DNA of 62,893 nucleotides, from the IMG/VR virus record IMGVR_UViG_3300007735_000776, positions 1 through 62,893 of that record; one strand, 5' to 3'. This document shows, in pieces, positions 1 to 62,893 of this stretch. The position numbers and the translations under genes are program-made. Each line of letters starts with the position of its first letter. Within the stretch, counting starts at the first letter, position 1. Below the pieces are notes generated by a model. The model worked only from the letters and a program-made list of their open reading frames with translations, was not told the DNA's origin and did no database searches. This stretch comes from a virus.

Positions 1-127
1 CTTTAGCTTGCTTGCGCTGTTGCTCAGCCTGCTTCAACTGCAACTCTTGCATCTGCATCTGGACTAGTGGGTCTTGTGCTTGCTGCTCTGCCTGCTGCTG
101 AGCTACCTGCGCAGAGTTCTGCTGGAA
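1..127. repeat. Left copy of 127-bp terminal direct repeat
   Basis: Bases 1-127 are identical to 62767-62893. A single exact overlap joining the two ends of a contig is what a de Bruijn assembler leaves when it closes a circle, and 127 is a common maximum k-mer size. The repeat lies inside the portal coding sequence and keeps its frame, so it is best read as an assembly overlap and not a biological terminal repeat. Confidence 0.95.
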
Positions 128-2272
128 CAGTTGTTGTGCTGCTTGCGCCAGCATCGGTGCCAACCGTGCCTCGACTTCTGGGTCCATGTGTTTCTCTTCA
201 CCGGACTCATCTTTAGCGGGCGGCAAGTTAAAGCCAAGCTGCAACTCTATCTGCTTGCGATACTCCATACCTAAGTGCTCGTTGATGTGAGCCATCATCG
301 CAGCTTGCATCTGTCCAGCCATCGGGTTGTTCTGCAACAACTGACCAATCATCGGGTCCTGCATAGCCGACATATGGACAGTGATGTGAGCGCGGTGATC
401 TTGGTACTCGAACGCTTTGACAGGCTTACCCATCAATATGTTCTGGTTCTCAGTTACTGGATCAGTTGGCTTCTGGTCCTCATCCATCGGCACAAGTTTC
501 TGTGCGTCCTTAATACCCAGCACGTCTAGCATCTGACGATGTAAGAGCGGCATGTTGTACAGATTAGGAGATGTCTGCGCTAACTGAAGCACTGCTTGGT
601 ACTGGACAATCTTCTGCGCCATAGTGCTGGCGTTGGGGTCTGACACAGGTATGACATCCACGTTGTCATAGTCGCTGCGCTTAGCTCTGCGGTTGCCTTC
701 TTCTGGCTCGTAGTTGTACTCGTCAGGTGTGTAGGCTGCGATGATTTCTTTTAGCAGACCCAGTTCCTGCTTCATGCTGTAGTGCACGCGAGCCTGAACC
801 GCCGACATTGTCTTTAGTGTGCGCTCAAGAATAGCCAGCGTAGTACCTACTGGAGCCTGTGCTGACATGTCACTGATCTGAAGATCAGCGGTATTAGCGA
901 AGCGACGACCTTCCTCGATAATGTTCTGGAACAACAAGAACAAAGTCTGGCTTGGTTCTTTGTACGGCAGTGGCAGCAGGTTATCTCTGATCGACCCACT
1001 CGGCACATCCACATCACGGAACTCACCCGGAGCGATAGGTGTGTCGTCGCCCTTGACTCGCAAACCTCGTGCTTTAAAACCACCCGGCAAGTTAGCTAAC
1101 GTACCTGCATCGACCAACTGACGAATTAGCGATGTGCCTGATTTAGCAAACGCACCGACCAAGTGGATCAGACCAAAATAGTAGAAGCCAAAGCCCGGCA
1201 CGTAGCCGTAGTGCACGAAGTGTTGACGTTTGCGATGTGTATCGTCATCAGGCTCCCAGTTACGACGAATGGCAAGAATCTCTGCTGAGCCCTTCTCAAT
1301 CGTCACAACATAAGGCAGTGCAATGCCTGTTACTTTGCCGTCCTCATCTTTATGCTCGAAGCCTTCTAAGTCCAGCTCGACGTGCATCTCAAGGATTTTG
1401 TAGCGATGATCTGTCGTAGCTCTAAAGCCAAGCTTCTCGGCGATCTTCTTCTCGACCTCATCCAAGATGTTGTTCGGCTCACCGAGGTCTACATCACGAT
1501 AAAAGCCAGCATGCTGCAAGCGCGTCAACTCATTCTCAGTCTTACGCATCACGTGTGTCACACGCTCTGCGGACTCCAAGTCACTCGCGCCATACGGCAC
1601 TACCATATCTTCTGCCGGGACATACATCGACACCTGACGCTCAAGATGCGGGTCAAAGTAAATCTTCTTGAACGCATTACCCGCTAGTCCCAAGCCCCAC
1701 AGCATGCGCTCGTGCTCTGGGCGATACTCTTTCATCACGTCCATCAACTGGTAGTTCATATCCGCCTGCACGCGCTGCGCCGCGTCCTTCTTCTCAGGCG
1801 TTTCTTTACCGATGATCTGTGTCTTAACTGGACCCGCAGCAGGGAACGTAGAGAGCATAGTCTCGGACTGGAACTTCACCAGCGCTTCAGACAGCAGTGG
1901 GTGATACACACCACACGCACCCTCCCACGGCTCGGCACGTTCTTCGAGTTTCATACCCAACAGCTCAAGCCCATCTACGTAAGTCTGTATCCAGTCTTTG
2001 CGGCTAGCGATGTCCTCATCAAAGTCACCAATCAACTCAGACGCGAGTGTTGCCAGCTCTTTCTCGTCGATGTACTCGGCAAGGTTAGCGTTGAAGTCAT
2101 CCTCGGTTTCTTTGGCTGGCTCGATCTCAATCTCAAGCCCATCCATGCCAATTGATACCGACTCCGGGTCCTCAATCTCAATCTCGATGTCCGGTTGAAT
2201 AGATTGCGCAATAGCCAAGTCATTCTCGGTCAGCCCCTCGGGTGCGCGGTTTAGTGCCTTATCAATAGCCAT
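1..2272 (-). CDS. Portal protein, N-terminal 757 codons (continues at 62766)
   Basis: The portal forms the dodecameric ring at the capsid vertex through which DNA is packaged and ejected. The frame is open from an ATG at 2272 to the left edge and continues in phase at 62766 to a stop at 62513, giving 841 residues, in the size range of P22-like podovirus portals. An acidic N-terminus is followed by a region with the hallmarks W-E-G-A-C-G-V-Y-H-P-L-L-S-E-A and F-P-A-A-G-P-V-K-T, which I recognise from portals of uncultured aquatic podoviruses. The C-terminal third is Gln-rich and helical, fitting a barrel. AAGGA precedes the ATG, which lies 10 bases after the terminase stop. The call rests on position after terL, length and these motifs. 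Confidence 0.85.
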   Translation of the reverse strand, partial: MAIDKALNRAPEGLTENDLAIAQSIQPDIEIEIEDPESVSIGMDGLEIEIEPAKETEDDFNANLAEYIDEKELATLASELIGDFDEDIASRKDWIQTYVDGLELLGMKLEERAEPWEGACGVYHPLLSEALVKFQSETMLSTFPAAGPVKTQIIGKETPEKKDAAQRVQADMNYQLMDVMKEYRPEHERMLWGLGLAGNAFKKIYFDPHLERQVSMYVPAEDMVVPYGASDLESAERVTHVMRKTENELTRLQHAGFYRDVDLGEPNNILDEVEKKIAEKLGFRATTDHRYKILEMHVELDLEGFEHKDEDGKVTGIALPYVVTIEKGSAEILAIRRNWEPDDDTHRKRQHFVHYGYVPGFGFYYFGLIHLVGAFAKSGTSLIRQLVDAGTLANLPGGFKARGLRVKGDDTPIAPGEFRDVDVPSGSIRDNLLPLPYKEPSQTLFLLFQNIIEEGRRFANTADLQISDMSAQAPVGTTLAILERTLKTMSAVQARVHYSMKQELGLLKEIIAAYTPDEYNYEPEEGNRRAKRSDYDNVDVIPVSDPNASTMAQKIVQYQAVLQLAQTSPNLYNMPLLHRQMLDVLGIKDAQKLVPMDEDQKPTDPVTENQNILMGKPVKAFEYQDHRAHITVHMSAMQDPMIGQLLQNNPMAGQMQAAMMAHINEHLGMEYRKQIELQLGFNLPPAKDESGEEKHMDPEVEARLAPMLAQAAQQLFQQNSAQVAQQQAEQQAQDPLVQMQMQELQLKQAEQQRKQAK

Positions 2273-2281
2273 GATTAGTCC

Positions 2282-3796
2282 TTAATAGAACGGCTGGTTG
2301 CGCCGCTTGAAAAATGGTTGTTCCTCGTCCTCATCCAAGAGGGTGCGTATGTATCCACCACGCCTAAATCGCATCAATGCCAAAGACACCGAGTCAACAT
2401 AGTCGTCATGCTCCCCCGCAGGGAAGCTTGCTACCTCATCAATAACTTCTTCTGCCCACTGTGTGTTGGGTGCCCAGACACGGCCTGACGCGAACAGGTC
2501 AGACACCGCATTAAGTCTTGAAATCTTGTCGTTACCCCTGACCGGCGTGAACTCCTGTACCGGTATACCCATCGCTCTCATCTCGTAGATGAGTGGGGCA
2601 CCTGACGCCTTTTTCTCCACAATGATCGAATCGGGCTCCCACTCCTTACACTCCTCAATAGCTTTCTTTTTAAGCGCTGGAAACTCAAGACGATCCCTAA
2701 ACGCATTGAGGAGGATGATATTGGCTTGTTTGACACCGGTATCGTCGTCCATATAAAAGACGCCCCACGTGGTGCAGGCGCTATAGTCAGCACGGTTAGT
2801 TTTTTCAAACGCCGTATCCCAAGCTTGCAGCACAAAATCACAATATGGCGGGTTATCCTCTTCCCATATCTGCCACCATTCACGTTTGACGATAGCAGAG
2901 GACTCAGATGTGGGGTTCTGCTGGTACTGAGCCATCCATTTAGCGTTGGGAAGCTCGTTTTTTAGCGCCTCTAATTCTTTTTTAGACCAAAACTGAGGCC
3001 AAAGCGGTTGGCCTGACTCAAAAAGCGCCGGAAACTCGATCACTTCCCACTCTTCACCACTTCTTTGGGCTGCGGACTTCAAAACTTGGCCTGTTAAGTC
3101 CTTTTTAGACCATCTCGTCATCACTATGACGATGGCTCCCCCCGGTTGCAGACGCTGACGAGGGCCAGATGTGTACCACTCGTAGGTCTTATCGTAGATT
3201 TCGGGGTTCACTTCGGCAAGTGCTGCCTCTTGTTCGCTATGTGGATCGTCAATAATGAGCAAATCAGCGCCCTTACCGGTAACAGCACCGCCGACACCAA
3301 TAGCAAAGTACTCACCAGCGTAATTTGTAGCCCAACGCCCAGCGGCTTTCGAGTCTGCTTGTAGCGCAACATCGGGAAAAAGGTCCTTATAACGGTCTGA
3401 GTCCACTAAGTTACGAACTTTTCGACCAAAACCTACCGCTAATTCAGCAGTGTGGGAGGTCTGGATCACTTTTTTGCTAGGAAATTTTCCCAAAAACCAA
3501 CTCGGCAATAAATACGACGCAAACTCCGACTTAGTGTGACGTGGCGGCATGTTGATAATCAGGCGTTTTACCTTGCCTTCTGCCACCCGCTCGAACGCAC
3601 GTGCCATCTTCTCGTGATGTCTGCCGTGGATGAAGTTAGGCCAGACGTACTTCACGTACTCCATGAAGTTACTTTTAGCGACATCCTGCGCTTTAGCTCG
3701 CCGGGCCTCGGCGATGAGTGCCCCGACCTTCTGTTGTACAGCCGGTGGCAGGTTGGGGAGAGCCTCTTGTGCTTTACGAAGGAGTTCCGGACTCAT
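2282..3796 (-). CDS. terL: Terminase large subunit
   Basis: This is the ATP-driven packaging motor and headful or site nuclease. With the start at ATG 3796 it has 504 residues. A Walker A-like P-P-R-H-T-K-S lies at about 84-90 and Walker B L-L-I-I-D-D-P at about 179-185. The RNase H-like nuclease domain shows acidic residues in Q-A-W-D-T (about 327), V-E-K-K-A-S-G (about 394) and H-D-D-Y-V-D (about 463-467). The frame extends to ATG 3844, but the M-S-P-E-L-L start at 3796 has a G-rich ribosome site and overlaps the small subunit by only 23 bases. It is the second gene of the leftward late operon. Confidence 0.95.
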   Translation of the reverse strand: MSPELLRKAQEALPNLPPAVQQKVGALIAEARRAKAQDVAKSNFMEYVKYVWPNFIHGRHHEKMARAFERVAEGKVKRLIINMPPRHTKSEFASYLLPSWFLGKFPSKKVIQTSHTAELAVGFGRKVRNLVDSDRYKDLFPDVALQADSKAAGRWATNYAGEYFAIGVGGAVTGKGADLLIIDDPHSEQEAALAEVNPEIYDKTYEWYTSGPRQRLQPGGAIVIVMTRWSKKDLTGQVLKSAAQRSGEEWEVIEFPALFESGQPLWPQFWSKKELEALKNELPNAKWMAQYQQNPTSESSAIVKREWWQIWEEDNPPYCDFVLQAWDTAFEKTNRADYSACTTWGVFYMDDDTGVKQANIILLNAFRDRLEFPALKKKAIEECKEWEPDSIIVEKKASGAPLIYEMRAMGIPVQEFTPVRGNDKISRLNAVSDLFASGRVWAPNTQWAEEVIDEVASFPAGEHDDYVDSVSLALMRFRRGGYIRTLLDEDEEQPFFKRRNQPFY

Positions 3797-4370
3797 CCGT
3801 ATCCCCCGACTCACCAAGCTCCTCATCGATATCGATGTCGGCAATACTCTTAGGAGCGTCTTCCTTAAACGTCACATCGGTAACACCGCCGTACAGCTCT
3901 AACGTCTTCATCAAATCCGTCTCAATATCTTGTACGGTGCGATGCGTAATGTTGATGTCAATGCGTTCAGAGAACAAGCCAACACCTGCAATCCGCCCTA
4001 AGTTTTCCAGTGCCTTCATGCGCTGGCGAGGATCAGGGTCAACGGACTCAACGAGCAACTTGTTGGTCACGTAATTTCTAAGACGGCGGGATACGTCCAG
4101 CACCTCTTGGTCCCATTCATCAAGAATGGCTTCCAGATTCAGTATGGTGCCGGGGGTTAGCTGTTTGGCAGAAGGAATCTTTTTGGTAGCGAAGATTTCG
4201 TGGGACTTCGCCTTGTCGTCGGGAGTGATGTCTACTTGCGCCCCTTGGCTTATAAGTTCTTGGACTGTTTCAAAGAGGGCGTGCGCCTTCTGACGAAAGT
4301 CGTCGATTTCCTCCGGCGTGGTGTCGAAGGGAAGTGGGATACCCACTTCAGGCGTTGCGAGTATAGGCAT
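3774..4370 (-). CDS. terS: Terminase small subunit
   Basis: This 198-residue protein is encoded immediately upstream of and overlapping terL. Small subunits bind the packaging start site and regulate the motor. The sequence has a central helical region (about 60-135) and an acidic, Ser/Thr-rich C-terminal tail rich in I-D-I-D-E-E, a common arrangement for the tail that contacts the large subunit. ATG 4370 follows ACGGA. A leftward promoter at 4434-4406 gives a leader of roughly 30 bases. Identity is inferred mainly from position and general architecture, since small subunits diverge rapidly. Confidence 0.75.
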   Translation of the reverse strand: MPILATPEVGIPLPFDTTPEEIDDFRQKAHALFETVQELISQGAQVDITPDDKAKSHEIFATKKIPSAKQLTPGTILNLEAILDEWDQEVLDVSRRLRNYVTNKLLVESVDPDPRQRMKALENLGRIAGVGLFSERIDINITHRTVQDIETDLMKTLELYGGVTDVTFKEDAPKSIADIDIDEELGESGDTDESGTPS

Positions 4371-4405
4371 GTGTTCCGTAGCGTTTGTGGCCCAGATTGT
4401 CCGCG

Positions 4406-4434
4406 AAGATAAACACCTTGTATAAATTTGTCAA
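4406..4434 (-). promoter_or_regulatory. Leftward late-operon promoter
   Basis: On the minus strand TTGACA (4434-4429), a 17-base spacer and TATCTT (4411-4406) form a sigma70-type promoter with a consensus -35 and a 4/6 -10. It sits about 36 bases upstream of the small-terminase ATG, so it is the obvious promoter for the packaging and structural genes. Confidence 0.65.
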
Positions 4435-4693
4435 TGTATATACCCCGACATTGCGCATAGGACCCAAAAATGCAACGGGGGGTGTTTCTATAAAAGTATA
4501 TGCCTTAGACCGTATAAATTTTGAGGTGGGGCACCCCCTATGTCTATCCTTGACGTCTTGTTAATAAAACAACAAGCTGAAGGTGCCCCTGACTCATTGT
4601 AATGCGATTTGGGATTTTGTTATCTGATGTGCAAATTACTAAGGCATGGCAGGCGATGGTACCAAATCCAGAAATCGGGGGGTGGGGTGTCGT

Positions 4694-4709
4694 ATTAACA
4701 GCTGTTAAT
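4694..4709. promoter_or_regulatory. Palindromic site 1 (perfect)
   Basis: ATTAACAGCTGTTAAT is a perfect 16-bp inverted repeat, followed by AAAT. It lies about 33 bases upstream of the probable early promoter -35 and is the first of the eleven dispersed sites. Confidence 0.8.
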
Positions 4710-4741
4710 AAATCGAATGGTGTACCCTGTCAAAAAATGCT

Positions 4742-4770
4742 TTGATTATTCGAACACTCCGCTATATTAG
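4742..4770 (+). promoter_or_regulatory. Probable rightward early promoter
   Basis: TTGATT (4742-4747) with a 17-base spacer to TATTAG (4765-4770), or the overlapping TATATT two bases earlier, makes a plausible sigma70 promoter about 50 bases upstream of the first rightward gene. The match is only moderate; the position, in the divergent region next to palindrome 1, supports it. Confidence 0.45.
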
Positions 4771-4821
4771 AACCATGTCGAGCGCATCTCGGCATAACTA
4801 ATCTAAACAACGGAGGAAATT

Positions 4822-5325
4822 ATGAAATACGAAACACTTACCAAAAACGTAATCGACGCGGTTCGCAACGAGTTAACAGGTGTTAATAAATGGCAAGTCG
4901 CGGGAACTAGCGTGCGCGAGTTCTACGGCACTGAAACGGCACTGACCGAAGTCAAGGCGCAATTCATTGCGGATGCCATCTTGCCAGCGCTCGACAAAAA
5001 ACACGCCACTGCACTCGCCGCCGAGTTACCTCGTAAGGGTAGCAAAGAATATAACGCGCTCGATGCCGCTGGGGTTGCCAAGTGGGAAATTCAGAATCAA
5101 GCGAAAAAAGATGCGCGCTCGACTGCGGCGACGATGTTCTCGCGCATCGTTGGCTACGCTTTCCCGAAAGAAAAAACCGAGAGCGCACCGAAATCGCTTG
5201 AGACTAAATTGCTCGAACTTATCAACGATGCAATTGGCAAAATTGAAAAGGCTGAAAGTCCCGAGTTCGATGCACTCGCGGCACTGACCCACTTGCGCGG
5301 CGCGGTTTCAATCATTGCCAAGTAA
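4822..5325 (+). CDS. Hypothetical early protein, 167 residues
   Basis: This is the first gene of the rightward block, with a strong GGAGGAAAT ribosome site before ATG 4822. The protein is mixed alpha-helical and charged, with no cysteine cluster, membrane segment or family motif I recognise. Residues about 18-22 (L-T-G-V-N) are encoded by palindromic site 2, so the DNA site lies within the first 65 bases of the gene. The first-gene position suggests a host-takeover or regulatory role, which is inference only. A GC-rich hairpin follows the stop. Confidence 0.8.
   Translation: MKYETLTKNVIDAVRNELTGVNKWQVAGTSVREFYGTETALTEVKAQFIADAILPALDKKHATALAAELPRKGSKEYNALDAAGVAKWEIQNQAKKDARSTAATMFSRIVGYAFPKEKTESAPKSLETKLLELINDAIGKIEKAESPEFDALAALTHLRGAVSIIAK
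4873..4886. promoter_or_regulatory. Palindromic site 2, inside first early gene
   Basis: TTAACAGGTGTTAA, flanked by TAAAT on the right, lies 178 bases after site 1. It encodes L-T-G-V-N in the overlapping gene. Confidence 0.75.
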
Positions 5326-5331
5326 TCACTC

Positions 5332-5349
5332 GCCCCCCGCAAGGGGGGC
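5332..5349 (+). other. Intercistronic GC-rich hairpin
   Basis: GCCCCCC, a GCAA tetraloop (GNRA type) and GGGGGGC form a perfect 7-bp stem directly after the first early gene. There is no U-run, so it is more likely an mRNA-stabilising or processing hairpin than a terminator. Confidence 0.6.
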
Positions 5350-5369
5350 ATCACTCAAGGGAAAATGAA

Positions 5370-5546
5370 ATGCACCACACAATCACTCTGGAATTCGACG
5401 GCATCGAGCGGCGCTATGAAACTCAGTCTTACAACGATGCAATCGTTTTAGTTGACGCATTAACAAGAATTCATTCCGGCGCTCGTGTTTGTCTGTTAGA
5501 TCAGCATGGTCACGAAACCTACGTTTATGATCCGCACTTCGCATAA
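5370..5546 (+). CDS. Small hypothetical protein, 58 residues
   Basis: ATG 5370 follows AAGGGAAA. The 58-residue product begins M-H-H-T-I-T-L-E-F-D and ends D-P-H-F-A. It looks like a small beta/alpha protein with no membrane segment or metal-binding cysteines. It lies between the GC-rich hairpin and a strong terminator, so it is the last gene of the first early transcript. The competing ATG at 5365 is out of frame and gives only a short peptide. Function unknown. Confidence 0.65.
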   Translation: MHHTITLEFDGIERRYETQSYNDAIVLVDALTRIHSGARVCLLDQHGHETYVYDPHFA

Positions 5547-5564
5547 CCAACCTTGCCCCACTCG

Positions 5565-5591
5565 CCCCGACTTCGGTCGGGGTTTTTTATT
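5565..5591 (+). terminator. Rho-independent terminator
   Basis: CCCCGAC (5565-5571), a UUCG tetraloop closed by C-G (5572-5575) and GTCGGGG (5576-5582) are followed by TTTTTTATT. The 7-bp stem, stable UUCG loop and U-tract make it a textbook intrinsic terminator ending the first early transcription unit. Confidence 0.9.
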
Positions 5592-5658
5592 GTCCGCTGT
5601 TTCCATCATCTTTGATGATAGTAGCTGTAGCTGATGAAGATGATGATGCAACAACTTA

Positions 5659-5672
5659 TTAACAGGTGTTAA
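5659..5672. promoter_or_regulatory. Palindromic site 3, intergenic
   Basis: TTAACAGGTGTTAA, with an outer A/T pair extending it to 16 bp, lies about 70 bases after the first terminator and just before the opposed TGTTCC/GGAACA hexamer clusters. Confidence 0.75.
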
Positions 5673-5695
5673 TGCGGATGAGGCACAGCGCAGCG

Positions 5696-6028
5696 TGTTC
5701 CAAGCAGGGCAGACCTTTGTTCCGTTTGTTCCAGCTTTGTTCCGTTCGCTGGAACAGCCAAAACCGTTGGTACGCCTACGTTTTGAGGCTTTTTTATATG
5801 TTTGTTCCATTGTTCCACATATATATAACACCTTCCCAAAAATTCTTTTTCACTTTACATTGTTAAGTATGGGATTCTCCCTGCCTTCGTGACTTCGTCG
5901 GCAGGTGTATTTTTGCGGAACATGGAACAGAACCCACAACCAATCACGCAACACGTTGATTTTAAATACATTTCGTGCGTTTTAAAACGCGGAACAAAGC
6001 CAGAACAAGCGGAACAAAACATGGAACA
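5696..6028. other. Candidate replication origin: opposed hexamer clusters
   Basis: TGTTCC occurs at 5696, 5718, 5727, 5738, 5803 and 5811. Its complement GGAACA occurs at 5751, 5917, 5924, 5991, 6011 and 6023. The two sets are almost fully segregated and point at each other across an AT-rich tract (about 5790-5870). The stretch is non-coding, 491 bases between genes at 5546 and 6038, and sits at the start of the replication-side block. Iteron-like hexamers around an AT-rich tract are what a plasmid-type origin looks like. The assignment is inference: no initiator gene is adjacent, and operator function is an alternative. Confidence 0.4.
5880..5914 (+). terminator. Weak terminator-like hairpin
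   Basis: CCTGCC (5880-5885) and GGCAGG (5900-5905) form a 6-bp stem with a 14-base loop, followed by TGTATTTTTG. The stem is short and the U-run interrupted, so this is only a possible attenuator ahead of the zinc-ribbon gene. Confidence 0.3.
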
Positions 6029-6037
6029 GGAGAACAC

Positions 6038-6250
6038 GTGACAACAAACACGAAATTTTGTCGCTTATGTGGTAGCTCAATTACTCCACCTGAGCGACGT
6101 TCCATAACATCTTTGTGTATGACGTGTGGAGAAGCAGAAGCGCGGAAGGTAAAGCACTGCATAGTTCCGATGCACAAGTCGAACTATATTGCAGTTTTCG
6201 ACAAAGATGTATTAACAGGTGTTAATCAAAAGGGAGGAATCGTCAAATGA
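6038..6250 (+). CDS. Small zinc-ribbon protein
   Basis: The frame opens at 5975, but the best start is GTG 6038 with AGGAG six bases upstream; the region before it belongs to the hexamer cluster. The 70-residue product has C-R-L-C near residue 9 and C-M-T-C near residue 30, the two knuckles of a four-cysteine zinc ribbon. Such small proteins usually bind nucleic acid or other proteins. Palindromic site 4 encodes L-T-G-V-N near the C-terminus. The stop overlaps the next start as ATGA, implying translational coupling. Confidence 0.7.
   Translation: MTTNTKFCRLCGSSITPPERRSITSLCMTCGEAEARKVKHCIVPMHKSNYIAVFDKDVLTGVNQKGGIVK
6212..6225. promoter_or_regulatory. Palindromic site 4, at 3' end of zinc-ribbon gene
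   Basis: TTAACAGGTGTTAA with the outer A/T pair. It ends about 22 bases before the next start codon and is read as L-T-G-V-N in the overlapping gene. Confidence 0.75.
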
Positions 6251-6417
6251 AGTACAAAGGCATAGTGAAATTCACCTACATCCAAATGATCGAGGTAGAA
6301 GCTGCAACCCAAGAGAGTGCGCAGGAGATCATCTGGGAAAAACTCGATAGGTCAAGAGCGGTGGAGGATGGGGTCGAACTCTACGATATATGGGAGGTTA
6401 CTGATGGACAGGTTTGA
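6247..6417 (+). CDS. Small hypothetical protein, 56 residues
   Basis: The ATG at 6247 overlaps the previous stop (ATGA) and follows a GGAGG-type site. The 56-residue product begins M-K-Y-K-G-I-V-K-F and has the look of a small ferredoxin-like or swapped-hairpin fold: a beta-strand, a helix rich in A/E/Q, then a terminal strand ending I-W-E-V-T-D. This pattern is common in small phage proteins and gives no function. It overlaps the next tiny gene by 14 bases. Confidence 0.65.
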   Translation: MKYKGIVKFTYIQMIEVEAATQESAQEIIWEKLDRSRAVEDGVELYDIWEVTDGQV

Positions 6418-6490
6418 CGTTGTTGGCTTGATATGTTTTTGTATGCTAATCGTGATGCTGTTTGCTGAATACATGGAGTTACTCGAATGA
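6404..6490 (+). CDS. Single-pass membrane micropeptide, 28 residues
   Basis: GGAGG lies seven bases upstream of ATG 6404, and the stop overlaps the next start as ATGA. The 28 residues are M-D-R-F-D, a hydrophobic stretch (V-V-G-L-I-C-F-C-M-L-I-V-M-L-F) and an acidic tail, consistent with one membrane helix. The ribosome site and tight coupling on both sides argue for translation. Early phage membrane micropeptides often alter host membrane functions; no specific role can be given. Confidence 0.55.
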   Translation: MDRFDVVGLICFCMLIVMLFAEYMELLE

Positions 6491-6693
6491 AACTAATTAA
6501 CCGCAAGACAGGTAAAGAGGTGCAGATTGGCGACACCCTGATCCGCAAGAACTACAAAGGTTTCAAGCATCGGTTCGAGGTGCTTGCGATTGGCAAAGAG
6601 TTGATCCACGTCAGAAAGTTGGGTGCAGATGACCAGTGGATTTACTTGAACGTGCATCCCGAATCCTTGCAGTTGGATTGGGTGTTGGTGTGA
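6487..6693 (+). CDS. Small hypothetical protein, 68 residues
   Basis: Coupled to the micropeptide by ATGA. The basic, beta-rich sequence (K-L-I-N-R-K-T-G-K-E-V-Q-I-G-D at the start, then V-L-A-I-G-K and I-H-V-R) reads like a small SH3-like barrel, as in many phage nucleic-acid-associated proteins. That fold guess is from the strand pattern alone. Function unknown. Confidence 0.7.
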   Translation: MKLINRKTGKEVQIGDTLIRKNYKGFKHRFEVLAIGKELIHVRKLGADDQWIYLNVHPESLQLDWVLV

Positions 6694-6748
6694 AAACAAG
6701 TTGGTAGAAGTTAATTTAGGTACGTTTTAACGGACACAAGGAGGGTCT

Positions 6749-6904
6749 ATGACTGAAGCAGAATGGGATGAGCATATCGATGCGCTGTACGCGCGGTGGG
6801 TGGCAGACAACGAGGCGTATGCGTTCGAGGACAACTACGAGCCGTTTGAGATTAAAACGCAACCGCAGAAATCAAACGATGAACTACTTACCAAAACAAG
6901 TTAA
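6749..6904 (+). CDS. Small acidic hypothetical protein, 51 residues
   Basis: AAGGAGG lies just upstream of ATG 6749. The 51-residue product is acidic and rich in Trp, Tyr and Asp/Glu (M-T-E-A-E-W-D-E-H-I-D at the start), with a polar C-terminal tail. Its TAA stop (6902-6904) is formed by palindromic site 5, so the site, the stop and the next gene's ribosome site share one short block. Acidic early phage proteins are sometimes DNA mimics; nothing specific supports that here. Confidence 0.65.
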   Translation: MTEAEWDEHIDALYARWVADNEAYAFEDNYEPFEIKTQPQKSNDELLTKTS

Positions 6905-6920
6905 CAGGAGTTAATAAATG
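6901..6920 (+). promoter_or_regulatory. Palindromic site 5 fused with stop, RBS and start
   Basis: TTAACAGGAGTTAATAAATG combines a one-mismatch palindrome (6901-6914), the TAA of the upstream gene, an AGGAG Shine-Dalgarno and the ATG of the next gene. An identical 20-mer occurs at 9266-9285. The single change from TGTTAA to AGTTAA is what creates the Shine-Dalgarno. Confidence 0.75.
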
Positions 6921-7790
6921 CGAAATTACTACCAAGACTACAAGAACCTGCACGACTCGATCACACCGATACGTGGCAGGGCGGTTGACGTGCGGCCCAT
7001 CGGAGAGCGCAGGAGGGATTGGGAAACCATACGTATGGATGGAGATGTTGTGGCATGCCGCCTACACAACACGGACGTGGTGCGCTACTACCCAGATGGC
7101 AAAATCGGGTTGCAATGCGATGGCTGGCACACCCCATCAACGGCAGACTTCATGCACATCCACTCGCCGTGGTCATGCTTCAAACGGAACAATAAGTTGT
7201 GGGTGATGGCGCGTAACGAGGAACAGAAAGCCATGCACTACCCCATACCCAACAAGGGAGAGATTGTGTTTGAGCGTATACCCGATGCACTGCACAGTGG
7301 TTGGCGCCCCGTCGGAGATATTGTCGTGGAGAAACGTGTTGTCAATCGTGCGAAAGCAAGGGAAGCGCGGACACCATACCAACCGTTCCTGCAATGGGCT
7401 AAGACATTCTTAAAGATGTCCGATGGTTGGATCATGCACGAGACTAGGAAGCAGGTGCTACCGATGGAGAGGAACTACTTTCAGTATGACAAGTACCCTG
7501 ATGCGAAGGTGATGGAGTTAACTAGATCGGGCGATGACATGCGGTACTTGGAGGCTTTGTGTGTGCTGCTAACAAGCGGGGCGATAGAAAAGCGGGTTGC
7601 GGAGGTGATCCAGCCGGAGCCAATGATTATTCAAGGAGTTAACTACGCGATACCAACAACCCACTACGACTTGCGGTACGACTACGAGTCACTACGCACA
7701 CGCCTATACAAGATGGTGGAGAAGGTGTCGGAGATACATGACAGGGTGCGCGTGGGTGTGTCCGAGCGTGCCCAAACGAACGTGGTGTAA
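6918..7790 (+). CDS. Conserved hypothetical protein before MoxR-type ATPase
   Basis: 290 residues with the start fixed by the AGGAG inside palindromic site 5. It is rich in Arg, Tyr and Trp, with R-G-R-A-V-D-V-R-P near the N-terminus, a beta-rich first half (about 30-150) and helical segments to the end. I recognise no catalytic motif or membrane segment. It lies directly upstream of the promoter for the AAA+ gene and may belong to the same functional cassette, for instance as a substrate or adaptor of the ATPase. That role is inferred from position only. Confidence 0.75.
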   Translation: MRNYYQDYKNLHDSITPIRGRAVDVRPIGERRRDWETIRMDGDVVACRLHNTDVVRYYPDGKIGLQCDGWHTPSTADFMHIHSPWSCFKRNNKLWVMARNEEQKAMHYPIPNKGEIVFERIPDALHSGWRPVGDIVVEKRVVNRAKAREARTPYQPFLQWAKTFLKMSDGWIMHETRKQVLPMERNYFQYDKYPDAKVMELTRSGDDMRYLEALCVLLTSGAIEKRVAEVIQPEPMIIQGVNYAIPTTHYDLRYDYESLRTRLYKMVEKVSEIHDRVRVGVSERAQTNVV

Positions 7791-7794
7791 AAGC

Positions 7795-7823
7795 TTGACA
7801 ACCAGTAACAGTTATGTTATAAT
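7795..7823 (+). promoter_or_regulatory. Near-perfect sigma70 promoter for the MoxR-VWA cassette
   Basis: TTGACA (7795-7800), exactly 17 bases, then TATAAT (7818-7823): both hexamers are full consensus. The predicted start near 7830 gives a leader of about 68 bases to ATG 7898, which has an AAAGGAG ribosome site. This is the strongest promoter I see in the window and would be read by host polymerase. Confidence 0.9.
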
Positions 7824-7897
7824 ATGTCTTACAGTGGTAGTAGCGAGAAGTAAACCAGCGGTACTTGCGAAGCAACATCAACTAAAAGGAGAAACAA

Positions 7898-8995
7898 ATG
7901 AGTGCAATCAACTTTGGTCATTCCGTATCTTTGCAGGAGTTCTCGAAAGCAATCGGGCAGGTAGGGCGTAGTGTCACCATCATCGGACAGGGCGAGCCGG
8001 GCATTGGCAAGTCTGCCATGCTGAAAGTTCTTTCCAAGCAACACCCAGACTACGCAACGGCGTACATCGACTGCACCCTGCTGGACTTGGGCGACTTTGC
8101 CCTGCCATATACAGAGAGCGTATTAACAGATGTTAATACAGAGGGCAGCGTCACGAAGATCACTAAGTTCGCACCAAACGCACGGTTCAAGATGCACGAG
8201 GGCAAGCCGGTGATCGTGATGCTTGACGAGATCGGCAAGGCAATGAAGGCGGTCAAGAATGTGCTGCTGACTTTGATGCTGGAGCACAGGATCGGTGACC
8301 ACTATCTGCCCGAGGGTAGCATCGTGTTCGGTACTACAAACTTGTTGACAGATGGTGTTGGTGACATGCTCGAAGCTCATGCAAGGAATCGTGTGTGCTT
8401 TGTGACCGTGCGCAAGCCTGATGCAGACGAGTGGATCGAGTGGGCAATCAGTAACAACATTGATCCAACCATCATCGCGTGGGTCAAGCAGTTCCCGCAT
8501 GCACTGGCAAGCTATACCGACGGATCGCAGAAGGAGAACCCATACATATTCAACCCGACGCGTGCCGGTAACGGTGCGGTGGTTACACCAAGAAGTTTGG
8601 AGAAGGCATCGAACATCGCTAAGCAACGTGGCGAACTAGGTGACGCACTAACAATCAGTCTACTCACAGGCACTATTGGTGAGAGCGCAGCGCGTGACAT
8701 GCAAGCCTTCTTTACTGTGGTGGACAAGCTGCCGACATGGGATGCCATCCTGAATGATCCGAAGAACGCGAAGCTGCCGGACGATACGGTTGCCAAATGT
8801 ATCTTGGTGTTCTCTGCGGTGACACGTGTGACTAAGGATACGTTGGACAAGTGGATGGGTTACATGCAGCGCATGGACATGGAGTGGCAAGCCTTGTTCG
8901 CAACGAGCGTGATGAAGTCCACTGACAAGCAGTCGTTCTGTGTCATGAACAAAGAGTTCAAGGACTGGGCACTGAAGAATCAGTGGTTGTTCTGA
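7898..8995 (+). CDS. MoxR-type AAA+ ATPase
   Basis: 365 residues. Walker A G-E-P-G-I-G-K-S is at 32-39 and Walker B V-I-V-M-L-D-E at about 105-111. A sensor-like G-T-T-N follows near 146 and an arginine-finger-like A-R-N-R-V near 162. The layout matches AAA+ proteins of the MoxR/CobS/NorQ group, hexameric chaperone ATPases that act with VWA-domain partners to insert metals or remodel complexes. A VWA protein is encoded two genes downstream, which strengthens the call. Palindromic site 6 encodes L-T-D-V-N at 76-80. Transcription is likely from the promoter at 7795-7823. Confidence 0.9.
   Translation: MSAINFGHSVSLQEFSKAIGQVGRSVTIIGQGEPGIGKSAMLKVLSKQHPDYATAYIDCTLLDLGDFALPYTESVLTDVNTEGSVTKITKFAPNARFKMHEGKPVIVMLDEIGKAMKAVKNVLLTLMLEHRIGDHYLPEGSIVFGTTNLLTDGVGDMLEAHARNRVCFVTVRKPDADEWIEWAISNNIDPTIIAWVKQFPHALASYTDGSQKENPYIFNPTRAGNGAVVTPRSLEKASNIAKQRGELGDALTISLLTGTIGESAARDMQAFFTVVDKLPTWDAILNDPKNAKLPDDTVAKCILVFSAVTRVTKDTLDKWMGYMQRMDMEWQALFATSVMKSTDKQSFCVMNKEFKDWALKNQWLF
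8123..8136. promoter_or_regulatory. Palindromic site 6, inside ATPase gene
   Basis: TTAACAGATGTTAA with the outer A/T pair extending it to 16 bp. It lies about 300 bases downstream of the strong promoter and is read as L-T-D-V-N. Confidence 0.75.
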
Positions 8996-8996
8996 T

Positions 8997-9269
8997 ATGT
9001 GGAACCTGAAAGCGGGTGGGTTTGATACTGCGCTGGAATTGTTTGGAAGCGATAGTTTTATCGTGCAAGCACTTTCGATTCTTCCAAGGTATCAAGTCGA
9101 GGTGATGAAATTCTCAAGCGTGGAAGGAAACAAGTTTAGGATTATTCGTCTTGAGGATGACCCATCAACACCGAAACATGTACCTCGCAAAGTGTTGCTT
9201 GCTGAGTTCGATGATGCAAATGAGTTTGTTGCAATGGCGAGATTGATCTTGGCAAGTGAAACAAATTAA
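8997..9269 (+). CDS. Hypothetical protein between ATPase and VWA genes
   Basis: 90 residues, starting one base after the ATPase stop, so it is probably translated by reinitiation; its own Shine-Dalgarno is weak. Sequence features are a G-G-F-D-T-A-L-E-L-F N-terminus, a beta-hairpin-like middle and a helical C-terminus. The stop TAA is formed within palindromic site 7. No family recognised. The conserved order ATPase, this gene, VWA suggests a small accessory subunit. Confidence 0.75.
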   Translation: MWNLKAGGFDTALELFGSDSFIVQALSILPRYQVEVMKFSSVEGNKFRIIRLEDDPSTPKHVPRKVLLAEFDDANEFVAMARLILASETN

Positions 9270-9285
9270 CAGGAGTTAATAAATG
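9266..9285 (+). promoter_or_regulatory. Palindromic site 7 fused with stop, RBS and start
   Basis: Identical 20-mer to 6901-6920: a degenerate palindrome (9266-9279) carrying the upstream stop codon, AGGAG, and the ATG of the VWA gene at 9283. Confidence 0.75.
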
Positions 9286-10479
9286 ACCAAGCTAAGTGCC
9301 GAGCAGCGTGTGCAACGTGCGCACGTGTGGCTCATGAAACATCCGAACTATTGTTTGTACTCCGGCATCTTCATGTTGGGTAAGACAAGCGTAGAGGATG
9401 ACGTGTCAACTGCATGTACCGATGGGCGCAACGTCGAGTACGGTCGGGCGTTCACGGACAAGCTAAGCGAAGCAGAGCTACGTGCTGTTGTATTGCACGA
9501 GAATTTGCACAAAGCTTTCCGTCATCTGAGCATGTGGAAACATCTTTACAAAGAGCATGCACAGCTTGCGAACATGGCGTGTGACTACGTGATCAACCTG
9601 ATGATCGATGATTCTGATCCGTCGAACACCAACGTGAAGCTACCTGACTGTGGCTTGCTTGACCCGAAGTATCGTGGTTGGGATTCGCAGCGGGTGTTCA
9701 ACGACTTGAAGCAACAAGCTGACGAGGGGAGCGTCAAGATCAAGACCAAAGGTGACCCGATTGGTAAGGACGTGCCAGTGGTAGACGTGCCCGACTTAGA
9801 TGCTCATGACTGGGACGGCGCTGAGGGGATGAGTAACGAAGAGAAAGAAGTTCTTGCGCGTGACGTTGATCAGGCGTTGCGTCAAGGCGCGATACTCGCG
9901 GGGAAGATGAAGGGTAATGTTCCACGTGAAATCACTGACGTGCTGGAGGCGAAGGTTGATTGGCGTGACGCATTGCGTGAATTCATCACGTCGTTCTGTA
10001 TGGATAGAGATGAATCGACATGGCGTCGTCCTTCACGCAGGTGGATAGGACAAGATGTTTACATGCCTAGCTTGATCGGCGAGTCGGTCGGTCGCATCGT
10101 GGTAGCTATCGACATGTCAGGCTCTATCGGTGCGGAGGAGATCGGTCAGTTCTTGGGCGAGGTGCGAAGCATTTGTGATCACGTCAAGCCCGAGGGTATC
10201 GACTTGTTGTATTGGGATACTGAGGTATGTCAGCACGAGAAGTATGAACAAGATCAACTGGACAACTTGTTATCAAGTACCAAGCCCCGAGGTGGTGGCG
10301 GCACTGATCCGCAGTGCATCGTCAACTACATGAGCGATCACAAGATCAAGGCTGAGTGTGCAGTGATATTGACCGATGGCTATGTAGGTTCATGGGGCAA
10401 AGACTGGCAATGTCCTACGCTTTGGGGCATTACTAGTGACGTAGTGAGCGCGGTTGGTAAGACCGTGAAGGTGCAGTGA
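9283..10479 (+). CDS. VWA-like / putative metallopeptidase protein
   Basis: 398 residues. The N-terminal half has H-E-N-L-H at 72-76, a zinc-peptidase HExxH motif within the context L-H-E-N-L-H-K-A-F-R-H. The C-terminal half is a VWA-like domain with the MIDAS pattern D-M-S-G-S at 278-282, Thr about 342 in G-G-G-T-D-P and Asp about 366 in L-T-D-G-Y. This HExxH plus VWA arrangement matches the DUF2201/COG3864 family. Such proteins are usual partners of MoxR-type ATPases, as here. Whether the HExxH site is catalytic or only structural cannot be told. The next gene overlaps as GTGA. Confidence 0.88.
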   Translation: MTKLSAEQRVQRAHVWLMKHPNYCLYSGIFMLGKTSVEDDVSTACTDGRNVEYGRAFTDKLSEAELRAVVLHENLHKAFRHLSMWKHLYKEHAQLANMACDYVINLMIDDSDPSNTNVKLPDCGLLDPKYRGWDSQRVFNDLKQQADEGSVKIKTKGDPIGKDVPVVDVPDLDAHDWDGAEGMSNEEKEVLARDVDQALRQGAILAGKMKGNVPREITDVLEAKVDWRDALREFITSFCMDRDESTWRRPSRRWIGQDVYMPSLIGESVGRIVVAIDMSGSIGAEEIGQFLGEVRSICDHVKPEGIDLLYWDTEVCQHEKYEQDQLDNLLSSTKPRGGGGTDPQCIVNYMSDHKIKAECAVILTDGYVGSWGKDWQCPTLWGITSDVVSAVGKTVKVQ

Positions 10480-10658
10480 AGCCGTTAAAGCCAAGCACGT
10501 ACGCAGTATTGAGGGATAAAGATGGACACATTCGCTACGTCAGCGAGTACGCCATGAAGAACTTCAAGCACATACGGCAAGGCGATAAGGTGATAGGGCG
10601 CGGGTTAACCGTGGAAGAAGTAAATGCGTTACTTAAATTAACACCTGTTAACAAATAG
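10476..10658 (+). CDS. Small hypothetical protein, 60 residues
   Basis: Starts at GTG 10476, overlapping the VWA stop as GTGA, so it is coupled to it. It is basic and contains Y-A-V-L-R-D-K-D-G-H-I-R-Y-V-S followed by a helix and a V-I-G-R-G-L-T-V-E-E-V-N-A-L-L-K segment. The last residues (L-T-P-V-N-K) are encoded by palindromic site 8, which abuts the stop codon. Function unknown. Confidence 0.7.
   Translation: MKPLKPSTYAVLRDKDGHIRYVSEYAMKNFKHIRQGDKVIGRGLTVEEVNALLKLTPVNK
10638..10651. promoter_or_regulatory. Palindromic site 8 (inverted centre)
   Basis: TTAACACCTGTTAA is the only copy whose centre reads CC and not GG, i.e. the opposite orientation of the common form. It overlaps the end of the preceding gene and lies 17 bases before the next ATG. 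Confidence 0.75.
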
Positions 10659-10667
10659 GAGAGTGCC

Positions 10668-11537
10668 ATGATTCAGAATAGTTCAATGTTGGTTGACCTA
10701 AACATCTCGGTATGGACAGGTCGCAAGCAAGACAAACGTGTGTCCGATGAGATCGATGCCGCCAAGAGTACCAAGACGAGGGCTGGCAACTATCATAAGA
10801 AATTGCTGGCAGGTACACAGAAGCTAGATGACTTGCAAAAGTTAACTACAGGTATTCGTACGTGGCACTACACGCAGACGTTGCCGTGGTCGGATGGTGG
10901 CTCACGCCTACTACCCATGAAGAACTTCTTTGACTACAAAGCTACGTTGTCTGACTTGGAGACGCAGTTCAATGATGCAGTGGAGTCGTTCCTAGTTGAT
11001 TACCCTACGCTGGTATCCGCTGCGGCGTTTCAGTTGGGTGACTTGTTCGATGCCTCAGAGTATCCAGATGTCGAGCGACTACGTGACAAGTTCCGCTTCC
11101 GCTTTGTGTTCTTGCCAGTGCCTGACGTGGGTGACTTCCGCATCGATGTTAACGAGCAGCACAAAGCCGAGTTGGTTCAACAATACGAATCGTTTTACCA
11201 GAACAAGTTGTCAGAAGCAATGCAGGACGCTTGGGATCGGCTGCACGATTGCGTATCTAAGATGAGCGAGAAGCTGGCGAACGCACCTGCACCACGACTG
11301 ACCAAAGATGGTGACGAGAATTACACACAGATATTCCGTGATTCGCTGGTGACTAATGCGGTGGAGTTGTGTGAGTTGCTGACCAAACTCAACGTGACTA
11401 ATGACCCGAAGCTGGAGAACGTACGTAAGAATCTGGAATCCACTATCGATGGTGTATCGGCTAAGGAGTTGCGTGAGGATGATGGCTTGCGCTTGGTCGT
11501 AAAGGCAGAGGTAGACAAGATTCTGTCTATGTTCTGA
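10668..11537 (+). CDS. Conserved cassette protein, DUF3150-like
   Basis: 289 residues, AGGAGAGTGCC ribosome context before ATG 10668. The N-terminus (L-N-I-S-V-W-T-G-R-K) and the internal W-S-D-G-G-S-R-L-L-P-M-K are features I associate with a conserved phage/plasmid family resembling DUF3150, whose members are typically encoded beside MoxR-type ATPases and VWA proteins. The rest is long amphipathic helices (about 85-289), suggesting an elongated or oligomeric structural partner. Family assignment is from memory of sequence style and neighbourhood, so it is tentative. It belongs to the ATPase-VWA cassette by order and strand. Confidence 0.7.
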   Translation: MIQNSSMLVDLNISVWTGRKQDKRVSDEIDAAKSTKTRAGNYHKKLLAGTQKLDDLQKLTTGIRTWHYTQTLPWSDGGSRLLPMKNFFDYKATLSDLETQFNDAVESFLVDYPTLVSAAAFQLGDLFDASEYPDVERLRDKFRFRFVFLPVPDVGDFRIDVNEQHKAELVQQYESFYQNKLSEAMQDAWDRLHDCVSKMSEKLANAPAPRLTKDGDENYTQIFRDSLVTNAVELCELLTKLNVTNDPKLENVRKNLESTIDGVSAKELREDDGLRLVVKAEVDKILSMF

Positions 11538-11542
11538 ATAAG

Positions 11543-11556
11543 TTAACACGTGTTAA
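11543..11556. promoter_or_regulatory. Palindromic site 9 (perfect core), intergenic
   Basis: TTAACACGTGTTAA is a perfect 14-bp palindrome in the 37-base gap between two genes, followed by TAAAT and then the AAGGAG of the next gene. Confidence 0.8.
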
Positions 11557-11574
11557 TAAATCAAGGAGAGTGCG

Positions 11575-12378
11575 ATGTTAAATTTTGTAGATGTTGAGAA
11601 AGCCGATGGAACTCCGCTACTGAGTATTGTGAAAGAGTTCCGGCGTGTGCAGGTCAGTCGGTTCCCAATCAACGTGGTGTTCACATCGGGGATACAGGCT
11701 AAGTTCTACGACAGCAGGTTTCCTAACCTAAAGCCTGTTGCTAACGTATGGCAAGACTCTGATAGGGAGGGTGACTATTGGGTTATTGAATCTCGCAACA
11801 TAGTCAACGAGAAGTACAGGAACGAGCGTCGGCATCGTAAGCAAACGAAGGATGATAAGAAGCTGTTTCGGTTCATGCGTGAATACATCAAGCCAGTCTC
11901 ATCCCAAGATGTTGCTATGGATAAGCTATCTACCTTCCAACACCACATTGAAGAGTGGAAGCGTGATGCAGAGATGAAGATGCGAAACGTCACAGACATT
12001 TCCAGAAACGACGTGATGGCTGAGATTATCCGTATGAAAGCAGTTGGGTATCAACCACAGACAGAGAAGTTTGCACGAGTTATGGATAGCGGTATCGAGG
12101 CGTGGGTAGAGTATCGTCGCAGACGTGAGCGCAGGATCATGCAGGTGCACGTGCTCATCAACCCTGATGATTCTGTCGAGGTTTACTGCCCTGACTTGCT
12201 TGGGTATGGCGGCATACAACAAGGCAACAACAACTACAACTCGATGGACGAGGCACCAATGTGCGTTCAACAACAAGTTGCCATGCTGCGCATGATCGAG
12301 GACAAGGCGTTCATTCCTGAAGTGGGCAGCAAGATAAACAGCCATCAGTATTGGATCGAGGTGATGCCTGAAGAATAA
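11575..12378 (+). CDS. Hypothetical cassette protein, 267 residues
   Basis: ATG 11575 follows AAGGAGAGTGCG. The protein has a beta-rich N-terminal third (about 1-75), a highly basic R-R-H-R-K-Q-T-K-D-D-K-K stretch near 90, helices through about 200 including R-R-R-R-E-R-R near 185, then a beta-strand region. The positive charge suggests nucleic-acid or capsid contact; I recognise no family. It is the last gene before a new promoter at 12394, so it probably ends the MoxR-VWA transcription unit or is read through. Confidence 0.75.
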   Translation: MLNFVDVEKADGTPLLSIVKEFRRVQVSRFPINVVFTSGIQAKFYDSRFPNLKPVANVWQDSDREGDYWVIESRNIVNEKYRNERRHRKQTKDDKKLFRFMREYIKPVSSQDVAMDKLSTFQHHIEEWKRDAEMKMRNVTDISRNDVMAEIIRMKAVGYQPQTEKFARVMDSGIEAWVEYRRRRERRIMQVHVLINPDDSVEVYCPDLLGYGGIQQGNNNYNSMDEAPMCVQQQVAMLRMIEDKAFIPEVGSKINSHQYWIEVMPEE

Positions 12379-12393
12379 TCTTTGTCATAGTGC

Positions 12394-12422
12394 TTGACAC
12401 AGTTCGAAAGCGTTTATATATT
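12394..12422 (+). promoter_or_regulatory. Strong sigma70 promoter
   Basis: TTGACA (12394-12399), 17 bases, TATATT (12417-12422): a consensus -35 and a 5/6 -10. It lies just after the 267-residue gene and within the upstream extension of the next open frame, which shows that the true start of that gene is the ATG at 12444. Confidence 0.85.
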
Positions 12423-12443
12423 ACAAGAACGAAGAAGGTTACT

Positions 12444-12734
12444 ATGACTGAGATTGAATTGGCAACATTACGATTTTTCATTTGGGTAAAGCTTGACGCG
12501 ACAGGTGACGTGATTGAACTCATTCTTGGAGACAACGCATTACTTGATACCGTGAAGCTACCCGATATTTCTGAAGTACCACAGTTCGTGAGGGATAGAC
12601 TTGCGTTACTTAAATTAACAGGTGTTAATAGATCAAACATCAAAGACATTGTAGGTAGAAAGATGTCTGACGAGATGATGATTCTTTACTTAAACCGTGA
12701 TGAGTACGATCAAATAAAGGAAGAGTGCAAATGA
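12444..12734 (+). CDS. Hypothetical protein, 96 residues
   Basis: The frame is open from 12390, but a promoter occupies that stretch and GAAGG precedes ATG 12444, so the start is placed there. The acidic 96-residue product has a helical N-terminus (T-E-I-E-L-A-T-L-R-F-F-I) and a C-terminal L-K-L-T-G-V-N-R segment encoded over palindromic site 10. The stop overlaps the next start as ATGA. It is the first gene of the transcript from 12394. Function unknown. Confidence 0.7.
   Translation: MTEIELATLRFFIWVKLDATGDVIELILGDNALLDTVKLPDISEVPQFVRDRLALLKLTGVNRSNIKDIVGRKMSDEMMILYLNRDEYDQIKEECK
12615..12628. promoter_or_regulatory. Palindromic site 10, inside 96-residue gene
   Basis: TTAACAGGTGTTAA with the outer A/T pair. 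The preceding bases (CTTAA) match those before site 8, hinting that more than the core was copied. Confidence 0.75.
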
Positions 12735-12907
12735 AAAAGAAACTTTCAGCGCAGGACGAGATAGCTAACTTGGAGAATCGATTAGCCAAAGCACGAGCCG
12801 AGATCGACAACCTACAACATCAACTACAGCAACTAACCATCAAGTACTACGACACGGCAGCAGTGCTGAAGTATTTGGAATCTAAACTAAGCATCACGAG
12901 AAAGTAA
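12731..12907 (+). CDS. Small coiled-coil protein
   Basis: 58 residues from ATG 12731, which overlaps the previous stop. AAGGAAGAGTGCAA lies upstream. The sequence is almost entirely heptad-like (A-N-L-E-N-R-L-A-K-A-R-A-E-I and further leucines), so it should form a coiled coil and oligomerise. It lies directly before a VRR-NUC nuclease and may be its partner or an independent scaffold. That link is positional. Confidence 0.7.
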   Translation: MKKKLSAQDEIANLENRLAKARAEIDNLQHQLQQLTIKYYDTAAVLKYLESKLSITRK

Positions 12908-12909
12908 CC

Positions 12910-13242
12910 ATGCCTACCCCTGAGAGCAAAGTTAAGGATAAGGTAAAGAAGTTGTTAGCTGAGCATGGAGCCTACTACTTCATGCCAGCTACGCATGGTT
13001 ATGGATCGTCGGGTGTGCCTGACATTGCAGCTTGCATAAACGGAAGGTTTATCGGGATAGAGTGCAAGGCCAACGGCGGTAAGGCCACCGCTCTCCAGTT
13101 GAAGAATCTGCGGGAACTATCATCGGCGGGGGGCATAGCAGTCCTCATCGACGAAACCGGATTGGACGATTTGGAAGCTTTATTAACAGGCGTTAATAAA
13201 TTAAACGATGGCATCTTTCTTAGTTTTTTAAAAGGAGACTGA
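12910..13242 (+). CDS. VRR-NUC domain nuclease
   Basis: 110 residues. The pattern G-S-S-G-V-P-D-I-A-A (Asp near 38), I-G-I-E-C-K-A-N (Glu-X-Lys near 50-52) and the downstream K-A-T-A-L-Q-L (Gln near 60) is the PD-(D/E)XK core of the VRR-NUC family, single-domain, Mg-dependent nucleases thought to act on branched DNA. In phages they are usually linked to recombination or processing of replication intermediates. Palindromic site 11 encodes L-T-G-V-N near the C-terminus. Confidence 0.88.
   Translation: MPTPESKVKDKVKKLLAEHGAYYFMPATHGYGSSGVPDIAACINGRFIGIECKANGGKATALQLKNLRELSSAGGIAVLIDETGLDDLEALLTGVNKLNDGIFLSFLKGD
13183..13196. promoter_or_regulatory. Palindromic site 11 (one mismatch)
   Basis: TTAACAGGCGTTAA, followed by TAAAT; one base off the palindrome. 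This is the last copy of the family going rightward. I find none in the remaining 49 kb. Confidence 0.65.
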
Positions 13243-13243
13243 C

Positions 13244-13426
13244 GTGCTGAAGAACGGATATTTCATCAAGGAAGACCCACCCAAGATCGGGGCGCATTAC
13301 ACACGTGCTTACAAACCCAATACGATTAGCAAAGAAGAACAGTTTATACAGAACGTGTTGTTGGGCATACGTGAGCAGAGGCAATCCTTTCTTTCCAAGA
13401 TTCTTGGCTTTATGATTCGCATATAA
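13244..13426 (+). CDS. Small hypothetical protein, 60 residues
   Basis: GTG 13244 follows AAAGGAG with good spacing, one base after the nuclease stop. The 60-residue product is basic, with aromatic residues early (N-G-Y-F-I-K-E-D-P-P-K) and a helical, amphipathic C-terminus ending I-L-G-F-M-I-R-I that could touch a membrane. Function unknown. Confidence 0.65.
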   Translation: MLKNGYFIKEDPPKIGAHYTRAYKPNTISKEEQFIQNVLLGIREQRQSFLSKILGFMIRI

Positions 13427-13435
13427 GGAAACAGA

Positions 13436-13648
13436 ATGAACGCATTTATACCGCACTCAGTTGTCGATACACTGATCAAAGAGTTCAACTTGAAGAACGA
13501 CGCGAACGTAGCTAAGTTTTTAAAAGTACCACCAAGCACTATTAGTAAGTGGCGGCACGGCACTCAGCAAGTAACTGCTGAGAAGATACTGACGATCTAT
13601 GACAAAACAGGCTGGTCAATTGAGAAGATAAGGGGGTTACTCGAATGA
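13436..13648 (+). CDS. Cro/CI-like helix-turn-helix protein
   Basis: 70 residues, AAGGAAAC before ATG 13436. Residues about 22-50 (N-V-A-K-F-L-K-V-P-P-S-T-I-S-K-W-R-H-G) form a classic lambda-repressor-type helix-turn-helix with recognition helix S-T-I-S-K-W. The size is that of Cro or a small phage repressor, and there is no separate oligomerisation or cleavage domain. Small HTH dimers bind palindromes of about 14-17 bp, and this gene lies 240 bases beyond the last of the eleven palindromes. It is therefore the leading, but untested, candidate to bind them. The next gene overlaps as ATGA. Confidence 0.85.
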   Translation: MNAFIPHSVVDTLIKEFNLKNDANVAKFLKVPPSTISKWRHGTQQVTAEKILTIYDKTGWSIEKIRGLLE

Positions 13649-13752
13649 TAGCGATGATGATGGGTATCTTACTTATGGGTGCTGGCGTTGCAGTATTAGC
13701 ATTTGGATTGGCAGCGGCACTGGCTATGTTTTTAGACGAGGAGCGTAAATGA
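13645..13752 (+). CDS. Membrane micropeptide, 35 residues
   Basis: ATG 13645 overlaps the HTH stop and TGA overlaps the next ATG, with AGGGGG upstream. The 35-residue product is one hydrophobic helix (G-I-L-L-M-G-A-G-V-A-V-L-A-F-G-L) ending in D-E-E-R-K. Double coupling argues for real translation. It may be a small inner-membrane effector; role unknown. Confidence 0.55.
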   Translation: MIAMMMGILLMGAGVAVLAFGLAAALAMFLDEERK

Positions 13753-13952
13753 CTATTGAAGCAATCAACTACAAAGTAATTTGGGAATGGATTAACACGG
13801 TGTGGTCGAAATCATTCGTATCAATAGGTTGCCTGTTGATTGGGCTAGGCGTGGGTGGTGTGATGGCAGAGAGCCGGATCGTATCTGACTGCAAGTTTGC
13901 CAATTCGTTTCGCGTAGACATACAGGCGTTTAGCTGCCAGAGAAAATTATGA
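13749..13952 (+). CDS. Small membrane protein, 67 residues
   Basis: Coupled on both sides by ATGA overlaps. The N-terminal 20 residues are polar with three Trp, followed by a Gly-rich hydrophobic segment (S-I-G-C-L-L-I-G-L-G-V-G-G-V) and a polar C-terminus with two Cys. One membrane helix is likely. It follows another membrane micropeptide, so the pair may act together; function unknown. Confidence 0.65.
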   Translation: MTIEAINYKVIWEWINTVWSKSFVSIGCLLIGLGVGGVMAESRIVSDCKFANSFRVDIQAFSCQRKL

Positions 13953-14137
13953 GCGGCGTGAATGACACTAAGTTTTGTACAAGCTGCCAAACAACACGGT
14001 CAGTGGAGGGTGGAGAACTCAGAGTTACACGAGGCGTGAACAGGTGGATATGCTTGCCTTGTATACAACGCAGATCAGAGAGCATCTACAAAAGCCAAAG
14101 AGAAGATGCCGTTAAAGCGAGGGAGAAGAACAAATGA
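13949..14137 (+). CDS. Small zinc-ribbon protein, 62 residues
   Basis: C-T-S-C near residues 10-13 and C-L-P-C near 35-38 form a four-cysteine zinc ribbon of about 25 residues, followed by a basic helix (R-R-S-E-S-I-Y-K-S-Q). Similar small zinc proteins in phages bind host RNA polymerase or DNA. It resembles the zinc-ribbon protein at 6038 in layout but not in detailed sequence. Confidence 0.75.
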   Translation: MSGVNDTKFCTSCQTTRSVEGGELRVTRGVNRWICLPCIQRRSESIYKSQREDAVKAREKNK

Positions 14138-14373
14138 ACAGAGACGAATACAGCACACTATTCCACAGGCTTCAGTTAAACCTTGTGGCGTTTAAACGGT
14201 TAATGGATTGTGATGAAGAAGTTTTAAAGCTTGTGAACGCAGCGATAGAAGCGGAGCGCGAGGCGTGTGCGAAGATGTGTGATGAACGAGCCGCAAACGC
14301 ACCGATAGGCAGCGATGAGCAGTGCGAAGCAGAAGACTGTGCCTTCGCTATCCGCGAGAGAGGTGCGCCATGA
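14134..14373 (+). CDS. Conserved small phage protein, 79 residues
   Basis: ATGA overlaps on both sides. The helix A-I-E-A-E-R-E-A-C-A-K-M-C-D-E-R-A followed by a short linker and A-I-R-E-R-G is a pattern I recognise from many small phage and prophage proteins of Proteobacteria, particularly Burkholderiales. No activity is known. It is useful mainly as a host hint. Confidence 0.7.
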   Translation: MNRDEYSTLFHRLQLNLVAFKRLMDCDEEVLKLVNAAIEAEREACAKMCDERAANAPIGSDEQCEAEDCAFAIRERGAP

Positions 14374-14714
14374 CTGACCGAAAACTGATGCAGATGGCGC
14401 TGCTGAAGATGGAATACATGCTGAATAACGGCGAGTGGTACAAGCCAGAAGAAACCATAGAAGCACTCCGCGCCCGACTAGCGCAGCCTGAACCGGATGA
14501 TGGCTATTGCCAAGCCTGTGACGGGGATAGCTGCACAGCGAAAGAAGGCTGTGTTGCCCGTGACAATCCCCCACCACAGCGCGAATGGCAAGGGCTGACG
14601 GATGAGGAAGTGATAAAACTGGGCAGGTTAGACAAGGACAGCGACTATTTTGGTCTTTGGTACGACTTTGCCCAAGCCATCGAAGCCAAGCTAAAAGAGA
14701 AGAACTGTGGATGA
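14370..14714 (+). CDS. Hypothetical protein, 114 residues
   Basis: The frame is open from 14322, but ATG 14370 overlaps the previous stop and has GAGAGG upstream, so it is chosen. The product is acidic, with a helical N-terminus (T-D-R-K-L-M-Q-M-A-L-L-K-M), a four-Cys segment in the middle and W-Q-G-L-T-D-E-E-V-I near 75. This layout is common in short phage proteins of Betaproteobacteria. Function unknown. Confidence 0.7.
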   Translation: MTDRKLMQMALLKMEYMLNNGEWYKPEETIEALRARLAQPEPDDGYCQACDGDSCTAKEGCVARDNPPPQREWQGLTDEEVIKLGRLDKDSDYFGLWYDFAQAIEAKLKEKNCG

Positions 14715-14931
14715 CGAGCAACTACACCTACAGGCAGCGACCTATGCAACCAACCGCAAAAATGCCTACGTTGAAGGAATGAAAAGCGGCGAAGTAGACC
14801 ACATGAGTGAAGAAGCATTGAATGGCAAGTGGCTTGCACACTACGAGGGATACAAAGAAGGCTATTGGGTGGCAACGGGAGATGATCGATACACAACAGA
14901 CCCAGCCAAGCTGAAGGAGAAGAACACATGA
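14707..14931 (+). CDS. Hypothetical protein, 74 residues
   Basis: Starts at GTG 14707, overlapping the previous gene by eight bases, and ends in an ATGA overlap. Helical and charged, ending K-L-K-E-K-N-T, a tail very like the K-L-K-E-K-N-C end of its upstream neighbour, so the two genes may share an ancestral 3' segment. Function unknown. Confidence 0.65.
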   Translation: MDDEQLHLQAATYATNRKNAYVEGMKSGEVDHMSEEALNGKWLAHYEGYKEGYWVATGDDRYTTDPAKLKEKNT

Positions 14932-15014
14932 TATTAAGCAAAGAATGTCATGAGCGAGGCTGCGCTGCCTATGATGACAGAGTAGATGAAGGCGTTGTAA
15001 TTAAAGGAGACGAA

Positions 15015-15242
15015 ATGAAAGCATTTCCAAACATGACCGGCGAGAAGGGCATGGACTTGCGGGATTACTTTGCGGCGAAGGCGATGCCGTTGGCGATGCA
15101 GTGGTTAAAACACAACTACGATAGAGAAATAGGAAATACGTGGATGTGGAACGAAGAAGATTATGAGGACGACCCAAAAGAAATTGCCGAACTTGCTTAC
15201 AAAATGGCAGACGCGATGATAAAAGCAAGAGAGAGAAGTTAA
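15015..15242 (+). CDS. Conserved small phage protein, 75 residues
   Basis: AAAGGAG precedes ATG 15015, and the sequence from there (G-M-D-L-R-D-Y-F-A-A-K-A-M, ending A-Y-K-M-A-D-A-M-I-K-A-R) matches a short family I recognise from many phages. The frame is also open back to an ATG at 14928 that overlaps the preceding stop, which would add 29 residues; that segment may be a fused or separate leader peptide. The stronger ribosome site favours 15015. Confidence 0.7.
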   Translation: MKAFPNMTGEKGMDLRDYFAAKAMPLAMQWLKHNYDREIGNTWMWNEEDYEDDPKEIAELAYKMADAMIKARERS

Positions 15243-15272
15243 GCCAACATTTGAAACACACGGAGAAGCACG

Positions 15273-15491
15273 ATGGTAATTGCAAGAAAGGCTGAACGAT
15301 TTGCAAATGCGTTAATGGAAATGCCAAGAGGGGAAAACGATTTAGAAATAGCAGCGGTGCTGAAAGACTTATCTAAAGTATACGAAGCAGCATTTGATAT
15401 GGTGTACGCAGATACCCACGAGCAAAGCAAGAAGGCTTATGTTGACATGATCAACCTGATCAAAGGCTTGAAGAATGAACGGCAAAATTGA
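15273..15491 (+). CDS. Hypothetical protein, 72 residues
   Basis: GGAGAAG lies upstream of ATG 15273. The product is helical with alternating charge and overlaps the next gene by 17 bases. There are no cysteines or recognisable motifs. It sits just before three consecutive winged-helix-like genes. Function unknown. Confidence 0.65.
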   Translation: MVIARKAERFANALMEMPRGENDLEIAAVLKDLSKVYEAAFDMVYADTHEQSKKAYVDMINLIKGLKNERQN

Positions 15492-15675
15492 TCCAAAGGA
15501 CGAGAAGATTTTTACGTACGTGGTAAATAAAAATGCGCCGGTCACAATCAAACAAGTTATGAAAGCTTTGACGATCAGTGAGACGCATGCGAAACGTGCG
15601 CTGGATTTTTTTGTGTCGGTTGGATTGGCAGAGTTGTCTAAACAAGGTAGCACTCGCTTCTACAAAGCAAAATGA
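15475..15675 (+). CDS. Small winged-helix-like protein A
   Basis: 66 residues. Helix 1, then V-T-I-K-Q-V-M-K-A-L-T-I-S-E-T-H-A-K-R-A-L-D-F-F as helix-turn-helix, then V-G-L-A-E-L-S-K-Q-G-S-T-R-F-Y as the wing hairpin: the compact layout of a single-domain winged helix. First of three such genes in a row upstream of the DNA polymerase. It may be an anti-repressor or transcription regulator; the target is unknown. Confidence 0.7.
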   Translation: MNGKIDPKDEKIFTYVVNKNAPVTIKQVMKALTISETHAKRALDFFVSVGLAELSKQGSTRFYKAK

Positions 15676-15893
15676 AACCAAGAGCTAAACCGAGTGATGC
15701 CACAGTAGTCCGGCTGCAAAGAGCACTCAAGGGTTTGTATTCGTTTAGCGTCAAAGATGTTGCACGTATTCTGAAAAGAAGTATCCGTAGTGCCGAGCGT
15801 TACATAATTAAGTTGAGGGAACTCGATGTAGTTGAACTACGGTATCGCGGGGCAGATCGTTATTACTACTATAGGATCAGGAGAAACAAATGA
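15672..15893 (+). CDS. Small winged-helix-like protein B
   Basis: 73 residues, coupled to the previous gene by ATGA. F-S-V-K-D-V-A-R-I-L-K-R-S-I-R-S-A-E-R-Y-I is the helix-turn-helix, and a Tyr-rich wing (R-G-A-D-R-Y-Y-Y-Y-R-I-R-R) follows. Its layout matches protein A, so the two may be diverged duplicates. DNA binding is likely; target unknown. Confidence 0.7.
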   Translation: MKPRAKPSDATVVRLQRALKGLYSFSVKDVARILKRSIRSAERYIIKLRELDVVELRYRGADRYYYYRIRRNK

Positions 15894-16189
15894 AGTTGGA
15901 AAAATTAGCGCAAGCTTTGAATGATGTGCGTAACAAGTTCAAGATCGACAGTACCGACCTGCTGATCATCAACTATATATTGGAGATGAAGAAGCATGGT
16001 GACGTGCTGACCATGCAGTTCGTGAAAAACTTTGAAGGCGCGTCGGAGGCAACTACCCATATGCGTATGAAGAAGTTAATCAAGCGTGGCTTACTCGCAC
16101 GGGTGGGCGATGATCAAAACCTACGTATCAAGAAGTTGGAGCCGACAGGTAAGACCAACGAATTACTCAAGTACCTTGCGGAGATTTAA
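15890..16189 (+). CDS. MarR-like winged-helix protein C
   Basis: 99 residues, coupled by ATGA and followed by polA with a one-base TAATG overlap. Residues about 20-75 have the L-L-I-I-N-Y-I-L-E helix, an HTH in S-E-A-T-T-H-M-R-M-K-K-L, and a wing, as in the core of MarR/ArsR-type regulators. Direct coupling to the polymerase gene suggests a role in controlling or assisting replication, which is inference. Confidence 0.75.
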   Translation: MKLEKLAQALNDVRNKFKIDSTDLLIINYILEMKKHGDVLTMQFVKNFEGASEATTHMRMKKLIKRGLLARVGDDQNLRIKKLEPTGKTNELLKYLAEI

Positions 16190-18012
16190 TGATAATCACC
16201 GTAGACTTTGAGACGTACTACGACAAAGAGTTCTCGCTATCGAAGCTGACCACCGAGGAATACATACGCGACGATAAGTTTGAGGTCATCGGGGTTGGTG
16301 TAAAAGTTGATGGTGCAGAGACATCTTGGTTCAGCGGAACTAAAGACGAGACACGCAAGTATCTACGTCAGTTCGATTGGGCAAACTCCCTTGTGCTGGC
16401 ACACAACACCATGTTTGATGGAGCCATTCTGTCTTGGCATTTCGGCGTAACTCCGAAGGGCTGGTTAGATACCCTGTGCATGGCACGTGCGCTCAATGGT
16501 GTGGATGCAGGAGGGAGCCTCAAAGCATTAGCAGAGCGGTATCAGATCGGGGTCAAAGGCGACGAGGTTATCAATGCATTGGGCAAGCGTCGCACTGACT
16601 TTGATTCGGATGCGATGGCGAAGTATGGCGAGTACTGCAAGAACGATGTGGACTTGACGTATACCCTGTTTAATATCCTGATGGAGTCGTTTCCTAAGAA
16701 AGAACTTAAGGTTATCGACACTACTCTAAAGATGTTTGTAGAACCAGAGTTGGAGTTAGATACCGCACTACTGGAGCAGCATCTTGCCGATGTGAAAGCC
16801 AAGAAGGAAAAGCTACTGGCAGCGGCGGCAGCGGACAAAGATATATTGATGTCCAACGACAAGTTCGCAGAGTTGCTGATCAGTCTGAAGGTAGAGCCGC
16901 CACGGAAGATCAGTGCGCGTACAGGCAAGGAGGCGTGGGCATTTGCTAAGACTGACGAAGAGTTCAAAGAGTTAGCTACCCATCCTGACCCCAGAGTACA
17001 AGCGCTAGTGGCAGCACGGCTTGGCACCAAAACAACTTTAGAAGAGACGCGGACGCAAAGGTTTATTGATATTTCCAATCGGGGTAAGCTGCCTGTACCC
17101 ATCAAATACTACGCCGCACATACTGGACGGTGGGGTGGAGATGACAAGATCAACCTGCAAAACCTACCAAGCCGAGGGCAGAACGCAGGTAAGTTAAAGA
17201 CATCCATCAAGCCGCCAGAGGGCTACGTCATCATCGACTCGGACTCATCGCAGATCGAAGCACGGACAGTTGCATGGCTGGCAGGGCAAGATGATTTGGT
17301 TGAGGCGTTCGACAAAGGCGAGGACGTGTACAAGATCATGGCCTCTGCTATCTACGGTAAAGAAGTTGCAGACATCACCAAAGAAGAACGGTTCGTGGGT
17401 AAGACTACGATTCTTGGTGCAGGTTATGGCATGGGGGCTGAGAAGTTCCAAGCACAACTTAAAACTTTTGGGGTCGAAGTCTCACTGGAAGAGTGTAAAA
17501 GAATTATCGCGGTGTATCGACAGACCTACGACAAGATTCCAGCACTGTGGAGACAAGCACATAGTTGTTTAAGCGCCATCATCAGCGGTAGTGGTGCGGC
17601 GTTTGGTGCGGTGGATGCAGTTCAGTTTGACCCAACCGAGCGTGGGTTCCTGCTACCAAGCGGACTATGGCAGCGGTATGAGGGGTTGCAAAAGGTGTAT
17701 GACCCCGAGGGCAAGGAGCAGTACCAGTACAAGACCCGCAAGGGGATTGTGAAAATCTATGGTGGTAAGGTGGTCGAGAACATCTGCCAAGCAGTTGCTA
17801 GATGTGTAATTGCAGAGCAGATGCTCAAGATTGCTAAGAAGTACAAGGTGGTGCTCACCGTACATGATGCTGTGGCGTGTATCGCACCGATGGAAGAGGC
17901 TCGTGATGCAAAAATTTACGTAGAAACTTGTATGCAGTGGCGTCCTGATTGGGCTGCCACATTACCTTTGAACTGTGAAATTGGTATTGGAGAAAACTAT
18001 GGAAGTTGCTAA
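16189..18012 (+). CDS. polA: DNA polymerase, family A (3'-5' exonuclease + polymerase)
   Basis: 607 residues. The N-terminal exonuclease has D-F-E-T at 6-9, an H-N-x-x-x-D motif near 75-80 and N-D-V-D near 149-152. The polymerase domain has motif A D-S-D-S-S-Q-I-E near 350, motif B with K and Y-G in the 402-418 region, and motif C V-H-D-A near 557. There is no 5'-3' exonuclease domain and the protein is shorter than bacterial Pol I, as in T7-type replicative enzymes. It is the phage's replicative polymerase. The downstream gene overlaps its end by 14 bases. Confidence 0.95.
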   Translation: MIITVDFETYYDKEFSLSKLTTEEYIRDDKFEVIGVGVKVDGAETSWFSGTKDETRKYLRQFDWANSLVLAHNTMFDGAILSWHFGVTPKGWLDTLCMARALNGVDAGGSLKALAERYQIGVKGDEVINALGKRRTDFDSDAMAKYGEYCKNDVDLTYTLFNILMESFPKKELKVIDTTLKMFVEPELELDTALLEQHLADVKAKKEKLLAAAAADKDILMSNDKFAELLISLKVEPPRKISARTGKEAWAFAKTDEEFKELATHPDPRVQALVAARLGTKTTLEETRTQRFIDISNRGKLPVPIKYYAAHTGRWGGDDKINLQNLPSRGQNAGKLKTSIKPPEGYVIIDSDSSQIEARTVAWLAGQDDLVEAFDKGEDVYKIMASAIYGKEVADITKEERFVGKTTILGAGYGMGAEKFQAQLKTFGVEVSLEECKRIIAVYRQTYDKIPALWRQAHSCLSAIISGSGAAFGAVDAVQFDPTERGFLLPSGLWQRYEGLQKVYDPEGKEQYQYKTRKGIVKIYGGKVVENICQAVARCVIAEQMLKIAKKYKVVLTVHDAVACIAPMEEARDAKIYVETCMQWRPDWAATLPLNCEIGIGENYGSC

Positions 18013-18187
18013 GGTAGTTGATTACGCCTATCCCACGATGATGGCAGAGAAAGCATTGAAGAACCTGCACGAAGCCATGCTTGAGGGGAATCTTGATGAA
18101 GCTTTAGAGCACGCACGTAGAGCGCAAGCGGAGTGCAAGCTGGCGTACCACGCCATCCTAGTCGCGAAAGAAAAACACAATGGCTAA
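17999..18187 (+). CDS. Small helical protein, 62 residues
   Basis: GGAG precedes ATG 17999, inside the last codons of the polymerase gene. Helical throughout (A-E-K-A-L-K-N-L-H-E-A-M-L-E-G-N-L-D-E-A-L-E-H-A-R-R spread over residues 14-45), with a two-helix hairpin look. It overlaps the next gene by eight bases. It may be a polymerase or nuclease accessory peptide, from position only. Confidence 0.65.
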   Translation: MEVAKVVDYAYPTMMAEKALKNLHEAMLEGNLDEALEHARRAQAECKLAYHAILVAKEKHNG

Positions 18188-18854
18188 TGTATCTTGGTCG
18201 TACTCATCGCTGGACTTGTTCAAGCTTTGTCCGCACAAGTATTACAGACTGCGGGTCAAGAAGGATGTCGTTGATCCCCCACAAGACCACCTGAAATTTG
18301 GTTTGGCTGTGCACAAAGTAGCGGAGGATTACATAAGAGATGGCACTCCCATCCCCCCGCAGTACAGTGCCATGCTGGAGCCGCTAAAACGTATCCGTGC
18401 AATGGAAGGGGAGAAGCTATGCGAACAACGGCTTGGGCTGACTAGAGATTTGCAACCTTGTAAGTTCGGGGCAAAGGATGTCTGGTGGCGGGGTGTCGCT
18501 GACCTGATCGTGCTGCGTGGCAACAAGGCATACGTATTGGATTACAAAACAAGTAAGTCCTCTAAGTACGCCGACACCAAGCAGCTTGAGATACTGTCGC
18601 TGGCTTTGTTCAAGCACTTCCCGCAAATACGGAAGATTAAGGCGGGTCTGCTGTTCGTGGTGGCAAATGATTTTGTGACAACAGAGTACGAAAAAGACAG
18701 CGCGGGAACCTACTGGACGAGGTGGATTGATGATGTTAATCGGCTGGAAAAAGCCGTAGAATTAAACGTATGGAACCCGCGCCCGAACTTCACCTGTGGG
18801 CAGTGGTGCCCTGTTAAGGATTGTATCCATAACGGTAAGGAGGGTTACAGATGA
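18180..18854 (+). CDS. PD-(D/E)XK nuclease, Cas4/RecB-like, probable Fe-S protein
   Basis: 224 residues. L-C-P-H-K-Y-Y near 16-22 provides one Cys, and C-G-Q-W-C-P-V-K-D-C near the C-terminus provides three, the 1+3 Cys layout of Cas4/AddB iron-sulfur nucleases. The catalytic core is visible as G-V-A-D-L-I-V (Asp near 108) and V-L-D-Y-K-T (Asp-X-Lys near 119-121), then Q-L-E-I. Such phage enzymes resect or process DNA ends during recombination or replication. It lies between polymerase and SNF2 helicase genes, consistent with that. Confidence 0.88.
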   Translation: MANVSWSYSSLDLFKLCPHKYYRLRVKKDVVDPPQDHLKFGLAVHKVAEDYIRDGTPIPPQYSAMLEPLKRIRAMEGEKLCEQRLGLTRDLQPCKFGAKDVWWRGVADLIVLRGNKAYVLDYKTSKSSKYADTKQLEILSLALFKHFPQIRKIKAGLLFVVANDFVTTEYEKDSAGTYWTRWIDDVNRLEKAVELNVWNPRPNFTCGQWCPVKDCIHNGKEGYR

Positions 18855-19162
18855 GAACAGATTTGGCAGTCCGTTTAAGCGATCTTCCAGAAGAGGAAGG
18901 CGCACCGTGCTTCATGGATGTTGGGTACTTCACAGACCAAGACGTTGGTAACAGCGCACAGACGATGCTTACTTTATCTGACGTTGGCGGCGCATGTATA
19001 AACTTGTACATTAAAAACAAGTACAAGGAAGATGAGGTGATTAAGATCGAAGACGTAGACAGCATTACCGTTGAGTTCTACGGAAGTGTTGAGCGTAGTG
19101 AATTTTTGCGTGGTCTACAGATGATCCTAGCCGCAGAGAAGATCACAGAAATTCTTACGTAG
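18851..19162 (+). CDS. Hypothetical protein, 103 residues
   Basis: AAGGAGG before ATG 18851, which overlaps the nuclease stop. The product is mildly acidic, with alternating beta-strands (C-F-M-D-V-G-Y-F, T-V-E-F-Y-G-S-V) and a C-terminal helix. No family recognised. Tight coupling to the nuclease suggests a partner or inhibitor, which is inference only. Confidence 0.7.
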   Translation: MRTDLAVRLSDLPEEEGAPCFMDVGYFTDQDVGNSAQTMLTLSDVGGACINLYIKNKYKEDEVIKIEDVDSITVEFYGSVERSEFLRGLQMILAAEKITEILT

Positions 19163-19172
19163 CGAGGCTACC

Positions 19173-19469
19173 ATGCCGTACAAAAACAAAGAGGATCGGA
19201 ATTACAAACAAGAGTATGCGACGTATCAGGGCACTGACGTACAGAAAAAGCAACGTGCCGAACGTAACGCAGCAAGACGCAAGTTGTTGAAAGATGGCAA
19301 GGTTCACAAGGGCGATGGCAAAGATGTAGCGCATAAGAAAGCCATCGACAAAGGGGGTTCCACAAAAGATGGAGTCCGTGTAGAATCAAAATCAGCAAAT
19401 AGATCGTTTCGTCGTGACAGCAAAGGGAACTTGGTTTCCGAGAAGAGCAAGCGCGAAGCGAAGAAGTAA
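19173..19469 (+). CDS. Basic HNH-like small protein
   Basis: 98 residues, strongly basic. Y-Q-G-T-D-V-Q-K-K-Q-R-A-E-R-N-A-A-R-R-K is followed by K-G-D-G-K-D-V-A-H-K-K and S-K-S-A-N-R-S-F-R-R. I know a phage family of this layout in which the D-V-x-H step and a downstream Asn form an HNH-like site; here the metal-site residues are not clearly complete. It may be a structure-specific nuclease or just a DNA-binding protein. Confidence 0.6.
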   Translation: MPYKNKEDRNYKQEYATYQGTDVQKKQRAERNAARRKLLKDGKVHKGDGKDVAHKKAIDKGGSTKDGVRVESKSANRSFRRDSKGNLVSEKSKREAKK

Positions 19470-19493
19470 GTAGTTTACAAAGTTTTGTTCGTT

Positions 19494-19524
19494 AGGCTGC
19501 GAGTGGAAATACCACTTTCGGCCT
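19494..19524 (+). other. Long hairpin ahead of the helicase gene
   Basis: Bases 19494-19506 pair with 19512-19524 (13 positions: ten Watson-Crick, two G-U, one mismatch) around an AAATA loop. No U-run follows, so it is not a normal terminator. It ends 20 bases before the GTG start of the helicase and could affect its translation. Confidence 0.5.
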
Positions 19525-19543
19525 ATCGGCGTCTGGAGAAAGA

Positions 19544-21091
19544 GTGCAAATCATAGACAACAAGGCGTTGCTGCTGCGAGTAAAAGAACCAAACCGCATC
19601 ACAACCGTTATACCAAAAGCAAAAGTCCTAGACACAGGCGAGGTGCTTGTGAAATGGGGGTTGGAAGAAGCGCAGGTGCTGAAGAACTTGCGCATCAAGA
19701 ATGTTCCATCACCAATCAAAAACAAGTATTCGTGGCCCGGACTTTATAAGCCGTTCGACCATCAGAAAGAAACCGCTTCATTCCTCACCCTGCACAAACG
19801 AGCGTTCTGCTTCAACGAGCAGGGTACTGGCAAAACATCGAGCGTTATCTGGGCGGCAGACTATCTGCTGAACGAGGGAGCCATCAAGCGGGTGTTGGTG
19901 CTGTGTCCGCTATCCATCATGCAGTCGGCGTGGGAGACAGACTTATTCAGGTTTGCCATGCACCGCACGTGCGCAATCGCACACAGCTACTCCAGAGAGA
20001 AACGAGCCGAGGCAATTAACAGCGAAGCTGAGTTCGTGATCATCAACTACGACGGAGTAGAGATAGTCAAAGACGAGATCATTAAAGCTAACTTTGACTT
20101 GATCGTGGTGGACGAGGCCAACGCCTATAAAAATATTCAGACAAAACGCTGGAAAACTTTTGCGTCCATCATCAAGCCGAACACATGGGTCTGGATGCTG
20201 ACCGGAACCCCTGCCTCGCAATCCCCAACGGACGCATACGGCCTTGCCAAAATTATCAATCCGGGCGGCGTACCTAAGTTCTACGGTGCTTTCCGAGACA
20301 TGGTGATGCAGCGCATTACGCAGTTCAAGTGGATACCGAAGCCCCGCTCAGAGCAGATAATCCACGAGGTCTTGCAGCCAGCCATACGGTTTACCAAAGC
20401 TGAGTGCCTCGACCTGCCAGACATGACATACGTAACGAGAAACGTGCCACTGTCCGCACAGCAAAAGAAGTTCTACGAGATCATCCGCAGAGATATGATG
20501 ACCGTAGCCGCAGGAGAAGAAATTACCACAGTCAACGCAGCCGCAAACTTAAACAAGTTATTGCAGTTGTCATGCGGTGCTGTGTACTCAGATACAGGTG
20601 AAGTCGTAGCGTTCGACGCCAAGAACCGGATGGCTGCTTTGTTAGAAGTTATTGAGGAAGCCAGCCACAAGGTCATCGTGTTCGCACCGTTCAAGCATGC
20701 TATCGAGATCGTCGCTGAAGAATTAAAGAAAAACAACATTAGCACCGAAGTAATACATGGCGGCATCAGTGCTACAAGACGCACGGAAATCTTTGCAAAT
20801 TTCCAAACAGAGACAAACCCACAAGTGCTGGTCATCCAACCACAAGCTGCTGCGCATGGCGTAACACTACATGCTGCAAACGTCGTTGTGTGGTGGGGTC
20901 CGATTACATCTATTGAAACATACTTACAAGCCAACGCTCGTGTTCATCGGGCCGGACAACGTAATCCATGCACCGTAGTACATCTTCAGGGGAGTCCAGT
21001 GGAGCAACGCATCTACAAGATGTTGTCTGAAAAAGTAGACATACATTCGAAGCTAATCGACCTGTATAAAAATGTGATGCAAGACGCTTGA
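19544..21091 (+). CDS. SNF2-family helicase
   Basis: 515 residues. Motif I N-E-Q-G-T-G-K-T at 91-98, motif II V-V-D-E-A-N near 187-192 (DEAN in place of DEAH), motif III T-G-T-P-A near 221, C-terminal RecA lobe with I-H-G-G-I and motif VI N-A-R-V-H-R-A-G-Q near 463-471. This is the compact phage type of SNF2 translocase, likely used in replication or recombination in place of a DnaB-type helicase. The start is GTG 19544 with GGAGAA upstream. In other genes of this block the same GAGTGCAA context ends in ATG; here the corresponding codon is ATC. Confidence 0.93.
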   Translation: MQIIDNKALLLRVKEPNRITTVIPKAKVLDTGEVLVKWGLEEAQVLKNLRIKNVPSPIKNKYSWPGLYKPFDHQKETASFLTLHKRAFCFNEQGTGKTSSVIWAADYLLNEGAIKRVLVLCPLSIMQSAWETDLFRFAMHRTCAIAHSYSREKRAEAINSEAEFVIINYDGVEIVKDEIIKANFDLIVVDEANAYKNIQTKRWKTFASIIKPNTWVWMLTGTPASQSPTDAYGLAKIINPGGVPKFYGAFRDMVMQRITQFKWIPKPRSEQIIHEVLQPAIRFTKAECLDLPDMTYVTRNVPLSAQQKKFYEIIRRDMMTVAAGEEITTVNAAANLNKLLQLSCGAVYSDTGEVVAFDAKNRMAALLEVIEEASHKVIVFAPFKHAIEIVAEELKKNNISTEVIHGGISATRRTEIFANFQTETNPQVLVIQPQAAAHGVTLHAANVVVWWGPITSIETYLQANARVHRAGQRNPCTVVHLQGSPVEQRIYKMLSEKVDIHSKLIDLYKNVMQDA

Positions 21092-21116
21092 CAATGTAAC
21101 ACTGTAAAGTTAAACT
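21088..21116 (+). promoter_or_regulatory. Promoter of the HNH gene, overlapping helicase stop
   Basis: TTGACA (21088-21093) includes the TGA stop of the SNF2 gene; after 17 bases comes TAAACT (21111-21116), a 4/6 -10. The expected start lies at about 21123, which is the A of the next gene's ATG, so the transcript would be leaderless. Confidence 0.6.
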
Positions 21117-21122
21117 GGGCAC

Positions 21123-21542
21123 ATGAGATATAGACTATCGATCCCAACCGCGACAGAACTACACAGCATCCTCGAATACCACGATGGCTGCTTGTATTGG
21201 AAGGTTACTGCGCATGGTAAACCTACTGACGAACGAATACGTGCTGGCTATCTAAATAGAGTCAGTGGGTATAGAGGAATTACCATCAACGGTACTACAT
21301 ACGCAGAACATAGAATTATTTGGAGAATGTTTCATCCACGAGGACCAATGCCTTTCGTTTTAGACCACATAGATGGTAATCGTAGTCACAACCGCATCGA
21401 AAATCTTCGAAGATACACCGAGAGCGGTAATCAAAATAATCGGCACCTTGGCATGGCACCAAAGGTACGAAGCTCGGGAAGATTAAAACGCCTTTTACAA
21501 ACGAAGGAGAGTGCAAATGTCAGACCCCATCAACGCCGATAG
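21123..21542 (+). CDS. HNH homing-type endonuclease
   Basis: 139 residues. L-D-H-I-D-G-N-R-S-H-N-R-I-E-N-L-R near 80-96 is a clear HNH motif of the free-standing homing type; the N-terminal part has the DNA-contact strands usual in this group. The C-terminus is basic and runs over the ribosome site and start of the next gene by 26 bases, which suggests insertion just upstream of that gene. No Shine-Dalgarno precedes the ATG; instead its own promoter places transcription start at the ATG. It is probably a selfish endonuclease. Confidence 0.88.
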   Translation: MRYRLSIPTATELHSILEYHDGCLYWKVTAHGKPTDERIRAGYLNRVSGYRGITINGTTYAEHRIIWRMFHPRGPMPFVLDHIDGNRSHNRIENLRRYTESGNQNNRHLGMAPKVRSSGRLKRLLQTKESANVRPHQRR

Positions 21543-21900
21543 ACTTGCAAAGGTCTACGTCAAAATACGCGAGAAGCGTCGCGAACTTGCCAAGCAAGAT
21601 AAAGAACTCGAAGAGCAACTAGATGCAGTTGCTAGACAGTTGCTTGAGATTTGCAAAGAGCAAGGAGCCGCAACGATACGCACATCACACGGAACCATCT
21701 CACGCAGAACCACGAAGCGATTCTGGCCTACCGATTGGGATGAGTTCTATAAATTCATCAAGGATCAAGACGCGATGTCGCTTCTTTATCAACGCATCAA
21801 TACAGCAAACATGGAACAGTTTCTTGAAGAAAACCCCGATCTCCATCCGCCGGGGCTGAACGCGGATGTTTCTCAATCCATTGTTATCGTTAAACGCTAG
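21517..21900 (+). CDS. Conserved hypothetical replication-module protein, 127 residues
   Basis: AAGGAGAGTGCAA precedes ATG 21517. The N-terminal half is a coiled coil (K-I-R-E-K-R-R-E-L-A-K-Q-D-K-E-L-E), the second half has R-T-S-H-G-T-I-S-R-R and W-P-T-D-W-D-E-F-Y, ending P-P-G-L-N-A-D-V. I recognise this as a conserved family found next to ssDNA-binding proteins in podovirus-like genomes, reminiscent of Gp157-type proteins, without a known activity. Confidence 0.72.
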   Translation: MSDPINADRLAKVYVKIREKRRELAKQDKELEEQLDAVARQLLEICKEQGAATIRTSHGTISRRTTKRFWPTDWDEFYKFIKDQDAMSLLYQRINTANMEQFLEENPDLHPPGLNADVSQSIVIVKR

Positions 21901-21910
21901 GAGAGTGCAA

Positions 21911-22801
21911 ATGAGTAACGAACTTGCAGTGCTTGACCAAGGTCTGCCTTCATACCTTAAAAATGCTGAACTGGATGCCACAACTAAAGCCCTCATGGGT
22001 GGCGGTGGTGGTGAGTCAAAACGTATCTCCATCAAGGGCGGTGTATGGCGCATGATGGTCAACGGCAAAGAGATTGCTAAGAACGAAGACCGCTCGATGA
22101 ATGTAGTTGTCGTAGCGGCTGCGGAGAAAGTATCGCGCACGTTCTATGCAAAGCAGTATTCGGAAGGCAGTGAAGTGACTGCACCTGACTGCTGGTCTGC
22201 CAACGGCGAAATGCCTGACGCAAAAGCCAAGAACCCACAGGCTAAGCGTTGCCTAGACTGCCCACAGAACGAGCGTGGTTCTGGTCAAGGTGACAGCCGT
22301 GCTTGCCGCTACAGCCAGCGTCTTGCAGTCGTGCTTGCCAATGACATCAGAGGAGACATCTTCCAACTGACGCTTCCTGCTGCTTCTATCTTTGGTGCTG
22401 GTGAAGCTGGTAAGTGGCCTTTGCAAACATACGCCAAGATGATTGGTAGCAAGGGTGTTCCCATCACTGCTGTGGTGACTGAGATGCGCTTTGATACTGA
22501 CAGCGCTACACCGAAGCTGACGTTCAAGCCAGTACGTGTTCTGGAGCCACAAGAGCACGAGGCGGCTATTACTCAAGGCAAGAGCCCCGCTGCGTTACGT
22601 GCCATCACCATGACGGTTGCTGAAGCAGATGGTGTGAAGATTCCTGAAGTTGAGTTTGAAACCGTGAAGCCCAAAGCTAAAGCGGTAGAAGCTGTAGAAG
22701 CCGTGGTTGAAGAAGAGCCTGTCAAACGAGTAGCGAAGAAAGAAGAAGCACCGACTGAAAAGAAAGACCTGTCAAAAATCCTTGACGAGTGGGATGACTG
22801 A
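21911..22801 (+). CDS. Probable ssDNA-binding protein
   Basis: 296 residues from ATG 21911, with the same GGAGAGTGCAA context; the frame opens further upstream but lacks a ribosome site there. It begins with a Gly-rich linker (M-G-G-G-G-G-E-S), then a beta-rich domain with four Cys (in D-C-W-S, R-C-L-D-C-P and A-C-R-Y), and ends in an Ala/Lys/Glu linker and an acidic tip I-L-D-E-W-D-D. A beta-rich core with an acidic tail is the SSB plan, and the position between helicase and primase fits. The call is by architecture, not by a diagnostic motif. Confidence 0.6.
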   Translation: MSNELAVLDQGLPSYLKNAELDATTKALMGGGGGESKRISIKGGVWRMMVNGKEIAKNEDRSMNVVVVAAAEKVSRTFYAKQYSEGSEVTAPDCWSANGEMPDAKAKNPQAKRCLDCPQNERGSGQGDSRACRYSQRLAVVLANDIRGDIFQLTLPAASIFGAGEAGKWPLQTYAKMIGSKGVPITAVVTEMRFDTDSATPKLTFKPVRVLEPQEHEAAITQGKSPAALRAITMTVAEADGVKIPEVEFETVKPKAKAVEAVEAVVEEEPVKRVAKKEEAPTEKKDLSKILDEWDD

Positions 22802-22802
22802 T

Positions 22803-23033
22803 ATGGCTAATGGATATTCGCTACTCACCATAGAGGAAATCCGAAGGGCTGATCAAAGACTACTTGGAGTGCAGTTAGGCAAGATTTGTCTCAGGGATAA
22901 CATACCTGTTACCGATGTTGCTGAGTTCTTTAAGGTCAGTCGGGTGACTGTTTACAACTGGTTCAAAGGTAAAGCAGTCGTCTCCGGTAAACATGCAGAC
23001 CGCATGCAAAAGCTAATCCAAAAGTTAGCTTGA
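22803..23033 (+). CDS. Helix-turn-helix protein, 76 residues
   Basis: ATG 22803 lies one base after the previous stop; ATG 22794 is an alternative. V-T-D-V-A-E-F-F-K-V-S-R-V-T-V-Y-N-W-F-K-G near 35-55 is a clear helix-turn-helix, followed by a short basic C-terminal helix. Phage proteins of this size act as Cro-like regulators or replication-origin adaptors. It lies between the SSB-like and primase genes and is the second candidate for binding the palindromes. Confidence 0.75.
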   Translation: MANGYSLLTIEEIRRADQRLLGVQLGKICLRDNIPVTDVAEFFKVSRVTVYNWFKGKAVVSGKHADRMQKLIQKLA

Positions 23034-23123
23034 TAAGTTGTAGGGGGGCTAGGTTAGCTACCGAAGAGGGCGTTACCGTCACGCCTCTGCCCATCCTCTT
23101 TTGACGGTTTGTTAAGGACGGTT

Positions 23124-26000
23124 ATGCTCTCTCGCAAAGAATTTTTTGCACTGGTGCTACCACCTCTTGAAGAAGGTGAACACTACTGCAATTGGGGCAA
23201 TAAAAAAGAACTAGTAGAAGAAGATGGCGAGTCAAAGCTAAAAGATGTTGTACGGCAACGGTTTGCTGGAAGTATTGACGCTCTCAGTGATCAAGCTGAT
23301 GCGCTTCAGGCGAATGGCTTTAACTCCTTCTTTGCATTAGCAAAATTTGGTGCGATTAAGAACGGACGCTATGCGGCTAATGCAATTGCGTTGAAGTCGT
23401 TCTTTATAGACCTCGACTGCGGGGAGAACAAGCCGTACCCCACTTTAGATGACGGTCTAGCAGCACTCAAAAATTTCTGCAAACAAACTGGGCTACCGAA
23501 GCCGACCATTCTTAGGTCTGGGCGCGGTGCGCATGTGTACTGGATTCTGGAAGAGGCCATCTCCAAAGAAGAATGGAAGCCGATGGCTGAGCAGCTAAAG
23601 CGGCTGTGCACAGAAAACAAGTTTGATATTGACTACGCTGTACCAGCGGACGCGGCACGTGTATTGCGGGTTCCTGAAACAAACCACCTGAAAGACCCGA
23701 CCAACCCGATACCGTGTGAGATTCTGTATCTGGCATCCACCGTAACTAACGAGGACATAAAAGAATTATTAAAGCCTTCCGAGTCGGTGCTGGATGAGAT
23801 TGCCAAAGAGTATGGCAAGCGTCCGTTAGACCCAACTACGCTGGCGTTGATAGGCGCAAGTCAGTCGCGCTTCAAGACAATTCTGCTTAAGTCCATCGAA
23901 GGCAACGGCTGCGCTCAGATTCTAAACATCTACAACAACCAAGACACCATCGAAGAGCCGTTGTGGAGGGGAGGGCTGTCAATCGCGCAGCAGTGTGTTG
24001 ATCGTGATAAAGCCATTCACAATATTAGTAAGCGGTATCCGGGGTACTCAGCTTCAAATACAGAGAAGAAAGCTAACGAGACTAAGGGTCCTTACACTTG
24101 CGAGACATTCAAAAAGTTAAATCCTGTTGGCTGCGAAGGATGTGAGCACAAGATTACGTCACCGATCCAGCTTGGAAAAGAAATTGTAGAAGCTACCGAA
24201 GAGGATAGCGTCGTCACAGGCGTAGTGCCGCAGACGCAAGAGGTGAAAGAGTATGTAATCCCCAAGTATCCGTTTCCATTCTTCCGTGGCAAGAACGGTG
24301 GGGTGTTTATACGCGCCAAGAACAAGGACGATGAAGAGGTTGAGGAAGTTGTATATCCATACGACTTCTACGTAGTGAAGCGTATGACTGACCCGGACTT
24401 GGGGGAAACAATCCTGCTACGTCTCCATCTACCGAAAGACGGTGTGCGTGAGTTCATCTTGCCGCTGTCCTCGGTGTTGTCAAAAGATAAGTTCAGGGAA
24501 GCCATAGCACAGCAAGGGATAGCCGCCTTGAGTAAGCAGCAAGACACTCTTATGTGGTACGTGACTAAATGGGTAGAAGATTTGCAAATGAAAACTCAAG
24601 CAGAAAAAGCACACAAACAGTTTGGGTGGATAGAAGACGAGTCCGGCATCATCATTGGGGATAGGGAGATCAGACCAACTGAAACGGTATATAGCCCACC
24701 ATCTGCACCGACGCTGCCGCTCATACCGCTCTTCACCCCCAAAGGCGACTTCCACATCTGGAAGGATGTCATCAACGCCTACGGTAGACCGGACATGCAG
24801 AATCGGGCGTTTGCCTTCTTCATGGGGTTTGGCACTCTGCTACTTCGCTTGACCCCGCTAGATGGGTTTCTGGTGAACTTGATGAGCCGCGAGTCTGGAT
24901 CAGGAAAGACCACAATTTTACATGCCATCAACAGCATCTACGGCAGACCCAAAGAGTTGATGCTTGCGCCTAAAGATACGTACAACTCGCGGATGCAGCG
25001 GCTTGGCACTATGCAGAGTCTTGCAGTCACGATGGACGAGATCACTAACATGCCGCCGGATCAGATGTCACAACAAATTTATGACGTGACTTCTGGGCGG
25101 GGTAAGAACCGCATGAGCCGCCATGAGAACGCAGAACGTATCAACCACACCAAGTTTGCAACTGGCTTGATCACATCGAGTAACCGGTCCGTGCCCGACG
25201 CGCTACTTTCTATAAAAGGTTTTCCTGATGGTGAGTTGAACCGTATCTTGGAGATCAACGTAAAGCCAGACCCCCACAATGATCCTTTGTGGTCACGCAG
25301 CCATTTCAGTCGGCTGTTAGACAACTATGGGCATGCGATTGAGCCTTACTCCAAAGCGGTGCTTGGGCAGTTGCCTATGGTTAAGCAGAAGATGGAGGAG
25401 TTTCTAACCCGAATAGAAACCGCAGCGGATATTAGAAGCACAGAACGCTACTGGTCAACTATGGTCATGCTGAGTGTTACTGGAGGAGCGATTGCCAAAC
25501 AGCTAGGACTGCACGACATTGCCATCAAGCCTGTGTTTGATTACGGTGTAGAACTAATCAAGACAACTCGTACTCACATCAAAGAGAACATGCTCGACGC
25601 CGAGGACTATCTAGGTGGGTTCTTGCAGCGGCACTTTCATGAGATTCTGGTCATCAATGGCACTCGTGATAAGCGTACTGGGTTGGAGCATGGCCCGATA
25701 CGTGAGCCACGTGGGGCGCTTAGCATCCGCTACGAGCCTGATACCAAGATGCTATTTATCGTCACGAAAGTTTATCGGGATGACTGCGCCAAGTCGCTCA
25801 CCAACTTTGAAGAGTCCTTGATACCGTACCGCAAGAACAAGGCTTTGGTTGAGATCAAGAAGAAGCGCATGACATCAGGAACTGTTGCCAACACGCAAGC
25901 ACCGGTTAGCGCCTTGTGCTTTGATACATCTAAGCTGGAATACTTCAGCGACACTGTGTTGCTTAAAGATGAAGATACTGGGTTTGCCGCTACTGATTGA
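23124..26000 (+). CDS. Fused PrimPol primase - DUF927-type helicase
   Basis: 958 residues from ATG 23124 (AAGGA upstream; a TTG at 23109 is less likely). The N-terminal archaeo-eukaryotic primase domain has F-F-I-D-L-D (Asp near 96 and 98), S-G-R-G-A-H-V-Y-W near 132-140 and a downstream R-V-P-E-T-N-H. A Cys-rich knot (C-E-T-F ... C-E-G-C) follows near 325-345. The C-terminal helicase has Walker A S-G-S-G-K-T-T near 590 and Walker B V-T-M-D-E near 635, followed by S-S-N-R as sensor 1. This is a self-contained primase-helicase for phage replication, replacing a DnaG/DnaB-type pair. Confidence 0.9.
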   Translation: MLSRKEFFALVLPPLEEGEHYCNWGNKKELVEEDGESKLKDVVRQRFAGSIDALSDQADALQANGFNSFFALAKFGAIKNGRYAANAIALKSFFIDLDCGENKPYPTLDDGLAALKNFCKQTGLPKPTILRSGRGAHVYWILEEAISKEEWKPMAEQLKRLCTENKFDIDYAVPADAARVLRVPETNHLKDPTNPIPCEILYLASTVTNEDIKELLKPSESVLDEIAKEYGKRPLDPTTLALIGASQSRFKTILLKSIEGNGCAQILNIYNNQDTIEEPLWRGGLSIAQQCVDRDKAIHNISKRYPGYSASNTEKKANETKGPYTCETFKKLNPVGCEGCEHKITSPIQLGKEIVEATEEDSVVTGVVPQTQEVKEYVIPKYPFPFFRGKNGGVFIRAKNKDDEEVEEVVYPYDFYVVKRMTDPDLGETILLRLHLPKDGVREFILPLSSVLSKDKFREAIAQQGIAALSKQQDTLMWYVTKWVEDLQMKTQAEKAHKQFGWIEDESGIIIGDREIRPTETVYSPPSAPTLPLIPLFTPKGDFHIWKDVINAYGRPDMQNRAFAFFMGFGTLLLRLTPLDGFLVNLMSRESGSGKTTILHAINSIYGRPKELMLAPKDTYNSRMQRLGTMQSLAVTMDEITNMPPDQMSQQIYDVTSGRGKNRMSRHENAERINHTKFATGLITSSNRSVPDALLSIKGFPDGELNRILEINVKPDPHNDPLWSRSHFSRLLDNYGHAIEPYSKAVLGQLPMVKQKMEEFLTRIETAADIRSTERYWSTMVMLSVTGGAIAKQLGLHDIAIKPVFDYGVELIKTTRTHIKENMLDAEDYLGGFLQRHFHEILVINGTRDKRTGLEHGPIREPRGALSIRYEPDTKMLFIVTKVYRDDCAKSLTNFEESLIPYRKNKALVEIKKKRMTSGTVANTQAPVSALCFDTSKLEYFSDTVLLKDEDTGFAATD

Positions 26001-26220
26001 GTGGGATAAGTTCAAGCCGGGAACTTCGTTCTTTGTACCGTGCTTGGATCGGAAACTCACCCAGCGATTCGTTGAAGCGGAGGCAAAACGCTTGCGACTA
26101 AAGGTCATCTGTAAGCAAGTTGTGGAGAAGGGGAAGTATGGTTTACGGGTCTGGAGAGTTGAGGATATAATTCCCTCGCACTCTTCTTCTCCTTCGCTCC
26201 CTGTTGTTGAGAAGACTTAA
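25969..26220 (+). CDS. Small basic hypothetical protein, 83 residues
   Basis: The frame is open from 25885, but ATG 25969 starts the recognisable protein (M-K-I-L-G-L-P-L-L-I-E-W-D), overlapping the primase-helicase by 32 bases. Basic, with a Lys/Arg-rich helix near 35-55 and a Ser/Pro-rich tail. It is the last rightward gene, ending at the terminator. It could be a DNA-binding accessory of the primase; no motif supports a specific role. Confidence 0.65.
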   Translation: MKILGLPLLIEWDKFKPGTSFFVPCLDRKLTQRFVEAEAKRLRLKVICKQVVEKGKYGLRVWRVEDIIPSHSSSPSLPVVEKT

Positions 26221-26247
26221 CCCCCGGCAGGTCCGGGGGTCTTTTTT
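26221..26247 (+). terminator. Terminator between convergent gene blocks
   Basis: CCCCCGG (26221-26227), a five-base loop and CCGGGGG (26233-26239) are followed by TCTTTTTT. This is a strong intrinsic terminator for the rightward block. In the leftward direction it has only a weak U-run, so leftward termination is less certain. Confidence 0.9.
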
Positions 26248-29200
26248 AGTCCTCATCCTCATCCAGCAGGGCGTTAATCTCCGGCATCAGGTTCTTGTTA
26301 AACCGTATGCCATTGATCATATTCTTTTCAGCGGCTTCCCTTGCTCTCATAGAGCGATCCAAAGTGTCTCTGGTAATCTTGGCCTTCGGATCAATCCTAC
26401 GTTCGTTGAAGCTGGCAATCTCTTCCCGAACTTCTTCCATCAAATCAGAATCCCCAGAAACTTTAGCCATCTCGTACTTGTCGAGCAGCTTGGAGCGACG
26501 TGCCATGACTTCCCGTTCGAAGCCTTTCTTTATGGCAGTTTCTTCGTAGATGTTAGACAGGTTGGCTGGCGAGAAGCCGATCACTTGCATAGCTACGTTG
26601 TACGCAGAAATATCTTCCACGATAGGGTCACCCTTCAGAGTGAGTGCGCCTTCTGATCCAAACCGCATAGCCTTCATACCGTTGCGGACAAAGCTTGGCA
26701 CCATAGCTTCAATACCACGCCATACTTCGCCTTCGCTTACCAACTTCGCGCCGTTGCCTACGCCCATAGCAAACGATCCAGCAGGACCAAATGCTTGCTT
26801 CATGGCGGTCAGCACATAACCATCTTCGGCAACGCCACGGCGGTCATCACGGAAGATCAAATCGTTAGCTACACCCACACGGTTAGCAATCTCCAAATTG
26901 GTTGCGTAGTTCACAAGACCTTTGTAGAGCAGCTCGTTAGTCCAGTTACGCATCATCGTGTCGAAGTCGTACGGCTCGTCATCATCTCCTAGCAACGCGT
27001 TGATCATTGTTACTAAAGTAGATGTGGCCCCCATGAATGGTAGACCCTTGATGCCAGCAAACGCCATCGCCATGCCGTAAATACCAACAAGCTGTCGGAA
27101 GGCTTCTTTACGAAGCGCCGGGCTTTCACCTTTGGTTGCCTGATGGAAGGCACGTGCCACCACAAAGGCTGTGTTCCATACAAAAGACTTAAACGTGAAG
27201 AACACACGACCCAACGGATGCTGCATATAGCGGGGGGCCGTTGAAGATAAGCCTGATGTGTTGATTTCTTTTACCGTGCGCAGCGCATACTGTATGGCGT
27301 CTTGCTCATTCATACCACTACCACGCGCCAGATCATAAGCAGCAATAGCAGTAGCACCACGGTTCAAGACTTCAGTCTTTTGGAACGGTATGGAGAGCGT
27401 GTCAAGTACACGTGCTTTGAGTCCGATGTAGTCGGAGGTAGTTTGTCTACGCCCTTCCAACACTTCCCTTGCCAGCGTGTGTTCCAACTGCGCATGGTCG
27501 TTCAACGTCTCGAATAGCTTTGCGTACTTAGGAGGTACCTTGTTGTTAAAAATGTAGTCGATTGTGGTTTTAGATGCGGATAGCAACGCACCGGAAGATT
27601 TGTCGAAGCCAAACTTCGCGCCAAGAATCGACCACGAAAACATAGGCAGCGTAGTCAAGTTAACTAATGCCGACGATACGTTGCCTGCAATGTAGTTAAA
27701 GTAACTGATCGTGGTTGCTGCGCTGGTAAAGTTGTTATACGTCGGGTTATGGAAGAACTCAGCTTGGTTCTCTATGTTCTGTGCAGCAACATAGACACCC
27801 TCCCCATCTGGTCGGGCTGAAGCAGCCTCACCTTGAGTAGCAATCTCACTTAGAGCACGGTCGATCTCAGGGTTGTACTTACTTGCCGACAGCTTGCGTG
27901 CCCACTTGATCATGGTTTCGCCATAACCGCGCACGATGTCGCGCTCCATGCCCCGGACGTTATCCGCTTTCATGAAGTTCTTTGCCAAAGATTCCGCAGG
28001 GAACAGGGCAAGATACGACTGGTATATGTTGTCTTTAAGCGTTTGGCTGGCACCCTGCTTATTTAGCTCGTTCATCAAGCCGACAATAAACGAAGAGGAA
28101 GGCAGTGTGCTTTGGTTGAACGTAGCTTTATTTATGTTCTGGTAAGCCTTGTGGGGTTTACCTTTGAGTTGCGTCTCGATGAATCTCTGGCGCTCACGCT
28201 GCGATTGGAACGCTTGTACTGCACGCTCACCATTCTCGTCATACTCAACCCAGAAGTCTCCACGACGCAGGAACGGAATATATCCAATCTGGCGTTTCCG
28301 TGCCTCGTACTGCGCCTTTAGCTTACGACGTGCAGATGGGTCTTCGACCGAGTTAATTAGGATGTCCTCGTACTCGTTAATGGCGGAGTCGTAGGCATTA
28401 CGAACATCTTTATAAACTTGTTGTACGTCGGCAGGCAGAGCGTCGTAGATATTTTTTAGGCGACGGTACTCAGCTTGCTGCGCAGGTGATGGCTTAAATT
28501 TGGGATCAAGCAGATCGACCTGTTCCAAACGCGCATCATAGGCCATGTCGTTCATACGGTTCATGGCTTGCGGGTAGCGACGCTCTACATCTAAGAACCG
28601 CTTGTAATCTTTGTTGATTGCCTTGATGCGTTGCTCTTCTGTACCGTTGCGAAGCTCCAAAGCATTTATAAGCTTTTGCAGTGATGGCAGCTCTTTGCCG
28701 TAAATCGTATTAATGTTGTCTAGCCGCAACAGTCCCATGGCTATGGACTTGGCATCACCGGGCACGTTAGACAAGTAGTTTCTAGTAGCCTCTGCGGTAC
28801 GCTCGCCAAGCTCCGGCATCGCTTGACCTATACGTCCAACAACACCAAACCCTGTATTTGCACCATTAGGCGTACCCAAGAACAGCAAGTCTCCAACCGA
28901 CGGGTCTACATCAGTCGAAATGTCCAGCGCATCACTAATTAACTTCAAGCCTTTGTCGTAAGCGTTAGTGCCTTTGCTAAACCCAAAGAACTCTGCCAAT
29001 GTCTGCATGAAACGTACAAACATGTTCTTGCTCTTGGGGGCCTTGATGGTCTTGAGTAGGGCTTGGAACTCTGGATTGCTAACCAGTTCAGCAGCAAACT
29101 CTTGCAGGTCTTTGGCACCGTAAGCAGTCCCCATCTGATTTTGGAGTTGCTCAAACAATGCGGTTAGTTGTTTGGTAACTGGCAGGTTGGGGTTACGCAG

Positions 29201-32182
29201 CACGTGAGAGATAGCAGCGTGCATGAGTTCATGCAGCACCGTGTGCTCGTTCATCCCCAAATTCGGGTCAATCGTTATTGTGTTGGTGCGCGGGTCAAAC
29301 GATCCGGCTTGGTTATTCTCTACTGCGCCGACCACAATCTTGGTCTTGAGGTTCAAGCTCTTAACTTTGGCAAGAATCATCCGCAGTGGCTTGCTGGTAG
29401 TCGTGTTGCGTAGGTTGTCCAGCAGCCCGTTGATGTTACCGTCTTGTACAAGTTGTTTGCCAGCGTCGTCTAAGTCAGGCCCACGATGCACTGGTAGGAA
29501 TAGCTTCTTGCCAGTTCTCTCAAACAGCTTGTCATTAAACTCGTCTGCAAGTTGATCTAACTCAGCATCTGAAAGTTGTCGTTTAGCAGGACGCGCTTCT
29601 TTTTCTTCCGAAGCCTTAATGTTTGCGATGCGTTCTTTAACCAAAGGCTCAAACTGCGTCATGGCCTCACGGTTAATTTCAGACAGAAGCTGCCCGCGTT
29701 GTGCAGCAGGCATCGTGTCAATAGCTTGTAGGAACTGCATCATGTCCGGGCCAGACCCTACGATAGCCTCGGTGATCAGGTCAAACTCTTGCCGGTTACG
29801 ATCTGCTTGTGCGCGTTCGGCAGCGTTAGTAGGAGGGATAGCAAGCACGTCTTTCAACCGAACGTACTCGTTTATCAGCCCCGGCAAGCGTAAATATGTA
29901 TGCGCAGGTGTGCCACGTAAGTCCTCAGACTCCATGAACTTGGGGTCTATACCGGCAGCGGTAGCGGCTTCCCGCATCTTGCCAGTCAGGATGTTGTTGG
30001 CACGTGCGTCATTCTGAGCAACGAAGTCAGCCTGTTCCTTAAGTGCTTCCTCAGTAGCAGCCTCGGCCTTTAGTACATCTTGGGTTTCTTTAACGCCTAG
30101 TGGACGCCCAACATCTTCTTCTCTGACATCAGCGACGCCAGTAGCAGGTCCAGCCTCATCCAATCCTCCGCTGATAGGTTCTGTAATGTCTCCGGCACCT
30201 CTATCTCCAACTGCTGATTCTCCAGTAGTGAGATCACTTGGAACGCTAAGCTCAGCTCTTCCGACGTCAAATTGTGCAGTAGGCTCACTTGGCACCTCCG
30301 TTGGGGCGACTTGAAACTCAGGACGCTTTAGAAATTCTTCGATTTTGGCAGCAGCACCTTCGGCTGGCTTGCCTGATGCGTAAGCCTCCAGTATGCGTTT
30401 GACTTCGGCAGCTTGTGCAGGATCAGACAAATCTTTGCCCGCTAGTGGGCCATCTTCCCGCAATATCTTTGCAGTACGTCCTATGCCAAGTTGTTTACCA
30501 AGAGCGGCAAGTCCCGTCTTATCGGCGCTGATGATAGTACCCTCTATACCAGAAGGAACTGCTTTCTCAACTTTGGTTGGTTCGGGCGTAGGAACTTCTA
30601 CGGTTGGTACAGCAGGCGCAGGTGCAAATAAGTCGCCCTGCCCAGTTGTTTTTATTTGCTCTTCAAGCTCTGCTTGACGCTGTTGTGTTGCAGCCGTTTC
30701 TTCAGGCGACAGGCCCGGCAGCGTTAGTTGCTTGGCACCTAGAAACTTCTTTAGGTTGTCTTGGTACGCTTTGAGTTCAGCCGCTTCTTTCTTCTCTTGT
30801 TGACGCGCAATATTGGCAGCACGCTTCTCATCAGCGGTTGCAGCTTTCTCGGATTCTTTGGTTAGCTCACCTTCTGGGCCAAACATCTCTAACTGTTTAC
30901 CAGTCAGTTTGCCTTTTGCGCCCTTCTCGGCTTTATTAATAACTTCTTCAGGTTTGAACTGCGCTGTATATACGCCAGTCTCTAACCCCGGCAACTCCAT
31001 CTGTTCTCGTTTGGATTCCAGCTCAGCGATCTGTGCTTCAGCCTCGGCAACTTCTTTACGTAAACGAGCCGCCTCTTGGCGCTGCCCACGTCTTTCATAG
31101 GCTTCAGCTAACTGCGTTTTACGCTCTGCGGCTTCCCGCATGCGCTGCACTGACCCACCTGCAACACCAAACCCACCACCAGCGATAGCACCGCGCACGC
31201 TGGCTTCCATGATCCGATCCCACTCTTTACTCTCAAAGACTTGTGGGTTCTTAGCAACAAAGTTTTCTGCTGCAATACTTATTGCTTCTTGTGCGCCTTC
31301 GGTCAGACCTTCGCCAGCAGTGCCTTTGATAAGCCCAGACGTAACACTACGTAGTAGGCTTCGATCCATGCCGGATTTCTCCAGCACTTTCTCCACGATG
31401 CCAGTCTTAAGTGGGCCAGTCATTTGCCGTGCTAACTGTGCAGGCAACACCGAATCTAAGGCAGCGGCACCAGCACCGAAAAGCAGTGACGTGCCTACAT
31501 CCATCTCCCCAGTTTTCTCAAAGACGTTTTGGAAAATCTCTGGAGCGTTCTGCGCGTACGAACCTAAAAACACACCCACGTCCGATCCAAGCTGCGCTTT
31601 AGCAGCGATCTGTGGGGCAGCGCGTTTCATGCCCTCGGCGATAAAAACAGTGGCAGCTTCACCAGCTAGACCGCGTTCGGCAGCTTGAGTTGCAAGCGAC
31701 TTACCTACTGTAGATAAAGCAGCACGACCTGCAAAAACACCACCCCCTAGACCGGGGATAAGGGCTGTAGCGATGTTGGGTATCTGTTCGCCAATTACTT
31801 GAGCGCCAAATTGAATCCCTTGATATACGGACTCAGGCTCTTTGTACGATTCAAAAATTGGGGGTCGTGCAGCAAATATCTCTTGTTGAGACTTCGCAGC
31901 TTCTTCCATCTGCCGCTTGGCGTAGTCCTCAAAGCCAAAAGCCTTACCCACCATTGCGGGTACAACGTCCCCACCAAGCACACCAAGCTGCTGCGCACCA
32001 CGGACAGCAGACTCTCCTAACGTGCCAAGCAGACCGGGGCCGTATTCTTTACGTAGCCGCCTATTCTCATCCTGCTCATACAACTGATTGGCAGTTTGAA
32101 ATAGCGCGTTTTTATCTGCGTTTTCCGGGCCTTCGATACGGTATGTCTTACCGTTAGGAGCTTGTACCTTATATATGGGCAT
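26246..32182 (-). CDS. Giant internal virion / ejection-type protein with peptidase and PLxRFG regions
   Basis: 1978 residues, the largest gene here and last in the leftward block. It opens with Y-K-V-Q-A-P-N-G-K-T-Y-R-I-E-G-P, an N-terminal tag I know from large phage internal proteins. Gly-rich hydrophobic segments (about 135-345) could insert in membranes, followed by long charged coiled-coil regions (about 350-560). An H-E-L-M-H zinc-peptidase motif lies near 984-988, within L-H-E-L-M-H-A-A-I-S-H. P-L-G-R-V-F-F-T-F near 1655 matches the PLxRFG domain of large polyvalent phage proteins, and a membrane-like segment follows. This is the plan of a protein ejected with DNA to form a channel or cut the cell wall. 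Confidence 0.75.
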   Translation of the reverse strand: MPIYKVQAPNGKTYRIEGPENADKNALFQTANQLYEQDENRRLRKEYGPGLLGTLGESAVRGAQQLGVLGGDVVPAMVGKAFGFEDYAKRQMEEAAKSQQEIFAARPPIFESYKEPESVYQGIQFGAQVIGEQIPNIATALIPGLGGGVFAGRAALSTVGKSLATQAAERGLAGEAATVFIAEGMKRAAPQIAAKAQLGSDVGVFLGSYAQNAPEIFQNVFEKTGEMDVGTSLLFGAGAAALDSVLPAQLARQMTGPLKTGIVEKVLEKSGMDRSLLRSVTSGLIKGTAGEGLTEGAQEAISIAAENFVAKNPQVFESKEWDRIMEASVRGAIAGGGFGVAGGSVQRMREAAERKTQLAEAYERRGQRQEAARLRKEVAEAEAQIAELESKREQMELPGLETGVYTAQFKPEEVINKAEKGAKGKLTGKQLEMFGPEGELTKESEKAATADEKRAANIARQQEKKEAAELKAYQDNLKKFLGAKQLTLPGLSPEETAATQQRQAELEEQIKTTGQGDLFAPAPAVPTVEVPTPEPTKVEKAVPSGIEGTIISADKTGLAALGKQLGIGRTAKILREDGPLAGKDLSDPAQAAEVKRILEAYASGKPAEGAAAKIEEFLKRPEFQVAPTEVPSEPTAQFDVGRAELSVPSDLTTGESAVGDRGAGDITEPISGGLDEAGPATGVADVREEDVGRPLGVKETQDVLKAEAATEEALKEQADFVAQNDARANNILTGKMREAATAAGIDPKFMESEDLRGTPAHTYLRLPGLINEYVRLKDVLAIPPTNAAERAQADRNRQEFDLITEAIVGSGPDMMQFLQAIDTMPAAQRGQLLSEINREAMTQFEPLVKERIANIKASEEKEARPAKRQLSDAELDQLADEFNDKLFERTGKKLFLPVHRGPDLDDAGKQLVQDGNINGLLDNLRNTTTSKPLRMILAKVKSLNLKTKIVVGAVENNQAGSFDPRTNTITIDPNLGMNEHTVLHELMHAAISHVLRNPNLPVTKQLTALFEQLQNQMGTAYGAKDLQEFAAELVSNPEFQALLKTIKAPKSKNMFVRFMQTLAEFFGFSKGTNAYDKGLKLISDALDISTDVDPSVGDLLFLGTPNGANTGFGVVGRIGQAMPELGERTAEATRNYLSNVPGDAKSIAMGLLRLDNINTIYGKELPSLQKLINALELRNGTEEQRIKAINKDYKRFLDVERRYPQAMNRMNDMAYDARLEQVDLLDPKFKPSPAQQAEYRRLKNIYDALPADVQQVYKDVRNAYDSAINEYEDILINSVEDPSARRKLKAQYEARKRQIGYIPFLRRGDFWVEYDENGERAVQAFQSQRERQRFIETQLKGKPHKAYQNINKATFNQSTLPSSSFIVGLMNELNKQGASQTLKDNIYQSYLALFPAESLAKNFMKADNVRGMERDIVRGYGETMIKWARKLSASKYNPEIDRALSEIATQGEAASARPDGEGVYVAAQNIENQAEFFHNPTYNNFTSAATTISYFNYIAGNVSSALVNLTTLPMFSWSILGAKFGFDKSSGALLSASKTTIDYIFNNKVPPKYAKLFETLNDHAQLEHTLAREVLEGRRQTTSDYIGLKARVLDTLSIPFQKTEVLNRGATAIAAYDLARGSGMNEQDAIQYALRTVKEINTSGLSSTAPRYMQHPLGRVFFTFKSFVWNTAFVVARAFHQATKGESPALRKEAFRQLVGIYGMAMAFAGIKGLPFMGATSTLVTMINALLGDDDEPYDFDTMMRNWTNELLYKGLVNYATNLEIANRVGVANDLIFRDDRRGVAEDGYVLTAMKQAFGPAGSFAMGVGNGAKLVSEGEVWRGIEAMVPSFVRNGMKAMRFGSEGALTLKGDPIVEDISAYNVAMQVIGFSPANLSNIYEETAIKKGFEREVMARRSKLLDKYEMAKVSGDSDLMEEVREEIASFNERRIDPKAKITRDTLDRSMRAREAAEKNMINGIRFNKNLMPEINALLDEDED

Positions 32183-32195
32183 GGTACTTCCCTAG

Positions 32196-33875
32196 TTAAT
32201 CTTCTGTACCGAGTAAATTAAACCCCTGCGGTAGCCTGCTTCCAGACGTTCCCCCAAGTCTTCCTGCTACATAGTCTTGAATTTGTTTTTCGTAAGCTTT
32301 TCTAACTCGGTCATCAAACGACTTATCTACGCCCGGATCAGGGATTTTGCTAAGTTTTAGTTCTTTTTTAAGCTGCCCTCGAACGCTATCAGGGGTAATT
32401 TCTTTCATAGCGTCTTTATAAATCTGAGACATTTGATATTCGGTAATTCCACCACGTCCACCGCCACGCGCAAGAATAGCCGCCAATCTATCTTTAGCAA
32501 TATCTCTTTGGGCGGCAATTTGTTTGTCACTAATTCTCTCTTGTGCGCCTATTGTTTGTTTGGTCTTCCACTCATCAAACGTACGAGCGTATTGATCTTT
32601 CCACATGTCACGAGCCGCATCGTACTCTTTTATGCCAGCGCTCATAAGGGATTGTGTTCCAAACTCATCCTGTCTTCTAGCCGCATCAGATGCCCGCATG
32701 AGTAAATTGTCACGGCGTTCGATTTCACCTCTCTCTTCGGCACGACGTGCCTGCTCGATAAGTGCAAACTCTTTGGTGCGTTCGCGTTCAGCTTTACGTA
32801 GGTCTTTGTATGCTTCTTGGTAATCAGCAGCACCCACCATCGCGCCCTTACCAATGTTTTCCAACGCATGTCGTGAGGTACCTGACATCATAGCCAGACC
32901 AGCTTTGAGCATAGCCATATACTTGGCTTGATCTTTATCGAGGCCAGCCTGTTCAGCTTCTTTTTTAAGCGATTGCTCGTAGGTGTCAAAAGCTTTTCCT
33001 TGTAGTCGATTCTTACTGAGTTCGTCGGTAAGTCTTTTCTCTCGCTCTACGTTTCTAGCGAAATACCCTTCTGGACCTTCCAAAAATCCTTTAGTTACAG
33101 TTGTAGCGGAAGGACCAGTGTATTCTGGGGCTTTTGGCGCTGGAGGGATGCCCGCTGCTATTCCCGCATCGGCAGTAGGTGCGGCAGTTCTTGGTGCTGT
33201 TGACGCAGTTTTTGGAGCGGCTGGAATCGCAGGTGGAGCCACCGCTGTATCAGGAAGTCTGGCATCAACCTTTGGAGGCTCAATACCGGTATCGGCAGGT
33301 GTAGGACGTGTAGCGCTACCAACTATAGGAGCCATCCCAAGTGCCGTGCGTAGTTCATTACGCTTGTTCTCTAAAGACGCCCGACCACGTCCGGCAGGTG
33401 TAGCGTTAATCTGAGCATCGATCTGAGCAAGCTGTCTTCTAAGGTCTTCAGGATCGGCTTGTTGTGTTACAAAGCCACGCCCCGGTACGCGCTGGGTTTC
33501 AGTCGGAGCGTATGGGTCTTTGACCAAGCTTCCATAGTAAGGACCGGCATAACGCGGAACTTCCCCACCTTCTCCAAACGCAACGATGCCGCCACCAGCA
33601 TATTCCCGTGTAGGTGTTAAGTTAGTAGGTAGTCTATCAATACCGGGACCCATAGCTGCACGCTGCATAAGACGATCCACGATTGGGGCCTGCTGCTGTT
33701 GTGCTTGTTGTCGCATCATTGCAGACTTCTGCATGCGTTCTTGCATGTTTAGCTTTTCTTCAAGCAGCGGTGCCGCGATGTAAGCAGGAAGCGTTTTATT
33801 TTCCAGCGCTTCTTGAAGCTGCGACACAGACATTTTTTCAGCCATAGCAATACGGCCTAATCCGGTTACGCTCAT
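32196..33875 (-). CDS. Probable tail/internal virion protein, 559 residues
   Basis: The ATG at 33875 overlaps the stop of the upstream gene. N-terminal helices rich in Met and Gln (about 15-65) are followed by Y-A-G-G-G-I-V-A-F-G-E-G-G near 92, a Gly-loop signature I have seen in virion proteins of aquatic podoviruses. A Pro/Ala-rich linker (about 185-260) and a long alpha-helical second half (about 270-520) follow. It directly precedes the ejection-type gene, so it may be a smaller co-ejected protein. No enzymatic motif. Confidence 0.65.
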   Translation of the reverse strand: MSVTGLGRIAMAEKMSVSQLQEALENKTLPAYIAAPLLEEKLNMQERMQKSAMMRQQAQQQQAPIVDRLMQRAAMGPGIDRLPTNLTPTREYAGGGIVAFGEGGEVPRYAGPYYGSLVKDPYAPTETQRVPGRGFVTQQADPEDLRRQLAQIDAQINATPAGRGRASLENKRNELRTALGMAPIVGSATRPTPADTGIEPPKVDARLPDTAVAPPAIPAAPKTASTAPRTAAPTADAGIAAGIPPAPKAPEYTGPSATTVTKGFLEGPEGYFARNVEREKRLTDELSKNRLQGKAFDTYEQSLKKEAEQAGLDKDQAKYMAMLKAGLAMMSGTSRHALENIGKGAMVGAADYQEAYKDLRKAERERTKEFALIEQARRAEERGEIERRDNLLMRASDAARRQDEFGTQSLMSAGIKEYDAARDMWKDQYARTFDEWKTKQTIGAQERISDKQIAAQRDIAKDRLAAILARGGGRGGITEYQMSQIYKDAMKEITPDSVRGQLKKELKLSKIPDPGVDKSFDDRVRKAYEKQIQDYVAGRLGGTSGSRLPQGFNLLGTED

Positions 33876-35260
33876 GCTTTCACCTTTTTCATGGTTTTGC
33901 GAATGAGGATGTCATCAATACCATCCTTATCTTCAATCTTACCGCCCGCTTTTTTGTTCATCATGCCGTACATGGCAGCGCCGGTTAAGCCAAGACCACC
34001 AATCTGTGACAACGCGCTAGGCGCAGCTTGATACTGAGATACTGTTGTTGCCGGTGCTGCTTGACCACGTAACAACGCGTTGTATGCAGCCAATTGCTGT
34101 GCTGGGTATTGTTGCGCAAGTGCGTAGTTCTGAATGGACTGGTTGATAATATCTTGCTCTGCGGCTCTTTGGGTCTGACCTTGCTGTGCTTGGAAGCCCA
34201 TACGTGCAAGGTCGGATTCTTGTTGTTGTCTTGCGATGTTCGCCATGTTTTGTGCGGCTTGGTTGGTCAAGTTGTAACCAGCCTGAGCACCAGAAACACC
34301 TTGTAGGCCAGCCTGCGCACCCTGCATACCTTGTGCAGTACCAGCAAGTTGTTGCTGAACGCCTTGCAGTGCCGTGCTAAGACCAGCTTGAGCGCCTTGA
34401 AGTCCTTGCAACCCAGTTGTAGTACCGAACTGCATCGATTGCATGGCTCTGTCATACGCAGCTTGCCGCCCCGTATTCTCGATATTTTGGAGTTGAGCGT
34501 TTAGATTACGCTGGGCTTCAGCAGCTTGGATAGCTTGACGTGAGCCACCATATGCCCCGCTTCGTGCCGCTTGTGCCTTGAGGTTCTGTGACTGTATGTC
34601 GTAATCACGGATAGCAGCTTGTTTCTGCATGTCGATTACGTTTTGCTGATAAGGCGACATGAAAGCCTGAACGGTACCCGGAGTAGTTGCCATGCTCTCG
34701 TACCGACCGCCCATACCAGCAGACTGCAAGCCAAGCCCAGCGCCCAAATTGCCGAACATACCGCCGCGACCTACAGCAAGTTGTTGCCCTAACTGACCTG
34801 CACCGAAACCAGCCTGCCCGTATCCAAACCCTTTACTAGCGCTCTCAAGCCCACCTAATCCAGCGATACCGGCTAACTCGGAACCATAACCAAACCCAGC
34901 AGGCCGCTGCATGTTCGCCGATTCAGAAAACACCTGTTGTTGCATTGGGCTAAACCCAGCAACATAATCTCTGGCATTGACGCTATACGGTACGTACGGT
35001 TTGATCCCTTGGATTTCAAAAGTGCTAGGCTGATTTCCGGTGCCGGGAATTTCTTTGGTTTGAAAGAACTCTTTAGTCGCACCACCAAGCAGTGCCTCTG
35101 TCTGCGGACGCAACCAGTCTGGGATGTTTTGCTGAGTTACCGTGCTAGTGGTATGCCCACCGCCACCGCTTCCATAAATACGACCCCCCGGTTTAACCCG
35201 CGTGATGGATTCCCCCAATGGTTCCCCAAGGGCTTCTAACTGGCGTCGTGAGTAGTTCAT
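33872..35260 (-). CDS. Tail-associated structural protein with shared N-terminal signature
   Basis: 462 residues. The N-terminus Y-S-R-R-Q-L-E-A-L-G-E-P-x-G is nearly identical to that of the 375-residue protein encoded two genes upstream (35685-36812), but the remainders differ. The middle and C-terminus are Gln/Ala/Gly-rich helical repeats (A-G-L-Q-G-V and related) over about 200-350, typical of a long coiled coil or needle. It is probably a tail structural or ejected protein. The GNAT-like gene lies between it and its partner. Confidence 0.65.
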   Translation of the reverse strand: MNYSRRQLEALGEPLGESITRVKPGGRIYGSGGGGHTTSTVTQQNIPDWLRPQTEALLGGATKEFFQTKEIPGTGNQPSTFEIQGIKPYVPYSVNARDYVAGFSPMQQQVFSESANMQRPAGFGYGSELAGIAGLGGLESASKGFGYGQAGFGAGQLGQQLAVGRGGMFGNLGAGLGLQSAGMGGRYESMATTPGTVQAFMSPYQQNVIDMQKQAAIRDYDIQSQNLKAQAARSGAYGGSRQAIQAAEAQRNLNAQLQNIENTGRQAAYDRAMQSMQFGTTTGLQGLQGAQAGLSTALQGVQQQLAGTAQGMQGAQAGLQGVSGAQAGYNLTNQAAQNMANIARQQQESDLARMGFQAQQGQTQRAAEQDIINQSIQNYALAQQYPAQQLAAYNALLRGQAAPATTVSQYQAAPSALSQIGGLGLTGAAMYGMMNKKAGGKIEDKDGIDDILIRKTMKKVKA

Positions 35261-35688
35261 AGTTGCACTTCCACTAAAGTAGTACGTGGCTCAAATCCAT
35301 AACGCTTCCACAGCCGAACGATTGACTCTCGACCATATCCTTGGATTTTTGTAGCCCCCCGTTGCTTCAGAATGCTCTTTAATTGCGCGAAGGTTTCTCG
35401 ATTGGAAATAAGCTTGCCGCCAATCAAGGTAATAAACGCAACGCGGTGTAATGGGTAATTCGCAAAAGACACAGCAGCCGCTCCATGTATTGCCCCATTT
35501 TCATCTGCTGCGACTAATAACAGCCATTGTCCGGTGGTTAAAAAAGCTTGAACGTGATGAATGTTGTATCCAGCACTCCATTCAATATCTTCACAACCTT
35601 TTGTTAGCGCTTCTTGCAGATAGCTTTCTACCATAGGCCATACTTGGCTTATGTATTCTGTAGAGACTGACTGTACTGTTAGATTCAT
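35257..35688 (-). CDS. GNAT-like acetyltransferase
   Basis: 143 residues, with ATGA overlaps on both sides. A beta-strand W-L-L-L-V-A-A-D-E-N-G-A-I-H-G-A-A-A-V-S, then a long helix region and a C-terminal Y-G-R-E-S-I-V-R-L-W-K-R-Y-G-F are the beta4/beta5-C-terminal elements of the GNAT fold. The acetyl-CoA loop (Q/RxxGxG/A) is not clearly present, so the enzyme may be degenerate. Similar proteins occur between tail genes of other podoviruses; their targets are unknown. Confidence 0.65.
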   Translation of the reverse strand: MNLTVQSVSTEYISQVWPMVESYLQEALTKGCEDIEWSAGYNIHHVQAFLTTGQWLLLVAADENGAIHGAAAVSFANYPLHRVAFITLIGGKLISNRETFAQLKSILKQRGATKIQGYGRESIVRLWKRYGFEPRTTLVEVQL

Positions 35689-36812
35689 CGTCCCAATAGT
35701 GCAGTAATACCGTCATCGTCTTTAATTCTGCCCCCTCCAGCAGCAGCTACACTACCTTCTCCCGCCGCATTAGAACCGGCTTGTGCAGCAGCGTTATCCG
35801 CAAATGGATTAGTGCCGCCATACGCAAACGGATTAAACGACCCAAACCCATACCCCAAATCCTGTGGAGTCATCATAGCCGTGTTGTACATAGGCTGAGT
35901 AAATCCGGGTGATCTTGCGTAGTTTGTATAGCTACTTAAATAGATTGGTTGGTTGTACTGCCCGCTCGGACCAAACTCTTGGTAACCGGGACGGAATGTC
36001 GAAGTGTACGCACGTTGAAAATCTTGAGTTCTTTGGAACTCTGGTGAGTTTGCCAGTGCAGAAACCAGACCTTGCCCAGTTAGACCGCGCATCATTTCTT
36101 GGCTGTAGTTTGCAAGCCCTGCGGCATCCGGCTCTCTATTCAAAAGCTTTTGGTACGCCATGTTCACTAAATCAGAACGCGCATCAGACCCCTCATAGAA
36201 TGGGTTACGCACACCAGTGAACTGGGGTCGAGCGCCCAAGAACCCCGGAGGTGGGGATACCCCACCCTGATTAACTTGCTGTGTTTCTGGCTGTTGTGGA
36301 GGCACTGCCACTGGAACTGGAACTGGTACCGGTACTTGTACAACAGGAATATTATTTGTAGTTGTGCCGCCACCGCCAGTAGTTGTAGTTGTACCGCCAC
36401 CGCCAGTAGTTGTAGACGCAGCCGTTGTGGTGGGCGCTACATAAGAAACATATGCTGGTACATCTGCTTGGTACTCGGGGTTTGCGACCATATACCCACC
36501 CGGACCAGCCATACTGCCACTTCGGTAGTAATAATCGTCGCCAGAAGGTTTCCCTTCACCTGTATATGGCACGTACTCTGCGCCTTTATATTCAGGGTTA
36601 GTGACCATAAACCCAGCCGGTTGCCCGCCATATGGCCCACTTCCCATAGTACCGGTCTGGTAGTAATAATCTTCGCCGGAAGGTCTACTGCCTTCAGGTT
36701 CTGGTTCGTTGCCTACGCCATAGATGCGCCCATAGCCGCCCGGCTTTACACGAGTGGCGCAAGAACCGAACGGTTCGCCCAAAGCTTCTAATTGTCGTCT
36801 TGAATAGCTCAT
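35685..36812 (-). CDS. Structural protein with DUF4214-like domain and repeats
   Basis: 375 residues. It shares the N-terminal Y-S-R-R-Q-L-E-A-L-G-E-P signature with the 462-residue protein. Two imperfect repeats (D-Y-Y-Y, then N-P-E-Y) occupy about 45-110. A Thr/Gly run encoded by two 27-base copies (36359-36412) and a Pro/Val run follow. A DUF4214-like segment lies near 210-255, with A-Y-Q-K-L-L-N-R-E-P-D-A-A-G. DUF4214 is typical of surface and adhesion proteins. It is probably a tail or head surface protein. Confidence 0.7.
   Translation of the reverse strand: MSYSRRQLEALGEPFGSCATRVKPGGYGRIYGVGNEPEPEGSRPSGEDYYYQTGTMGSGPYGGQPAGFMVTNPEYKGAEYVPYTGEGKPSGDDYYYRSGSMAGPGGYMVANPEYQADVPAYVSYVAPTTTAASTTTGGGGTTTTTGGGGTTTNNIPVVQVPVPVPVPVAVPPQQPETQQVNQGGVSPPPGFLGARPQFTGVRNPFYEGSDARSDLVNMAYQKLLNREPDAAGLANYSQEMMRGLTGQGLVSALANSPEFQRTQDFQRAYTSTFRPGYQEFGPSGQYNQPIYLSSYTNYARSPGFTQPMYNTAMMTPQDLGYGFGSFNPFAYGGTNPFADNAAAQAGSNAAGEGSVAAAGGGRIKDDDGITALLGR
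36359..36412 (-). repeat. Two 27-bp tandem copies in structural gene
   Basis: Two adjacent 27-base units (36359-36385 and 36386-36412) differ by one base and encode T-T-T-G-G-G-G-T-T type repeats. In-frame unit length means copy number can change without a frameshift. Confidence 0.9.
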
Positions 36813-36821
36813 AACAAATCC

Positions 36822-37697
36822 TTAAGCGGGCACAAATTTGCGTGGGTTAATCTCACGGCCTTGCTTCTTATTCCCTGTGCGTGCGCGGCGTACCTTGTCC
36901 ATCATGGCATAGAGTTGTTTTGCGCCAGCATCGGTCGAACCATTGCCTAAGTGCGACACCACATCAGCAGGAACCACAAACTCACCGTCAGCAAGCCTAG
37001 CAGGTTGGCGGCGACCAATACGAGCAGGAATCGAATCCGACATGCCATCTCCGGGTCCTTTCAATAACCGACCTCCATCAGAGTAGCTACCAAGATCAGC
37101 TATACCGCCACTAGCCATCATAGTAACTGGAGAGCCAGTCAGTCTAGCTGTGCTACCAAGATCAATATCAGTAATCCCACCACCGTCGGCAAACGCGGGG
37201 CGATAAGTAGATGGGTTAAAACGGAAGCGCTTTAGCGGGCCGTCGTACTCATTAGACGGTGCTGAGAAGTCAGGCTGGTTGAACATCGTATTGGCAAGAC
37301 CCGCGCCAGACATTGCGGCCTGATTTGGGTTCTGAACAATGTAATTACCGAGTCGCTGCCCAAACTCAGGCCCCCCTTCCGTGGACTTAAAAATGTCCAT
37401 GAACCCGGTTTTTGGGACTACGTTTCCGGCTGTTGATCCAGCTAGAGCGAGGTCATCAGCAACATTAGCCCCTACATTAGCCCCTACATTAGCCCCTACA
37501 TTAGCCCCCGCGCTAGTTGCAGTAGCAGCTGTAGTTCCAGCCTGTGCGCCACCCAAAGCGCTACCAAGACCAGACGTAACCCCGCCACCAAGAGCACCAA
37601 ATAGCGCACCTTTGAGCGGATCACCTCCCGTTAGGGCTGACGTACCAGCGCCCGTTGCCGCGCCAATTAATAGCGCCTCGCCTACCCCTGTGCCCAT
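36822..37697 (-). CDS. Gly/Ala-rich structural protein, 291 residues
   Basis: The N-terminal 65 residues are a Gly/Ala glycine-zipper-like region (G-A-A-T-G-A-G-T-S-A-L-T-G-G), followed by four G-A-N-V-type repeats encoded by a 12-bp tandem repeat. The C-terminal half has G-P-G-D-G-M-S-D-S-I-P-A and L-A-D-G-E-F-V-V-P-A-D-V-V, a conserved segment of virion proteins in aquatic podoviruses. Glycine zippers are membrane-interacting, so a role in membrane penetration during ejection is plausible but unproven. Confidence 0.65.
   Translation of the reverse strand: MGTGVGEALLIGAATGAGTSALTGGDPLKGALFGALGGGVTSGLGSALGGAQAGTTAATATSAGANVGANVGANVGANVADDLALAGSTAGNVVPKTGFMDIFKSTEGGPEFGQRLGNYIVQNPNQAAMSGAGLANTMFNQPDFSAPSNEYDGPLKRFRFNPSTYRPAFADGGGITDIDLGSTARLTGSPVTMMASGGIADLGSYSDGGRLLKGPGDGMSDSIPARIGRRQPARLADGEFVVPADVVSHLGNGSTDAGAKQLYAMMDKVRRARTGNKKQGREINPRKFVPA
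37462..37509 (-). repeat. 12-bp tandem repeat, four copies
   Basis: Four head-to-tail copies of ACATTAGCCCCT on the plus strand (the last ends in C), in frame, encode V-G-A-N repeats in the 291-residue protein. Exact copies point to recent slippage. Confidence 0.95.
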
Positions 37698-37741
37698 AAG
37701 AGCCTCCTAAATTCGTAACTGGTCATATTATGTTTGATCTG

Positions 37742-38911
37742 TCAAGTGATTACAATGGTTGGAACGCCCACACGCCCATAGCCAGATACCCCGATTGGGG
37801 TGATTTGAGTTAGCGAATTTACTGGGGCAGATACATAAGCCACCGTGGTAATTACTGAAGGGGTGGCAGGAATAGCTGGTGTCGTTCCAGAAGCGGCAAC
37901 CGCAGCGAGTGCTTGAACTGTACACGCTGTATTGTAGGTATGCCACATGATCTCAATATAATCGTTACTTGCTAAATCGATAAAAAAGTTTAGCGCCCCG
38001 ATCAAGTGACCATCAATAGAACCATGCTTATTTGGCACCGAAAATTGACTGTTACTGTTAGCAATATCTGCCGTTGCGCTTAGAACACCGTTCTTCCTAA
38101 ACCAGACATCAATGTCGTGAATCTGGGAATCCGTGTTTACAAACTGAGCGCTGAATTGAATGTTGTATCTACCGGGATGGGTTACTACTAACTTTGAAGC
38201 CCTTGTCCCTGTGATCGTGGTACTAGCCACCGTTTGAGAGATACTAACTTGATAAGTTCCAGTACTTCCAGCCGTGCCGGTTATCTGTCTAACAATGTAG
38301 GTATTAGCCGATACCCCAGTCCCGGTAATTACCATGCCGGGCAAAATCGTTCCCGCACTTACCGCCGATACCGTTAGGGTTGTAGTTGCTATGGAGCCTG
38401 TAAATGTTGTCGTGTGGCTCCCTATACTTACCCCGTAACTATAATCGGTGGTGTCGTAAGTCAAAGCATAAGCTGTAGCAGTGTTACCGTCGGCCTGATT
38501 TATTGTGCTGGAGAACGCCCCGTGAGGGTAGTTAAGCTGGTACCCCGCCCCTGTAAACAAACTGGCGTTGACGTTGGAGCCTGTTAGATTATTGAAAACA
38601 CCATTACCGCCTTGAAAGTTGGCGGCTGTAACTGTATTGGCCTGAAGCTGCTGTATCGCGGCAAAAAGCGCTTCTAGGTTCGTGGTGTTTACATTTGTTG
38701 CGTTTACGTTAGTGGCTTCAACCGTGTTTGCATATACCGTATCAAAAGGCCCTGTGTAATTCAGGGTGCGAATGATCTCGCCAATCGCGTTATCGATTGT
38801 GTTGAAGTACAAGCGCAGGATATTAGAGAACTGATCCTGATACCTAGCCTCATACCCTACCGTAGCTATGGGCAGATTGGGTGCTTTTGATGGGATGAGT
38901 GTAGCCATCAA
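37742..38911 (-). CDS. Tail fibre protein with C-terminal jelly-roll-like domain
   Basis: 389 residues. N-terminal helical attachment region ([14 protein letters not shown] near 25-40), an N/T-V-N-A-T repeat (about 60-80) like a trimeric stalk, a beta-rich central part and a C-terminal segment ([13 protein letters not shown] near 245) that resembles TNF/C1q-like receptor-binding heads. The order attachment, stalk, head is typical of a trimeric fibre. It overlaps the next gene upstream by four bases. Confidence 0.7.
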
Positions 38912-41016
38912 CGTCTGCCGTCAGGCTTAATATCAATTCGAGGAGCACCCAACTGCCATGTAGCCCCAAGCTGGCTGGACTCAACCTTGAACGCCATTTG
39001 CCGTCCACGAACACGGATATAGACGTACTGAGTAAATGCCTCGATTGGCACCGTAGCAGTCCGTGTCACCGTACCAGAATCTGAGCCCCCAACAGATGGT
39101 GGGTTGGTATAGCCAGAGCCGGAGTTCTTTAGTGGTATCAAAGTCATCGTGGCTTGCGGCGCATCGGCTGTTGACCCACGGAATGTAATGTCTGGCACGA
39201 TACGCCAGATAAACCCAAAGTTATGCCCGTCCTCAATGTCAAATTCAGAGGATGTTATGTAAGAATCCATAGCGACTGGCGTACCAGTGGTGTTATCGTC
39301 AAGCCCATTCTCGTGATACACCAACGTATTGTCGTACGAAGCTGCAAGTGGGTAGTCAAGGATACCGCTGTCTAGCCATGCAGTGCGCCCCATCGTGCCG
39401 TAGTACCAAATATCTTCGAGGTAGTTATATACGACATACTTATCAACGACGGGGGAATCGGCGGAGCAGTAGAACCACCAGACCTCGTTAAAGCCTTCAT
39501 TAGTGCCAGCAAATATCTGAACTGCTTGCGCTGTGTTGATATCGTTAAAGATGTACTGACGAAGATCACAACGTAGTGTCTGCACCCGACCATCGTATTT
39601 GTAAAACTTGTCTATACCCATCCAGTACACGACCCCGGAAGCAATTATTGCCGCATTTTGGCTTTGTATAGATATGTTGTCCCCAAGAAGCTGAGCGCTC
39701 CAAACATAAGGCGGTCCGAGATACTGTAGCGAGTAAACAGTACTATCGGTGAAAACTACAATTTCCTGCCGAGTCTGTAGTGCAGCAATGATTTCTGAGC
39801 CGTGCGATAGTGTAAGGCTACCTGCTTGTGTGGTAGCCGCTGGTGTCCAGTTAATTGCATCTTCTTGATCAGACCACCTGATTAACATCGGGTTCTGCGT
39901 AGTGCTGGTGTAGTCGTTGCACCCAAACGCAAATACAAACCGGAAGATGTCCGATACAAAGACAAAATTCTGCACAACAGGCACGTCACTCGCCCCGGCA
40001 AAGTCTGCCAAATTAACCCCGCGTGGGGAGATATATTGCACTCCTGACCCAGCACCGCTAGTATTTACCAGCGACCCAGTTGCTGTGGTAGAGACATTAA
40101 ACGTAGTAGAACTCCCAGCAACCACCGCATTACGAACGTAATAAGTTGTACCAGTTGTTAGCCCTGTAGGTAGTGCGCCCGAAGTTGCTAGTGTAATCGG
40201 TGTACCGTCGGAAAGAGATGTTGGTGCAGTAAATACAGCAGGGGATGCGACTGTAATCGTAACCGTTAAAGGCGTAGGTCCAATGTCAGCAACCCAATAA
40301 TAAATAGCGCCCCCACGAGGTCCGAACACTAAGTCCTGTCCGTAGTTACTTTGGCTCCATACACGTAAGGCATCGGCAGCAGATTGTCCAAATCCCCAAG
40401 TACCACTACCCCAACCACCTGCACCCCATCCCGTTAGAGGTATAGCTACAGAAGGGCCAGTATTAATCTGATACACAGCACGGACGGTAGCGCCACCATT
40501 ACCGGAATCTCCACCAGTAGCATTGACCCCTACGTTTATTGTGTACGTATTAGTGGTAAGTACGGTGACCTGATGCTCAGCATTTAGAATAGCCGCAGTA
40601 ATCGCACCGCCCAGACTAGCTGCACCGTTGTAAGTAACAAAGTCTCCTGTTATGCAACCGTGTGAGTTATCGGTAACTGTAATAACTGGTGAGCCATTAG
40701 ATGCAGCGAATGGACCATTTAATGTTTCCGCAGCGCGGATTGGTGTGATGTCGTTATAAGCACCGCCTTGGCTGATATAGAATTTAAGGCTTGTACCTAC
40801 CCCAACTAGGGTGACGAACTGCAACGTGACCCATGCCCAAAGTGACCGGCACACTCCTAGAAACGTGTTTACGCTTAATGGCGTCCAACCGCCAATCTTC
40901 TCTGGCGTGCCTTGACGGAACCTGATCTTGTCGCAGTCGTAGTAGCCTCCCTCGGTGGTATACCGAGTGTTCTCGCGGTTGACGCCCGGACGGAAGAGTA
41001 GTTTTTTGAGAGGCAT
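38908..41016 (-). CDS. P22 gp10-like tail/DNA-stabilisation protein
   Basis: 702 residues. The N-terminus [11 protein letters not shown], then [17 protein letters not shown] near 28-45, matches the start of the packaged-DNA stabilisation (gp10-like) family of podovirus tails. Two beta-rich insertions (about 95-190 and 255-330) make it longer than P22 gp10. The C-terminal part is beta-propeller-like. It would sit below the portal and adaptor ring and plug or extend the tail. It lies immediately downstream of the lysozyme gene in transcription order. Confidence 0.7.
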
Positions 41017-41496
41017 TTACGCACCCATAAATAATGCACGTTCGTCGTTACGCCTATTTACTAAGCCCCTGAGAATTTTTCCTCCGGCTTTTGTGTACTT
41101 TAATAACTCATCAGCCGCGCCCGTATAGTCCCCCCTGTTGAACTTTTGGCGCAAGGTGCTACGTTGCAGCGTCCCTAATCCTACGTTAAAGCTAAAGCTG
41201 ACCAAAGCGTCGAGCCAACCTTGACGATAGCCAGCAGCAGGACAAAATCTAAGTACCCCGCGCTCAAACCTCTCAAGGTCTTTTGCAAGTATGGCATCGA
41301 CTTCTTCCATAGTAAACGCCCGATCCCAGCCGGGTGGGCAAGGCAGACTTGCGCGTTGCTCAATAGGCACCTTGGCATGATTTGGGTCAATCACATGGCC
41401 TACACCAATCGTCCACAACTTAGCCGGACACCGGTACGGTCTCAATCTCACACCCTCATGGTGCCGGATCATGACCAGTGCCTTTTTGCTAATCAT
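41017..41496 (-). CDS. Endolysin, GH24 lysozyme
   Basis: 159 residues. The catalytic triad spacing E-8-(D/C)-5-T is present as Glu14, Cys23 and Thr29, followed by I-G-V-G-H; the Cys replaces the usual Asp, as in a known subgroup of phage lysozymes. It cleaves peptidoglycan glycan strands at the end of infection. There is no signal peptide or signal-anchor segment, so it needs a holin, and the gene upstream encodes a probable one. The start overlaps that gene as ATGA. Confidence 0.92.
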   Translation of the reverse strand: MISKKALVMIRHHEGVRLRPYRCPAKLWTIGVGHVIDPNHAKVPIEQRASLPCPPGWDRAFTMEEVDAILAKDLERFERGVLRFCPAAGYRQGWLDALVSFSFNVGLGTLQRSTLRQKFNRGDYTGAADELLKYTKAGGKILRGLVNRRNDERALFMGA

Positions 41497-42008
41497 TTGC
41501 CAAATGCCCGACCGCCAAAATGAAAAGCAATTATTGAAGCGAACAAGGCTTGAGTCTCGTCATCCCACAGTTGATTTGCCAGCGTTGAGAAGTCAACGTC
41601 AGACACAAACCCCTTGTAAGCCAAGGTCGCGTCAATGCCCACCAGCAGCAGGAAGAATCCATAAGTAATCACAGGCCGCACAGATGCCCTGAAGTCTTTC
41701 ATCCAGCGAGACGTACCTTCGTTCAGGCTCATATCATGGGCGTAAATAGCATTCATCTCGGCTTGCTGAGCGCTAATCAAAGCCACCTTCTCATCGGATG
41801 CGGTCTGAGTTTTTATCTCATCAAGTTTGATGGCCTCAATCTGCTGTTGAGCGGCAAACCCTGCCGCAGCTAGTTGCAACTCTCGTTCGATCTGAAGCCT
41901 AGCCAAATTCAACTCATGGCTTTTGTCTTGCCGATCTTGAAAGAAATCAAGAATCTTGGGCAAACCGCCCATCAGGAAAGAAATAAAGGTAGAAAGTAGT
42001 GTCAGCAT
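41493..42008 (-). CDS. Probable holin
   Basis: 171 residues. Hydrophobic segments lie near 3-22, near 113-135 (V-I-T-Y-G-F-F-L-L-L-V-G) and near 152-168, with a charged coiled-coil-like middle. This resembles the three-helix holin family found in phages and gene transfer agents. Its position right before the lysozyme supports a membrane-hole role. It overlaps the next upstream gene by one base. Confidence 0.72.
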   Translation of the reverse strand: MLTLLSTFISFLMGGLPKILDFFQDRQDKSHELNLARLQIERELQLAAAGFAAQQQIEAIKLDEIKTQTASDEKVALISAQQAEMNAIYAHDMSLNEGTSRWMKDFRASVRPVITYGFFLLLVGIDATLAYKGFVSDVDFSTLANQLWDDETQALFASIIAFHFGGRAFGK

Positions 42009-42268
42009 TATCTCTTCGCCCTTTCTTCCATCAGCTTGATACGCACTTGCAGGTCGTGCAAGTCTTTGTATATCTCTTCCTTCATCGCGTGGCGACGCTC
42101 GGCAGATATGGGACTGTCGGTAGGAGTGCCTTGCGGCGTGATCAAGGCAGGCATCTGACCCTCAATCTTGGTCAGGCGCGTATTAAACGAACCCACTTCA
42201 CCCAAAAGCCAAGCAAGACTGGCTACCACTATCGGGATAATTGCTTTAAGCGCGTCTGCCCAGCTCAT
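42008..42268 (-). CDS. Lysis-associated membrane protein, 86 residues
   Basis: One N-terminal membrane helix (I-I-P-I-V-V-A-S-L-A-W-L-L), then a helical, charged C-terminal half ending K-L-M-E-E-R-A-K-R. The layout fits an XhlA-like holin partner or an inner-membrane spanin; no outer-membrane lipoprotein partner is visible. It is the first gene of the holin-lysozyme set. Confidence 0.6.
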   Translation of the reverse strand: MSWADALKAIIPIVVASLAWLLGEVGSFNTRLTKIEGQMPALITPQGTPTDSPISAERRHAMKEEIYKDLHDLQVRIKLMEERAKR

Positions 42269-42282
42269 GATTACCCCTTACT

Positions 42283-42726
42283 TTAGACTGGCTGAGTAGG
42301 CCACGCTACATCCCAAGGGAACCCTGACTGCGTCGGCACATCACGCAAAGCCTGACGGTAGGTAGCCCAAGCAGCTTTGTCCACAGGCGAATCTTCTACT
42401 TGCGTCCAGTCTGATTCTGCCAGCCTGCGGCTACGCTCTGAACGTATAGAAGCAGCCTGCTGCTCATCCAAAGCGGCCTTGGCTTCATCGCCCATGTCGG
42501 CTACGGCAAACTTGGTGTACCACTTGCCATCTACCTGCTCTACGCCATCACGGTAAGCAACTTGGTAGCGAGTCGGCTGCGCTTGTGGCCCGTTAAAAAC
42601 AGGATCAGCACCAAACGCATCTAAGATTTCCTCGACCAATACTTGAGGAAAACCGGTGTTTGGGTGCATTGCGCGGAACTCACTACTTGTTACTACCGCG
42701 CCAGTCTCTCGTATTCTGATTTCCAT
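42283..42726 (-). CDS. Tail fibre assembly chaperone-like protein
   Basis: 147 residues. The C-terminal half R-S-E-R-S-R-R-L-A-E-S-D-W-T-Q, then A-W-A-T-Y-R-Q-A-L-R-D-V-P and F-P-W-D-V-A-W-P, is the signature of the phage tail assembly chaperone (APC) family. These small proteins help fibres fold or attach. It lies directly downstream of the 635-residue fibre gene, the usual arrangement. Confidence 0.82.
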   Translation of the reverse strand: MEIRIRETGAVVTSSEFRAMHPNTGFPQVLVEEILDAFGADPVFNGPQAQPTRYQVAYRDGVEQVDGKWYTKFAVADMGDEAKAALDEQQAASIRSERSRRLAESDWTQVEDSPVDKAAWATYRQALRDVPTQSGFPWDVAWPTQPV

Positions 42727-42733
42727 GATTACC

Positions 42734-44641
42734 TCAAGCTATTGCTAAGAAAATGTATGTACCACCGTTAGCATTCAATCCTGCTGGTGCCGCTGCTGTG
42801 ACTTGGAACCCAACAGATGTTGTGTCTACATAGTTGGTATTTGTTACTTGAGCGACTGCGGTATTAAAGAAAAAGTATGGATCATTACTGCTTGTAATTC
42901 CCCGTGCGCTGTCGTATACCCACCAATCACCCGTTGAATCAGTACGCTTAATAAAAACAAATCTAGCGCCAGACGCGAAGCCGCAGTTGATGGTTTGCAA
43001 TGCGCCAGTTCCTGTATAGCTTCCTACTTTTGATACGCCGGGACAAGAAGCAAATAGATAAGCGACATAAGTTCCACCACTTCCATTTACTGCCGTGCTT
43101 GTCCCCACTGTAAATACTGAACTTGTTGGCGATGTGTTGTTCCATGAGCCTGATGATGTTGTAGGAACAGCATCATTATTTAATACCAGAAATCCTGTGT
43201 TGCCTGTAGTCGGCGTATAAACAGTCCAAGATGCGGCAGTGTCTCGGCGTTTAACAATCATCATCTCAGGAACAACAGTCAAATTATGACTAACTGTCCT
43301 GTTTGCCCCCGTACCCGTATAGCACACCACATCAAAGAAACCGGGAGCGCGGTCAAGCAAATAGAAAGCCATAGCGCTACTTGATATTCCCTGACTCGCA
43401 AATTGACTGGAGTTGAATTCTAATGCGGTTGATAAATTCTGTTCTTGAGTAGCAGCAGAAGAAACTATATACGCACCATTACCACGCAAACGATCAAAAA
43501 AAGCTGAGTTCCAATCAAAATTTTGCGATCCGGTTAGTCTGGATATTACGGTGTCTGGAGCAGACAAAGAAGTTAATGAACCAGTTGCCGTAGTCGTTTG
43601 CACACCAAAAACACTCGTACCACTCGTCGGTGTTTTCATCGGGCCGCGACGGATGGCGATGTAGATGTAGGTTCCTGCGGACACAGAAAACTGACCAGCA
43701 GGCCAAGTAAATCCAGTTGCTGTTTTTTGAATAGTAAAGTCGGCTTCAGCGTTAGAAAGATTAGGGCGCAATACTCTCGACGTAACACTATTGTTTCCAG
43801 CCAAGAATCCGCGCATGTCATCTAGCAGATTCCATTGTCCAGTGGTATTGCTCTGCTTAACCAAAACCCATTGTGGCTCATAACCAAGCGATACAGCGAC
43901 ATCAGCCGCACTCGACTGCGTAAACGACCCACAGCTAATCACATTGTCCGCACCAGTAGCACCAAAACCACCTGCGTCGTGGGCGAATAGGTAAGCTACG
44001 TAAGTGCCACCATTGGCATTGACCCATGCATCAGTGCCCACCTGAAAATAAGTGTTAGTTGGGGCGGCGTTATAAACGGTTGTGTCGTTAAATGATTGGT
44101 TTGTGCTGTTTAATGTTATGTAACTTGTTGTCGTAGACAAAGAGCGATGCCAGCAAGCCCAATCGCTAGTTGTGTCTGTGCGTTTAATAATGATAAACCC
44201 CGGCGTAGAACCAAGATTGTGAGAAATCTGCCTACCGGAAACACCATTCCCCGTATAAGTCACCACATCAAAGAACTTAGCTTGCTCGCGGAATGTCCAT
44301 GAAACGTAGGTGTTGCCGTTGGTATTAGTTCTAACCCCACCACCAGATGCGGTCAGGCCAAAACCATTGGAATTTGCGGATGTAACTCCACCGCCAGATT
44401 GTTGCGAAAGTGTCGACTCACTAACAAGATAATTCGTTATGCCAGTTGCAGTGTCAGAAAGATGATGCCCAGTTGCGTTGCTACGACTTTTAATCCACAC
44501 CAGCCCACCCTTGCCAGCCAGATCAATCCCGTTCGTGATCGTCTGTGTAGAGCCGTTACCCGTATAGAGATACGTACTGAACACTTCCTCTATGTAGTTC
44601 GCAGCACTAACAGCAGCAGATTTTCCAGCAGCAGTAAACAT
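42734..44641 (-). CDS. Large tail fibre with repeated beta domains
   Basis: 635 residues built of at least three repeated beta-rich modules. The recurring words are Y-T-G-N-G, S-H-N-L, I-I-K-R-T/R-D-T, and the module end N-G-G-T-Y-V-A-Y-L-F-A, seen near 217, 530 and (as T-Y-I-F-L-A-I-A) at the C-terminus. I associate this repeat with DUF7483-like domains of fibres in aquatic phages. It is probably a receptor-binding fibre and is followed by its chaperone gene. Confidence 0.75.
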   Translation of the reverse strand: MFTAAGKSAAVSAANYIEEVFSTYLYTGNGSTQTITNGIDLAGKGGLVWIKSRSNATGHHLSDTATGITNYLVSESTLSQQSGGGVTSANSNGFGLTASGGGVRTNTNGNTYVSWTFREQAKFFDVVTYTGNGVSGRQISHNLGSTPGFIIIKRTDTTSDWACWHRSLSTTTSYITLNSTNQSFNDTTVYNAAPTNTYFQVGTDAWVNANGGTYVAYLFAHDAGGFGATGADNVISCGSFTQSSAADVAVSLGYEPQWVLVKQSNTTGQWNLLDDMRGFLAGNNSVTSRVLRPNLSNAEADFTIQKTATGFTWPAGQFSVSAGTYIYIAIRRGPMKTPTSGTSVFGVQTTTATGSLTSLSAPDTVISRLTGSQNFDWNSAFFDRLRGNGAYIVSSAATQEQNLSTALEFNSSQFASQGISSSAMAFYLLDRAPGFFDVVCYTGTGANRTVSHNLTVVPEMMIVKRRDTAASWTVYTPTTGNTGFLVLNNDAVPTTSSGSWNNTSPTSSVFTVGTSTAVNGSGGTYVAYLFASCPGVSKVGSYTGTGALQTINCGFASGARFVFIKRTDSTGDWWVYDSARGITSSNDPYFFFNTAVAQVTNTNYVDTTSVGFQVTAAAPAGLNANGGTYIFLAIA

Positions 44642-44649
44642 ATTAGCCC

Positions 44650-45147
44650 TTACGGTGTGTAATTCTGGCCCACAGTGGTGCCGTACCAGTTAGTGCCGTC
44701 ACTGTAGAACGAATAGATGTCCATGCGGCTTGCCGTAGTAGTTACAGTGGGAGCCGTTCCGCTAGGCCATTTCACTGTTGACCATGTCACCGTATAACTG
44801 CCTGCACCTGAACGCAGCAACAAGAGGAATGACTTACCAGCAGTGGCTGTCGGCATCGTAATCGTTGCAGAGCCAGTCAACGTGATGTCTTGCATCGTGC
44901 CGTTGGCGAGGTTCAGCGTGATTGCGGTACTAGAGTTCGCTGTAAAGCGCGTCTCTGTGTAGTTCGTAACCGTCGGGTTGGTTAGCGTGGAACCAGAAGG
45001 CAGCGGCACTGCGCTGGCAAACGTCACACCAGAATTAGTTACCGTAAGCTGAGTAACCCCAGCGCCCTGCAAGGCAAGCTGACCAGAAGCATCCGCTGTG
45101 ACTACCGCGCCGCCAACTACTGTGTCTGCATTAATATTGACAGCCAT
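44650..45147 (-). CDS. Tail fibre-associated beta protein, 165 residues
   Basis: A small, Thr/Ser/Gly-rich, beta-strand protein. N-terminal A-D-A-S-G-Q-L-A-L-Q-G is fibre-stalk-like and the C-terminal I-Y-S-F-Y-S-D-G-T-N-W-Y-G-T is a motif that closes many phage fibre domains. No helix-rich attachment region is present, so it may be a fibre tip or decoration. It lies in the fibre cluster. Confidence 0.65.
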   Translation of the reverse strand: MAVNINADTVVGGAVVTADASGQLALQGAGVTQLTVTNSGVTFASAVPLPSGSTLTNPTVTNYTETRFTANSSTAITLNLANGTMQDITLTGSATITMPTATAGKSFLLLLRSGAGSYTVTWSTVKWPSGTAPTVTTTASRMDIYSFYSDGTNWYGTTVGQNYTP

Positions 45148-45150
45148 GAT

Positions 45151-45327
45151 TTACTCCAGTGCTTGAATTTGTGCTTGAAGGGCTTGTAGCTGGGCAAGCA
45201 GTTGTTCTTTTGTTGGTGCGGGTGTTGACTGAACTTGCTGTGCGGCTGCTTCCATAGCGTCCCATTGCGCCTCTTCTTCAGAGGTGAAAGGAATGTGGCC
45301 CTCGGGAGTTTGTTTGTAACGTGCCAT
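45151..45327 (-). CDS. Small tail-chaperone-like protein, 58 residues
   Basis: ATG 45327 begins a 58-residue frame (M-A-R-Y-K-Q-T-P-E-G-H-I-P-F) with an acidic S-E-E-E-A-Q-W-D-A-M-E core and a C-terminal heptad helix rich in L-Q-A-L. The core resembles short assembly-chaperone-type proteins found next to fibre genes. It fits exactly between two fibre genes and would otherwise leave a gap. Confidence 0.65.
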   Translation of the reverse strand: MARYKQTPEGHIPFTSEEEAQWDAMEAAAQQVQSTPAPTKEQLLAQLQALQAQIQALE

Positions 45328-45336
45328 ATTAACCTC

Positions 45337-46011
45337 TTACGATTTTTGAATGCCGTAAAGACGAAAGGTGCCGGAAGTAAACGTCCCAGTATTTGGGTAA
45401 AACCGCAAACCTGTAATTGCAGCGGCTGTGCCTTGAGTTCCGCCACCCCACCCAATCGTATTGTCTGTTCCTGTTGCGGATGCCCCGATTGCTGAAGAGT
45501 TGACGTAAAACCCTTGGGCGTGTGCCGTAGTTGAGTTTGCATTAAGCATATACAGCGTGCCGAAACGTCTGTTTGTAGAAAGCGCCGTAAACGTCAAACG
45601 TATTTGGGTATCTCCAATGCCTCCGGTAGCGCCAGTGGTACCGTTAAACACTGAATAAGTGTAGTATTGAGAGTAATCGGTTGTTTGAAAAGCCGCCGAT
45701 TTATATACGTTTAAAAACAAGCTCGCATTTGCGCTAAATGCTACATTCTCAAACAAAATTAAGTAGTCATCATATGTAGAACTGATGCCGCTTGTGATGT
45801 CCACAGTTGAAGGAGTGCCAGAAACCGTGGTAACAGAGATAAACGTCATCGCACTAGCGGCTGGAGCCGCCACCCAACTCGGCGCACTTGCCCCATTGCT
45901 CTGCAATATCTGCCCGCTCGTTCCTGCCGCAGTAGATACGTAGTTTGTGCCGTCACCATAGACGACACCTCCAGCGGTGGGTGTGTTATTTCCTACTATG
46001 GTTACCGGCAT
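45337..46011 (-). CDS. Tail fibre protein, 224 residues
   Basis: The N-terminal region Y-G-D-G-T-N-Y-V-S-T-A-A-G-T-S-G-Q-I-L-Q is a fibre repeat shared in style with the 329- and 100-residue fibre genes further upstream (S-N-G-T-A-W-T or S-N-G-A-S-A-P-S-W). The remainder is a beta-sandwich-like domain (D-D-Y-L-I-L-F-E-N-V near 80) typical of receptor-binding tips. Member of the fibre cluster. Confidence 0.7.
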   Translation of the reverse strand: MPVTIVGNNTPTAGGVVYGDGTNYVSTAAGTSGQILQSNGASAPSWVAAPAASAMTFISVTTVSGTPSTVDITSGISSTYDDYLILFENVAFSANASLFLNVYKSAAFQTTDYSQYYTYSVFNGTTGATGGIGDTQIRLTFTALSTNRRFGTLYMLNANSTTAHAQGFYVNSSAIGASATGTDNTIGWGGGTQGTAAAITGLRFYPNTGTFTSGTFRLYGIQKS

Positions 46012-46051
46012 GATTTACTCCATTAAAGTTCAAAACATTAGTTTTATATTA

Positions 46052-46891
46052 CTACCACGACCATATAAATACAGCACCATCACCACCAGCCCCACCAACT
46101 CCAAAGCCGGTTGATCCAGCTGCCCCACCGCCACCGCCGCAACCGATTCCACCTTTACCGCCTGTAAGTCCGGGGCCGCTTGTAGAACTTGATGCAGCAC
46201 CAGAGCCGCCAGCACCCAACATGATTGGCTGGGTAATAAAAAATCCGTCTCTACCGTTAAGCCCTCCGGGTACAGCAACAGAACCCGGCAATACTGGATA
46301 GCCGTAAGCCGGAGTAACCGATCCTGATCCAACAGCAGTTCTCCCGCCACCAGCGCCACCGGTCAGAAATATTGTGGCGCTTGCCGTTACAGATGTGCCT
46401 GCATTACCGCCAGCCTGACCCCCTACCGATTTATAAATTCCAGCGGCGCCAAAAGGAGTGTTTGCATCTGCTGTGCCAGCTGCGCCACCCGCTGTTCCAA
46501 ACCCAGTACCTTGCCCCGGATTACCTCCGGTAGCAGTTAATAATGTGTATCCAGTGCCATTTTTAGCCTGATAAATAACGGTTGTATTTCCTCCAGCGGA
46601 ACCATTTGCACCAGAAGTTGCGCCACCAGCGCCACTAAGACCTACCGATATTCGCAGCACATCAGGAATGAAAATAGCTGGCCCAATCCATTGGGTAACA
46701 TTGCCAGAAGCCCCACCCCCAGTAGCAGCGCCAGTAGTATTCGCCGAACCCCCGCCACCGCCAGCGCCGATCAATAGTATTCTGACCATCGACGCACCGC
46801 GAGGCTTCACCCAGTCGCGTACAGTGCCGCCACCGTAAAATTCTTGGTAGTTAGCTGTTTGTGGAGAAGCAAAATTGAATACGTCTAGCAT
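46052..46891 (-). CDS. Gly-rich putative adhesin 1 of 3
   Basis: 279 residues. F-Y-G-G-G-T-V-R-D-W-V-K-P-R-G-A-S leads into a strand (I-L-L-I-G-A-G-G-G-G-G) and many Gly-rich loops, ending D-G-A-V-F-I-W-S-W. It aligns along its length with the next two upstream genes. Gly-rich loop proteins of this sort occur as phage adhesins, for example T4-type gp38 tips, where loops set receptor specificity. That function is inferred. Confidence 0.7.
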   Translation of the reverse strand: MLDVFNFASPQTANYQEFYGGGTVRDWVKPRGASMVRILLIGAGGGGGSANTTGAATGGGASGNVTQWIGPAIFIPDVLRISVGLSGAGGATSGANGSAGGNTTVIYQAKNGTGYTLLTATGGNPGQGTGFGTAGGAAGTADANTPFGAAGIYKSVGGQAGGNAGTSVTASATIFLTGGAGGGRTAVGSGSVTPAYGYPVLPGSVAVPGGLNGRDGFFITQPIMLGAGGSGAASSSTSGPGLTGGKGGIGCGGGGGAAGSTGFGVGGAGGDGAVFIWSW

Positions 46892-46895
46892 CGCG

Positions 46896-47546
46896 TCACC
46901 ATGTAATTATTACTGCAAGGCCGGGGCCACCAGTAGCTCCCGGAGGAACAGCCGTAGCATCAGAACCACAACCTATGCCGCCCTTACTCCCGCTGCCATT
47001 AGCCCCACCAACACCGACAATAATTGGTTGCATTTGAAAAAATCCTGACCCCGGTCCGCGTGAATAACCATAGTTTGCTGTAATCGTTCCAACGCCACCG
47101 GAACCATTGCCGCCGGACAAAAAAGTTGTAGCTGAAGCGGTCTGATCAACAGTAGAACCAGATTGACCTGCAATTGATTGAAAAAACCCCATGCAAGAAA
47201 AATAATTAGAAGTAGAAGCTATTCCTCCAGTTGTTGTACTAGCAGCATTTGCCGTTAACAATGTGTATCCGGTTCCATCTTTTTGCTGATAAACAACTGT
47301 TGTATTTACGGAATCACCGGTTGAAACATTAACCCGCAAAACATCAGGAATTAAAAAAGCTGGAACCATACAATTAGTTACTGCGCCAGACCCTCCTCCG
47401 GTTGTGCTGCCATTTCCGTTTCCACCGCCACCAATTAACGTAAACCAGACAAACGAAGCACCTTGGGGCTTAACCCAATCTTGCGTTCTGTACAGCATTT
47501 GAACATTTGCGCCCTGCGGCGTTGGGTAATTTATTGGGTAGCTCAT
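46896..47546 (-). CDS. Gly-rich putative adhesin 2 of 3
   Basis: 216 residues. It has the same framework as its neighbours (D-W-V-K-P-Q-G-A-S near 27-35, F-L-I-P-D-V-L-R-V-N-V near 72, G-G-I-G-C-G near 190, terminal I-I-T-W) with different loops. It is four bases from the downstream copy and one base from the upstream copy, indicating tandem duplication. Confidence 0.7.
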   Translation of the reverse strand: MSYPINYPTPQGANVQMLYRTQDWVKPQGASFVWFTLIGGGGNGNGSTTGGGSGAVTNCMVPAFLIPDVLRVNVSTGDSVNTTVVYQQKDGTGYTLLTANAASTTTGGIASTSNYFSCMGFFQSIAGQSGSTVDQTASATTFLSGGNGSGGVGTITANYGYSRGPGSGFFQMQPIIVGVGGANGSGSKGGIGCGSDATAVPPGATGGPGLAVIITW

Positions 47547-47547
47547 A

Positions 47548-48216
47548 TCACCAACTCGCTATAAGTGCAAAACCATCGCCACCAGTTCCGCTTACATTTG
47601 AACCACCACAACCAATACCCGGACGATTGATTGTATTGCTGTAGCTGCCAATTCCTACAATAATCGGCTGTAATTGAAAGTAGCCAGTCAAATTTGTTGT
47701 ATATCCATAATTTGCAGTTGAAAAACCTGAAGCACCGGGCGACCCGCCTGAAAGAAAAGTGGTGGTTGATGGAGTAATTGCCGCAGACATACCGGCTTGA
47801 CCAACGACCGATTGATAAAAACCCATCGCCTCAAAAGCACTAGTTGCAGAAGAAGCTGTACCCCCATTAATGCCACTTGCTGAGTTTGCTCTTAATAGTT
47901 CAGTAAATGCAGACGTTGAAAACCTTCCATATATACCCGTTCTATCACCATTACCACCACGATCGACTTTTACAAATAAGATGTCGGGCAAATTTTGCGC
48001 AGCGCCGTACCAAACACTTACAGCACCAGAACCACCACCTGATCCAGCACCATCACCATTACCGCCCGCACCAATTAACATGATGTACACATGACTTACG
48101 CCCGTAGGCTTATTCCAAGACAGTTTCGGTTGCAATGCTGTTGTAAATGGCGCATAAAACATCTGCACATCAGCATTAGCCGTGCGAAATTGATTCTGAT
48201 GTTGCCGAACAAACAT
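47548..48216 (-). CDS. Gly-rich putative adhesin 3 of 3
   Basis: 222 residues. Framework words are W-N-K-P-T-G-V-S near 33, M-L-I-G-A-G-G-N near 45, N-L-P-D-I-L-F-V-K-V near 73, Q-P-I-I-V-G-I-G near 180 and I-G-C-G-G-S near 200, ending L-I-A-S-W. The strand framework is conserved among the three copies while the Gly-rich loops differ most, which is what diversifying receptor-binding loops would do. Confidence 0.7.
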   Translation of the reverse strand: MFVRQHQNQFRTANADVQMFYAPFTTALQPKLSWNKPTGVSHVYIMLIGAGGNGDGAGSGGGSGAVSVWYGAAQNLPDILFVKVDRGGNGDRTGIYGRFSTSAFTELLRANSASGINGGTASSATSAFEAMGFYQSVVGQAGMSAAITPSTTTFLSGGSPGASGFSTANYGYTTNLTGYFQLQPIIVGIGSYSNTINRPGIGCGGSNVSGTGGDGFALIASW

Positions 48217-48218
48217 AT

Positions 48219-48407
48219 TTACTCCGTATACCAGCTAGGAACGGCAGCGTTATCGTTTACGCAGGTGTACTCCACATTCTCCTCACCCAAAGGCGTACCG
48301 TCAGCACGATAAACGCCTATGTACGATCCTGATGAATCCAAATGTGCATACCCATCAGAACCGTCTGAGAATTGAAGCAGAAACCAGCTATCAGTATCGC
48401 GCCACAT
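48219..48407 (-). CDS. Small hypothetical protein, 62 residues
   Basis: ATG 48407 follows GGAGATTACTAAT; the longer frame would need a TTG start at 48425. The acidic, aromatic product (W-R-D-T-D-S-W-F-L-L-Q-F-S-D-G at the start) ends N-A-A-V-P-S-W-Y-T-E. It is probably a fibre-associated chaperone or decoration protein, by position. Confidence 0.6.
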   Translation of the reverse strand: MWRDTDSWFLLQFSDGSDGYAHLDSSGSYIGVYRADGTPLGEENVEYTCVNDNAAVPSWYTE

Positions 48408-48408
48408 A

Positions 48409-48846
48409 TTAGTAATCTCCGGCAATTGTCACGACCGAGTAACCAGTACCAGCAGCACCAGTCGATGTACCAAACGTCACATACAGAAGATAGTTAGGAT
48501 CAAGCGCAAAGTTCAGCGGCAATTCAAACACCGACGAGGCAGCAGTCTGAGATACCGTCACCGCAGGTAGTGTGATTTCATCGTACAACCAAGTGTTTGT
48601 TGCGTTAGTAGTTGTGCTAGTAGAAATAAATACTCGGCAGACTGTCGCGGCAGGAGAACCTACTGGACGAAAACGAATCTTCTGTACATAGGAACCGTTA
48701 GACCCCGCCGTGAACGCCTTGTATAGCGTTCCAGAGCCATCCTGTGCCGTGTTAGCGGTTGGGCCTACGATAAGACCAGAATTGTTAGTTGCAACCGAAT
48801 CAGTGGCTCCAACTATCGAATAAATAGGGCTAGTATTTGCTGGCAT
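48409..48846 (-). CDS. Fibre-cluster beta protein, 145 residues
   Basis: A Thr/Ala/Ser-rich beta-strand protein with T-A-Q-D-G-S-G-T-L-Y-K-A-F-T-A-G near 35-50 and V-Q-K-I-R-F-R-P-V-G near 55, a layout I associate with small virion surface proteins of aquatic phages. There is no coiled coil or enzyme motif. It lies in a run of fibre genes. Confidence 0.6.
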   Translation of the reverse strand: MPANTSPIYSIVGATDSVATNNSGLIVGPTANTAQDGSGTLYKAFTAGSNGSYVQKIRFRPVGSPAATVCRVFISTSTTTNATNTWLYDEITLPAVTVSQTAASSVFELPLNFALDPNYLLYVTFGTSTGAAGTGYSVVTIAGDY

Positions 48847-48856
48847 GATTTACTCC

Positions 48857-49159
48857 TTATGGAAGAATGCAGTTAATAGAAACGGCGCGAACAAGACCAA
48901 TTGATGTACCCGACGCAGCAGGCGCAGCAGATGTCCAAGCCGTACCATTCGATGTCAGAATATTTCCCAAAGCGCCGGGACTAGTTAGGCCGGTACCACC
49001 AGAGCCAGCCGGAAGCGCTTGAGCTAATGTAACGACTTGGTTTGTACCAATCGTGACCGCTGTGGTCGTTCCGTTGGTCTGTAATATCAACTGACCCGTT
49101 GTATCGCCACTATTAACTAGCGCGGTGCCAGAGGTCGTGCCTGCTGAAATCGTACTCAT
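48857..49159 (-). CDS. Short fibre-repeat protein, 100 residues
   Basis: Consists almost wholly of phage fibre stalk repeats: S-G-D-T-T-G-Q-L-I-L-Q-T-N-G, then A-G-S-G-G-T-G-L-T and L-T-S-N-G-T-A-W-T. The same words occur in the 329-residue neighbour, so it may be a duplicated and shortened relative, or a stand-alone spacer. Confidence 0.6.
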   Translation of the reverse strand: MSTISAGTTSGTALVNSGDTTGQLILQTNGTTTAVTIGTNQVVTLAQALPAGSGGTGLTSPGALGNILTSNGTAWTSAAPAASGTSIGLVRAVSINCILP

Positions 49160-49168
49160 TGCTGCTCC

Positions 49169-50158
49169 TTAGATAACAACCCAACGCTGCCCAGAACTAA
49201 CAGTCACGCTCTGCCCACTGGCTACTGTAATAGGCCCGACTGACATTGCGTTTGTACCGGTAGCGATGGTGTAACTAGCCGATACCGTAGTGCTATTGAC
49301 TACCAATCCATTGCTTGCAACTAGTTCTGATGCTTGTAATTCACCAGTGCTTGGCTTGTATAACAGCTTGGCATTGCTGGTAAAAATTGTAGTTGGAGCA
49401 CCCGTGGTCGCATTTGAAAACAACGGGAAAAGATTGCTGGTGGTGCTGGTATCGTTACTAATGGAAGCACCACTAGGTGGTGCAGCGGCCCATGTTGCTG
49501 TCGTCCCATTACTTTGCAGAATGGTACCGTTTGAACCAATACCTAATCTGGTAGCGCTGTTTGTACCGTTACCGACAATCAAGTCACCAGTTGTAGTAAT
49601 TGGAGATAACGCATTAAATGCTGCCGATGCGGTTGTTTGCCCAGTACCACCATTAGCCACCGCAAGAGTTCCTGCAACAGTAACCGCGCCAGAGGTAGCT
49701 GTATTTGGGGTTAGTCCGGTTGTACCAAAACTAATTGTTGCTACACCATCAGTAGCAGTAGAAGCAATCGTCACAAAGTCAGAGCCGTTCCAAGCTACTA
49801 CTGCTCTATCTCCGGCAGCGATTGTCGTACCAGTCGTAGCGGAACCTTTTACGACTACCGCCGCATTAGACTGATTAATTACGACATATGCTTTAGATTG
49901 GCTTGGAGCAACAATGTTACGACTGACCCCCGGTGTACCGGTTGGGATAAGAATCGCGCAACGTGCTTCATTAGCTGCACCAGAACCTGTTGTGGAAAGC
50001 GTCCAGTTGCCTGAAGTAACTGATGCGGTAGCAGTAGCGGCAATTGAGTCTTCTACTAGTTCCGTAATATTGTCGTTAACAACGGTACCCCAAGTGCCTT
50101 GTAGTTCCCCAGTAACTGGGAGGGCAAAACCCAGTAACGATGTATACGATGTAGGCAT
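49169..50158 (-). CDS. Tail fibre protein, 329 residues
   Basis: The N-terminus (L-P-V-T-G-E-L-Q-G-T-W-G-T-V-V-N-D-N-I) is a recognisable attachment motif of phage fibres. It is followed by a beta domain (about 40-140), stalk repeats (V-A-N-G-G-T-G-Q-T-T, L-Q-S-N-G-T-T-A-T-W) and a C-terminal beta region (S-V-T-V-S-S-G-Q-R-W-V-V-I) that closes many trimeric fibres. Confidence 0.75.
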   Translation of the reverse strand: MPTSYTSLLGFALPVTGELQGTWGTVVNDNITELVEDSIAATATASVTSGNWTLSTTGSGAANEARCAILIPTGTPGVSRNIVAPSQSKAYVVINQSNAAVVVKGSATTGTTIAAGDRAVVAWNGSDFVTIASTATDGVATISFGTTGLTPNTATSGAVTVAGTLAVANGGTGQTTASAAFNALSPITTTGDLIVGNGTNSATRLGIGSNGTILQSNGTTATWAAAPPSGASISNDTSTTSNLFPLFSNATTGAPTTIFTSNAKLLYKPSTGELQASELVASNGLVVNSTTVSASYTIATGTNAMSVGPITVASGQSVTVSSGQRWVVI

Positions 50159-50170
50159 GATTTATCCTCT

Positions 50171-50947
50171 TTATGCTACTAATTCTTCCTGCTCAGTATT
50201 AACTGCGTTCCAATTAGCGTTCTGGTTATTGGTAACGAGGCCCCACGTTACATTTTGGTAGTCATTAATTATGTTCCACCCTTTAAATGTAATCGTACCA
50301 ACCGCACCTGTACCTTGCACACCTGTTACTAGCTTGCTGTCGTCAACTTCAATTGCAACTGTCCCGACAGTACCTGTTCCTTGTACGCCTGTTGGGGTAA
50401 TTATTTCTCCAACAATCGCACTTACTGTCCCTACTGCCCCGGCACCGGCTACGCCAGTCGGATATACAACCCAATCATACGCTGGGATTACGGTCCCAAT
50501 CGCCCCGGTACCTTGTACTCCAGACGCAGTTACATTGCTACTAATCTGGAATGCTACGTCCCCAATACTGCCTATTCCCGCTACACCGGTCAGTAGGACT
50601 GTGTCGTTTACAGCGACGCTTACTGTTCCAACATCTCCGGTACCCTGAACTCCCGTAACCGTATATACGACACCAATCGTAAAAGTTACTGTTCCTACAG
50701 CCCCGATACCAACTAAATTGTCTGTGTCTGGTACAACAATATCGTCAACTTGTACTATGAAGCCGCCAACTTCAGCGACCCCTTGTACCCCAGTAACTGT
50801 GATGTTGCTATTAATTAGTACTGCTGGGGTACCTACTGCTCCAGTACCAGATACTCCATCAACGGCATACGCTGGGGATACCCCACTCCACGCGTTGTAT
50901 CCCCAAGCGCCATCACCCCAACCCTGATTCCAAGTTGTGGATGCCAC
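50171..50947 (-). CDS. Protein built of V-G repeats
   Basis: 258 residues with about nine imperfect repeats of 22-26 residues, each ending in a G-x-G-x-x-G-x-V word such as G-T-G-A-V-G-T-V. It is flanked by a Trp-Gly-rich N-terminus (W-N-Q-G-W-G-D-G-A-W-G) and a C-terminus with N-V-T-W-G and N-A-N-W-N-A. Each unit looks like one beta-hairpin of an elongated fibre or beta-solenoid. No similar domain comes to mind. It is probably a virion fibre or decoration, by position and repeat style. Confidence 0.65.
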   Translation of the reverse strand: MASTTWNQGWGDGAWGYNAWSGVSPAYAVDGVSGTGAVGTPAVLINSNITVTGVQGVAEVGGFIVQVDDIVVPDTDNLVGIGAVGTVTFTIGVVYTVTGVQGTGDVGTVSVAVNDTVLLTGVAGIGSIGDVAFQISSNVTASGVQGTGAIGTVIPAYDWVVYPTGVAGAGAVGTVSAIVGEIITPTGVQGTGTVGTVAIEVDDSKLVTGVQGTGAVGTITFKGWNIINDYQNVTWGLVTNNQNANWNAVNTEQEELVA

Positions 50948-50959
50948 ATTATTTCCTTA

Positions 50960-51424
50960 TTAGGCGATTCTAATGATGGCGGTTGCCGCTGCCGCTGCTG
51001 GAAACTGAATCTGAAAATCTCCAGAGGACACTTGCTGGTCACCGCCAAAACTTAACACCGCACAAGCAGGATTTCCCGAGGCGGTATCGTTGTAAATAAT
51101 CCCACCACAAGTTGTGAAAGTTGCCGTAGTCCAAGTGGTGTTATCAAAGTCACACACAGCGGTAGTACCATCCGCAACAGGGGTCACAGATGTCAGCGTA
51201 TTACCACCAGTCGTGTAGCCGCTACCGTTTGGTAGTTCGTCACTATTAGATGTCAAATTATCGTAGCTAGTGGTGGCTGCGCCATAAGTGCCTGATCCAG
51301 CAGCAGTGGCTTTCATCAAAGCCAGCTTAAAGGTGTTACCGGTAGAGGCAGTAAAGTTGTGAACCGCACGGAGAATCTCTACTTTGAAAGAAGTAGGCAT
51401 TGCGGTAGTTACTGAAATAGGCAT
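50960..51424 (-). CDS. Virion protein, paralogue A
   Basis: 154 residues. S-F-K-V-E-I-L near 12, G-Y-T-T-G-G-N-T-L-T near 73, a G-x-I-Y-N word near 107, L-S-F-G-G-D near 124 and the end F-P-A-A-A-A-A-T-A-I-I-R-I match, in order, those of the 138-residue protein at 51713-52129. The pair is an old duplication separated by one gene. It is probably a tail or fibre-base component. Confidence 0.72.
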   Translation of the reverse strand: MPISVTTAMPTSFKVEILRAVHNFTASTGNTFKLALMKATAAGSGTYGAATTSYDNLTSNSDELPNGSGYTTGGNTLTSVTPVADGTTAVCDFDNTTWTTATFTTCGGIIYNDTASGNPACAVLSFGGDQQVSSGDFQIQFPAAAAATAIIRIA

Positions 51425-51425
51425 T

Positions 51426-51713
51426 TTATTTCTCCAGAAGTTTAATTAAGTCCGGGTGTCCCGCATCACGGAGACGGTTAGCAATCGTGGTGTGATTTGA
51501 TCTGACACACTGAGTACCATAATTAAGCAACACCCCACGAATACTTTTCCTAAAAGCTTCAGCTTGCTGCCGTAAAACAGGGTCTGCCGAAGCGCTTATG
51601 AAAATGATTCGATCCAACGTATTGTCAACTAACTCCTCTGGTGTGAACCCACGACCAGATACCGTAGTTGCTCTAATATCTCCCAATAGTGCGCCGCCAT
51701 TTGCTGATAGCAT
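51426..51713 (-). CDS. Conserved hypothetical virion-cluster protein, 95 residues
   Basis: G-R-G-F-T-P-E-E-L-V-D-N-T-L-D-R-I-I near 20-37, then R-K-S-I-R-G-V-L-L-N-Y and a D-A-G-H-P-D-L step near 83-89: a helical small protein I recognise as a conserved member of tail modules in podovirus-like genomes. It sits between two paralogues. Function unknown. Confidence 0.7.
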   Translation of the reverse strand: MLSANGGALLGDIRATTVSGRGFTPEELVDNTLDRIIFISASADPVLRQQAEAFRKSIRGVLLNYGTQCVRSNHTTIANRLRDAGHPDLIKLLEK

Positions 51714-52129
51714 TAGTTCATCCTTATGATTGCACTGTTTGCTGCGTTTGCCGGAAACTCCACCGTAAACGTCTGATTAACTACTATTTTGTCGTTACCA
51801 AAATCTAATACTGCTACCGACCGGTTGGCCTTACTTGCGTTATAAATCAAAGCACCCCGGCAAGTAAACGAGGCGTTAGCCCAGCTTGTGTTGTTAAAAC
51901 TCACGTACACCGTGGTGCCAGTAGCCTGTACCGTCGCACCTGTTAACGTGTTGCCACCAGCCACGTATCCAGTTCCTGTAATCTCGTTGGTGGTTGTGTA
52001 CGCAGTTGTGTTGGCATCCAGATCAGCGAACGCCGTATAAAGCGCGATTTTTATCGTATCCGTAAGAAGGTCATGAATCCCTTCGTACAGTTCAGCTTTA
52101 AACGACGTAGTTTGAGTTTGGACAATCAT
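51713..52129 (-). CDS. Virion protein, paralogue B
   Basis: 138 residues with the same skeleton as paralogue A: S-F-K-A-E-L near 8, I-K-I-A-L-Y, G-Y-V-A-G-G-N-T-L-T near 54, L-I-Y-N near 93, L-D-F-G-N-D near 107 and F-P-A-N-A-A-N-S-A-I-I-R at the end. It overlaps the adaptor gene by four bases and so is probably translated with it. Confidence 0.72.
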   Translation of the reverse strand: MIVQTQTTSFKAELYEGIHDLLTDTIKIALYTAFADLDANTTAYTTTNEITGTGYVAGGNTLTGATVQATGTTVYVSFNNTSWANASFTCRGALIYNASKANRSVAVLDFGNDKIVVNQTFTVEFPANAANSAIIRMN

Positions 52130-52812
52130 TTAACTGGGTACCTAACTTGACCATTACGATAAGCATCCTGACGGTTCTTGCCATCGCCAAGCTGTTTAGC
52201 CAGTGCTAATGCTTCGTCATACCGTTGCTGATACTTCGCCATCAAATCTGGTTCACCCTTCATAAACACATAGGCTTCGAGTAACGAGCCATACAGAAGA
52301 ACTGAATCAAAATTGTCTCCAAGCCACGACGTACCAGACGGATTGTTGATCGTGTCGGACATCGAAATTGGATAATAAAAATAGTGCAGCTCTACTGTGT
52401 AATTCGCGTTGGGTGTTGGGCCCAAAATAAACGACAACTCGTTGGTCGGCGTTACCGGTGGCACAGTCGTTGTTGTAGGCCCAAAAATAGCGTAGTACTG
52501 AGGGATGCCAGTCGCAGTTGTGCTGTTGGGGTACGACTCACGGATAAAGTTCACATCCTTATCCAAAAGGTAATAGTAGTTACCCGAACCATCAACCACA
52601 GCCAAAGAGAACACAGACAAGAAATCACTCGGGGCGGATAAGTACTTATTGCCCGACGTTAACGCTCCCGTGGAGTTCTTGCGTAGTGCTGGGAACTGTA
52701 TCGAGTTGTAGATACGCTGTTCGGCGTTTTGCACGAACGTGGCGAGTGCGGTCGCCGTGAACGTATTCTCGGTATAGTCCTCAATCGCTGCGGTTAACTG
52801 CGCGTAGTTCAT
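52126..52812 (-). CDS. Phage adaptor / tail-tube-A-like protein
   Basis: 228 residues. A-E-Q-R-I-Y-N-S-I-Q-F-P-A-L-R-K-N near 31-46, Y-L-S-A-P-S-D-F-L near 57-65 and D-K-D-V-N-F-I-R-E-S-Y-P near 84-95 are diagnostic words of the phage adaptor family that joins portal and tail. The C-terminal helix region (Y-Q-Q-R-Y-D-E-A-L-A-L-A) is typical of the ring's helical bundle. Good evidence for podovirus morphology. Confidence 0.82.
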   Translation of the reverse strand: MNYAQLTAAIEDYTENTFTATALATFVQNAEQRIYNSIQFPALRKNSTGALTSGNKYLSAPSDFLSVFSLAVVDGSGNYYYLLDKDVNFIRESYPNSTTATGIPQYYAIFGPTTTTVPPVTPTNELSFILGPTPNANYTVELHYFYYPISMSDTINNPSGTSWLGDNFDSVLLYGSLLEAYVFMKGEPDLMAKYQQRYDEALALAKQLGDGKNRQDAYRNGQVRYPVK

Positions 52813-53078
52813 CAGCCCATCTTCCCGCTAATCTTGCGACCCTTAGTTGCTGCGCCGTAACCACGCATCTCGCCAACACCGTACGGATTGACTGGGGCGT
52901 AGTTGCCTTTGCTGATACCACCAGTAGACATGTTCATCTCAGTCATAACTGCCGCACCGGTTTTGTAGCCTGAATACGTAGCCACGTTGGTGTCTTTACC
53001 GGTCATCGTATGAGGGGCAGCGTATACATCACCCGACCCCACCTCTTTACCTTTAACCTTCATACTGTATTTAGCCAT
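52812..53078 (-). CDS. Small basic Gly-rich protein, 88 residues
   Basis: ATG 53078 lies two bases after the stop of the upstream gene; the longer frame needs a TTG. Lys/Gly/Met-rich, with K-V-K-G-K-E-V-G-S-G-D near 8 and T-K-G-R-K-I-S-G-K-M-G at the end. It is one of a run of small basic proteins (52.8-56.9 kb) that are probably virion minor components. Confidence 0.65.
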   Translation of the reverse strand: MAKYSMKVKGKEVGSGDVYAAPHTMTGKDTNVATYSGYKTGAAVMTEMNMSTGGISKGNYAPVNPYGVGEMRGYGAATKGRKISGKMG

Positions 53079-53080
53079 GA

Positions 53081-53269
53081 TCAAAGCCCCGTAGCACGAA
53101 CTTTGCGAACAGACGCCTTCTGGTTGGCAACCTTAGCCAGACCACGCCCGAGACGCTTCATTTCCTCGTTAGTCTTACCACCGGCTCGCATCTTCTTGGC
53201 AGCATGCATACGCTGCTCGTGCTTCTTGACCTCACCGACAGCCACCTTCTTCATCTGAGACGCCTTCAT
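53081..53269 (-). CDS. Small highly basic protein, 62 residues
   Basis: Lys/Arg/Ala-rich, helical, no hydrophobic core: K-K-H-E-Q-R-M-H-A-A-K-K-M-R near 15-28, ending V-R-K-V-R-A-T-G-L. Likely binds nucleic acid or neutralises packaged DNA; by analogy only. A member of the small basic cluster. Confidence 0.68.
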   Translation of the reverse strand: MKASQMKKVAVGEVKKHEQRMHAAKKMRAGGKTNEEMKRLGRGLAKVANQKASVRKVRATGL

Positions 53270-53277
53270 ATTAACTC

Positions 53278-53706
53278 CTAAGAAATTGAGATTGTTGCAT
53301 TACCCACCGCAGTATTAGCCACAAGATCGTTTGGCGTTAGTCCTGCATCGTCACTTCTGGCCCCACCCACGGGTGCCCAACCCCACTGAAACACACGGCT
53401 ACCACCTTCAGGAAACCCAAACCCAAGTGGTGCTGTACTGTTAACCGTAAGCTCCTGCAAGCCACTAGTGCCTGATACCCGATAACTAACATCTGGGCGT
53501 GGCTCCCTAACAGCTTGTGGATCGTTCACCGGATACATACCTAACTGCAACTGTGGGTGATCCGGGTCCCAACACGTGGGGCAAACCTTAATCTTGTACG
53601 GGCGGGTCTTAACCGTCTGGATACGTAGTTGCTTGAGCATATACCGCTGAGCGCAGCGGTCACACTCTGCAATCGCGAACTTACCAGAGGCAAACCGGTT
53701 TGGCAT
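53278..53706 (-). CDS. Zinc-ribbon-bearing virion-cluster protein, 142 residues
   Basis: C-D-R-C near 15-18 and C-P-T-C near 42-45 form a zinc ribbon in the N-terminal third. The rest is Pro/Gly-rich and beta (V-F-Q-W-G-W-A-P-V-G-G near 105). Similar proteins lie between adaptor genes in other aquatic podoviruses; their role is unknown. Confidence 0.7.
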   Translation of the reverse strand: MPNRFASGKFAIAECDRCAQRYMLKQLRIQTVKTRPYKIKVCPTCWDPDHPQLQLGMYPVNDPQAVREPRPDVSYRVSGTSGLQELTVNSTAPLGFGFPEGGSRVFQWGWAPVGGARSDDAGLTPNDLVANTAVGNATISIS

Positions 53707-53709
53707 GAC

Positions 53710-54645
53710 TTACCCGTAATAAAACATGTTTCTCGGCACAAGCCGCAGCGGGGATGTATCTCTATCTTCCGCAGACGCCAAGTCCCACTGTTCTTCGTAC
53801 GCTGCTTTAAGCATCGCCACACGGCTTGGATCAACCTCCGGCAGCTTCATGCTCAAGTAAAACGCTAGTCCCGCCACCATACATGGCAACAAGCGGAACG
53901 GAATATCCTGAACCACAGTACCGTTAAGCCCACCGTCTTGAATCCTACGCATCCTCCAATACACGAATGTGTACTGATCTCCCGGCGCGTTAGGCGTAGG
54001 CCACACGTTGATGCAAGGCAAGTTCTGCACCGTCACGTAGTTGGCTGGGGATGAGTTGTGGGACGCTGCGGTTGTGTTGTTCTGCCCTCGGGCACAGTTC
54101 ACCAGCGAGTTACCGCTGATGTTTGGATAGCTAATAGTCTCGTTGTCTAGCTTGATGAACCCTGCTGCTGGCAGTCCTACCGTGGTACTGAGTGGTATGG
54201 TTGTAGCTACAGAGTCGATGTTCTGAGCCAGCGTAACGGCTGTTGTGTACTCGGCACCCGTCTGGCGGTTAAACCACACCTGAATCGGGCGACCTTGCGC
54301 CAGTTTGTTAGGTATCGACGAATAGGTCGGCTCGGCAATCCGGCTGATGTTGATATCAATCTGCTCTAGCGTTGTAGGCTGTGTGCGGATCACATGATCC
54401 AGCAGGTCAATCGTATCGCTTGGAATTGGATAAATGGCCTGACCAGTTGTCATCGGGAACGACCCCTGCTCGACCGTCCAGAGGTTAATACCCCGGTTAG
54501 CCCACTCGATGGACATCAGGTTTAGCGACCGCCTTGCAGTACGCCAGTTGTATCCAGTACGTAACTCGGCACCGCATCGCTCAAACGCCTCTTCGATGAG
54601 GTTATTGAGGTCAAGGTTAAACTCGGCTGTACCGGAAGTAGGCAT
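53710..54645 (-). CDS. P22 gp4-like head-completion / adaptor protein
   Basis: 311 residues. The N-terminal N-L-I-E-E-A-F-E-R-C-G near 14-24, then W-R-T-A-R-R-S-L-N-L-M and W-A-N-R-G-I-N-L-W-T near 33-57, match the helical start of gp4-like tail accessory factors. A beta insertion (about 125-205) and the C-terminal helices (L-L-P-C-M-V-A-G-L-A near 255) complete it. It would form the first ring under the portal. Confidence 0.72.
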   Translation of the reverse strand: MPTSGTAEFNLDLNNLIEEAFERCGAELRTGYNWRTARRSLNLMSIEWANRGINLWTVEQGSFPMTTGQAIYPIPSDTIDLLDHVIRTQPTTLEQIDINISRIAEPTYSSIPNKLAQGRPIQVWFNRQTGAEYTTAVTLAQNIDSVATTIPLSTTVGLPAAGFIKLDNETISYPNISGNSLVNCARGQNNTTAASHNSSPANYVTVQNLPCINVWPTPNAPGDQYTFVYWRMRRIQDGGLNGTVVQDIPFRLLPCMVAGLAFYLSMKLPEVDPSRVAMLKAAYEEQWDLASAEDRDTSPLRLVPRNMFYYG

Positions 54646-54647
54646 TG

Positions 54648-54890
54648 TTATTTCACTTTCCTATATGGCGCGACCTTCTGCGCTATGCGTTTTGGCTGCG
54701 CGACGAACTGTTTGCCAGACTTCTTCCCCGCCCGTTTCGCCCTCGTGGTTGCGGCATACTCGGCGGGGCTTAATGCTTTTATAGCGCTTTCTGGTAGGTA
54801 CCGCTCCCCCGTCTTTGACGACGGTTTTCCACTTTTGGTGCGCCATTTCTGCTCACCCCACGCTTTTAAACTTTGCTGCGGTGCTTTCAC
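54648..54890 (-). CDS. Small DUF5872-like basic protein
   Basis: 80 residues: S-L-K-A-W-G-E-Q-K-W-R-T-K-S-G-K-P-S-S-K near 7-26, then G-E-R-Y-L-P and L-S-P-A-E-Y-A. This is the pattern of the DUF5872 family, small proteins of unknown function found in phages and viruses of aquatic origin. Overlaps its upstream neighbour by four bases. Confidence 0.75.
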   Translation of the reverse strand: MKAPQQSLKAWGEQKWRTKSGKPSSKTGERYLPESAIKALSPAEYAATTRAKRAGKKSGKQFVAQPKRIAQKVAPYRKVK

Positions 54891-55165
54891 TTCTTGCCCA
54901 TTTTCTTCAGAGTTTGGGCAAGTCTTGCTCTTTGGCCCAATTTCCCTGGTTTTTGGGCAGCAGAGGCTAGCTTCTTAGGGGAAATCGGCTTGCCTTCTTT
55001 TGCGCCAAGCTGAGCGCGTAGTGCGCCGGGTTTCTTGATCGCTTCCTGAATAAACTTTTTTGTGGAGCCGCCCTTCTTCATACCATCGACGCCACGGCCT
55101 TTTAGTACATCTGCTTGAGTGACCTTACCGTCGCCGGTCAGGTCAGGAAACTTACTAGCCATCAC
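54887..55165 (-). CDS. Small basic protein with EF-hand-like loop
   Basis: 92 residues. D-L-T-G-D-G-K-V-T-Q-A-D-V-L near 8-21 is a calcium-binding dockerin/EF-hand-like loop, followed by a Lys/Gly-rich helix region. ATG 55165 or 55162 may be used; the first overlaps the previous stop. Calcium may stabilise virions, but no partner is visible. A member of the small basic cluster. Confidence 0.7.
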   Translation of the reverse strand: MMASKFPDLTGDGKVTQADVLKGRGVDGMKKGGSTKKFIQEAIKKPGALRAQLGAKEGKPISPKKLASAAQKPGKLGQRARLAQTLKKMGKK

Positions 55166-55548
55166 ACGATCCTTCCCTTGGTCTTACCACGCTTAGCGAT
55201 ACCATCTGCGCGGGATGATGCGGACTTTACCGCCCCGCCTTTTTTCATACCGTACTGTTTTTGGTTCTCCATCGCGGCTTTATAGCTATCTGATCTTTTA
55301 TGCGCTTGCTTCATGAGGTCCAAAGCTTTAACGTCCCCTTTTCCAAGACGTTTTGCAAGTGTTTCAGAATCTGGGTCTGAAGGCTGTTTAAACTTCTCGT
55401 AGTCGGACTTCATTCCTTCTTTGTCTCTACTAAACGCGAATTCAGCACCTTTAGCACCGCTGGCGCGTTTTTTACCAGAATAAACATCCTCGTCGTAATC
55501 GGCCCACTTGTAACCTTCAAATGGGTCTTTTTTATCTTTATCAGCCAC
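55162..55548 (-). CDS. Small basic protein with shared C-terminal tag (1)
   Basis: 128 residues. Acidic N-terminus (M-A-D-K-D-K-K-D-P-F-E-G-Y), a basic middle and the C-terminal tag S-S-R-A-D-G-I-A-x-R-G-K-T-x-G-x-I-V preceded by K-K-G-G. The same tag ends the 71-residue protein at 55813. It is coupled to both neighbours by overlaps. Confidence 0.7.
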   Translation of the reverse strand: MADKDKKDPFEGYKWADYDEDVYSGKKRASGAKGAEFAFSRDKEGMKSDYEKFKQPSDPDSETLAKRLGKGDVKALDLMKQAHKRSDSYKAAMENQKQYGMKKGGAVKSASSRADGIAKRGKTKGRIV

Positions 55549-55816
55549 GATATCCTCCTCCTGCTGCTTTGTACTTTTTAGCCACTAGCTGTGCTTTGCG
55601 GGCTGACCATTGCCCTGCCTTAGTGCCATGAGTGGCAGCGGCTTTTACTTGCGCCACGATCCGCTTGCGCAGTTCTGGCTTGGTGTAATTACCAGCAGCG
55701 TTCACCTTGCCGCCTTCTTTGTACTGCGTGAAGTCGGTGTTGTCCCGGCGAGACTTCTTCTTCGCCTTTGGCATTTTAGAAGGACTAATAGCACCCATTC
55801 CACGTGAAGCCATCAT
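55541..55816 (-). CDS. Small basic protein, 91 residues
   Basis: Lys/Arg/Gly-rich: P-K-A-K-K-K-S-R-R-D-N near 15-25, K-P-E-L-R-K-R-I-V-A-Q-V-K near 46-58, W-S-A-R-K-A-Q-L-V-A-K near 70-80, ending G-G-G-Y-R-G. The middle helix pattern is conserved among small aquatic-phage proteins. Overlaps both neighbours; function unknown. Confidence 0.68.
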   Translation of the reverse strand: MMASRGMGAISPSKMPKAKKKSRRDNTDFTQYKEGGKVNAAGNYTKPELRKRIVAQVKAAATHGTKAGQWSARKAQLVAKKYKAAGGGYRG

Positions 55817-56028
55817 ACAATTTTGCCTCTCGTCTTACCGCGTTGAGCAATACCATCTGCACGAGAAGAAGCGCTACCACCTTTCGCCATCTTCTTTACA
55901 GGCGTTGGAGGTTTGGTAGGCGTAGGTTGAGTCTCTTTCTTAACAAACTCATCCTTCTTCAGATTCTCGTACTCCAAGCGCAAATTACGCTCGGCAGACT
56001 TTGGATCAGTGCCTTCGTTGGTAGCCAT
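55813..56028 (-). CDS. Small protein with shared C-terminal tag (2)
   Basis: 71 residues. A helical acidic/basic N-terminus, a Pro/Thr-rich linker (P-T-P-T-K-P-P-T-P near 36-44), then K-K-M-A-K-G-G and the tag S-S-R-A-D-G-I-A-x-R-G-K-T-x-G-x-I-V exactly at the C-terminus, as in the 128-residue protein. A tag on the end of a flexible linker suggests a docking peptide. Confidence 0.7.
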   Translation of the reverse strand: MATNEGTDPKSAERNLRLEYENLKKDEFVKKETQPTPTKPPTPVKKMAKGGSASSRADGIAQRGKTRGKIV

Positions 56029-56029
56029 G

Positions 56030-56452
56030 TCAGCACTTCCCGCCGTATTTCATCTTAGCCATACCGCCTTTTTTCATGCCGGTGGAGCCTGCCATCTTGA
56101 CCATCGTGCCCTTGGTCTTGCCTTTAACAGCAACACCATCACGGCTAGGAGCAGCAGTTTTCACAGCGCCCATTTTGCTTGGCATCACACCGCCGCCTGC
56201 GTAACCACCTTTAGACATCTTCTTCATACCAGCCTCCGCCATTTCGTGTTTGACCATAGACTTAGGAGCGCCCTTCTTCTTCATGAACGACACTTCCTTC
56301 TTCATCATTGCTTTTGACTCTTTCATCTCGCCTCCTCCGGCTTTGGTGAATTCGCGACCTACGCTCATTGGCACGCCTACCTTCTTGGCAAAAGACGGAC
56401 TGTGAGCGACAGCCCGCATGAATTTCTCTTGTTTGGCAGATTTAGCTGGCAT
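56030..56452 (-). CDS. Small basic protein with degenerate tag, 140 residues
   Basis: ATG 56452 (AAGG upstream) is chosen over the longer frame from 56500. It starts M-P-A-K-S-A-K-Q-E-K-F-M-R-A-V-A, then F-A-K-K-V-G-V-P-M-S-V-G-R-E-F, a conserved motif of small proteins in phages. Near 100-118 it has P-S-R-D-G-V-A-V-K-G-K-T-K-G-T-M-V, a relative of the tag in its neighbours, here internal. Lys/Met/Gly-rich tail. Confidence 0.7.
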   Translation of the reverse strand: MPAKSAKQEKFMRAVAHSPSFAKKVGVPMSVGREFTKAGGGEMKESKAMMKKEVSFMKKKGAPKSMVKHEMAEAGMKKMSKGGYAGGGVMPSKMGAVKTAAPSRDGVAVKGKTKGTMVKMAGSTGMKKGGMAKMKYGGKC

Positions 56453-56453
56453 A

Positions 56454-56642
56454 TCAAACCTTGGGGAACCAACCCTTACCAACAACAAGACCGGCAACAA
56501 AAATACCGATCCAGATCAGCACTTTTTCAACCACGGTCTTACCAATCTTTTTATAAAACTCTGAAGACAATTCCTCAAGCGCAAGCTTTGCCGCTTCTTT
56601 GGCAATCTGTCTTTCGCGTTCGGTTAGTTGTATATCGCCCAT
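56454..56642 (-). CDS. Small single-pass membrane protein, 62 residues
   Basis: A charged N-terminal helix (R-E-R-Q-I-A-K-E-A-A-K-L-A-L) and a C-terminal membrane segment (V-L-I-W-I-G-I-F-V-A-G-L-V-V-G). It is the only clearly hydrophobic member of this small-gene cluster. It may be a virion protein that reaches the membrane at entry, or an unrelated insert; unknown. Confidence 0.65.
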   Translation of the reverse strand: MGDIQLTERERQIAKEAAKLALEELSSEFYKKIGKTVVEKVLIWIGIFVAGLVVGKGWFPKV

Positions 56643-56643
56643 T

Positions 56644-56889
56644 TCAGCACTTCCAAGCTCTCAAAGATTTGTTAATACGGCTATTCGGATCGTTCGCGGT
56701 CTTGGCGCTTGTCAGCTTTTTCTTCATGCCTGACATACGAGCGCAGAACGATTTTTTCCGTGCGCCGCCTTCCGGCTGGGGAGGTTTCAAGTTCATGCCT
56801 TGCGCTTTCGCGGAGGCTCTCCCTTTGGCGTTCAAGCCGCCTTTGGGATTCTTTCCCTCTTTCCTCTGCCATGCCGGAGACTTAGCCAT
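56644..56889 (-). CDS. DUF6321-like small basic protein
   Basis: 81 residues: S-P-A-W-Q-R-K-E-G-K-N-P-K-G-G-L-N-A-K-G near 4-23 and S-F-C-A-R-M-S-G-M-K-K-K near 47-58, ending A-N-D-P-N-S-R-I-N-K-S-L-R-A-W. This is the highly conserved DUF6321 pattern found in many phages; function unknown. Overlaps the upstream gene by eight bases. Confidence 0.8.
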   Translation of the reverse strand: MAKSPAWQRKEGKNPKGGLNAKGRASAKAQGMNLKPPQPEGGARKKSFCARMSGMKKKLTSAKTANDPNSRINKSLRAWKC

Positions 56890-57367
56890 AGAACACCGTT
56901 GACGTTACGTTAGACACCAAGCCCACGTAGATACCATTAGGAGCCAGAATACCTTCGCCCGGAATGACTACGTTAAACGCTGTGGGGTTGTAGGTATCGA
57001 CTTCCATTAAAACGTCTGCATACATCTCGACGTTTCCGCTGGTAGTTAGCGAAGCAGTTGTGACTGTAAACGTGTTGGTACCAGTAACCGTGACGGCATA
57101 CACGTTGTCTACAGCAGTGCCGCTAGTAAAGTTTAACCAAACACGATCCCCGTTTGACAGGCCATGATTGGCGATTGTCACAGTACAGGTAGTACTGGTT
57201 GGGATGCTGTAAGTTCCTGTTTGGGCTACATTATTCGCAAACACCGTGTTCCTGCCGGTAGCGCTTGTATTCGCAGAAACTACCGCGCCTTTCAAACGGA
57301 CGCGATAGCCTACGGCAACTCCAGAAGACGTGACATGCGTTGACTTTACGTCATATTGCATTCCCAT
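56882..57367 (-). CDS. Virion surface/decoration-type protein, 161 residues
   Basis: A beta-rich, Thr/Val-rich protein with an immunoglobulin-like look in the middle (T-I-A-N-H-G-L-S-N-G-D-R-V-W-L-N near 70-85). It lies downstream of capsid genes in the structural operon. Decoration or head-fibre roles are typical at this position; no diagnostic motif. Confidence 0.6.
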   Translation of the reverse strand: MGMQYDVKSTHVTSSGVAVGYRVRLKGAVVSANTSATGRNTVFANNVAQTGTYSIPTSTTCTVTIANHGLSNGDRVWLNFTSGTAVDNVYAVTVTGTNTFTVTTASLTTSGNVEMYADVLMEVDTYNPTAFNVVIPGEGILAPNGIYVGLVSNVTSTVFYG

Positions 57368-57380
57368 ATTAGTTTCCTAA

Positions 57381-57932
57381 TTAAGTCGTGGAGAATGGCG
57401 TAGCAACAACACCTGATCCATTTACCGTACCGCAAACCATATAAGCGTTAGCCGCGACCGCAACAATTTGAATCCATGTACCAGCAACACCGCCAGTAGT
57501 ACCGCCATTCAGGTTGATAAAATCAAATGTGTCTGCTGCAAGCGCGTTATAGGCAACTAAAGCGTCGCTAGAATCAGTATCAACCCCCATCAGCGTTCCA
57601 ATGAAAAAATCATTAGAGCCAGAAGTTGTACCGATTTTTAGGGTGGAGGTAGTGATGGTTGTAGGCACCCAAATGGTGTAAACAACACCTTCATTGTTTG
57701 CCGTATTGGGGTCCTGTCCCGGACCAGATGTAATTGGATTTGTACTGACGTTAATTGTAGGAAGCGTCAGAGTTGTAGTTGCGGCAAGAGCGCCACCAAC
57801 GGTAATAATGCGGCCACCGTGGTCTACTGGGTTAAGCGTTGTAGAAGAAGTAATATTAACAACAGCGGCTGGGCCTTGTTGGTAAATGCCGCCAAGAGAA
57901 CGAACTGGTCCTTGAAATGTAGTGCGTGCCAT
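57381..57932 (-). CDS. Structural protein near capsid, 183 residues
   Basis: ATG 57932 follows AAAGGATCG; the longer frame from 57956 lacks support. F-Q-G-P-V-R-S-L-G-G at the start is a motif I know from capsid-proximal proteins of podovirus-like genomes; the rest is beta-rich. It is probably a head decoration or minor capsid protein. The GIY-YIG gene separates it from the major capsid gene. Confidence 0.65.
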   Translation of the reverse strand: MARTTFQGPVRSLGGIYQQGPAAVVNITSSTTLNPVDHGGRIITVGGALAATTTLTLPTINVSTNPITSGPGQDPNTANNEGVVYTIWVPTTITTSTLKIGTTSGSNDFFIGTLMGVDTDSSDALVAYNALAADTFDFINLNGGTTGGVAGTWIQIVAVAANAYMVCGTVNGSGVVATPFSTT

Positions 57933-58028
57933 GACGATCCTTTCGTGTAGTAGCACATAACCTTATCGTCTCTACTAAGTCTGCTGGGTCAGTCGATAAG
58001 GCTGGAATATCCCAGACCTACCGGCGTT
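57933..58028 (-). other. Structured gap beside the GIY-YIG gene
   Basis: The 96-base gap has two nested inverted repeats: CCTTATCG (57961-57968) with CGATAAGG (57994-58001), and CTGGG (57983-57987) with CCCAG (58011-58015). They compete as stems. This may be a remnant of the endonuclease's insertion or a leader structure; no intron core could be identified. Confidence 0.35.
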
Positions 58029-58763
58029 TTACTCTTGATTTTGGGAGGTGTCAAGGTATTCGAAAGCCCAGCCTTTATACGGCCCCCGCTTTAGCGGTAG
58101 CCCAGATTTCAACGCACGGTTAATGGTGGGTGGCTTCATCCCCGAAGCTTCCCGTAACGCTTGAATACTGTCGTACTGCAACGTCTTTTTATCTGGGCTT
58201 GTAGCTACAACACGCCTACTTACTTTAGCACCGTGGTCAGGGCGTTTCTTGCCAAACCAATAACTACCTTCGCCAGACAATGTAGCTGAGATTTTGGCTC
58301 TTGTAGAAGCAGATACATAATGCCCTCGCATAGATTTACGTCGTTTTACCTTCTCTTCTTCGGTCTGAATTCTGGCTTTTGAGGCTATTGCAATTTTTGT
58401 TTTGGCTTCCTCCGTATGAGTAAACTTCTTACCCCACATGGGGTTTTTCTCCCCGGACCAGCCTGTAGTTGGAGCGGTAGCATCTGTTGCTAAGTTATAA
58501 CAATGGTTTTTACCAACATGTTCTTTAAGCCAGACATTCTCAGCGGCGAGAATATCCACCTCATCAGATAGCTCTTCAACAATAACAAAAGTAAAAGCCT
58601 GTCCCCCATATTTCGCCCATGCAGCTTGTAAATGCTTATTGGCATGGGTGCCACGTCTAAGCATCCACCAGTGAACACGTTTACGTCGAGTAAAGTCTTC
58701 TGCGCTGCCCACATAAAACTTGTTGTTGACTACGTTAATAATCTTGTAAATGCCTCGCGCCAT
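58029..58763 (-). CDS. GIY-YIG homing endonuclease with NUMOD modules
   Basis: 244 residues. G-I-Y-K-I near 4-8 and F-Y-V-G near 16-19 form the GIY-YIG core, with R-R-K near 26 and a Glu (A-E-N) near 75. Next come NUMOD3-like repeats (N-P-M-W-G-K near 106, G-S-Y-W-F-G-K near 168) and a C-terminal NUMOD1-like HTH (I-Q-A-L-R-E-A-S-G near 205). AAGGAGG precedes the ATG. It sits between the major capsid gene and the next structural gene, as a free-standing selfish endonuclease. Confidence 0.9.
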   Translation of the reverse strand: MARGIYKIINVVNNKFYVGSAEDFTRRKRVHWWMLRRGTHANKHLQAAWAKYGGQAFTFVIVEELSDEVDILAAENVWLKEHVGKNHCYNLATDATAPTTGWSGEKNPMWGKKFTHTEEAKTKIAIASKARIQTEEEKVKRRKSMRGHYVSASTRAKISATLSGEGSYWFGKKRPDHGAKVSRRVVATSPDKKTLQYDSIQALREASGMKPPTINRALKSGLPLKRGPYKGWAFEYLDTSQNQE

Positions 58764-58831
58764 ATAGCCTCCTTGATTAGATACGGGTAACGAGAGGTAG
58801 AATACACTAAATTAACGAATAACACAATAGA

Positions 58832-58860
58832 AAATAAAAGAGGGGGCCAAAGCCCCCTCA
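58832..58860 (-). terminator. Terminator after major capsid gene
   Basis: On the minus strand GAGGGGGC, a four-base loop and GCCCCCTC (58859-58840) are followed by TTTTATTTT. The 8-bp GC-rich stem and U-run make a strong intrinsic terminator just after the major capsid stop, limiting read-through into the GIY-YIG gene. Confidence 0.9.
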
Positions 58861-58881
58861 AAACCCGCATAAATGCTAGGT

Positions 58882-59787
58882 TTAGCCTTGCGAACCGAAC
58901 ATGCCCAACGGATCCGACCAGCCAAAGCTGTAACGCTCACGGCTCTTGTAACGTACGTTCCCTGTATCGAAGTCTCCGTCCATTGAGTTCTGGAGCGGGA
59001 CACGGATAAAGTGCTTCATACCGTTTGGTACGTCAGTCGTCAGGAACCACGCATTAGTGTCAGTCAAGAAGTGGTTGATCGTGTAGCCTTCTGGGATCGA
59101 ACCGTTGTTCTTGAGCGCGTTAATGTCGTTGTCTGCGGTACCGACACGGAGTTCGGTTTCCAACAGACGGGTCGCAACGAACTGGAGTGCCGGAGGCACA
59201 ATCAGTTTCTTCGGCTTAGCGGCAATCAGCAGACCACGTTCGTCCGTCCAAGCAGCGATTTGAATCACTGCGTTCTCAAGCGAAGTTTCGTTGAGGTCGG
59301 TTGGAGTAGTAGGGATGTTGCTGTTGGTGCCACCAGACACCAGCGGGTGGTCGTTTGCAAACAGTGCCTTGCCATCACCGCCCGGATAGGACGACGAGAA
59401 GCCGTTGTTCAGCACTGCCGCAGCTTTTACCTGCTTGGTGTAAGCCATAGCACGAGCCAGCGCCTTGGTATAACGAGCCGACAGGCTGTCATACAGGTTA
59501 TCTTCGATGGCCTCTTCGGTCAGCGAGAAACCCAGAGCGATGGTTTCGTGGTTGTATCGAGCGGTCCATGCTTCCTGCGCATTGTCATACGCAATTGCAG
59601 AACCTTCGTTTTTCACCGGAGCTGCCGAGAAGCCGGACAGCTTGGTTTCTTCTTCGAATGAACGCTCGGAAGTCTCGGTTTCGTAGATTTCCTTGTGTTC
59701 TTCACCATAACGAGCGTACTCCAGACCAAACAACGCGTTTAGGCCGGGGAGTAGCTCTTTCAGTAGTTGTGCGCGTGAAATAGCCAT
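58882..59787 (-). CDS. Major capsid protein
   Basis: 301 residues. The N-terminal L-P-G-L-N-A-L-F-G-L-E-Y near 14-25, N-D-H-P-L near 145-149 and the C-terminal S-F-G-W-S-D-P-L-G-M-F-G are typical of HK97-fold major capsid proteins of the Mu gpT-like group seen in aquatic podoviruses. It follows scaffold and decoration genes and precedes a strong terminator, consistent with high, separately limited expression. Confidence 0.88.
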   Translation of the reverse strand: MAISRAQLLKELLPGLNALFGLEYARYGEEHKEIYETETSERSFEEETKLSGFSAAPVKNEGSAIAYDNAQEAWTARYNHETIALGFSLTEEAIEDNLYDSLSARYTKALARAMAYTKQVKAAAVLNNGFSSSYPGGDGKALFANDHPLVSGGTNSNIPTTPTDLNETSLENAVIQIAAWTDERGLLIAAKPKKLIVPPALQFVATRLLETELRVGTADNDINALKNNGSIPEGYTINHFLTDTNAWFLTTDVPNGMKHFIRVPLQNSMDGDFDTGNVRYKSRERYSFGWSDPLGMFGSQG

Positions 59788-59797
59788 GTTTTACTCC

Positions 59798-60445
59798 TTA
59801 AGCACCGGTGGCGTTGTAGTACGAGTGGAAGCCAAAGTTGAATTTGACAATCAACTCGGGGTACACAATGTTCCCGCTGGAAACGTAGGATGTGTCCGGC
59901 ACCAGATCAACGATACGCATAGCGTACGTTTGAGTCGGAGCACCAGAGTTCCAATAAACACCAATACGAGAATCACCGGAAACGGTATCACCTGTGTTCA
60001 GAATGAGTTGGACGTTATTGCCCAAAACAGTCTGTTGCAGTGGAGTGACGGTCAAGCCGGAGCCATCAATAGTGTCGCCAACAGAAACAACCTTGAACAA
60101 TGCATCTGGATCGTCAAGGATGTACGCAAACGCATCGGTGACGCCCGAAGCAAAACCGGGCCAGTACTGGCTGTAGGTCGGTTGTTTAGTTACAGGATTG
60201 GTGTAGCGGCAACCTAAAAATACGCCAACAACACCCGGAACGGCAGAAGTATCGGTATCGAGCGTCGATTTAATGATCGTACCGCTGGAAGTGATTTGAA
60301 CAACATCGCCGTTGTATAGCGGAGTGTTGTAGTTCACACTAGCAGTAGTGATCGCCAATTGACGGTTCGCACCAGCAAACACCTGCCCGCCGATCAAATT
60401 GATCGGCTGCAAGCCATAGGGCTTGTCAATGGTAGGATAAGCCAT
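59798..60445 (-). CDS. Capsid-proximal (decoration) protein, 215 residues
   Basis: P-T-I-D-K-P-Y-G-L-Q-P-I-N-L-I-G-G-Q near 4-21 is a conserved start of proteins coded directly before major capsid genes in podovirus-like phages. Beta-rich throughout, with G-V-Y-W-N near 177. Capsid decoration or stabilisation is likely. It ends ten bases before the capsid start. Confidence 0.68.
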   Translation of the reverse strand: MAYPTIDKPYGLQPINLIGGQVFAGANRQLAITTASVNYNTPLYNGDVVQITSSGTIIKSTLDTDTSAVPGVVGVFLGCRYTNPVTKQPTYSQYWPGFASGVTDAFAYILDDPDALFKVVSVGDTIDGSGLTVTPLQQTVLGNNVQLILNTGDTVSGDSRIGVYWNSGAPTQTYAMRIVDLVPDTSYVSSGNIVYPELIVKFNFGFHSYYNATGA

Positions 60446-60462
60446 GTAGAACTCCTAAAAAT

Positions 60463-60912
60463 TTAGTTACCTTTACCAAAGCTATGCGAGGATTTTCTCT
60501 CTTTGAAGAGAGGCATCCTAGGATCGCTTTGACGCATTAAGTTATTGTCTACGGCTTCCGTCTGAGCTTGAGTTTGGTTCTGGTAATAACCGGAACGCTG
60601 TTCGACAAATTCTTCAGGAGCTTTACAGAGCAATAACCCGCCAATCTCAATGTTGTCTTTGAATCGACTACTGGGATCAACTAGCAGTGAAAATTTAGGT
60701 TGCTCTTCAATGCGGACCGGTTCCCAACCTTCACGAAGTTTGGTCGAAAGGTTACGGGGGTCAGCTTGACCAAGCATGGATACACGTATCCAGCGATAAG
60801 AATACCCAGCCTCTTTATCAGGCTCAGGGAGCAACTCCGGCGGCATCCACTGCTTGGGACGCTCGCTCATTGCTCGGGTTGCTAATTCGCGTTGTAATTT
60901 ATTTTCAGCCAT
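60463..60912 (-). CDS. Hypothetical head-module protein, 149 residues
   Basis: ATG 60912 overlaps the scaffold stop by eight bases. Basic N-terminus, then W-M-P-P-E-L-L-P-E-P near 21-30, Y-R-W-I-R-V near 38-43 and L-L-C-K-A-P-E-E-F near 93. This pattern is conserved in the same place in related phages; it may act in head assembly with the scaffold. Confidence 0.68.
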   Translation of the reverse strand: MAENKLQRELATRAMSERPKQWMPPELLPEPDKEAGYSYRWIRVSMLGQADPRNLSTKLREGWEPVRIEEQPKFSLLVDPSSRFKDNIEIGGLLLCKAPEEFVEQRSGYYQNQTQAQTEAVDNNLMRQSDPRMPLFKERKSSHSFGKGN

Positions 60913-61900
60913 TTTGGGCCTCCAGTTTTCTGAGTTCAAGGGCGTATTGTTCCGGGGTCAATCCCAACTTCTTTGCAAGTGCAACTTGGCTCGACTTCAG
61001 CTTTATCTTGTTGGAAGCTGTACTACGAACCGCTGGGGCTACCACAGTGCTCGGTTTTGTACGAGCAGGCTCGGACCGCACCTTGTCCTCCGGCTCCTCA
61101 ATATCGAAATATTCAGGGAACCGCTTGCGGATTGTTCTGTCCAACACCGCGTAATATTCGTCTGACCCAACTACCACTTCGCCCGACTTCTTGAGTTTTT
61201 CGTGAACTCCCAAAGCCGTTGCGGTCATCTCGTCATCCGCCCCATACCACGGGTTGCGCTTTTGCCACGCTTCCAGTTTAGGGTTTAGCGGACGAGGAGC
61301 AGGTTGTTGGACCTGATCTGGTTGCGTTTGTACCGCATAATTTTCTTCTTGTAAAGTAGGCATCTTGAAGCTCTGAGCTTGCAACATCTTGTAATTTGCA
61401 ATCTGAAGAGCTTGTTGTGCTTCTACTAACTTATCTGAATCACCGCTATCGTAAGCTTCTTTGTACGCCCGCTTTGCCATCTCCATTTCAAGAGTGGCAG
61501 CATTGTTAAGAACGGCGGCGTACTCTTTCCCGCCGGTATCAAGAATGGTCTTGATCCGCTTATTCTCGTTCATTAGCTTTTGGGCTAATGCGATGGCTTC
61601 TTGTTGCTCTCTGAACGCCGCTTCTTTCTCGCGTCGCTCATCGTGATATACCTTCCTCATCTGCTTGAGTTTTTCCTTGACTGCATCGTCGTACGAGTCA
61701 AGTTCATCTCGCTCAAGCTCCTCTTTTAGATTCTGAGGTAGCGGCTGTCTGCCCCTGTCCTGCGGCGGGGTATCGTCTTCAACCTCGACCTCAAAGCCCT
61801 CCGGTTCTTCCTGTTGCTGCATAGAAACACTGAGTTCCTCCTTACCACCTTGAGGTTTCTCATCAGGAAACTGGAATTCGTCTTTCTCAAATTCAGGCAT
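60905..61900 (-). CDS. Scaffolding protein
   Basis: 331 residues, acidic N-terminus (about 1-75), a long coiled-coil middle (R-R-E-K-E-A-A-F-R-E-Q-Q near 93-104 and onward to about 185), a Gln/Pro linker, and a basic helix-turn C-terminus (L-K-S-S-Q-V-A-L-A-K-K-L-G). This is the classical scaffold plan, the basic C-terminus docking to the capsid protein. Position between portal and capsid genes supports it. Confidence 0.8.
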   Translation of the reverse strand: MPEFEKDEFQFPDEKPQGGKEELSVSMQQQEEPEGFEVEVEDDTPPQDRGRQPLPQNLKEELERDELDSYDDAVKEKLKQMRKVYHDERREKEAAFREQQEAIALAQKLMNENKRIKTILDTGGKEYAAVLNNAATLEMEMAKRAYKEAYDSGDSDKLVEAQQALQIANYKMLQAQSFKMPTLQEENYAVQTQPDQVQQPAPRPLNPKLEAWQKRNPWYGADDEMTATALGVHEKLKKSGEVVVGSDEYYAVLDRTIRKRFPEYFDIEEPEDKVRSEPARTKPSTVVAPAVRSTASNKIKLKSSQVALAKKLGLTPEQYALELRKLEAQNG

Positions 61901-61912
61901 CTTGTCCTCCTG

Positions 61913-62332
61913 TTATTTACGGCGAATGCCGCGTGGGTCTTCAACTACTCCTTCTACGGAGTCGTCATTGATCAATCTAAATTCCCGCCCGTGAATGACC
62001 AGTCGGGTACCAGCGTTTGGACGCACCAAAACAAAATCTCCTTGTTTGCACCAAGGCCCCGTTGGGAACCTATTAGCATCTTTATAACAGTCAGGACCTA
62101 GATCAACTACAAAGAGAACAGTAGTCAGCAGTTCCTCGTAATGGAGGGTTGTGTCTGCTTTGACGATACCGCTGTCAAACTCCTTCTCTATTTCGGGTAT
62201 TGCACACAAGATTCTGTATCCCGATGGCTTGGGAAGTTGTGTAGCCTTTTCCGCGTCTGTAGCGTTCATCCGGTACGCCCCAACAACCTGCGGGTTACTG
62301 GCGTCTGTAGCCAGCAAAATTGAATCAGTCAT
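61913..62332 (-). CDS. GroES-like co-chaperonin
   Basis: 139 residues. Y-R-I-L-C-A-I-P-E near 39-47 with D-S-G-I-V-K near 53-58 corresponds to the beta-strand and mobile loop of Cpn10. V-V-D-L-G-P near 75 and G-D-F-V-L-V-R near 97 are the barrel core, and H-G-R-E-F-R-L-I near 114 and D-S-V-E-G-V-V close it. Phage co-chaperonins (T4 gp31 type) replace GroES on host GroEL to fold the capsid protein. Position between portal and scaffold fits that role. Residues about 83-95 form an insertion. Confidence 0.85.
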   Translation of the reverse strand: MTDSILLATDASNPQVVGAYRMNATDAEKATQLPKPSGYRILCAIPEIEKEFDSGIVKADTTLHYEELLTTVLFVVDLGPDCYKDANRFPTGPWCKQGDFVLVRPNAGTRLVIHGREFRLINDDSVEGVVEDPRGIRRK

Positions 62333-62513
62333 CCGAATCCTCCAAGTTTTTCTTAAGGTCTAATGTGTACCCCCTTGCAATGAGCAGACCCCGAATCTCA
62401 CCGCAAATCGATTTGTACTCGTCAAAAGATGTAACCCGGCCTGCTGCCAAGTGGTCTTTGAGCTGCGAAACCTTTTCGTCCGCCTGTTGGACAAGTAGTT
62501 CTAAAGCATCCAT
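62325..62513 (-). CDS. Small helical protein between portal and co-chaperonin
   Basis: 62 residues, with a one-base TAATG overlap with the portal stop and an eight-base overlap into the co-chaperonin gene. Heptad-like N-terminal helix (L-L-V-Q-Q-A-D-E-K-V-S-Q-L) and an acidic end. It may be a small assembly factor; no motif. Confidence 0.65.
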   Translation of the reverse strand: MDALELLVQQADEKVSQLKDHLAAGRVTSFDEYKSICGEIRGLLIARGYTLDLKKNLEDSDD

Positions 62514-62893
62514 TACTCACCTTTCGTTGGTTTAGGACGACCACGCTGCATAGCTTCTTGATGGCTTTGGGAAGACAACTGTTTAAGTACATCCACACCA
62601 AGCTTGACGGCATCCTTTTCACGGGTATCCCGCATTTCCGCAGCCATACGTAATGCTTCGCTCTTACGATTAGATTCCATCTTCTCCCGCTCAAGCAAGG
62701 TTTGAGCCGTGATGCGTGCGGCCTCAATCTGCTGTTGCTGTTCCTTGAGCTTGATGTCCGCTGCGTCTTTAGCTTGCTTGCGCTGTTGCTCAGCCTGCTT
62801 CAACTGCAACTCTTGCATCTGCATCTGGACTAGTGGGTCTTGTGCTTGCTGCTCTGCCTGCTGCTGAGCTACCTGCGCAGAGTTCTGCTGGAA
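62513..62893 (-). CDS. Portal protein, C-terminal part (continues from position 1)
   Basis: The frame is open from the right edge to TAA 62513-62515. Because 62767-62893 repeat 1-127, the last 84 unique residues are encoded at 62766-62515. The sequence is a long Gln/Lys/Glu-rich helix (K-L-K-E-Q-Q-Q-Q-I-E and further), typical of the C-terminal barrel or helical tail of P22-like portals. See the entry at 1-2272 for the whole protein. Confidence 0.85.
   Translation of the reverse strand, partial: FQQNSAQVAQQQAEQQAQDPLVQMQMQELQLKQAEQQRKQAKDAADIKLKEQQQQIEAARITAQTLLEREKMESNRKSEALRMAAEMRDTREKDAVKLGVDVLKQLSSQSHQEAMQRGRPKPTKGE
62767..62893. repeat. Right copy of 127-bp terminal direct repeat
   Basis: Identical to 1-127 and in the same portal frame; marks contig closure. 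One copy should be removed to obtain the 62,766-bp circular map. Confidence 0.95.

Follow-up and report, generated by a model that had tools for sequence, protein, structure and literature searches.

Eleven palindromes dispersed over the early block of the window (the whole stretch of viral DNA analysed, 62,893 nucleotides) probably belong to a stoperator-like repressor system of the roadblock type that the phage itself encodes: the protein of the first array gene would act on palindromic operators with a co-evolving code. As judged from the sequences compared, the window array is one instance of a wider system, carried by phages that are apparently non-integrating and in which specificity turnover appears to be fast.

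Sites and genes of the window

Scanning the 62,893-base record on both strands with up to two mismatches, we recovered 11 TTAACAnnTGTTAA sites, all within 4.69–13.20 kb. The same scan of shuffled records returned 3.3 matches on average and 7 at most, and a reversed control pattern gave 0 matches in the window. An earlier note on this DNA had located eleven sites and proposed such a scan; its coordinates were all exact on rescanning, and its description of the sites stood as well. Two sites are perfect palindromes, of 16 bp at 4694–4709 and of 14 bp at 11543–11556; those at 6901, 9266 and 13183 carry one mismatch, at position 9 in all three, and arm mismatches are absent in 8/11. AAAT follows six of the 11, and ten end in TTAAT, the exception being 10638, which ends in TTAAC. 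The features of the region 4694–13242 are the following.

4694..4709, site 1, perfect palindrome ATTAACAGCTGTTAAT, 120 bp upstream of the candidate reader gene
4742..4768, plus strand, promoter-like TTGATT-15-TATATT, weak and with a short spacer, upstream of the candidate reader gene
4822..5325, plus strand, first array gene (w4822), 167 aa, candidate site reader, without Pfam, PHROG or PDB match
4873..4886, site 2, within the candidate reader gene (LTGVN)
5659..5672, site 3, intergenic
6212..6225, site 4, at the 3' end of ORF 5975-6250 and ahead of ORF 6247
6901..6914, site 5, variant AGGAG, overlapping the ORF 6749-6904 stop codon and forming the Shine-Dalgarno of gene 6918
7795..7823, plus strand, AAA-gene promoter, a perfect sigma-70 sequence (TTGACA-17-TATAAT) that relatives conserve and that has a site downstream
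7898..8995, plus strand, AAA ATPase (phrog_1297)
8123..8136, site 6, within the AAA gene
9266..9279, site 7, variant AGGAG, overlapping the ORF 8997-9269 stop codon and forming the Shine-Dalgarno of gene 9283
9283..10479, plus strand, VWA/metallopeptidase-like protein (DUF2201, phrog_1314)
10638..10651, site 8, centre about 23 bp upstream of the DUF3150 gene
10668..11537, plus strand, DUF3150 protein, the query for relatives
11543..11556, site 9, perfect 14-bp palindrome, centre about 25 bp upstream of gene 11575
12394..12422, plus strand, sigma-70 promoter-like TTGACA-17-TATATT, the next site lying 192 bp downstream of the predicted start
12615..12628, site 10, within ORF 12390-12734 (LTGVN)
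13183..13196, site 11, inside the VRR-NUC-like gene 12910-13242, in its 3' end

Sites inside ORFs always read TTA ACA NNT GTT AA (LTxVN), the sole stop-free frame. Site 6 sits in an in-frame codon insertion that is absent in relatives with a site upstream of the AAA gene. At 6901 and 9266 the mismatch yields AGGAG 8 nt before ATG, and the upstream gene stops at the site's TAA. These two Shine-Dalgarno variants, together with the frequent placement of sites just before start codons, would fit a repeat that works in mRNA together with a translational regulator, either as a hairpin or as an element for ribosome binding. We nevertheless regard that reading as very improbable. Among 205 distinct sites of relatives, where the symmetry extends into the flanks (TTTATTAACA..TGTTAATAAA), 148 pairs are changed, of which 141 are broken and 7 are still pairable. 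Moreover, in other groups the bases flanking a 1-base centre, unpairable in RNA, stay symmetric, and functional equivalents lie 232–241 nt within the AAA gene. Since base changes break the pairing, the sites would be read as DNA, in line with the earlier preference for a DNA-binding protein over an RNA hairpin.

Arrays in relatives and change of code

Relatives (80) were collected through the unrelated gene DUF3150, and hence without selection for sites. The TTAACA palindrome occurs in nearly all relatives closer than about 71% and not in more distant ones; most relatives without it have another dispersed palindrome, placed at the same gene positions and belonging to one of at least 14 kinds. 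Regardless of which palindrome is used, a site lies within 120 bp upstream of 37/46 AAA genes and 30/45 DUF3150 genes, counts that are not fully independent because the compared arrays are partly related to one another. Site centres are mostly 10–40 bp upstream of genes, or inside them. Arrays hold 5–37 sites and usually stay within one gene block. The claim that the sites are confined to the early block holds for the window, where none was found elsewhere at up to two mismatches, but it is not universal: in the Planktothrix phage Pag-Yong1, 37 sites (up to two mismatches) spread over the entire genome. In this cultured cyanophage the first-gene protein is UMO76074.1 and the site is GGTTCAGGCTGAACC.

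The code can change as a whole. Between two phages whose core proteins are 98–100% identical (L245 and L246), all seven shared sites are respelled together, with a divergence of 35% in site columns versus 2.2% in the neighbouring DNA.

Searched by megablast, the array region matched no cultured phage, and a search of GTDB genomes for prophages returned only 5 MAG contigs, of uncertain hosts; one of them, a contig of 62.8 kb (L288), has its own array, with GGGTACnnGTACCC seven times. In the parts read of relatives by terminase only (Pelagibacter phages HTVC023P and HTVC027P; DSL-LC04; 023Pt_psg01), no comparable array rose above shuffles; HTVC023P has an AT-rich palindrome 14 times versus 7–9 in shuffles. 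Open-access papers yielded no earlier account of such arrays, and nothing on Pag-Yong1 or on DUF3150 with phage.

The first array gene as candidate reader

The likely reader of the sites is the unannotated first array gene (4822–5325). When 22 shared proteins were scanned without bias, the site code was tracked by this gene only: it groups the phages by code in 7 versus 6 columns, while the other 21 proteins do so in 0–2 versus up to 41. Two of its columns, Q/F and I/T, are common to L246 and the distant L268, both with TAGGT. The co-variation, strongest in the sister clade, is based on five sequences of that clade (L245 to L268) and on proteins in about 17 kb only, and the reader may be encoded outside the about 17 kb compared. 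Among phages at an equal core distance (70–75%), w4822 homologues are 53–65% identical in TTAACA phages and were undetected by tblastn in two other-code phages, for one of which (L266) the comparison covered only part of the genome. Wherever a w4822 homologue accompanies a testable locus, the array is present (36/36).

The protein itself matched nothing in Pfam, PHROG or PDB, nor in cultured phages by tblastn. Its model (mean pLDDT 90) returned nothing significant in a fold search, with weak TetR-family matches at E about 0.6; that of the sister-clade first-gene protein is of low confidence (pLDDT 60). Across the three sequence families of first-gene proteins tested, profile comparison detected no homology.

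That another protein is the reader, be it the XRE protein 13436, a winged-helix protein (15672 or 15890) or a host factor, seems highly unlikely. XRE and winged-helix proteins do offer recognisable DNA-binding folds near the array, and the earlier note had named the HTH proteins 13436 and 22803. However, many relatives that carry an array lack 13436, and L149 and L150, whose palindromes differ, have identical copies of it; homologues of 22803 occur at just 5 of the compared loci, and neither proposal is supported. As readers, XRE and the winged-helix proteins were rejected; the 15672-like protein is 98.8% identical between L149 and L150. A host factor would leave differing codes in near-identical phages unexplained unless the hosts differ.

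Promoter geometry and known systems

The arrays contain 62 distinct strong promoters of the sigma-70 type; relative to the predicted start, a site is centred at +20 to +80 in 42 of them, and in 3 a site falls within the promoter itself (-60 to +20). AAA genes carry their site about 25 bp upstream (18), 232–241 bp inside (9) or in both places (3), the sites being downstream of a conserved TTGACA-17-TATAAT wherever one occurs (28/31). Upstream sites (-45 to -75) are common at the promoter of the candidate reader gene itself, a position that fits activation or other autoregulation as well as repression.

This geometry suggests a roadblock mechanism. The palindromes would be operators of a sequence-specific DNA-binding protein from the first array gene; occupied sites, usually about 30–60 bp past a promoter or else within the genes that follow and in the gaps between these, would let the bound protein block elongation by host RNA polymerase, and the early block, the reader's own gene included, would be shut down or tuned. 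The DNA-contacting helix and the sites would co-evolve, and therefore near-identical phages may differ in code, a change that competition between phages (superinfection immunity) would drive.

Alternatively, the sites could load a positive regulator: about 45 bp past the start, the first-gene protein would modify a paused polymerase, in the manner of DNA-bound antitermination by lambda Q, or otherwise activate early operons. Site anatomy and first-gene co-variation also fit this, as does one site per transcription unit, and -45 to -75 at the reader's own promoter is an activator-like distance. We consider it unlikely, as sites deep within genes (8123, 12615, 13183) and repeatedly between promoterless genes are unneeded for loading, and fast code change is easier to explain with a repressor of immunity-like function.

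Less probable still, the same protein would read the sites as centromere-like or DNA-organising elements that serve partition, packaging or condensation. Numerous dispersed palindromes with changing specificity resemble centromere incompatibility groups, and the earlier note had listed partition sites as an option. Yet no integrase, resolvase or ParA-type ATPase (PF00589, PF00239, PF13614) was found in 19 records, a complete cultured phage included, which speaks against that option, and organisation does not require tight clustering just downstream of promoters, usually in one gene block. Lysogeny of other kinds may occur in these phages.

For the repressor reading, the analogy with stoperators drawn in the earlier note is apt, the sites lying mostly downstream of promoters and co-diverging with a phage protein. 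In Cluster A mycobacteriophages (L5, Bxb1, Trixie), one phage repressor reads many dispersed stoperators, mostly off promoters; the consensus differs among related phages and co-diverges with the repressor, and relatives can be heteroimmune. Stoperators there are asymmetric, 13 bp long and in one main orientation, and the HTH repressor acts as a monomer (PMC6550527, PMC9283540). The window system shares the many dispersed sites, most of them not overlapping promoters, and the co-divergence of the consensus with one phage-encoded protein. Unlike in Cluster A, its sites are palindromic and vary in spacing, the candidate reader has no detected homology to L5-type HTH repressors, neither the integrase nor the ParA of temperate phages was found in the 19 records, and the code can switch between otherwise near-identical phages.

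SAS/ESAS repeats of Cluster K mycobacteriophages are asymmetric 13-bp GGGATAGGAGCCC elements 3–7 bp from the start codon (PMC3203893). Like them, the window sites are tied to early non-structural gene starts, and some include the Shine-Dalgarno; here, in contrast, the core is palindromic, often 22–40 bp upstream or inside genes, and varies in sequence among relatives. Palindromic sites with a putative phage repressor also recall lambdoid CI/Cro operators, which are palindromes bound by a phage repressor, few and overlapping promoters. Here there are 5–37 sites, mostly downstream of promoters, and the CI/Cro-like XRE protein 13436 neither accompanies the sites everywhere nor differs when they differ. 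In the plasmid-prophage N15, few to many inverted-repeat centromeres are dispersed in lytic genes; the window-type system differs from these in having no ParA-type partner and a promoter-proximal geometry.

Taken together, the repressor reading would carry the stoperator idea beyond the temperate phages of actinobacteria, from which it is known, to aquatic phages lacking integrase, both uncultured ones and the cultured Pag-Yong1; here the sites are palindromes, and the candidate reader is unannotated and unrelated. More tentatively, a family of phage DNA-binding proteins that is new and lacks annotation might run a roadblock network, conserved in genome position, in aquatic phages that are strictly lytic. 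Its binding code would turn over rapidly because the code determines which relatives fall silent on co-infection, a superinfection immunity without lysogeny. Phages that are nearly identical yet diverge in reader residues and in how their sites are spelled would provide a natural experiment on the rewriting of a multi-site protein-DNA code, one that also bears on why a lytic phage would need private repressor codes.

Palindromic sites in the window

Scanning the window record confirmed every coordinate that the earlier note had given for eleven TTAACA-type palindromes. Its claim that none lies outside the early region also held: no further match with up to 2 mismatches was found in the 62,893 bases (shuffles, mean 3.3, maximum 7), and a reversed control pattern gave 0 matches. 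The sites occupy a block of early genes between the divergent terminase and the replication genes.

Genes of the array block and its flanks (window positions)
2282-3844: divergent terminase, flanking the block
4822: unannotated first array gene
7898: AAA ATPase, within the block
9283: VWA/DUF2201, within the block
10668: DUF3150, within the block
12910: VRR-NUC-like, within the block
16189: DNA polymerase A, replication gene on the other flank
19544: helicase, replication gene
23109: primase, replication gene

In-gene sites are always read in the frame TTA ACA NNT GTT AA, since TAA occurs in the other two frames. At 6901 and 9266, TAA within the site terminates the preceding gene, while the lone mismatch yields AGGAG, the Shine-Dalgarno sequence of the following gene. 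An RNA hairpin, which the note had considered less likely than a DNA-binding protein, is contradicted by the changes in 205 distinct TTAACA-type sites: 141 of 148 changed pairs are broken and 7 still pairable. Moreover, odd-centre palindromes keep their symmetry right to a one-base centre, an arrangement unusable by a hairpin. These patterns indicate that the sites are read as DNA, not RNA.

Elsewhere in the window, two adjoining small winged-helix proteins with weak matches (15672-15893, HVO_A0114-like; 15890-16189, MarR/SarA-like) lie directly upstream of the DNA polymerase and are kept in many relatives. An HNH endonuclease (21123-21542) adjoins the helicase gene and a GIY-YIG-type homing endonuclease (58029-58763) a head-protein gene. 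The 1,978-aa protein at 26246-32182 has a large polyvalent protein associated domain (LPD39) and no detected RNA polymerase domain.

Position and spelling of sites in relatives

An exact-pattern scan of IMG/VR found several sites per contig in many contigs, again in a single block in whole records: a 65-kb record has 11 between 9.7 and 18.0 kb, and a 50-kb record has 14 between 24.9 and 34.5 kb. To avoid selection on the sites, we gathered 80 relatives via the DUF3150 protein. TTAACAnnTGTTAA was present in nearly all of those with at least 71% identity and in almost none below 71%. De novo palindrome finding, with shuffled controls usually at 1-3 copies, revealed another dispersed palindrome, far over these controls, in most relatives lacking TTAACAnnTGTTAA, and none in a few, mainly truncated contigs.

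Replacement palindromes and copies (list incomplete; further kinds occur)
TAAAAACGTTTTTA: 13
ATTAAACnnGTTTAAT: 12
TTAGGTAnTACCTAA: 8
TCAAGTAnTACTTGA: 7
TTAAGTCnGACTTAA: 6
TACTGTCnGACAGTA: 10
TACTGACnGTCAGTA: 4
TACTAAAC type: 8
GTTAGGnnnnnnCCTAAC: 14-20
GTTAGTCnnnnGACTAAC type: 10-12
GTTAGGGAATTCCCTAAC: 4-8
GGTTAGTGanTCACTAACC: 5-8
GTATAAnnTTATAC: 5-6
TGTAAACAnnTGTTTACA: 7

The cultured Planktothrix phage Pag-Yong1 (L200, OL906435) carries GGTTCAGnCTGAACC at 37 sites (up to 2 mismatches) across its genome, many immediately upstream of annotated genes and, in contrast to the confined arrays, in early and late genes alike. Whatever the palindrome, 37 of 46 AAA genes and 30 of 45 DUF3150 genes are preceded by a site no more than 120 bp away. 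The gene positions of the sites are conserved; their sequence is not.

Phages L245 and L246 (also L149 and L150) are near-identical in their AAA (98.7%), VWA (98.5%), DUF3150 (100%) and polymerase (99.7%) residues, and yet all seven of their syntenic sites have changed alike, MAAGTAnTACTTK versus TAGGTAnTACCTA. They differ at 42 of 119 site columns versus 80 of 3,599 positions of the surrounding AAA-DUF3150 DNA.

Two AT-rich contigs (33% GC; L032:110-5635 and L105:3442-5261) hold 10-12 palindromes of TTAACA type, several of them separated by multiples of ~54-57 bp; they may be tandem repeats of a different kind of virus. Contigs L212, L229 and L230, with diverged homologues of the window's first array protein, have TTAACA half-sites spaced by 3 or 1 bases rather than 2; their sites are few because the contigs end.

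A candidate reader

Among the 22 proteins common to L245, L246, L248 and L247, we tallied columns with one residue in all three AAGTA phages and another in L246, versus columns following the genome tree. The first array gene gave 7 versus 6 and the others 0-2 versus up to 41, which makes it the only scanned protein with an appreciable number of code-tracking columns, and thus a candidate reader. Two of the seven columns (Q to F and I to T) are adjacent in the helix that precedes FRKAV, and the distant phage L268, also of TAGGT code, has F and T there, as L246 does.

In the window clade this gene encodes w4822 (4822-5325, 167 aa), whose homologues are 53-65% identical in those TTAACA phages that have a core identity of 70-75%; an array was present in 36 of 36 loci with a homologue and enough sequence. 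Searches with tblastn found no homologue in L269 or L266, phages of other codes (L266 covers part of the comparison only), although a profile search linked an L269 protein to w4822. The protein had no match in Pfam, PHROG or PDB, and its confident, all-helical AlphaFold model (pLDDT 90) no significant match in a fold search. The first-gene families of three clades have no detectable homology to each other, and therefore we do not claim one reader superfamily for all arrays.

The XRE protein 13436, suggested previously, is missing from many arrays and identical in L245 and L246 despite their different codes, which speaks against it as reader. The 15672-type winged-helix protein, 98.8% identical between this pair, was also rejected.

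Promoter geometry and mode of action

Of 31 distinct TTAACA phages, 28 have a TTGACA-17-TATAAT-type promoter ahead of the AAA gene. In 18 of the 31 the site lies ~25 bp ahead of the start codon and in 9 it lies within the gene, 232-241 bp in; 3 have a site at both places and 1 at neither. The inside site of the window and several relatives sits in codons absent from other phages. This in-frame run of extra codons contains the palindrome in the window (8123-8136), L124, L206, L133, L134 and L214; the run is usually missing where a relative's site is directly upstream of the gene, as though each gene needed one site.

Of the 62 distinct strong promoters of all arrays (score at least 11 of 12), 42 have a site centred between +20 and +80 (mode ~+45) and 3 have one between -60 and +20. 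With a looser cut-off (10 of 12; 98 promoters), a site follows within 400 bp downstream in 75 versus 33 expected at random placement, and 3 promoters overlap a site. Window distances are longer (7795 promoter, +299; 12394 promoter, +192). The natural reading of this geometry is a stoperator-like roadblock, in which bound sites would block in the transcribed region with no competition at the promoter; the main rival is that a DNA-bound factor gives antitermination. Next to this roadblock arrangement, the candidate reader's own promoter often has an upstream site, at ~-47 in L243 and L244. The window has a site on either side of this promoter (4694-4709 upstream, 4873 downstream). Autoregulation may therefore differ.

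The earlier proposal of a possible stoperator-like network is now upgraded to a clade-wide, code-switching operator system with a candidate reader. The likeness would lie in the way of working. Stoperators have asymmetric sites, a family-homologous repressor and temperate genes, none of which was found here, and therefore the system is not a member of the stoperator family.

Integrase, resolvase and ParA families were absent from 19 records, including the complete Pag-Yong1, in searches that were positive in control genomes, and GTDB genomes gave MAG contigs only. A lytic lifestyle is therefore probable for these phages, unless they lysogenise by some other route. Repressor codes that turn over fast are a typical feature of superinfection immunity (PMC6550527), and such turnover apparently without evident lysogeny would be the most surprising part of the system. 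L245 and L246, near-identical yet with all sites respelled, form a natural pair in which to study the rewriting of a protein-DNA code.

Follow-up and report, generated by a model that had tools for sequence, protein, structure and literature searches.

To our knowledge, the origins of most lytic phages that encode their own PrimPol-helicases are unknown. The alpha protein of satellite phage P4, whose helicase belongs to SF3, is a fused primase-helicase initiator with iterons, and its ori and crr are two separate sites. PICI origins invariably place an AT-rich region between two sets of iterons (PMC6092414). In SaPIs, the iterons are read by the C-terminal domain of Rep (PMC7581432), and the isolated C-terminal domain of Cch2 binds the short repeats of its putative origin (PMC7581432). 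The packaging site (pac) of phage P1 combines the hexamer groups HEX4 and HEX3 with an IHF site and the point of cleavage (PMC10028697). The open papers we searched held no description of an origin for the phages considered here.

The window (the whole stretch of DNA that was analysed, 62,893 nucleotides) comes from the record of a circular phage of ~62.8 kb with a 128-bp end repeat. Between a gene ending at 5546 and a gene starting at 6038, it carries a repeat array at 5696-6028 that is probably the replication origin of the phage. The initial annotation had described six TGTTCC and six GGAACA hexamers in about 330 non-coding bases; the counts and positions were reproduced exactly, and the open reading frames between 5546 and 6038 include no convincing gene in this stretch. 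The hexamers also exceed chance, as had been claimed: both strands of the whole window hold 42 matches, with 32.9 expected, and 12 of the 42 fall inside 333 bases where ~0.17 would be expected, so the hexamer frequency elsewhere in the genome is at chance level. When every 6- and 7-mer was scanned without bias, no other short-repeat cluster in the genome scored as strongly as the array (log10 E -11.9, over all 6-mers and 400-bp windows). The array stands, as proposed, where the rightward early/replication block begins, with the leftward terminase block 1.3 kb away, and an AT-rich tract with ATATATATA at 5818-5826 does lie between the hexamer sets. The segregation of the hexamers by strand holds for all but one site, a GGAACA at 5751 among the TGTTCC copies, which is conserved in relatives and pairs with the TGTTCC at 5738 as a palindrome. 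A repeat unit longer than the hexamer (TTTGTTCC), the mirror symmetry, and the IHF site had not been mentioned. The features of the array are as follows:

5696-5756, no strand: outer-left iteron cluster, with TGTTCC at 5696, 5718, 5727, and 5738, closed by GGAACA at 5751
5738-5756, no strand: palindrome TGTTCC-N7-GGAACA, half-sites 13 bp apart (comparison of relatives, strand folding)
5790-5850, no strand: predicted DNA-unwinding element, the second-weakest 60-bp duplex of the genome, including ATATATATA
5803-5816, plus strand: inner-left iteron pair TGTTCCATTGTTCC, with TGTTCC at 5803 and 5811
5817-5916, no strand: centre between the inner pairs, AT-rich at its start, with a fold-back at 5880-5905 (CCTGCC..GGCAGG; strand folding)
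5917-5929, minus strand: inner-right iteron pair GGAACATGGAACA, with GGAACA at 5917 and 5924
5949-5961, minus strand: IHF consensus site AATCAACGTGTTG, a consensus match only
5991-6028, minus strand: outer-right iteron cluster, with GGAACA at 5991, 6011, and 6023 and the near-copy AGAACA at 6003, mirroring 5716-5744

Each side of the array consists of an outer triplet and an inner pair, mirrored about ~5867. The TGTTCC copies from 5718 to 5738 follow each other in steps of 9 and 11 bp, and 5716-5744 forms a 29-nt inverted repeat with 5990-6018 (90%). About an axis at 5866.5, four of the six forward sites are mirrored to within 1 bp. This symmetry was matched in 0 of 500 sets of uniformly placed sites, but it was only marginal relative to gap-shuffled sites (p 0.058); judged on this window alone, the mirror symmetry is no more than suggestive, which counts against the origin reading. 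It becomes firmer because relatives show the same plan, with the palindrome at 13-14 bp and the inner pairs 104-126 bp apart (start to start, in the measured clades), while the sequence of the centre itself varies. The palindrome spacing is kept in G001, G011, G014, G016, G017, G019, and G020, at the inner edge of the left cluster. The outer-left cluster is also present in L002-L006 and, with other units, in G016-G022.

The initial annotation had tied its proposal to conservation of the hexamers in relatives, and this was observed. The relatives compared are non-independent samples, and L002-L023 were collected through the downstream zinc-ribbon gene. The layout of L002-L006 is identical, with the array kept position by position. 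In six divergent TGTTCC genomes, the hexamer columns were 82% identical to the window compared with 51% for other columns, a contrast reached by 1 of 397 circular shifts, counting the unshifted alignment. In L007-L010 the plan is unchanged and the unit is TTGTTCG, with inner triplets at 9-bp steps, and the genomes of L008 and L010 (G002 and G003) carry two inverted IHF sites. Whole-genome scans found syntenic repeat clusters in G003, G005, G009, G010, and G016-G023. Among PrimPol-bearing members covering that place, the cluster was significant in all except G018, where it is weak, visible by eye, and mixed between TGTTCC and TGTTCA, and Rhizobium phage RHph_TM3_14A. The unit is TGTTCC in G000, G001, G011, G014, G015, G016, G019, and G023, TGTTCAC in G017, TGTTCTA in G020, TGTAAGA in G021 and G022, TGTTACAnTGTAACA in G005, G009, and G010, and TTTGCATAC in Pseudomonas phage Rollin. 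The layout is constant at the syntenic place while the unit differs by lineage. We take the G017 unit, written as GTGAACA, to resemble the P4 iteron. Named phages gave no match in a DNA-level search, and no clear new array emerged from further Rollin-group contigs with PrimPol. The Rollin-group phages L078 (1-90 and 390-500) and L198 (1-125 and 340-420) have long tandem or inverted repeats, AAAAGGTAGCAAGTTACTACCTTTT and GCATTATGCAGTGGGTAATGGCTTAACGCTTA, beside the origin-like region.

The genes that bear on the function of the array are listed below:

2282-3844, minus strand: terminase large subunit (TerL), phrog_38
3774-4370, minus strand: probable terminase small subunit (TerS), from position and sequence pattern, with no family match
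16189-18012, plus strand: DNA polymerase A
18180-18854, plus strand: phage exonuclease, phrog_69
19544-21091, plus strand: SNF2-type DNA helicase, phrog_62; the RHph_TM3_14A homologue is annotated as SNF2 family
21866-22801, plus strand: probable single-strand DNA-binding protein (SSB) with the acidic tail DEWDD, judged by sequence only
22782-23033, plus strand: small HTH protein, an alternative array binder, directly upstream of the PrimPol gene
23109-26000, plus strand: PrimPol-helicase, the proposed initiator, with its true start probably at ATG 23124

Relatives of the PrimPol-helicase are encoded by 589 stretches of the viral collection. The model of the window protein, built with 54 sequences, had a mean pLDDT of 86 and a pTM of 0.56. 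Its N-terminus is an AEP primase, which matched the S-2L PrimPol (Z 18.5, rmsd 2.7, 177 residues). The helicase half (residues 379-947) is closest in fold to SCCmec Cch (5dgk; Z 31.6, rmsd 4.9, 489 residues), followed by SaPIBov1 Rep (8tch; Z 28.0, rmsd 6.9, 466 residues; Foldseek E 2.4e-16), while MCM structures reached a Z of ~12, far below both. When the C-terminal part (~25578-25970) was folded alone, it matched the winged helix of TcpK (5vfy; Z 7.3, rmsd 2.7, 91 residues) and the HSF, Skn7, and ETS domains at a Z of ~4. By Z values alone, a C-terminal winged helix is only suggestive; the order of elements (strands, two helices, two wing strands) agrees, and the part aligns with the C-terminal ends of Cch and Rep. 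From these models, the PrimPol-helicase is likely the reader of the array. Other candidates were set aside. For the gene at 4822-5325 and the zinc-ribbon gene at 6038-6250, tblastn found no match in some genomes that carry the array, and the 311-aa product of 21866-22801, considered as an initiator, resembles an SSB with an acidic tail. The alignment of the window TerL to those of G001, G011, and G014 runs through one TAG, probably because the start was placed too far upstream (TTG at 3844).

The likeness to SaPIs and PICIs lies in the fold of the initiator helicase, with its C-terminal DNA-binding domain (a winged-helix fold is predicted here), and in two iteron sets flanking an AT-rich region, which the array has. 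However, SaPIs and PICIs are helper-dependent satellites, whereas this phage has a full circular genome of 62.8 kb with its own terminase and capsid genes, and it also differs in its mirrored arrays of fixed spacing, its IHF site, and its fusion of primase to helicase. The origin of SaPIs and PICIs is directly 3' of the initiator gene, whereas the array lies at 5.7-6.0 kb and the PrimPol gene at 23.1-26.0 kb, a distance of 17 kb that counts against the array being an origin. By analogy, the array may work like a SaPI or PICI origin, but we do not class it as one, given that the phage is no satellite and the array is not 3' of the initiator gene. In SCC elements, a few short direct repeats lie beside cch2 and the polymerase-primase is separate, whereas here it is fused. 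Like iteron-type origins in general, the array has an AT-rich unwinding element adjoining the repeats (the second-weakest duplex) and a site for a host bending protein, IHF, by consensus match only. Such origins also have clustered repeats that are read by the replicon's own initiator; here the cluster is present, its reader is a candidate, and the change of unit tracks the replication proteins but also TerS.

The weak duplex at 5790-5850, inside which the inner-left iteron pair falls, has a dG of -1.15 compared with a mean of -1.41 kcal/mol/bp. Across 15 genomes scanned for 60-bp duplexes, the array region was the weakest or second-weakest in 12 and had no extreme weak duplex in G001, G011, and G003. 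IHF consensus sites numbered 15 in 18 array regions compared with 0.36 expected from each genome's own site density, these related genomes not being independent samples. At least one site was found in 12 of the 18 genomes, and the exact site was absent from the array regions of G016-G019. No DnaA box was found, which counts against an origin; this box is present in many, not all, iteron-type origins. GC skew, which had been suggested as a check, agreed in part: in 12 of 14 genomes, the cumulative minimum is no more than ~2.6 kb from the array (1.9 kb in the window). However, gene orientation switches at the same place, and the maximum does not fall opposite the array, so this evidence is weak and was rejected as proof of an origin. 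An RNA element was also set aside, with no Rfam match near threshold.

The main rival is a packaging site of the P1 type, at which TerS would bind the hexamers on both sides, IHF would bend the DNA, and terminase would cut the centre. We consider it unlikely, but several observations fit it. P1 pac has a plan very similar to that of the array, with hexamer groups on both sides of its centre and an IHF site, and the probable TerS gene is 1.3 kb from the array. Distance in the iteron unit correlated most highly with TerS distance (r 0.69), above the SSB-like protein (0.62), SNF2 helicase (0.61), PrimPol (0.59), portal (0.42), and capsid (0.23), and PrimPol added nothing with TerS held constant, which counts against an origin. 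Since the TerS gene adjoins the array, short-range linkage may explain this top correlation, and packaging could too; the distance of TerL, however, does not track the unit (0.11). Repeat clusters also occur near TerS or TerL in phages that have a related TerL and another replication module. A TGGCACA cluster in 9-bp steps (L086 13575-13790, 023Pt_psg01) and a CTAGGAAA cluster (L085 11680-11770, HTVC023P) each lie near the small terminase gene, and these could be pac sites or other origins. Planktothrix phage Pag-Yong1, which has no match to the window PrimPol, carries nine GTCATAC in two direct-oriented groups near TerL (L084 18130-18480). Against a pac site, the hexamers of P1, TGATC(A/G), carry GATC and sit inside the terminase gene pacA, whereas those of the array are non-coding, lack GATC, and surround a melting core, and a genome-wide minimum of duplex stability would be unexpected at a pac site. 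The array plan also does not stay with the terminase genes across relatives. Rollin and RHph_TM3_14A share PolA, the SNF2 helicase, the SSB-like protein, and PrimPol with the window, and no homologue of its TerL, TerS, or capsid was detected in them. At the head of its early operon (240-700), Rollin combines opposed TTTGCATAC iterons with an IHF site and its weakest duplex genome-wide, ~6 kb from an unrelated terminase at 6955-8388. In RHph_TM3_14A, the non-coding region at 19.36-20.12 kb before the early operon contains an inverted pair of IHF sites, the only ones in the genome, and also the genome's weakest duplex, ~7 kb from the terminase at 11.4-12.7 kb; no clear iteron was seen in this region, which counts against the origin reading. 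In the same phage, the PrimPol-helicase (MN988472 42239-45322) is labelled 'putative integrase protein', and in Rollin the iteron region lies within ~11 kb of unannotated sequence with many open frames (OR577172 51782-61282 and 1-1454).

Quite improbable, in our judgement, is an operator array at which a phage regulator, such as the HTH protein, would control early transcription. The array is just upstream of the early operon, it contains palindromic half-sites 13 bp apart, and the small HTH gene is kept beside the PrimPol gene in most relatives. However, a search for sigma-70-type sites found no promoter match on the plus strand of the region, and at least 12 sites over 330 bp, with a fixed centre spacing and a melting core, are more than a repressor needs. 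The HTH protein itself, although conserved, was rejected as the array binder, as its distance correlates weakly with that of the iterons, a correlation that disappears when PrimPol is held constant. Still further from likely, a reading we give almost no weight, is an attP recombination site or a partition centromere. Lambda attP combines arm-type repeats with IHF, and iteron arrays are found at plasmid centromeres, but neither a tyrosine integrase, a serine recombinase, nor a ParB-type binder (searched as ParB_N only) was matched in the genome, and both were dropped for want of matching enzymes.

An origin is the most likely reading because distant relatives that share the DNA-copying genes have the same layout with a changed repeat. 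The initial annotation had called the array iteron-like and the best origin candidate of the genome, and the conserved array, its layout in distant relatives, and the PrimPol-helicase fold support this. In the mechanism we propose, the PrimPol-helicase would use its C-terminal winged helix to bind the TTGTTCC iterons. A set of subunits would occupy the left triplet and pair, and a second set, oriented as its mirror image, would occupy the right side, which could let two helicase rings load facing opposite ways. IHF would bend the right arm at 5949-5961 and bring together outer and inner iterons, and the resulting strain may open the weak duplex at ~5790-5850, where the rings would be loaded. 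The primase part of the same protein would then prime at the opened duplex, and DNA polymerase A, the exonuclease, the SNF2 helicase, and the SSB-like protein would copy in both directions.

More tentatively, and with less confidence than in the origin itself, a large environmental phage family may start replication at such mirrored double iteron arrays, with head-to-head rings of a primase/Rep-like protein, an IHF-dependent geometry, and an iteron code that has changed repeatedly in step with the replication genes. If the origin reading is right, a widespread phage group would gain a predicted origin together with its initiator and binding code, and the array would suggest a way for a self-loading primase-helicase to begin bidirectional copying without host DnaA. 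It would also offer at least seven natural iteron/initiator pairs for the study of specificity, as a series for initiator-origin co-evolution, and would extend the SaPI/PICI plan of two iteron sets and a melting core to free-living phages.

A separate palindrome, TTAACNNNNGTTAA (mostly TTAACAGGTGTTAA), has 11 copies in the window between 4695 and 13196, all in the early region, some of which fall within genes and others across start sites. It was also found in G001, G011, G016, and G023, and it was absent from G014, G003, G005, and G017-G022. Judged from this distribution, the palindrome is likely a dispersed operator of a subclade.
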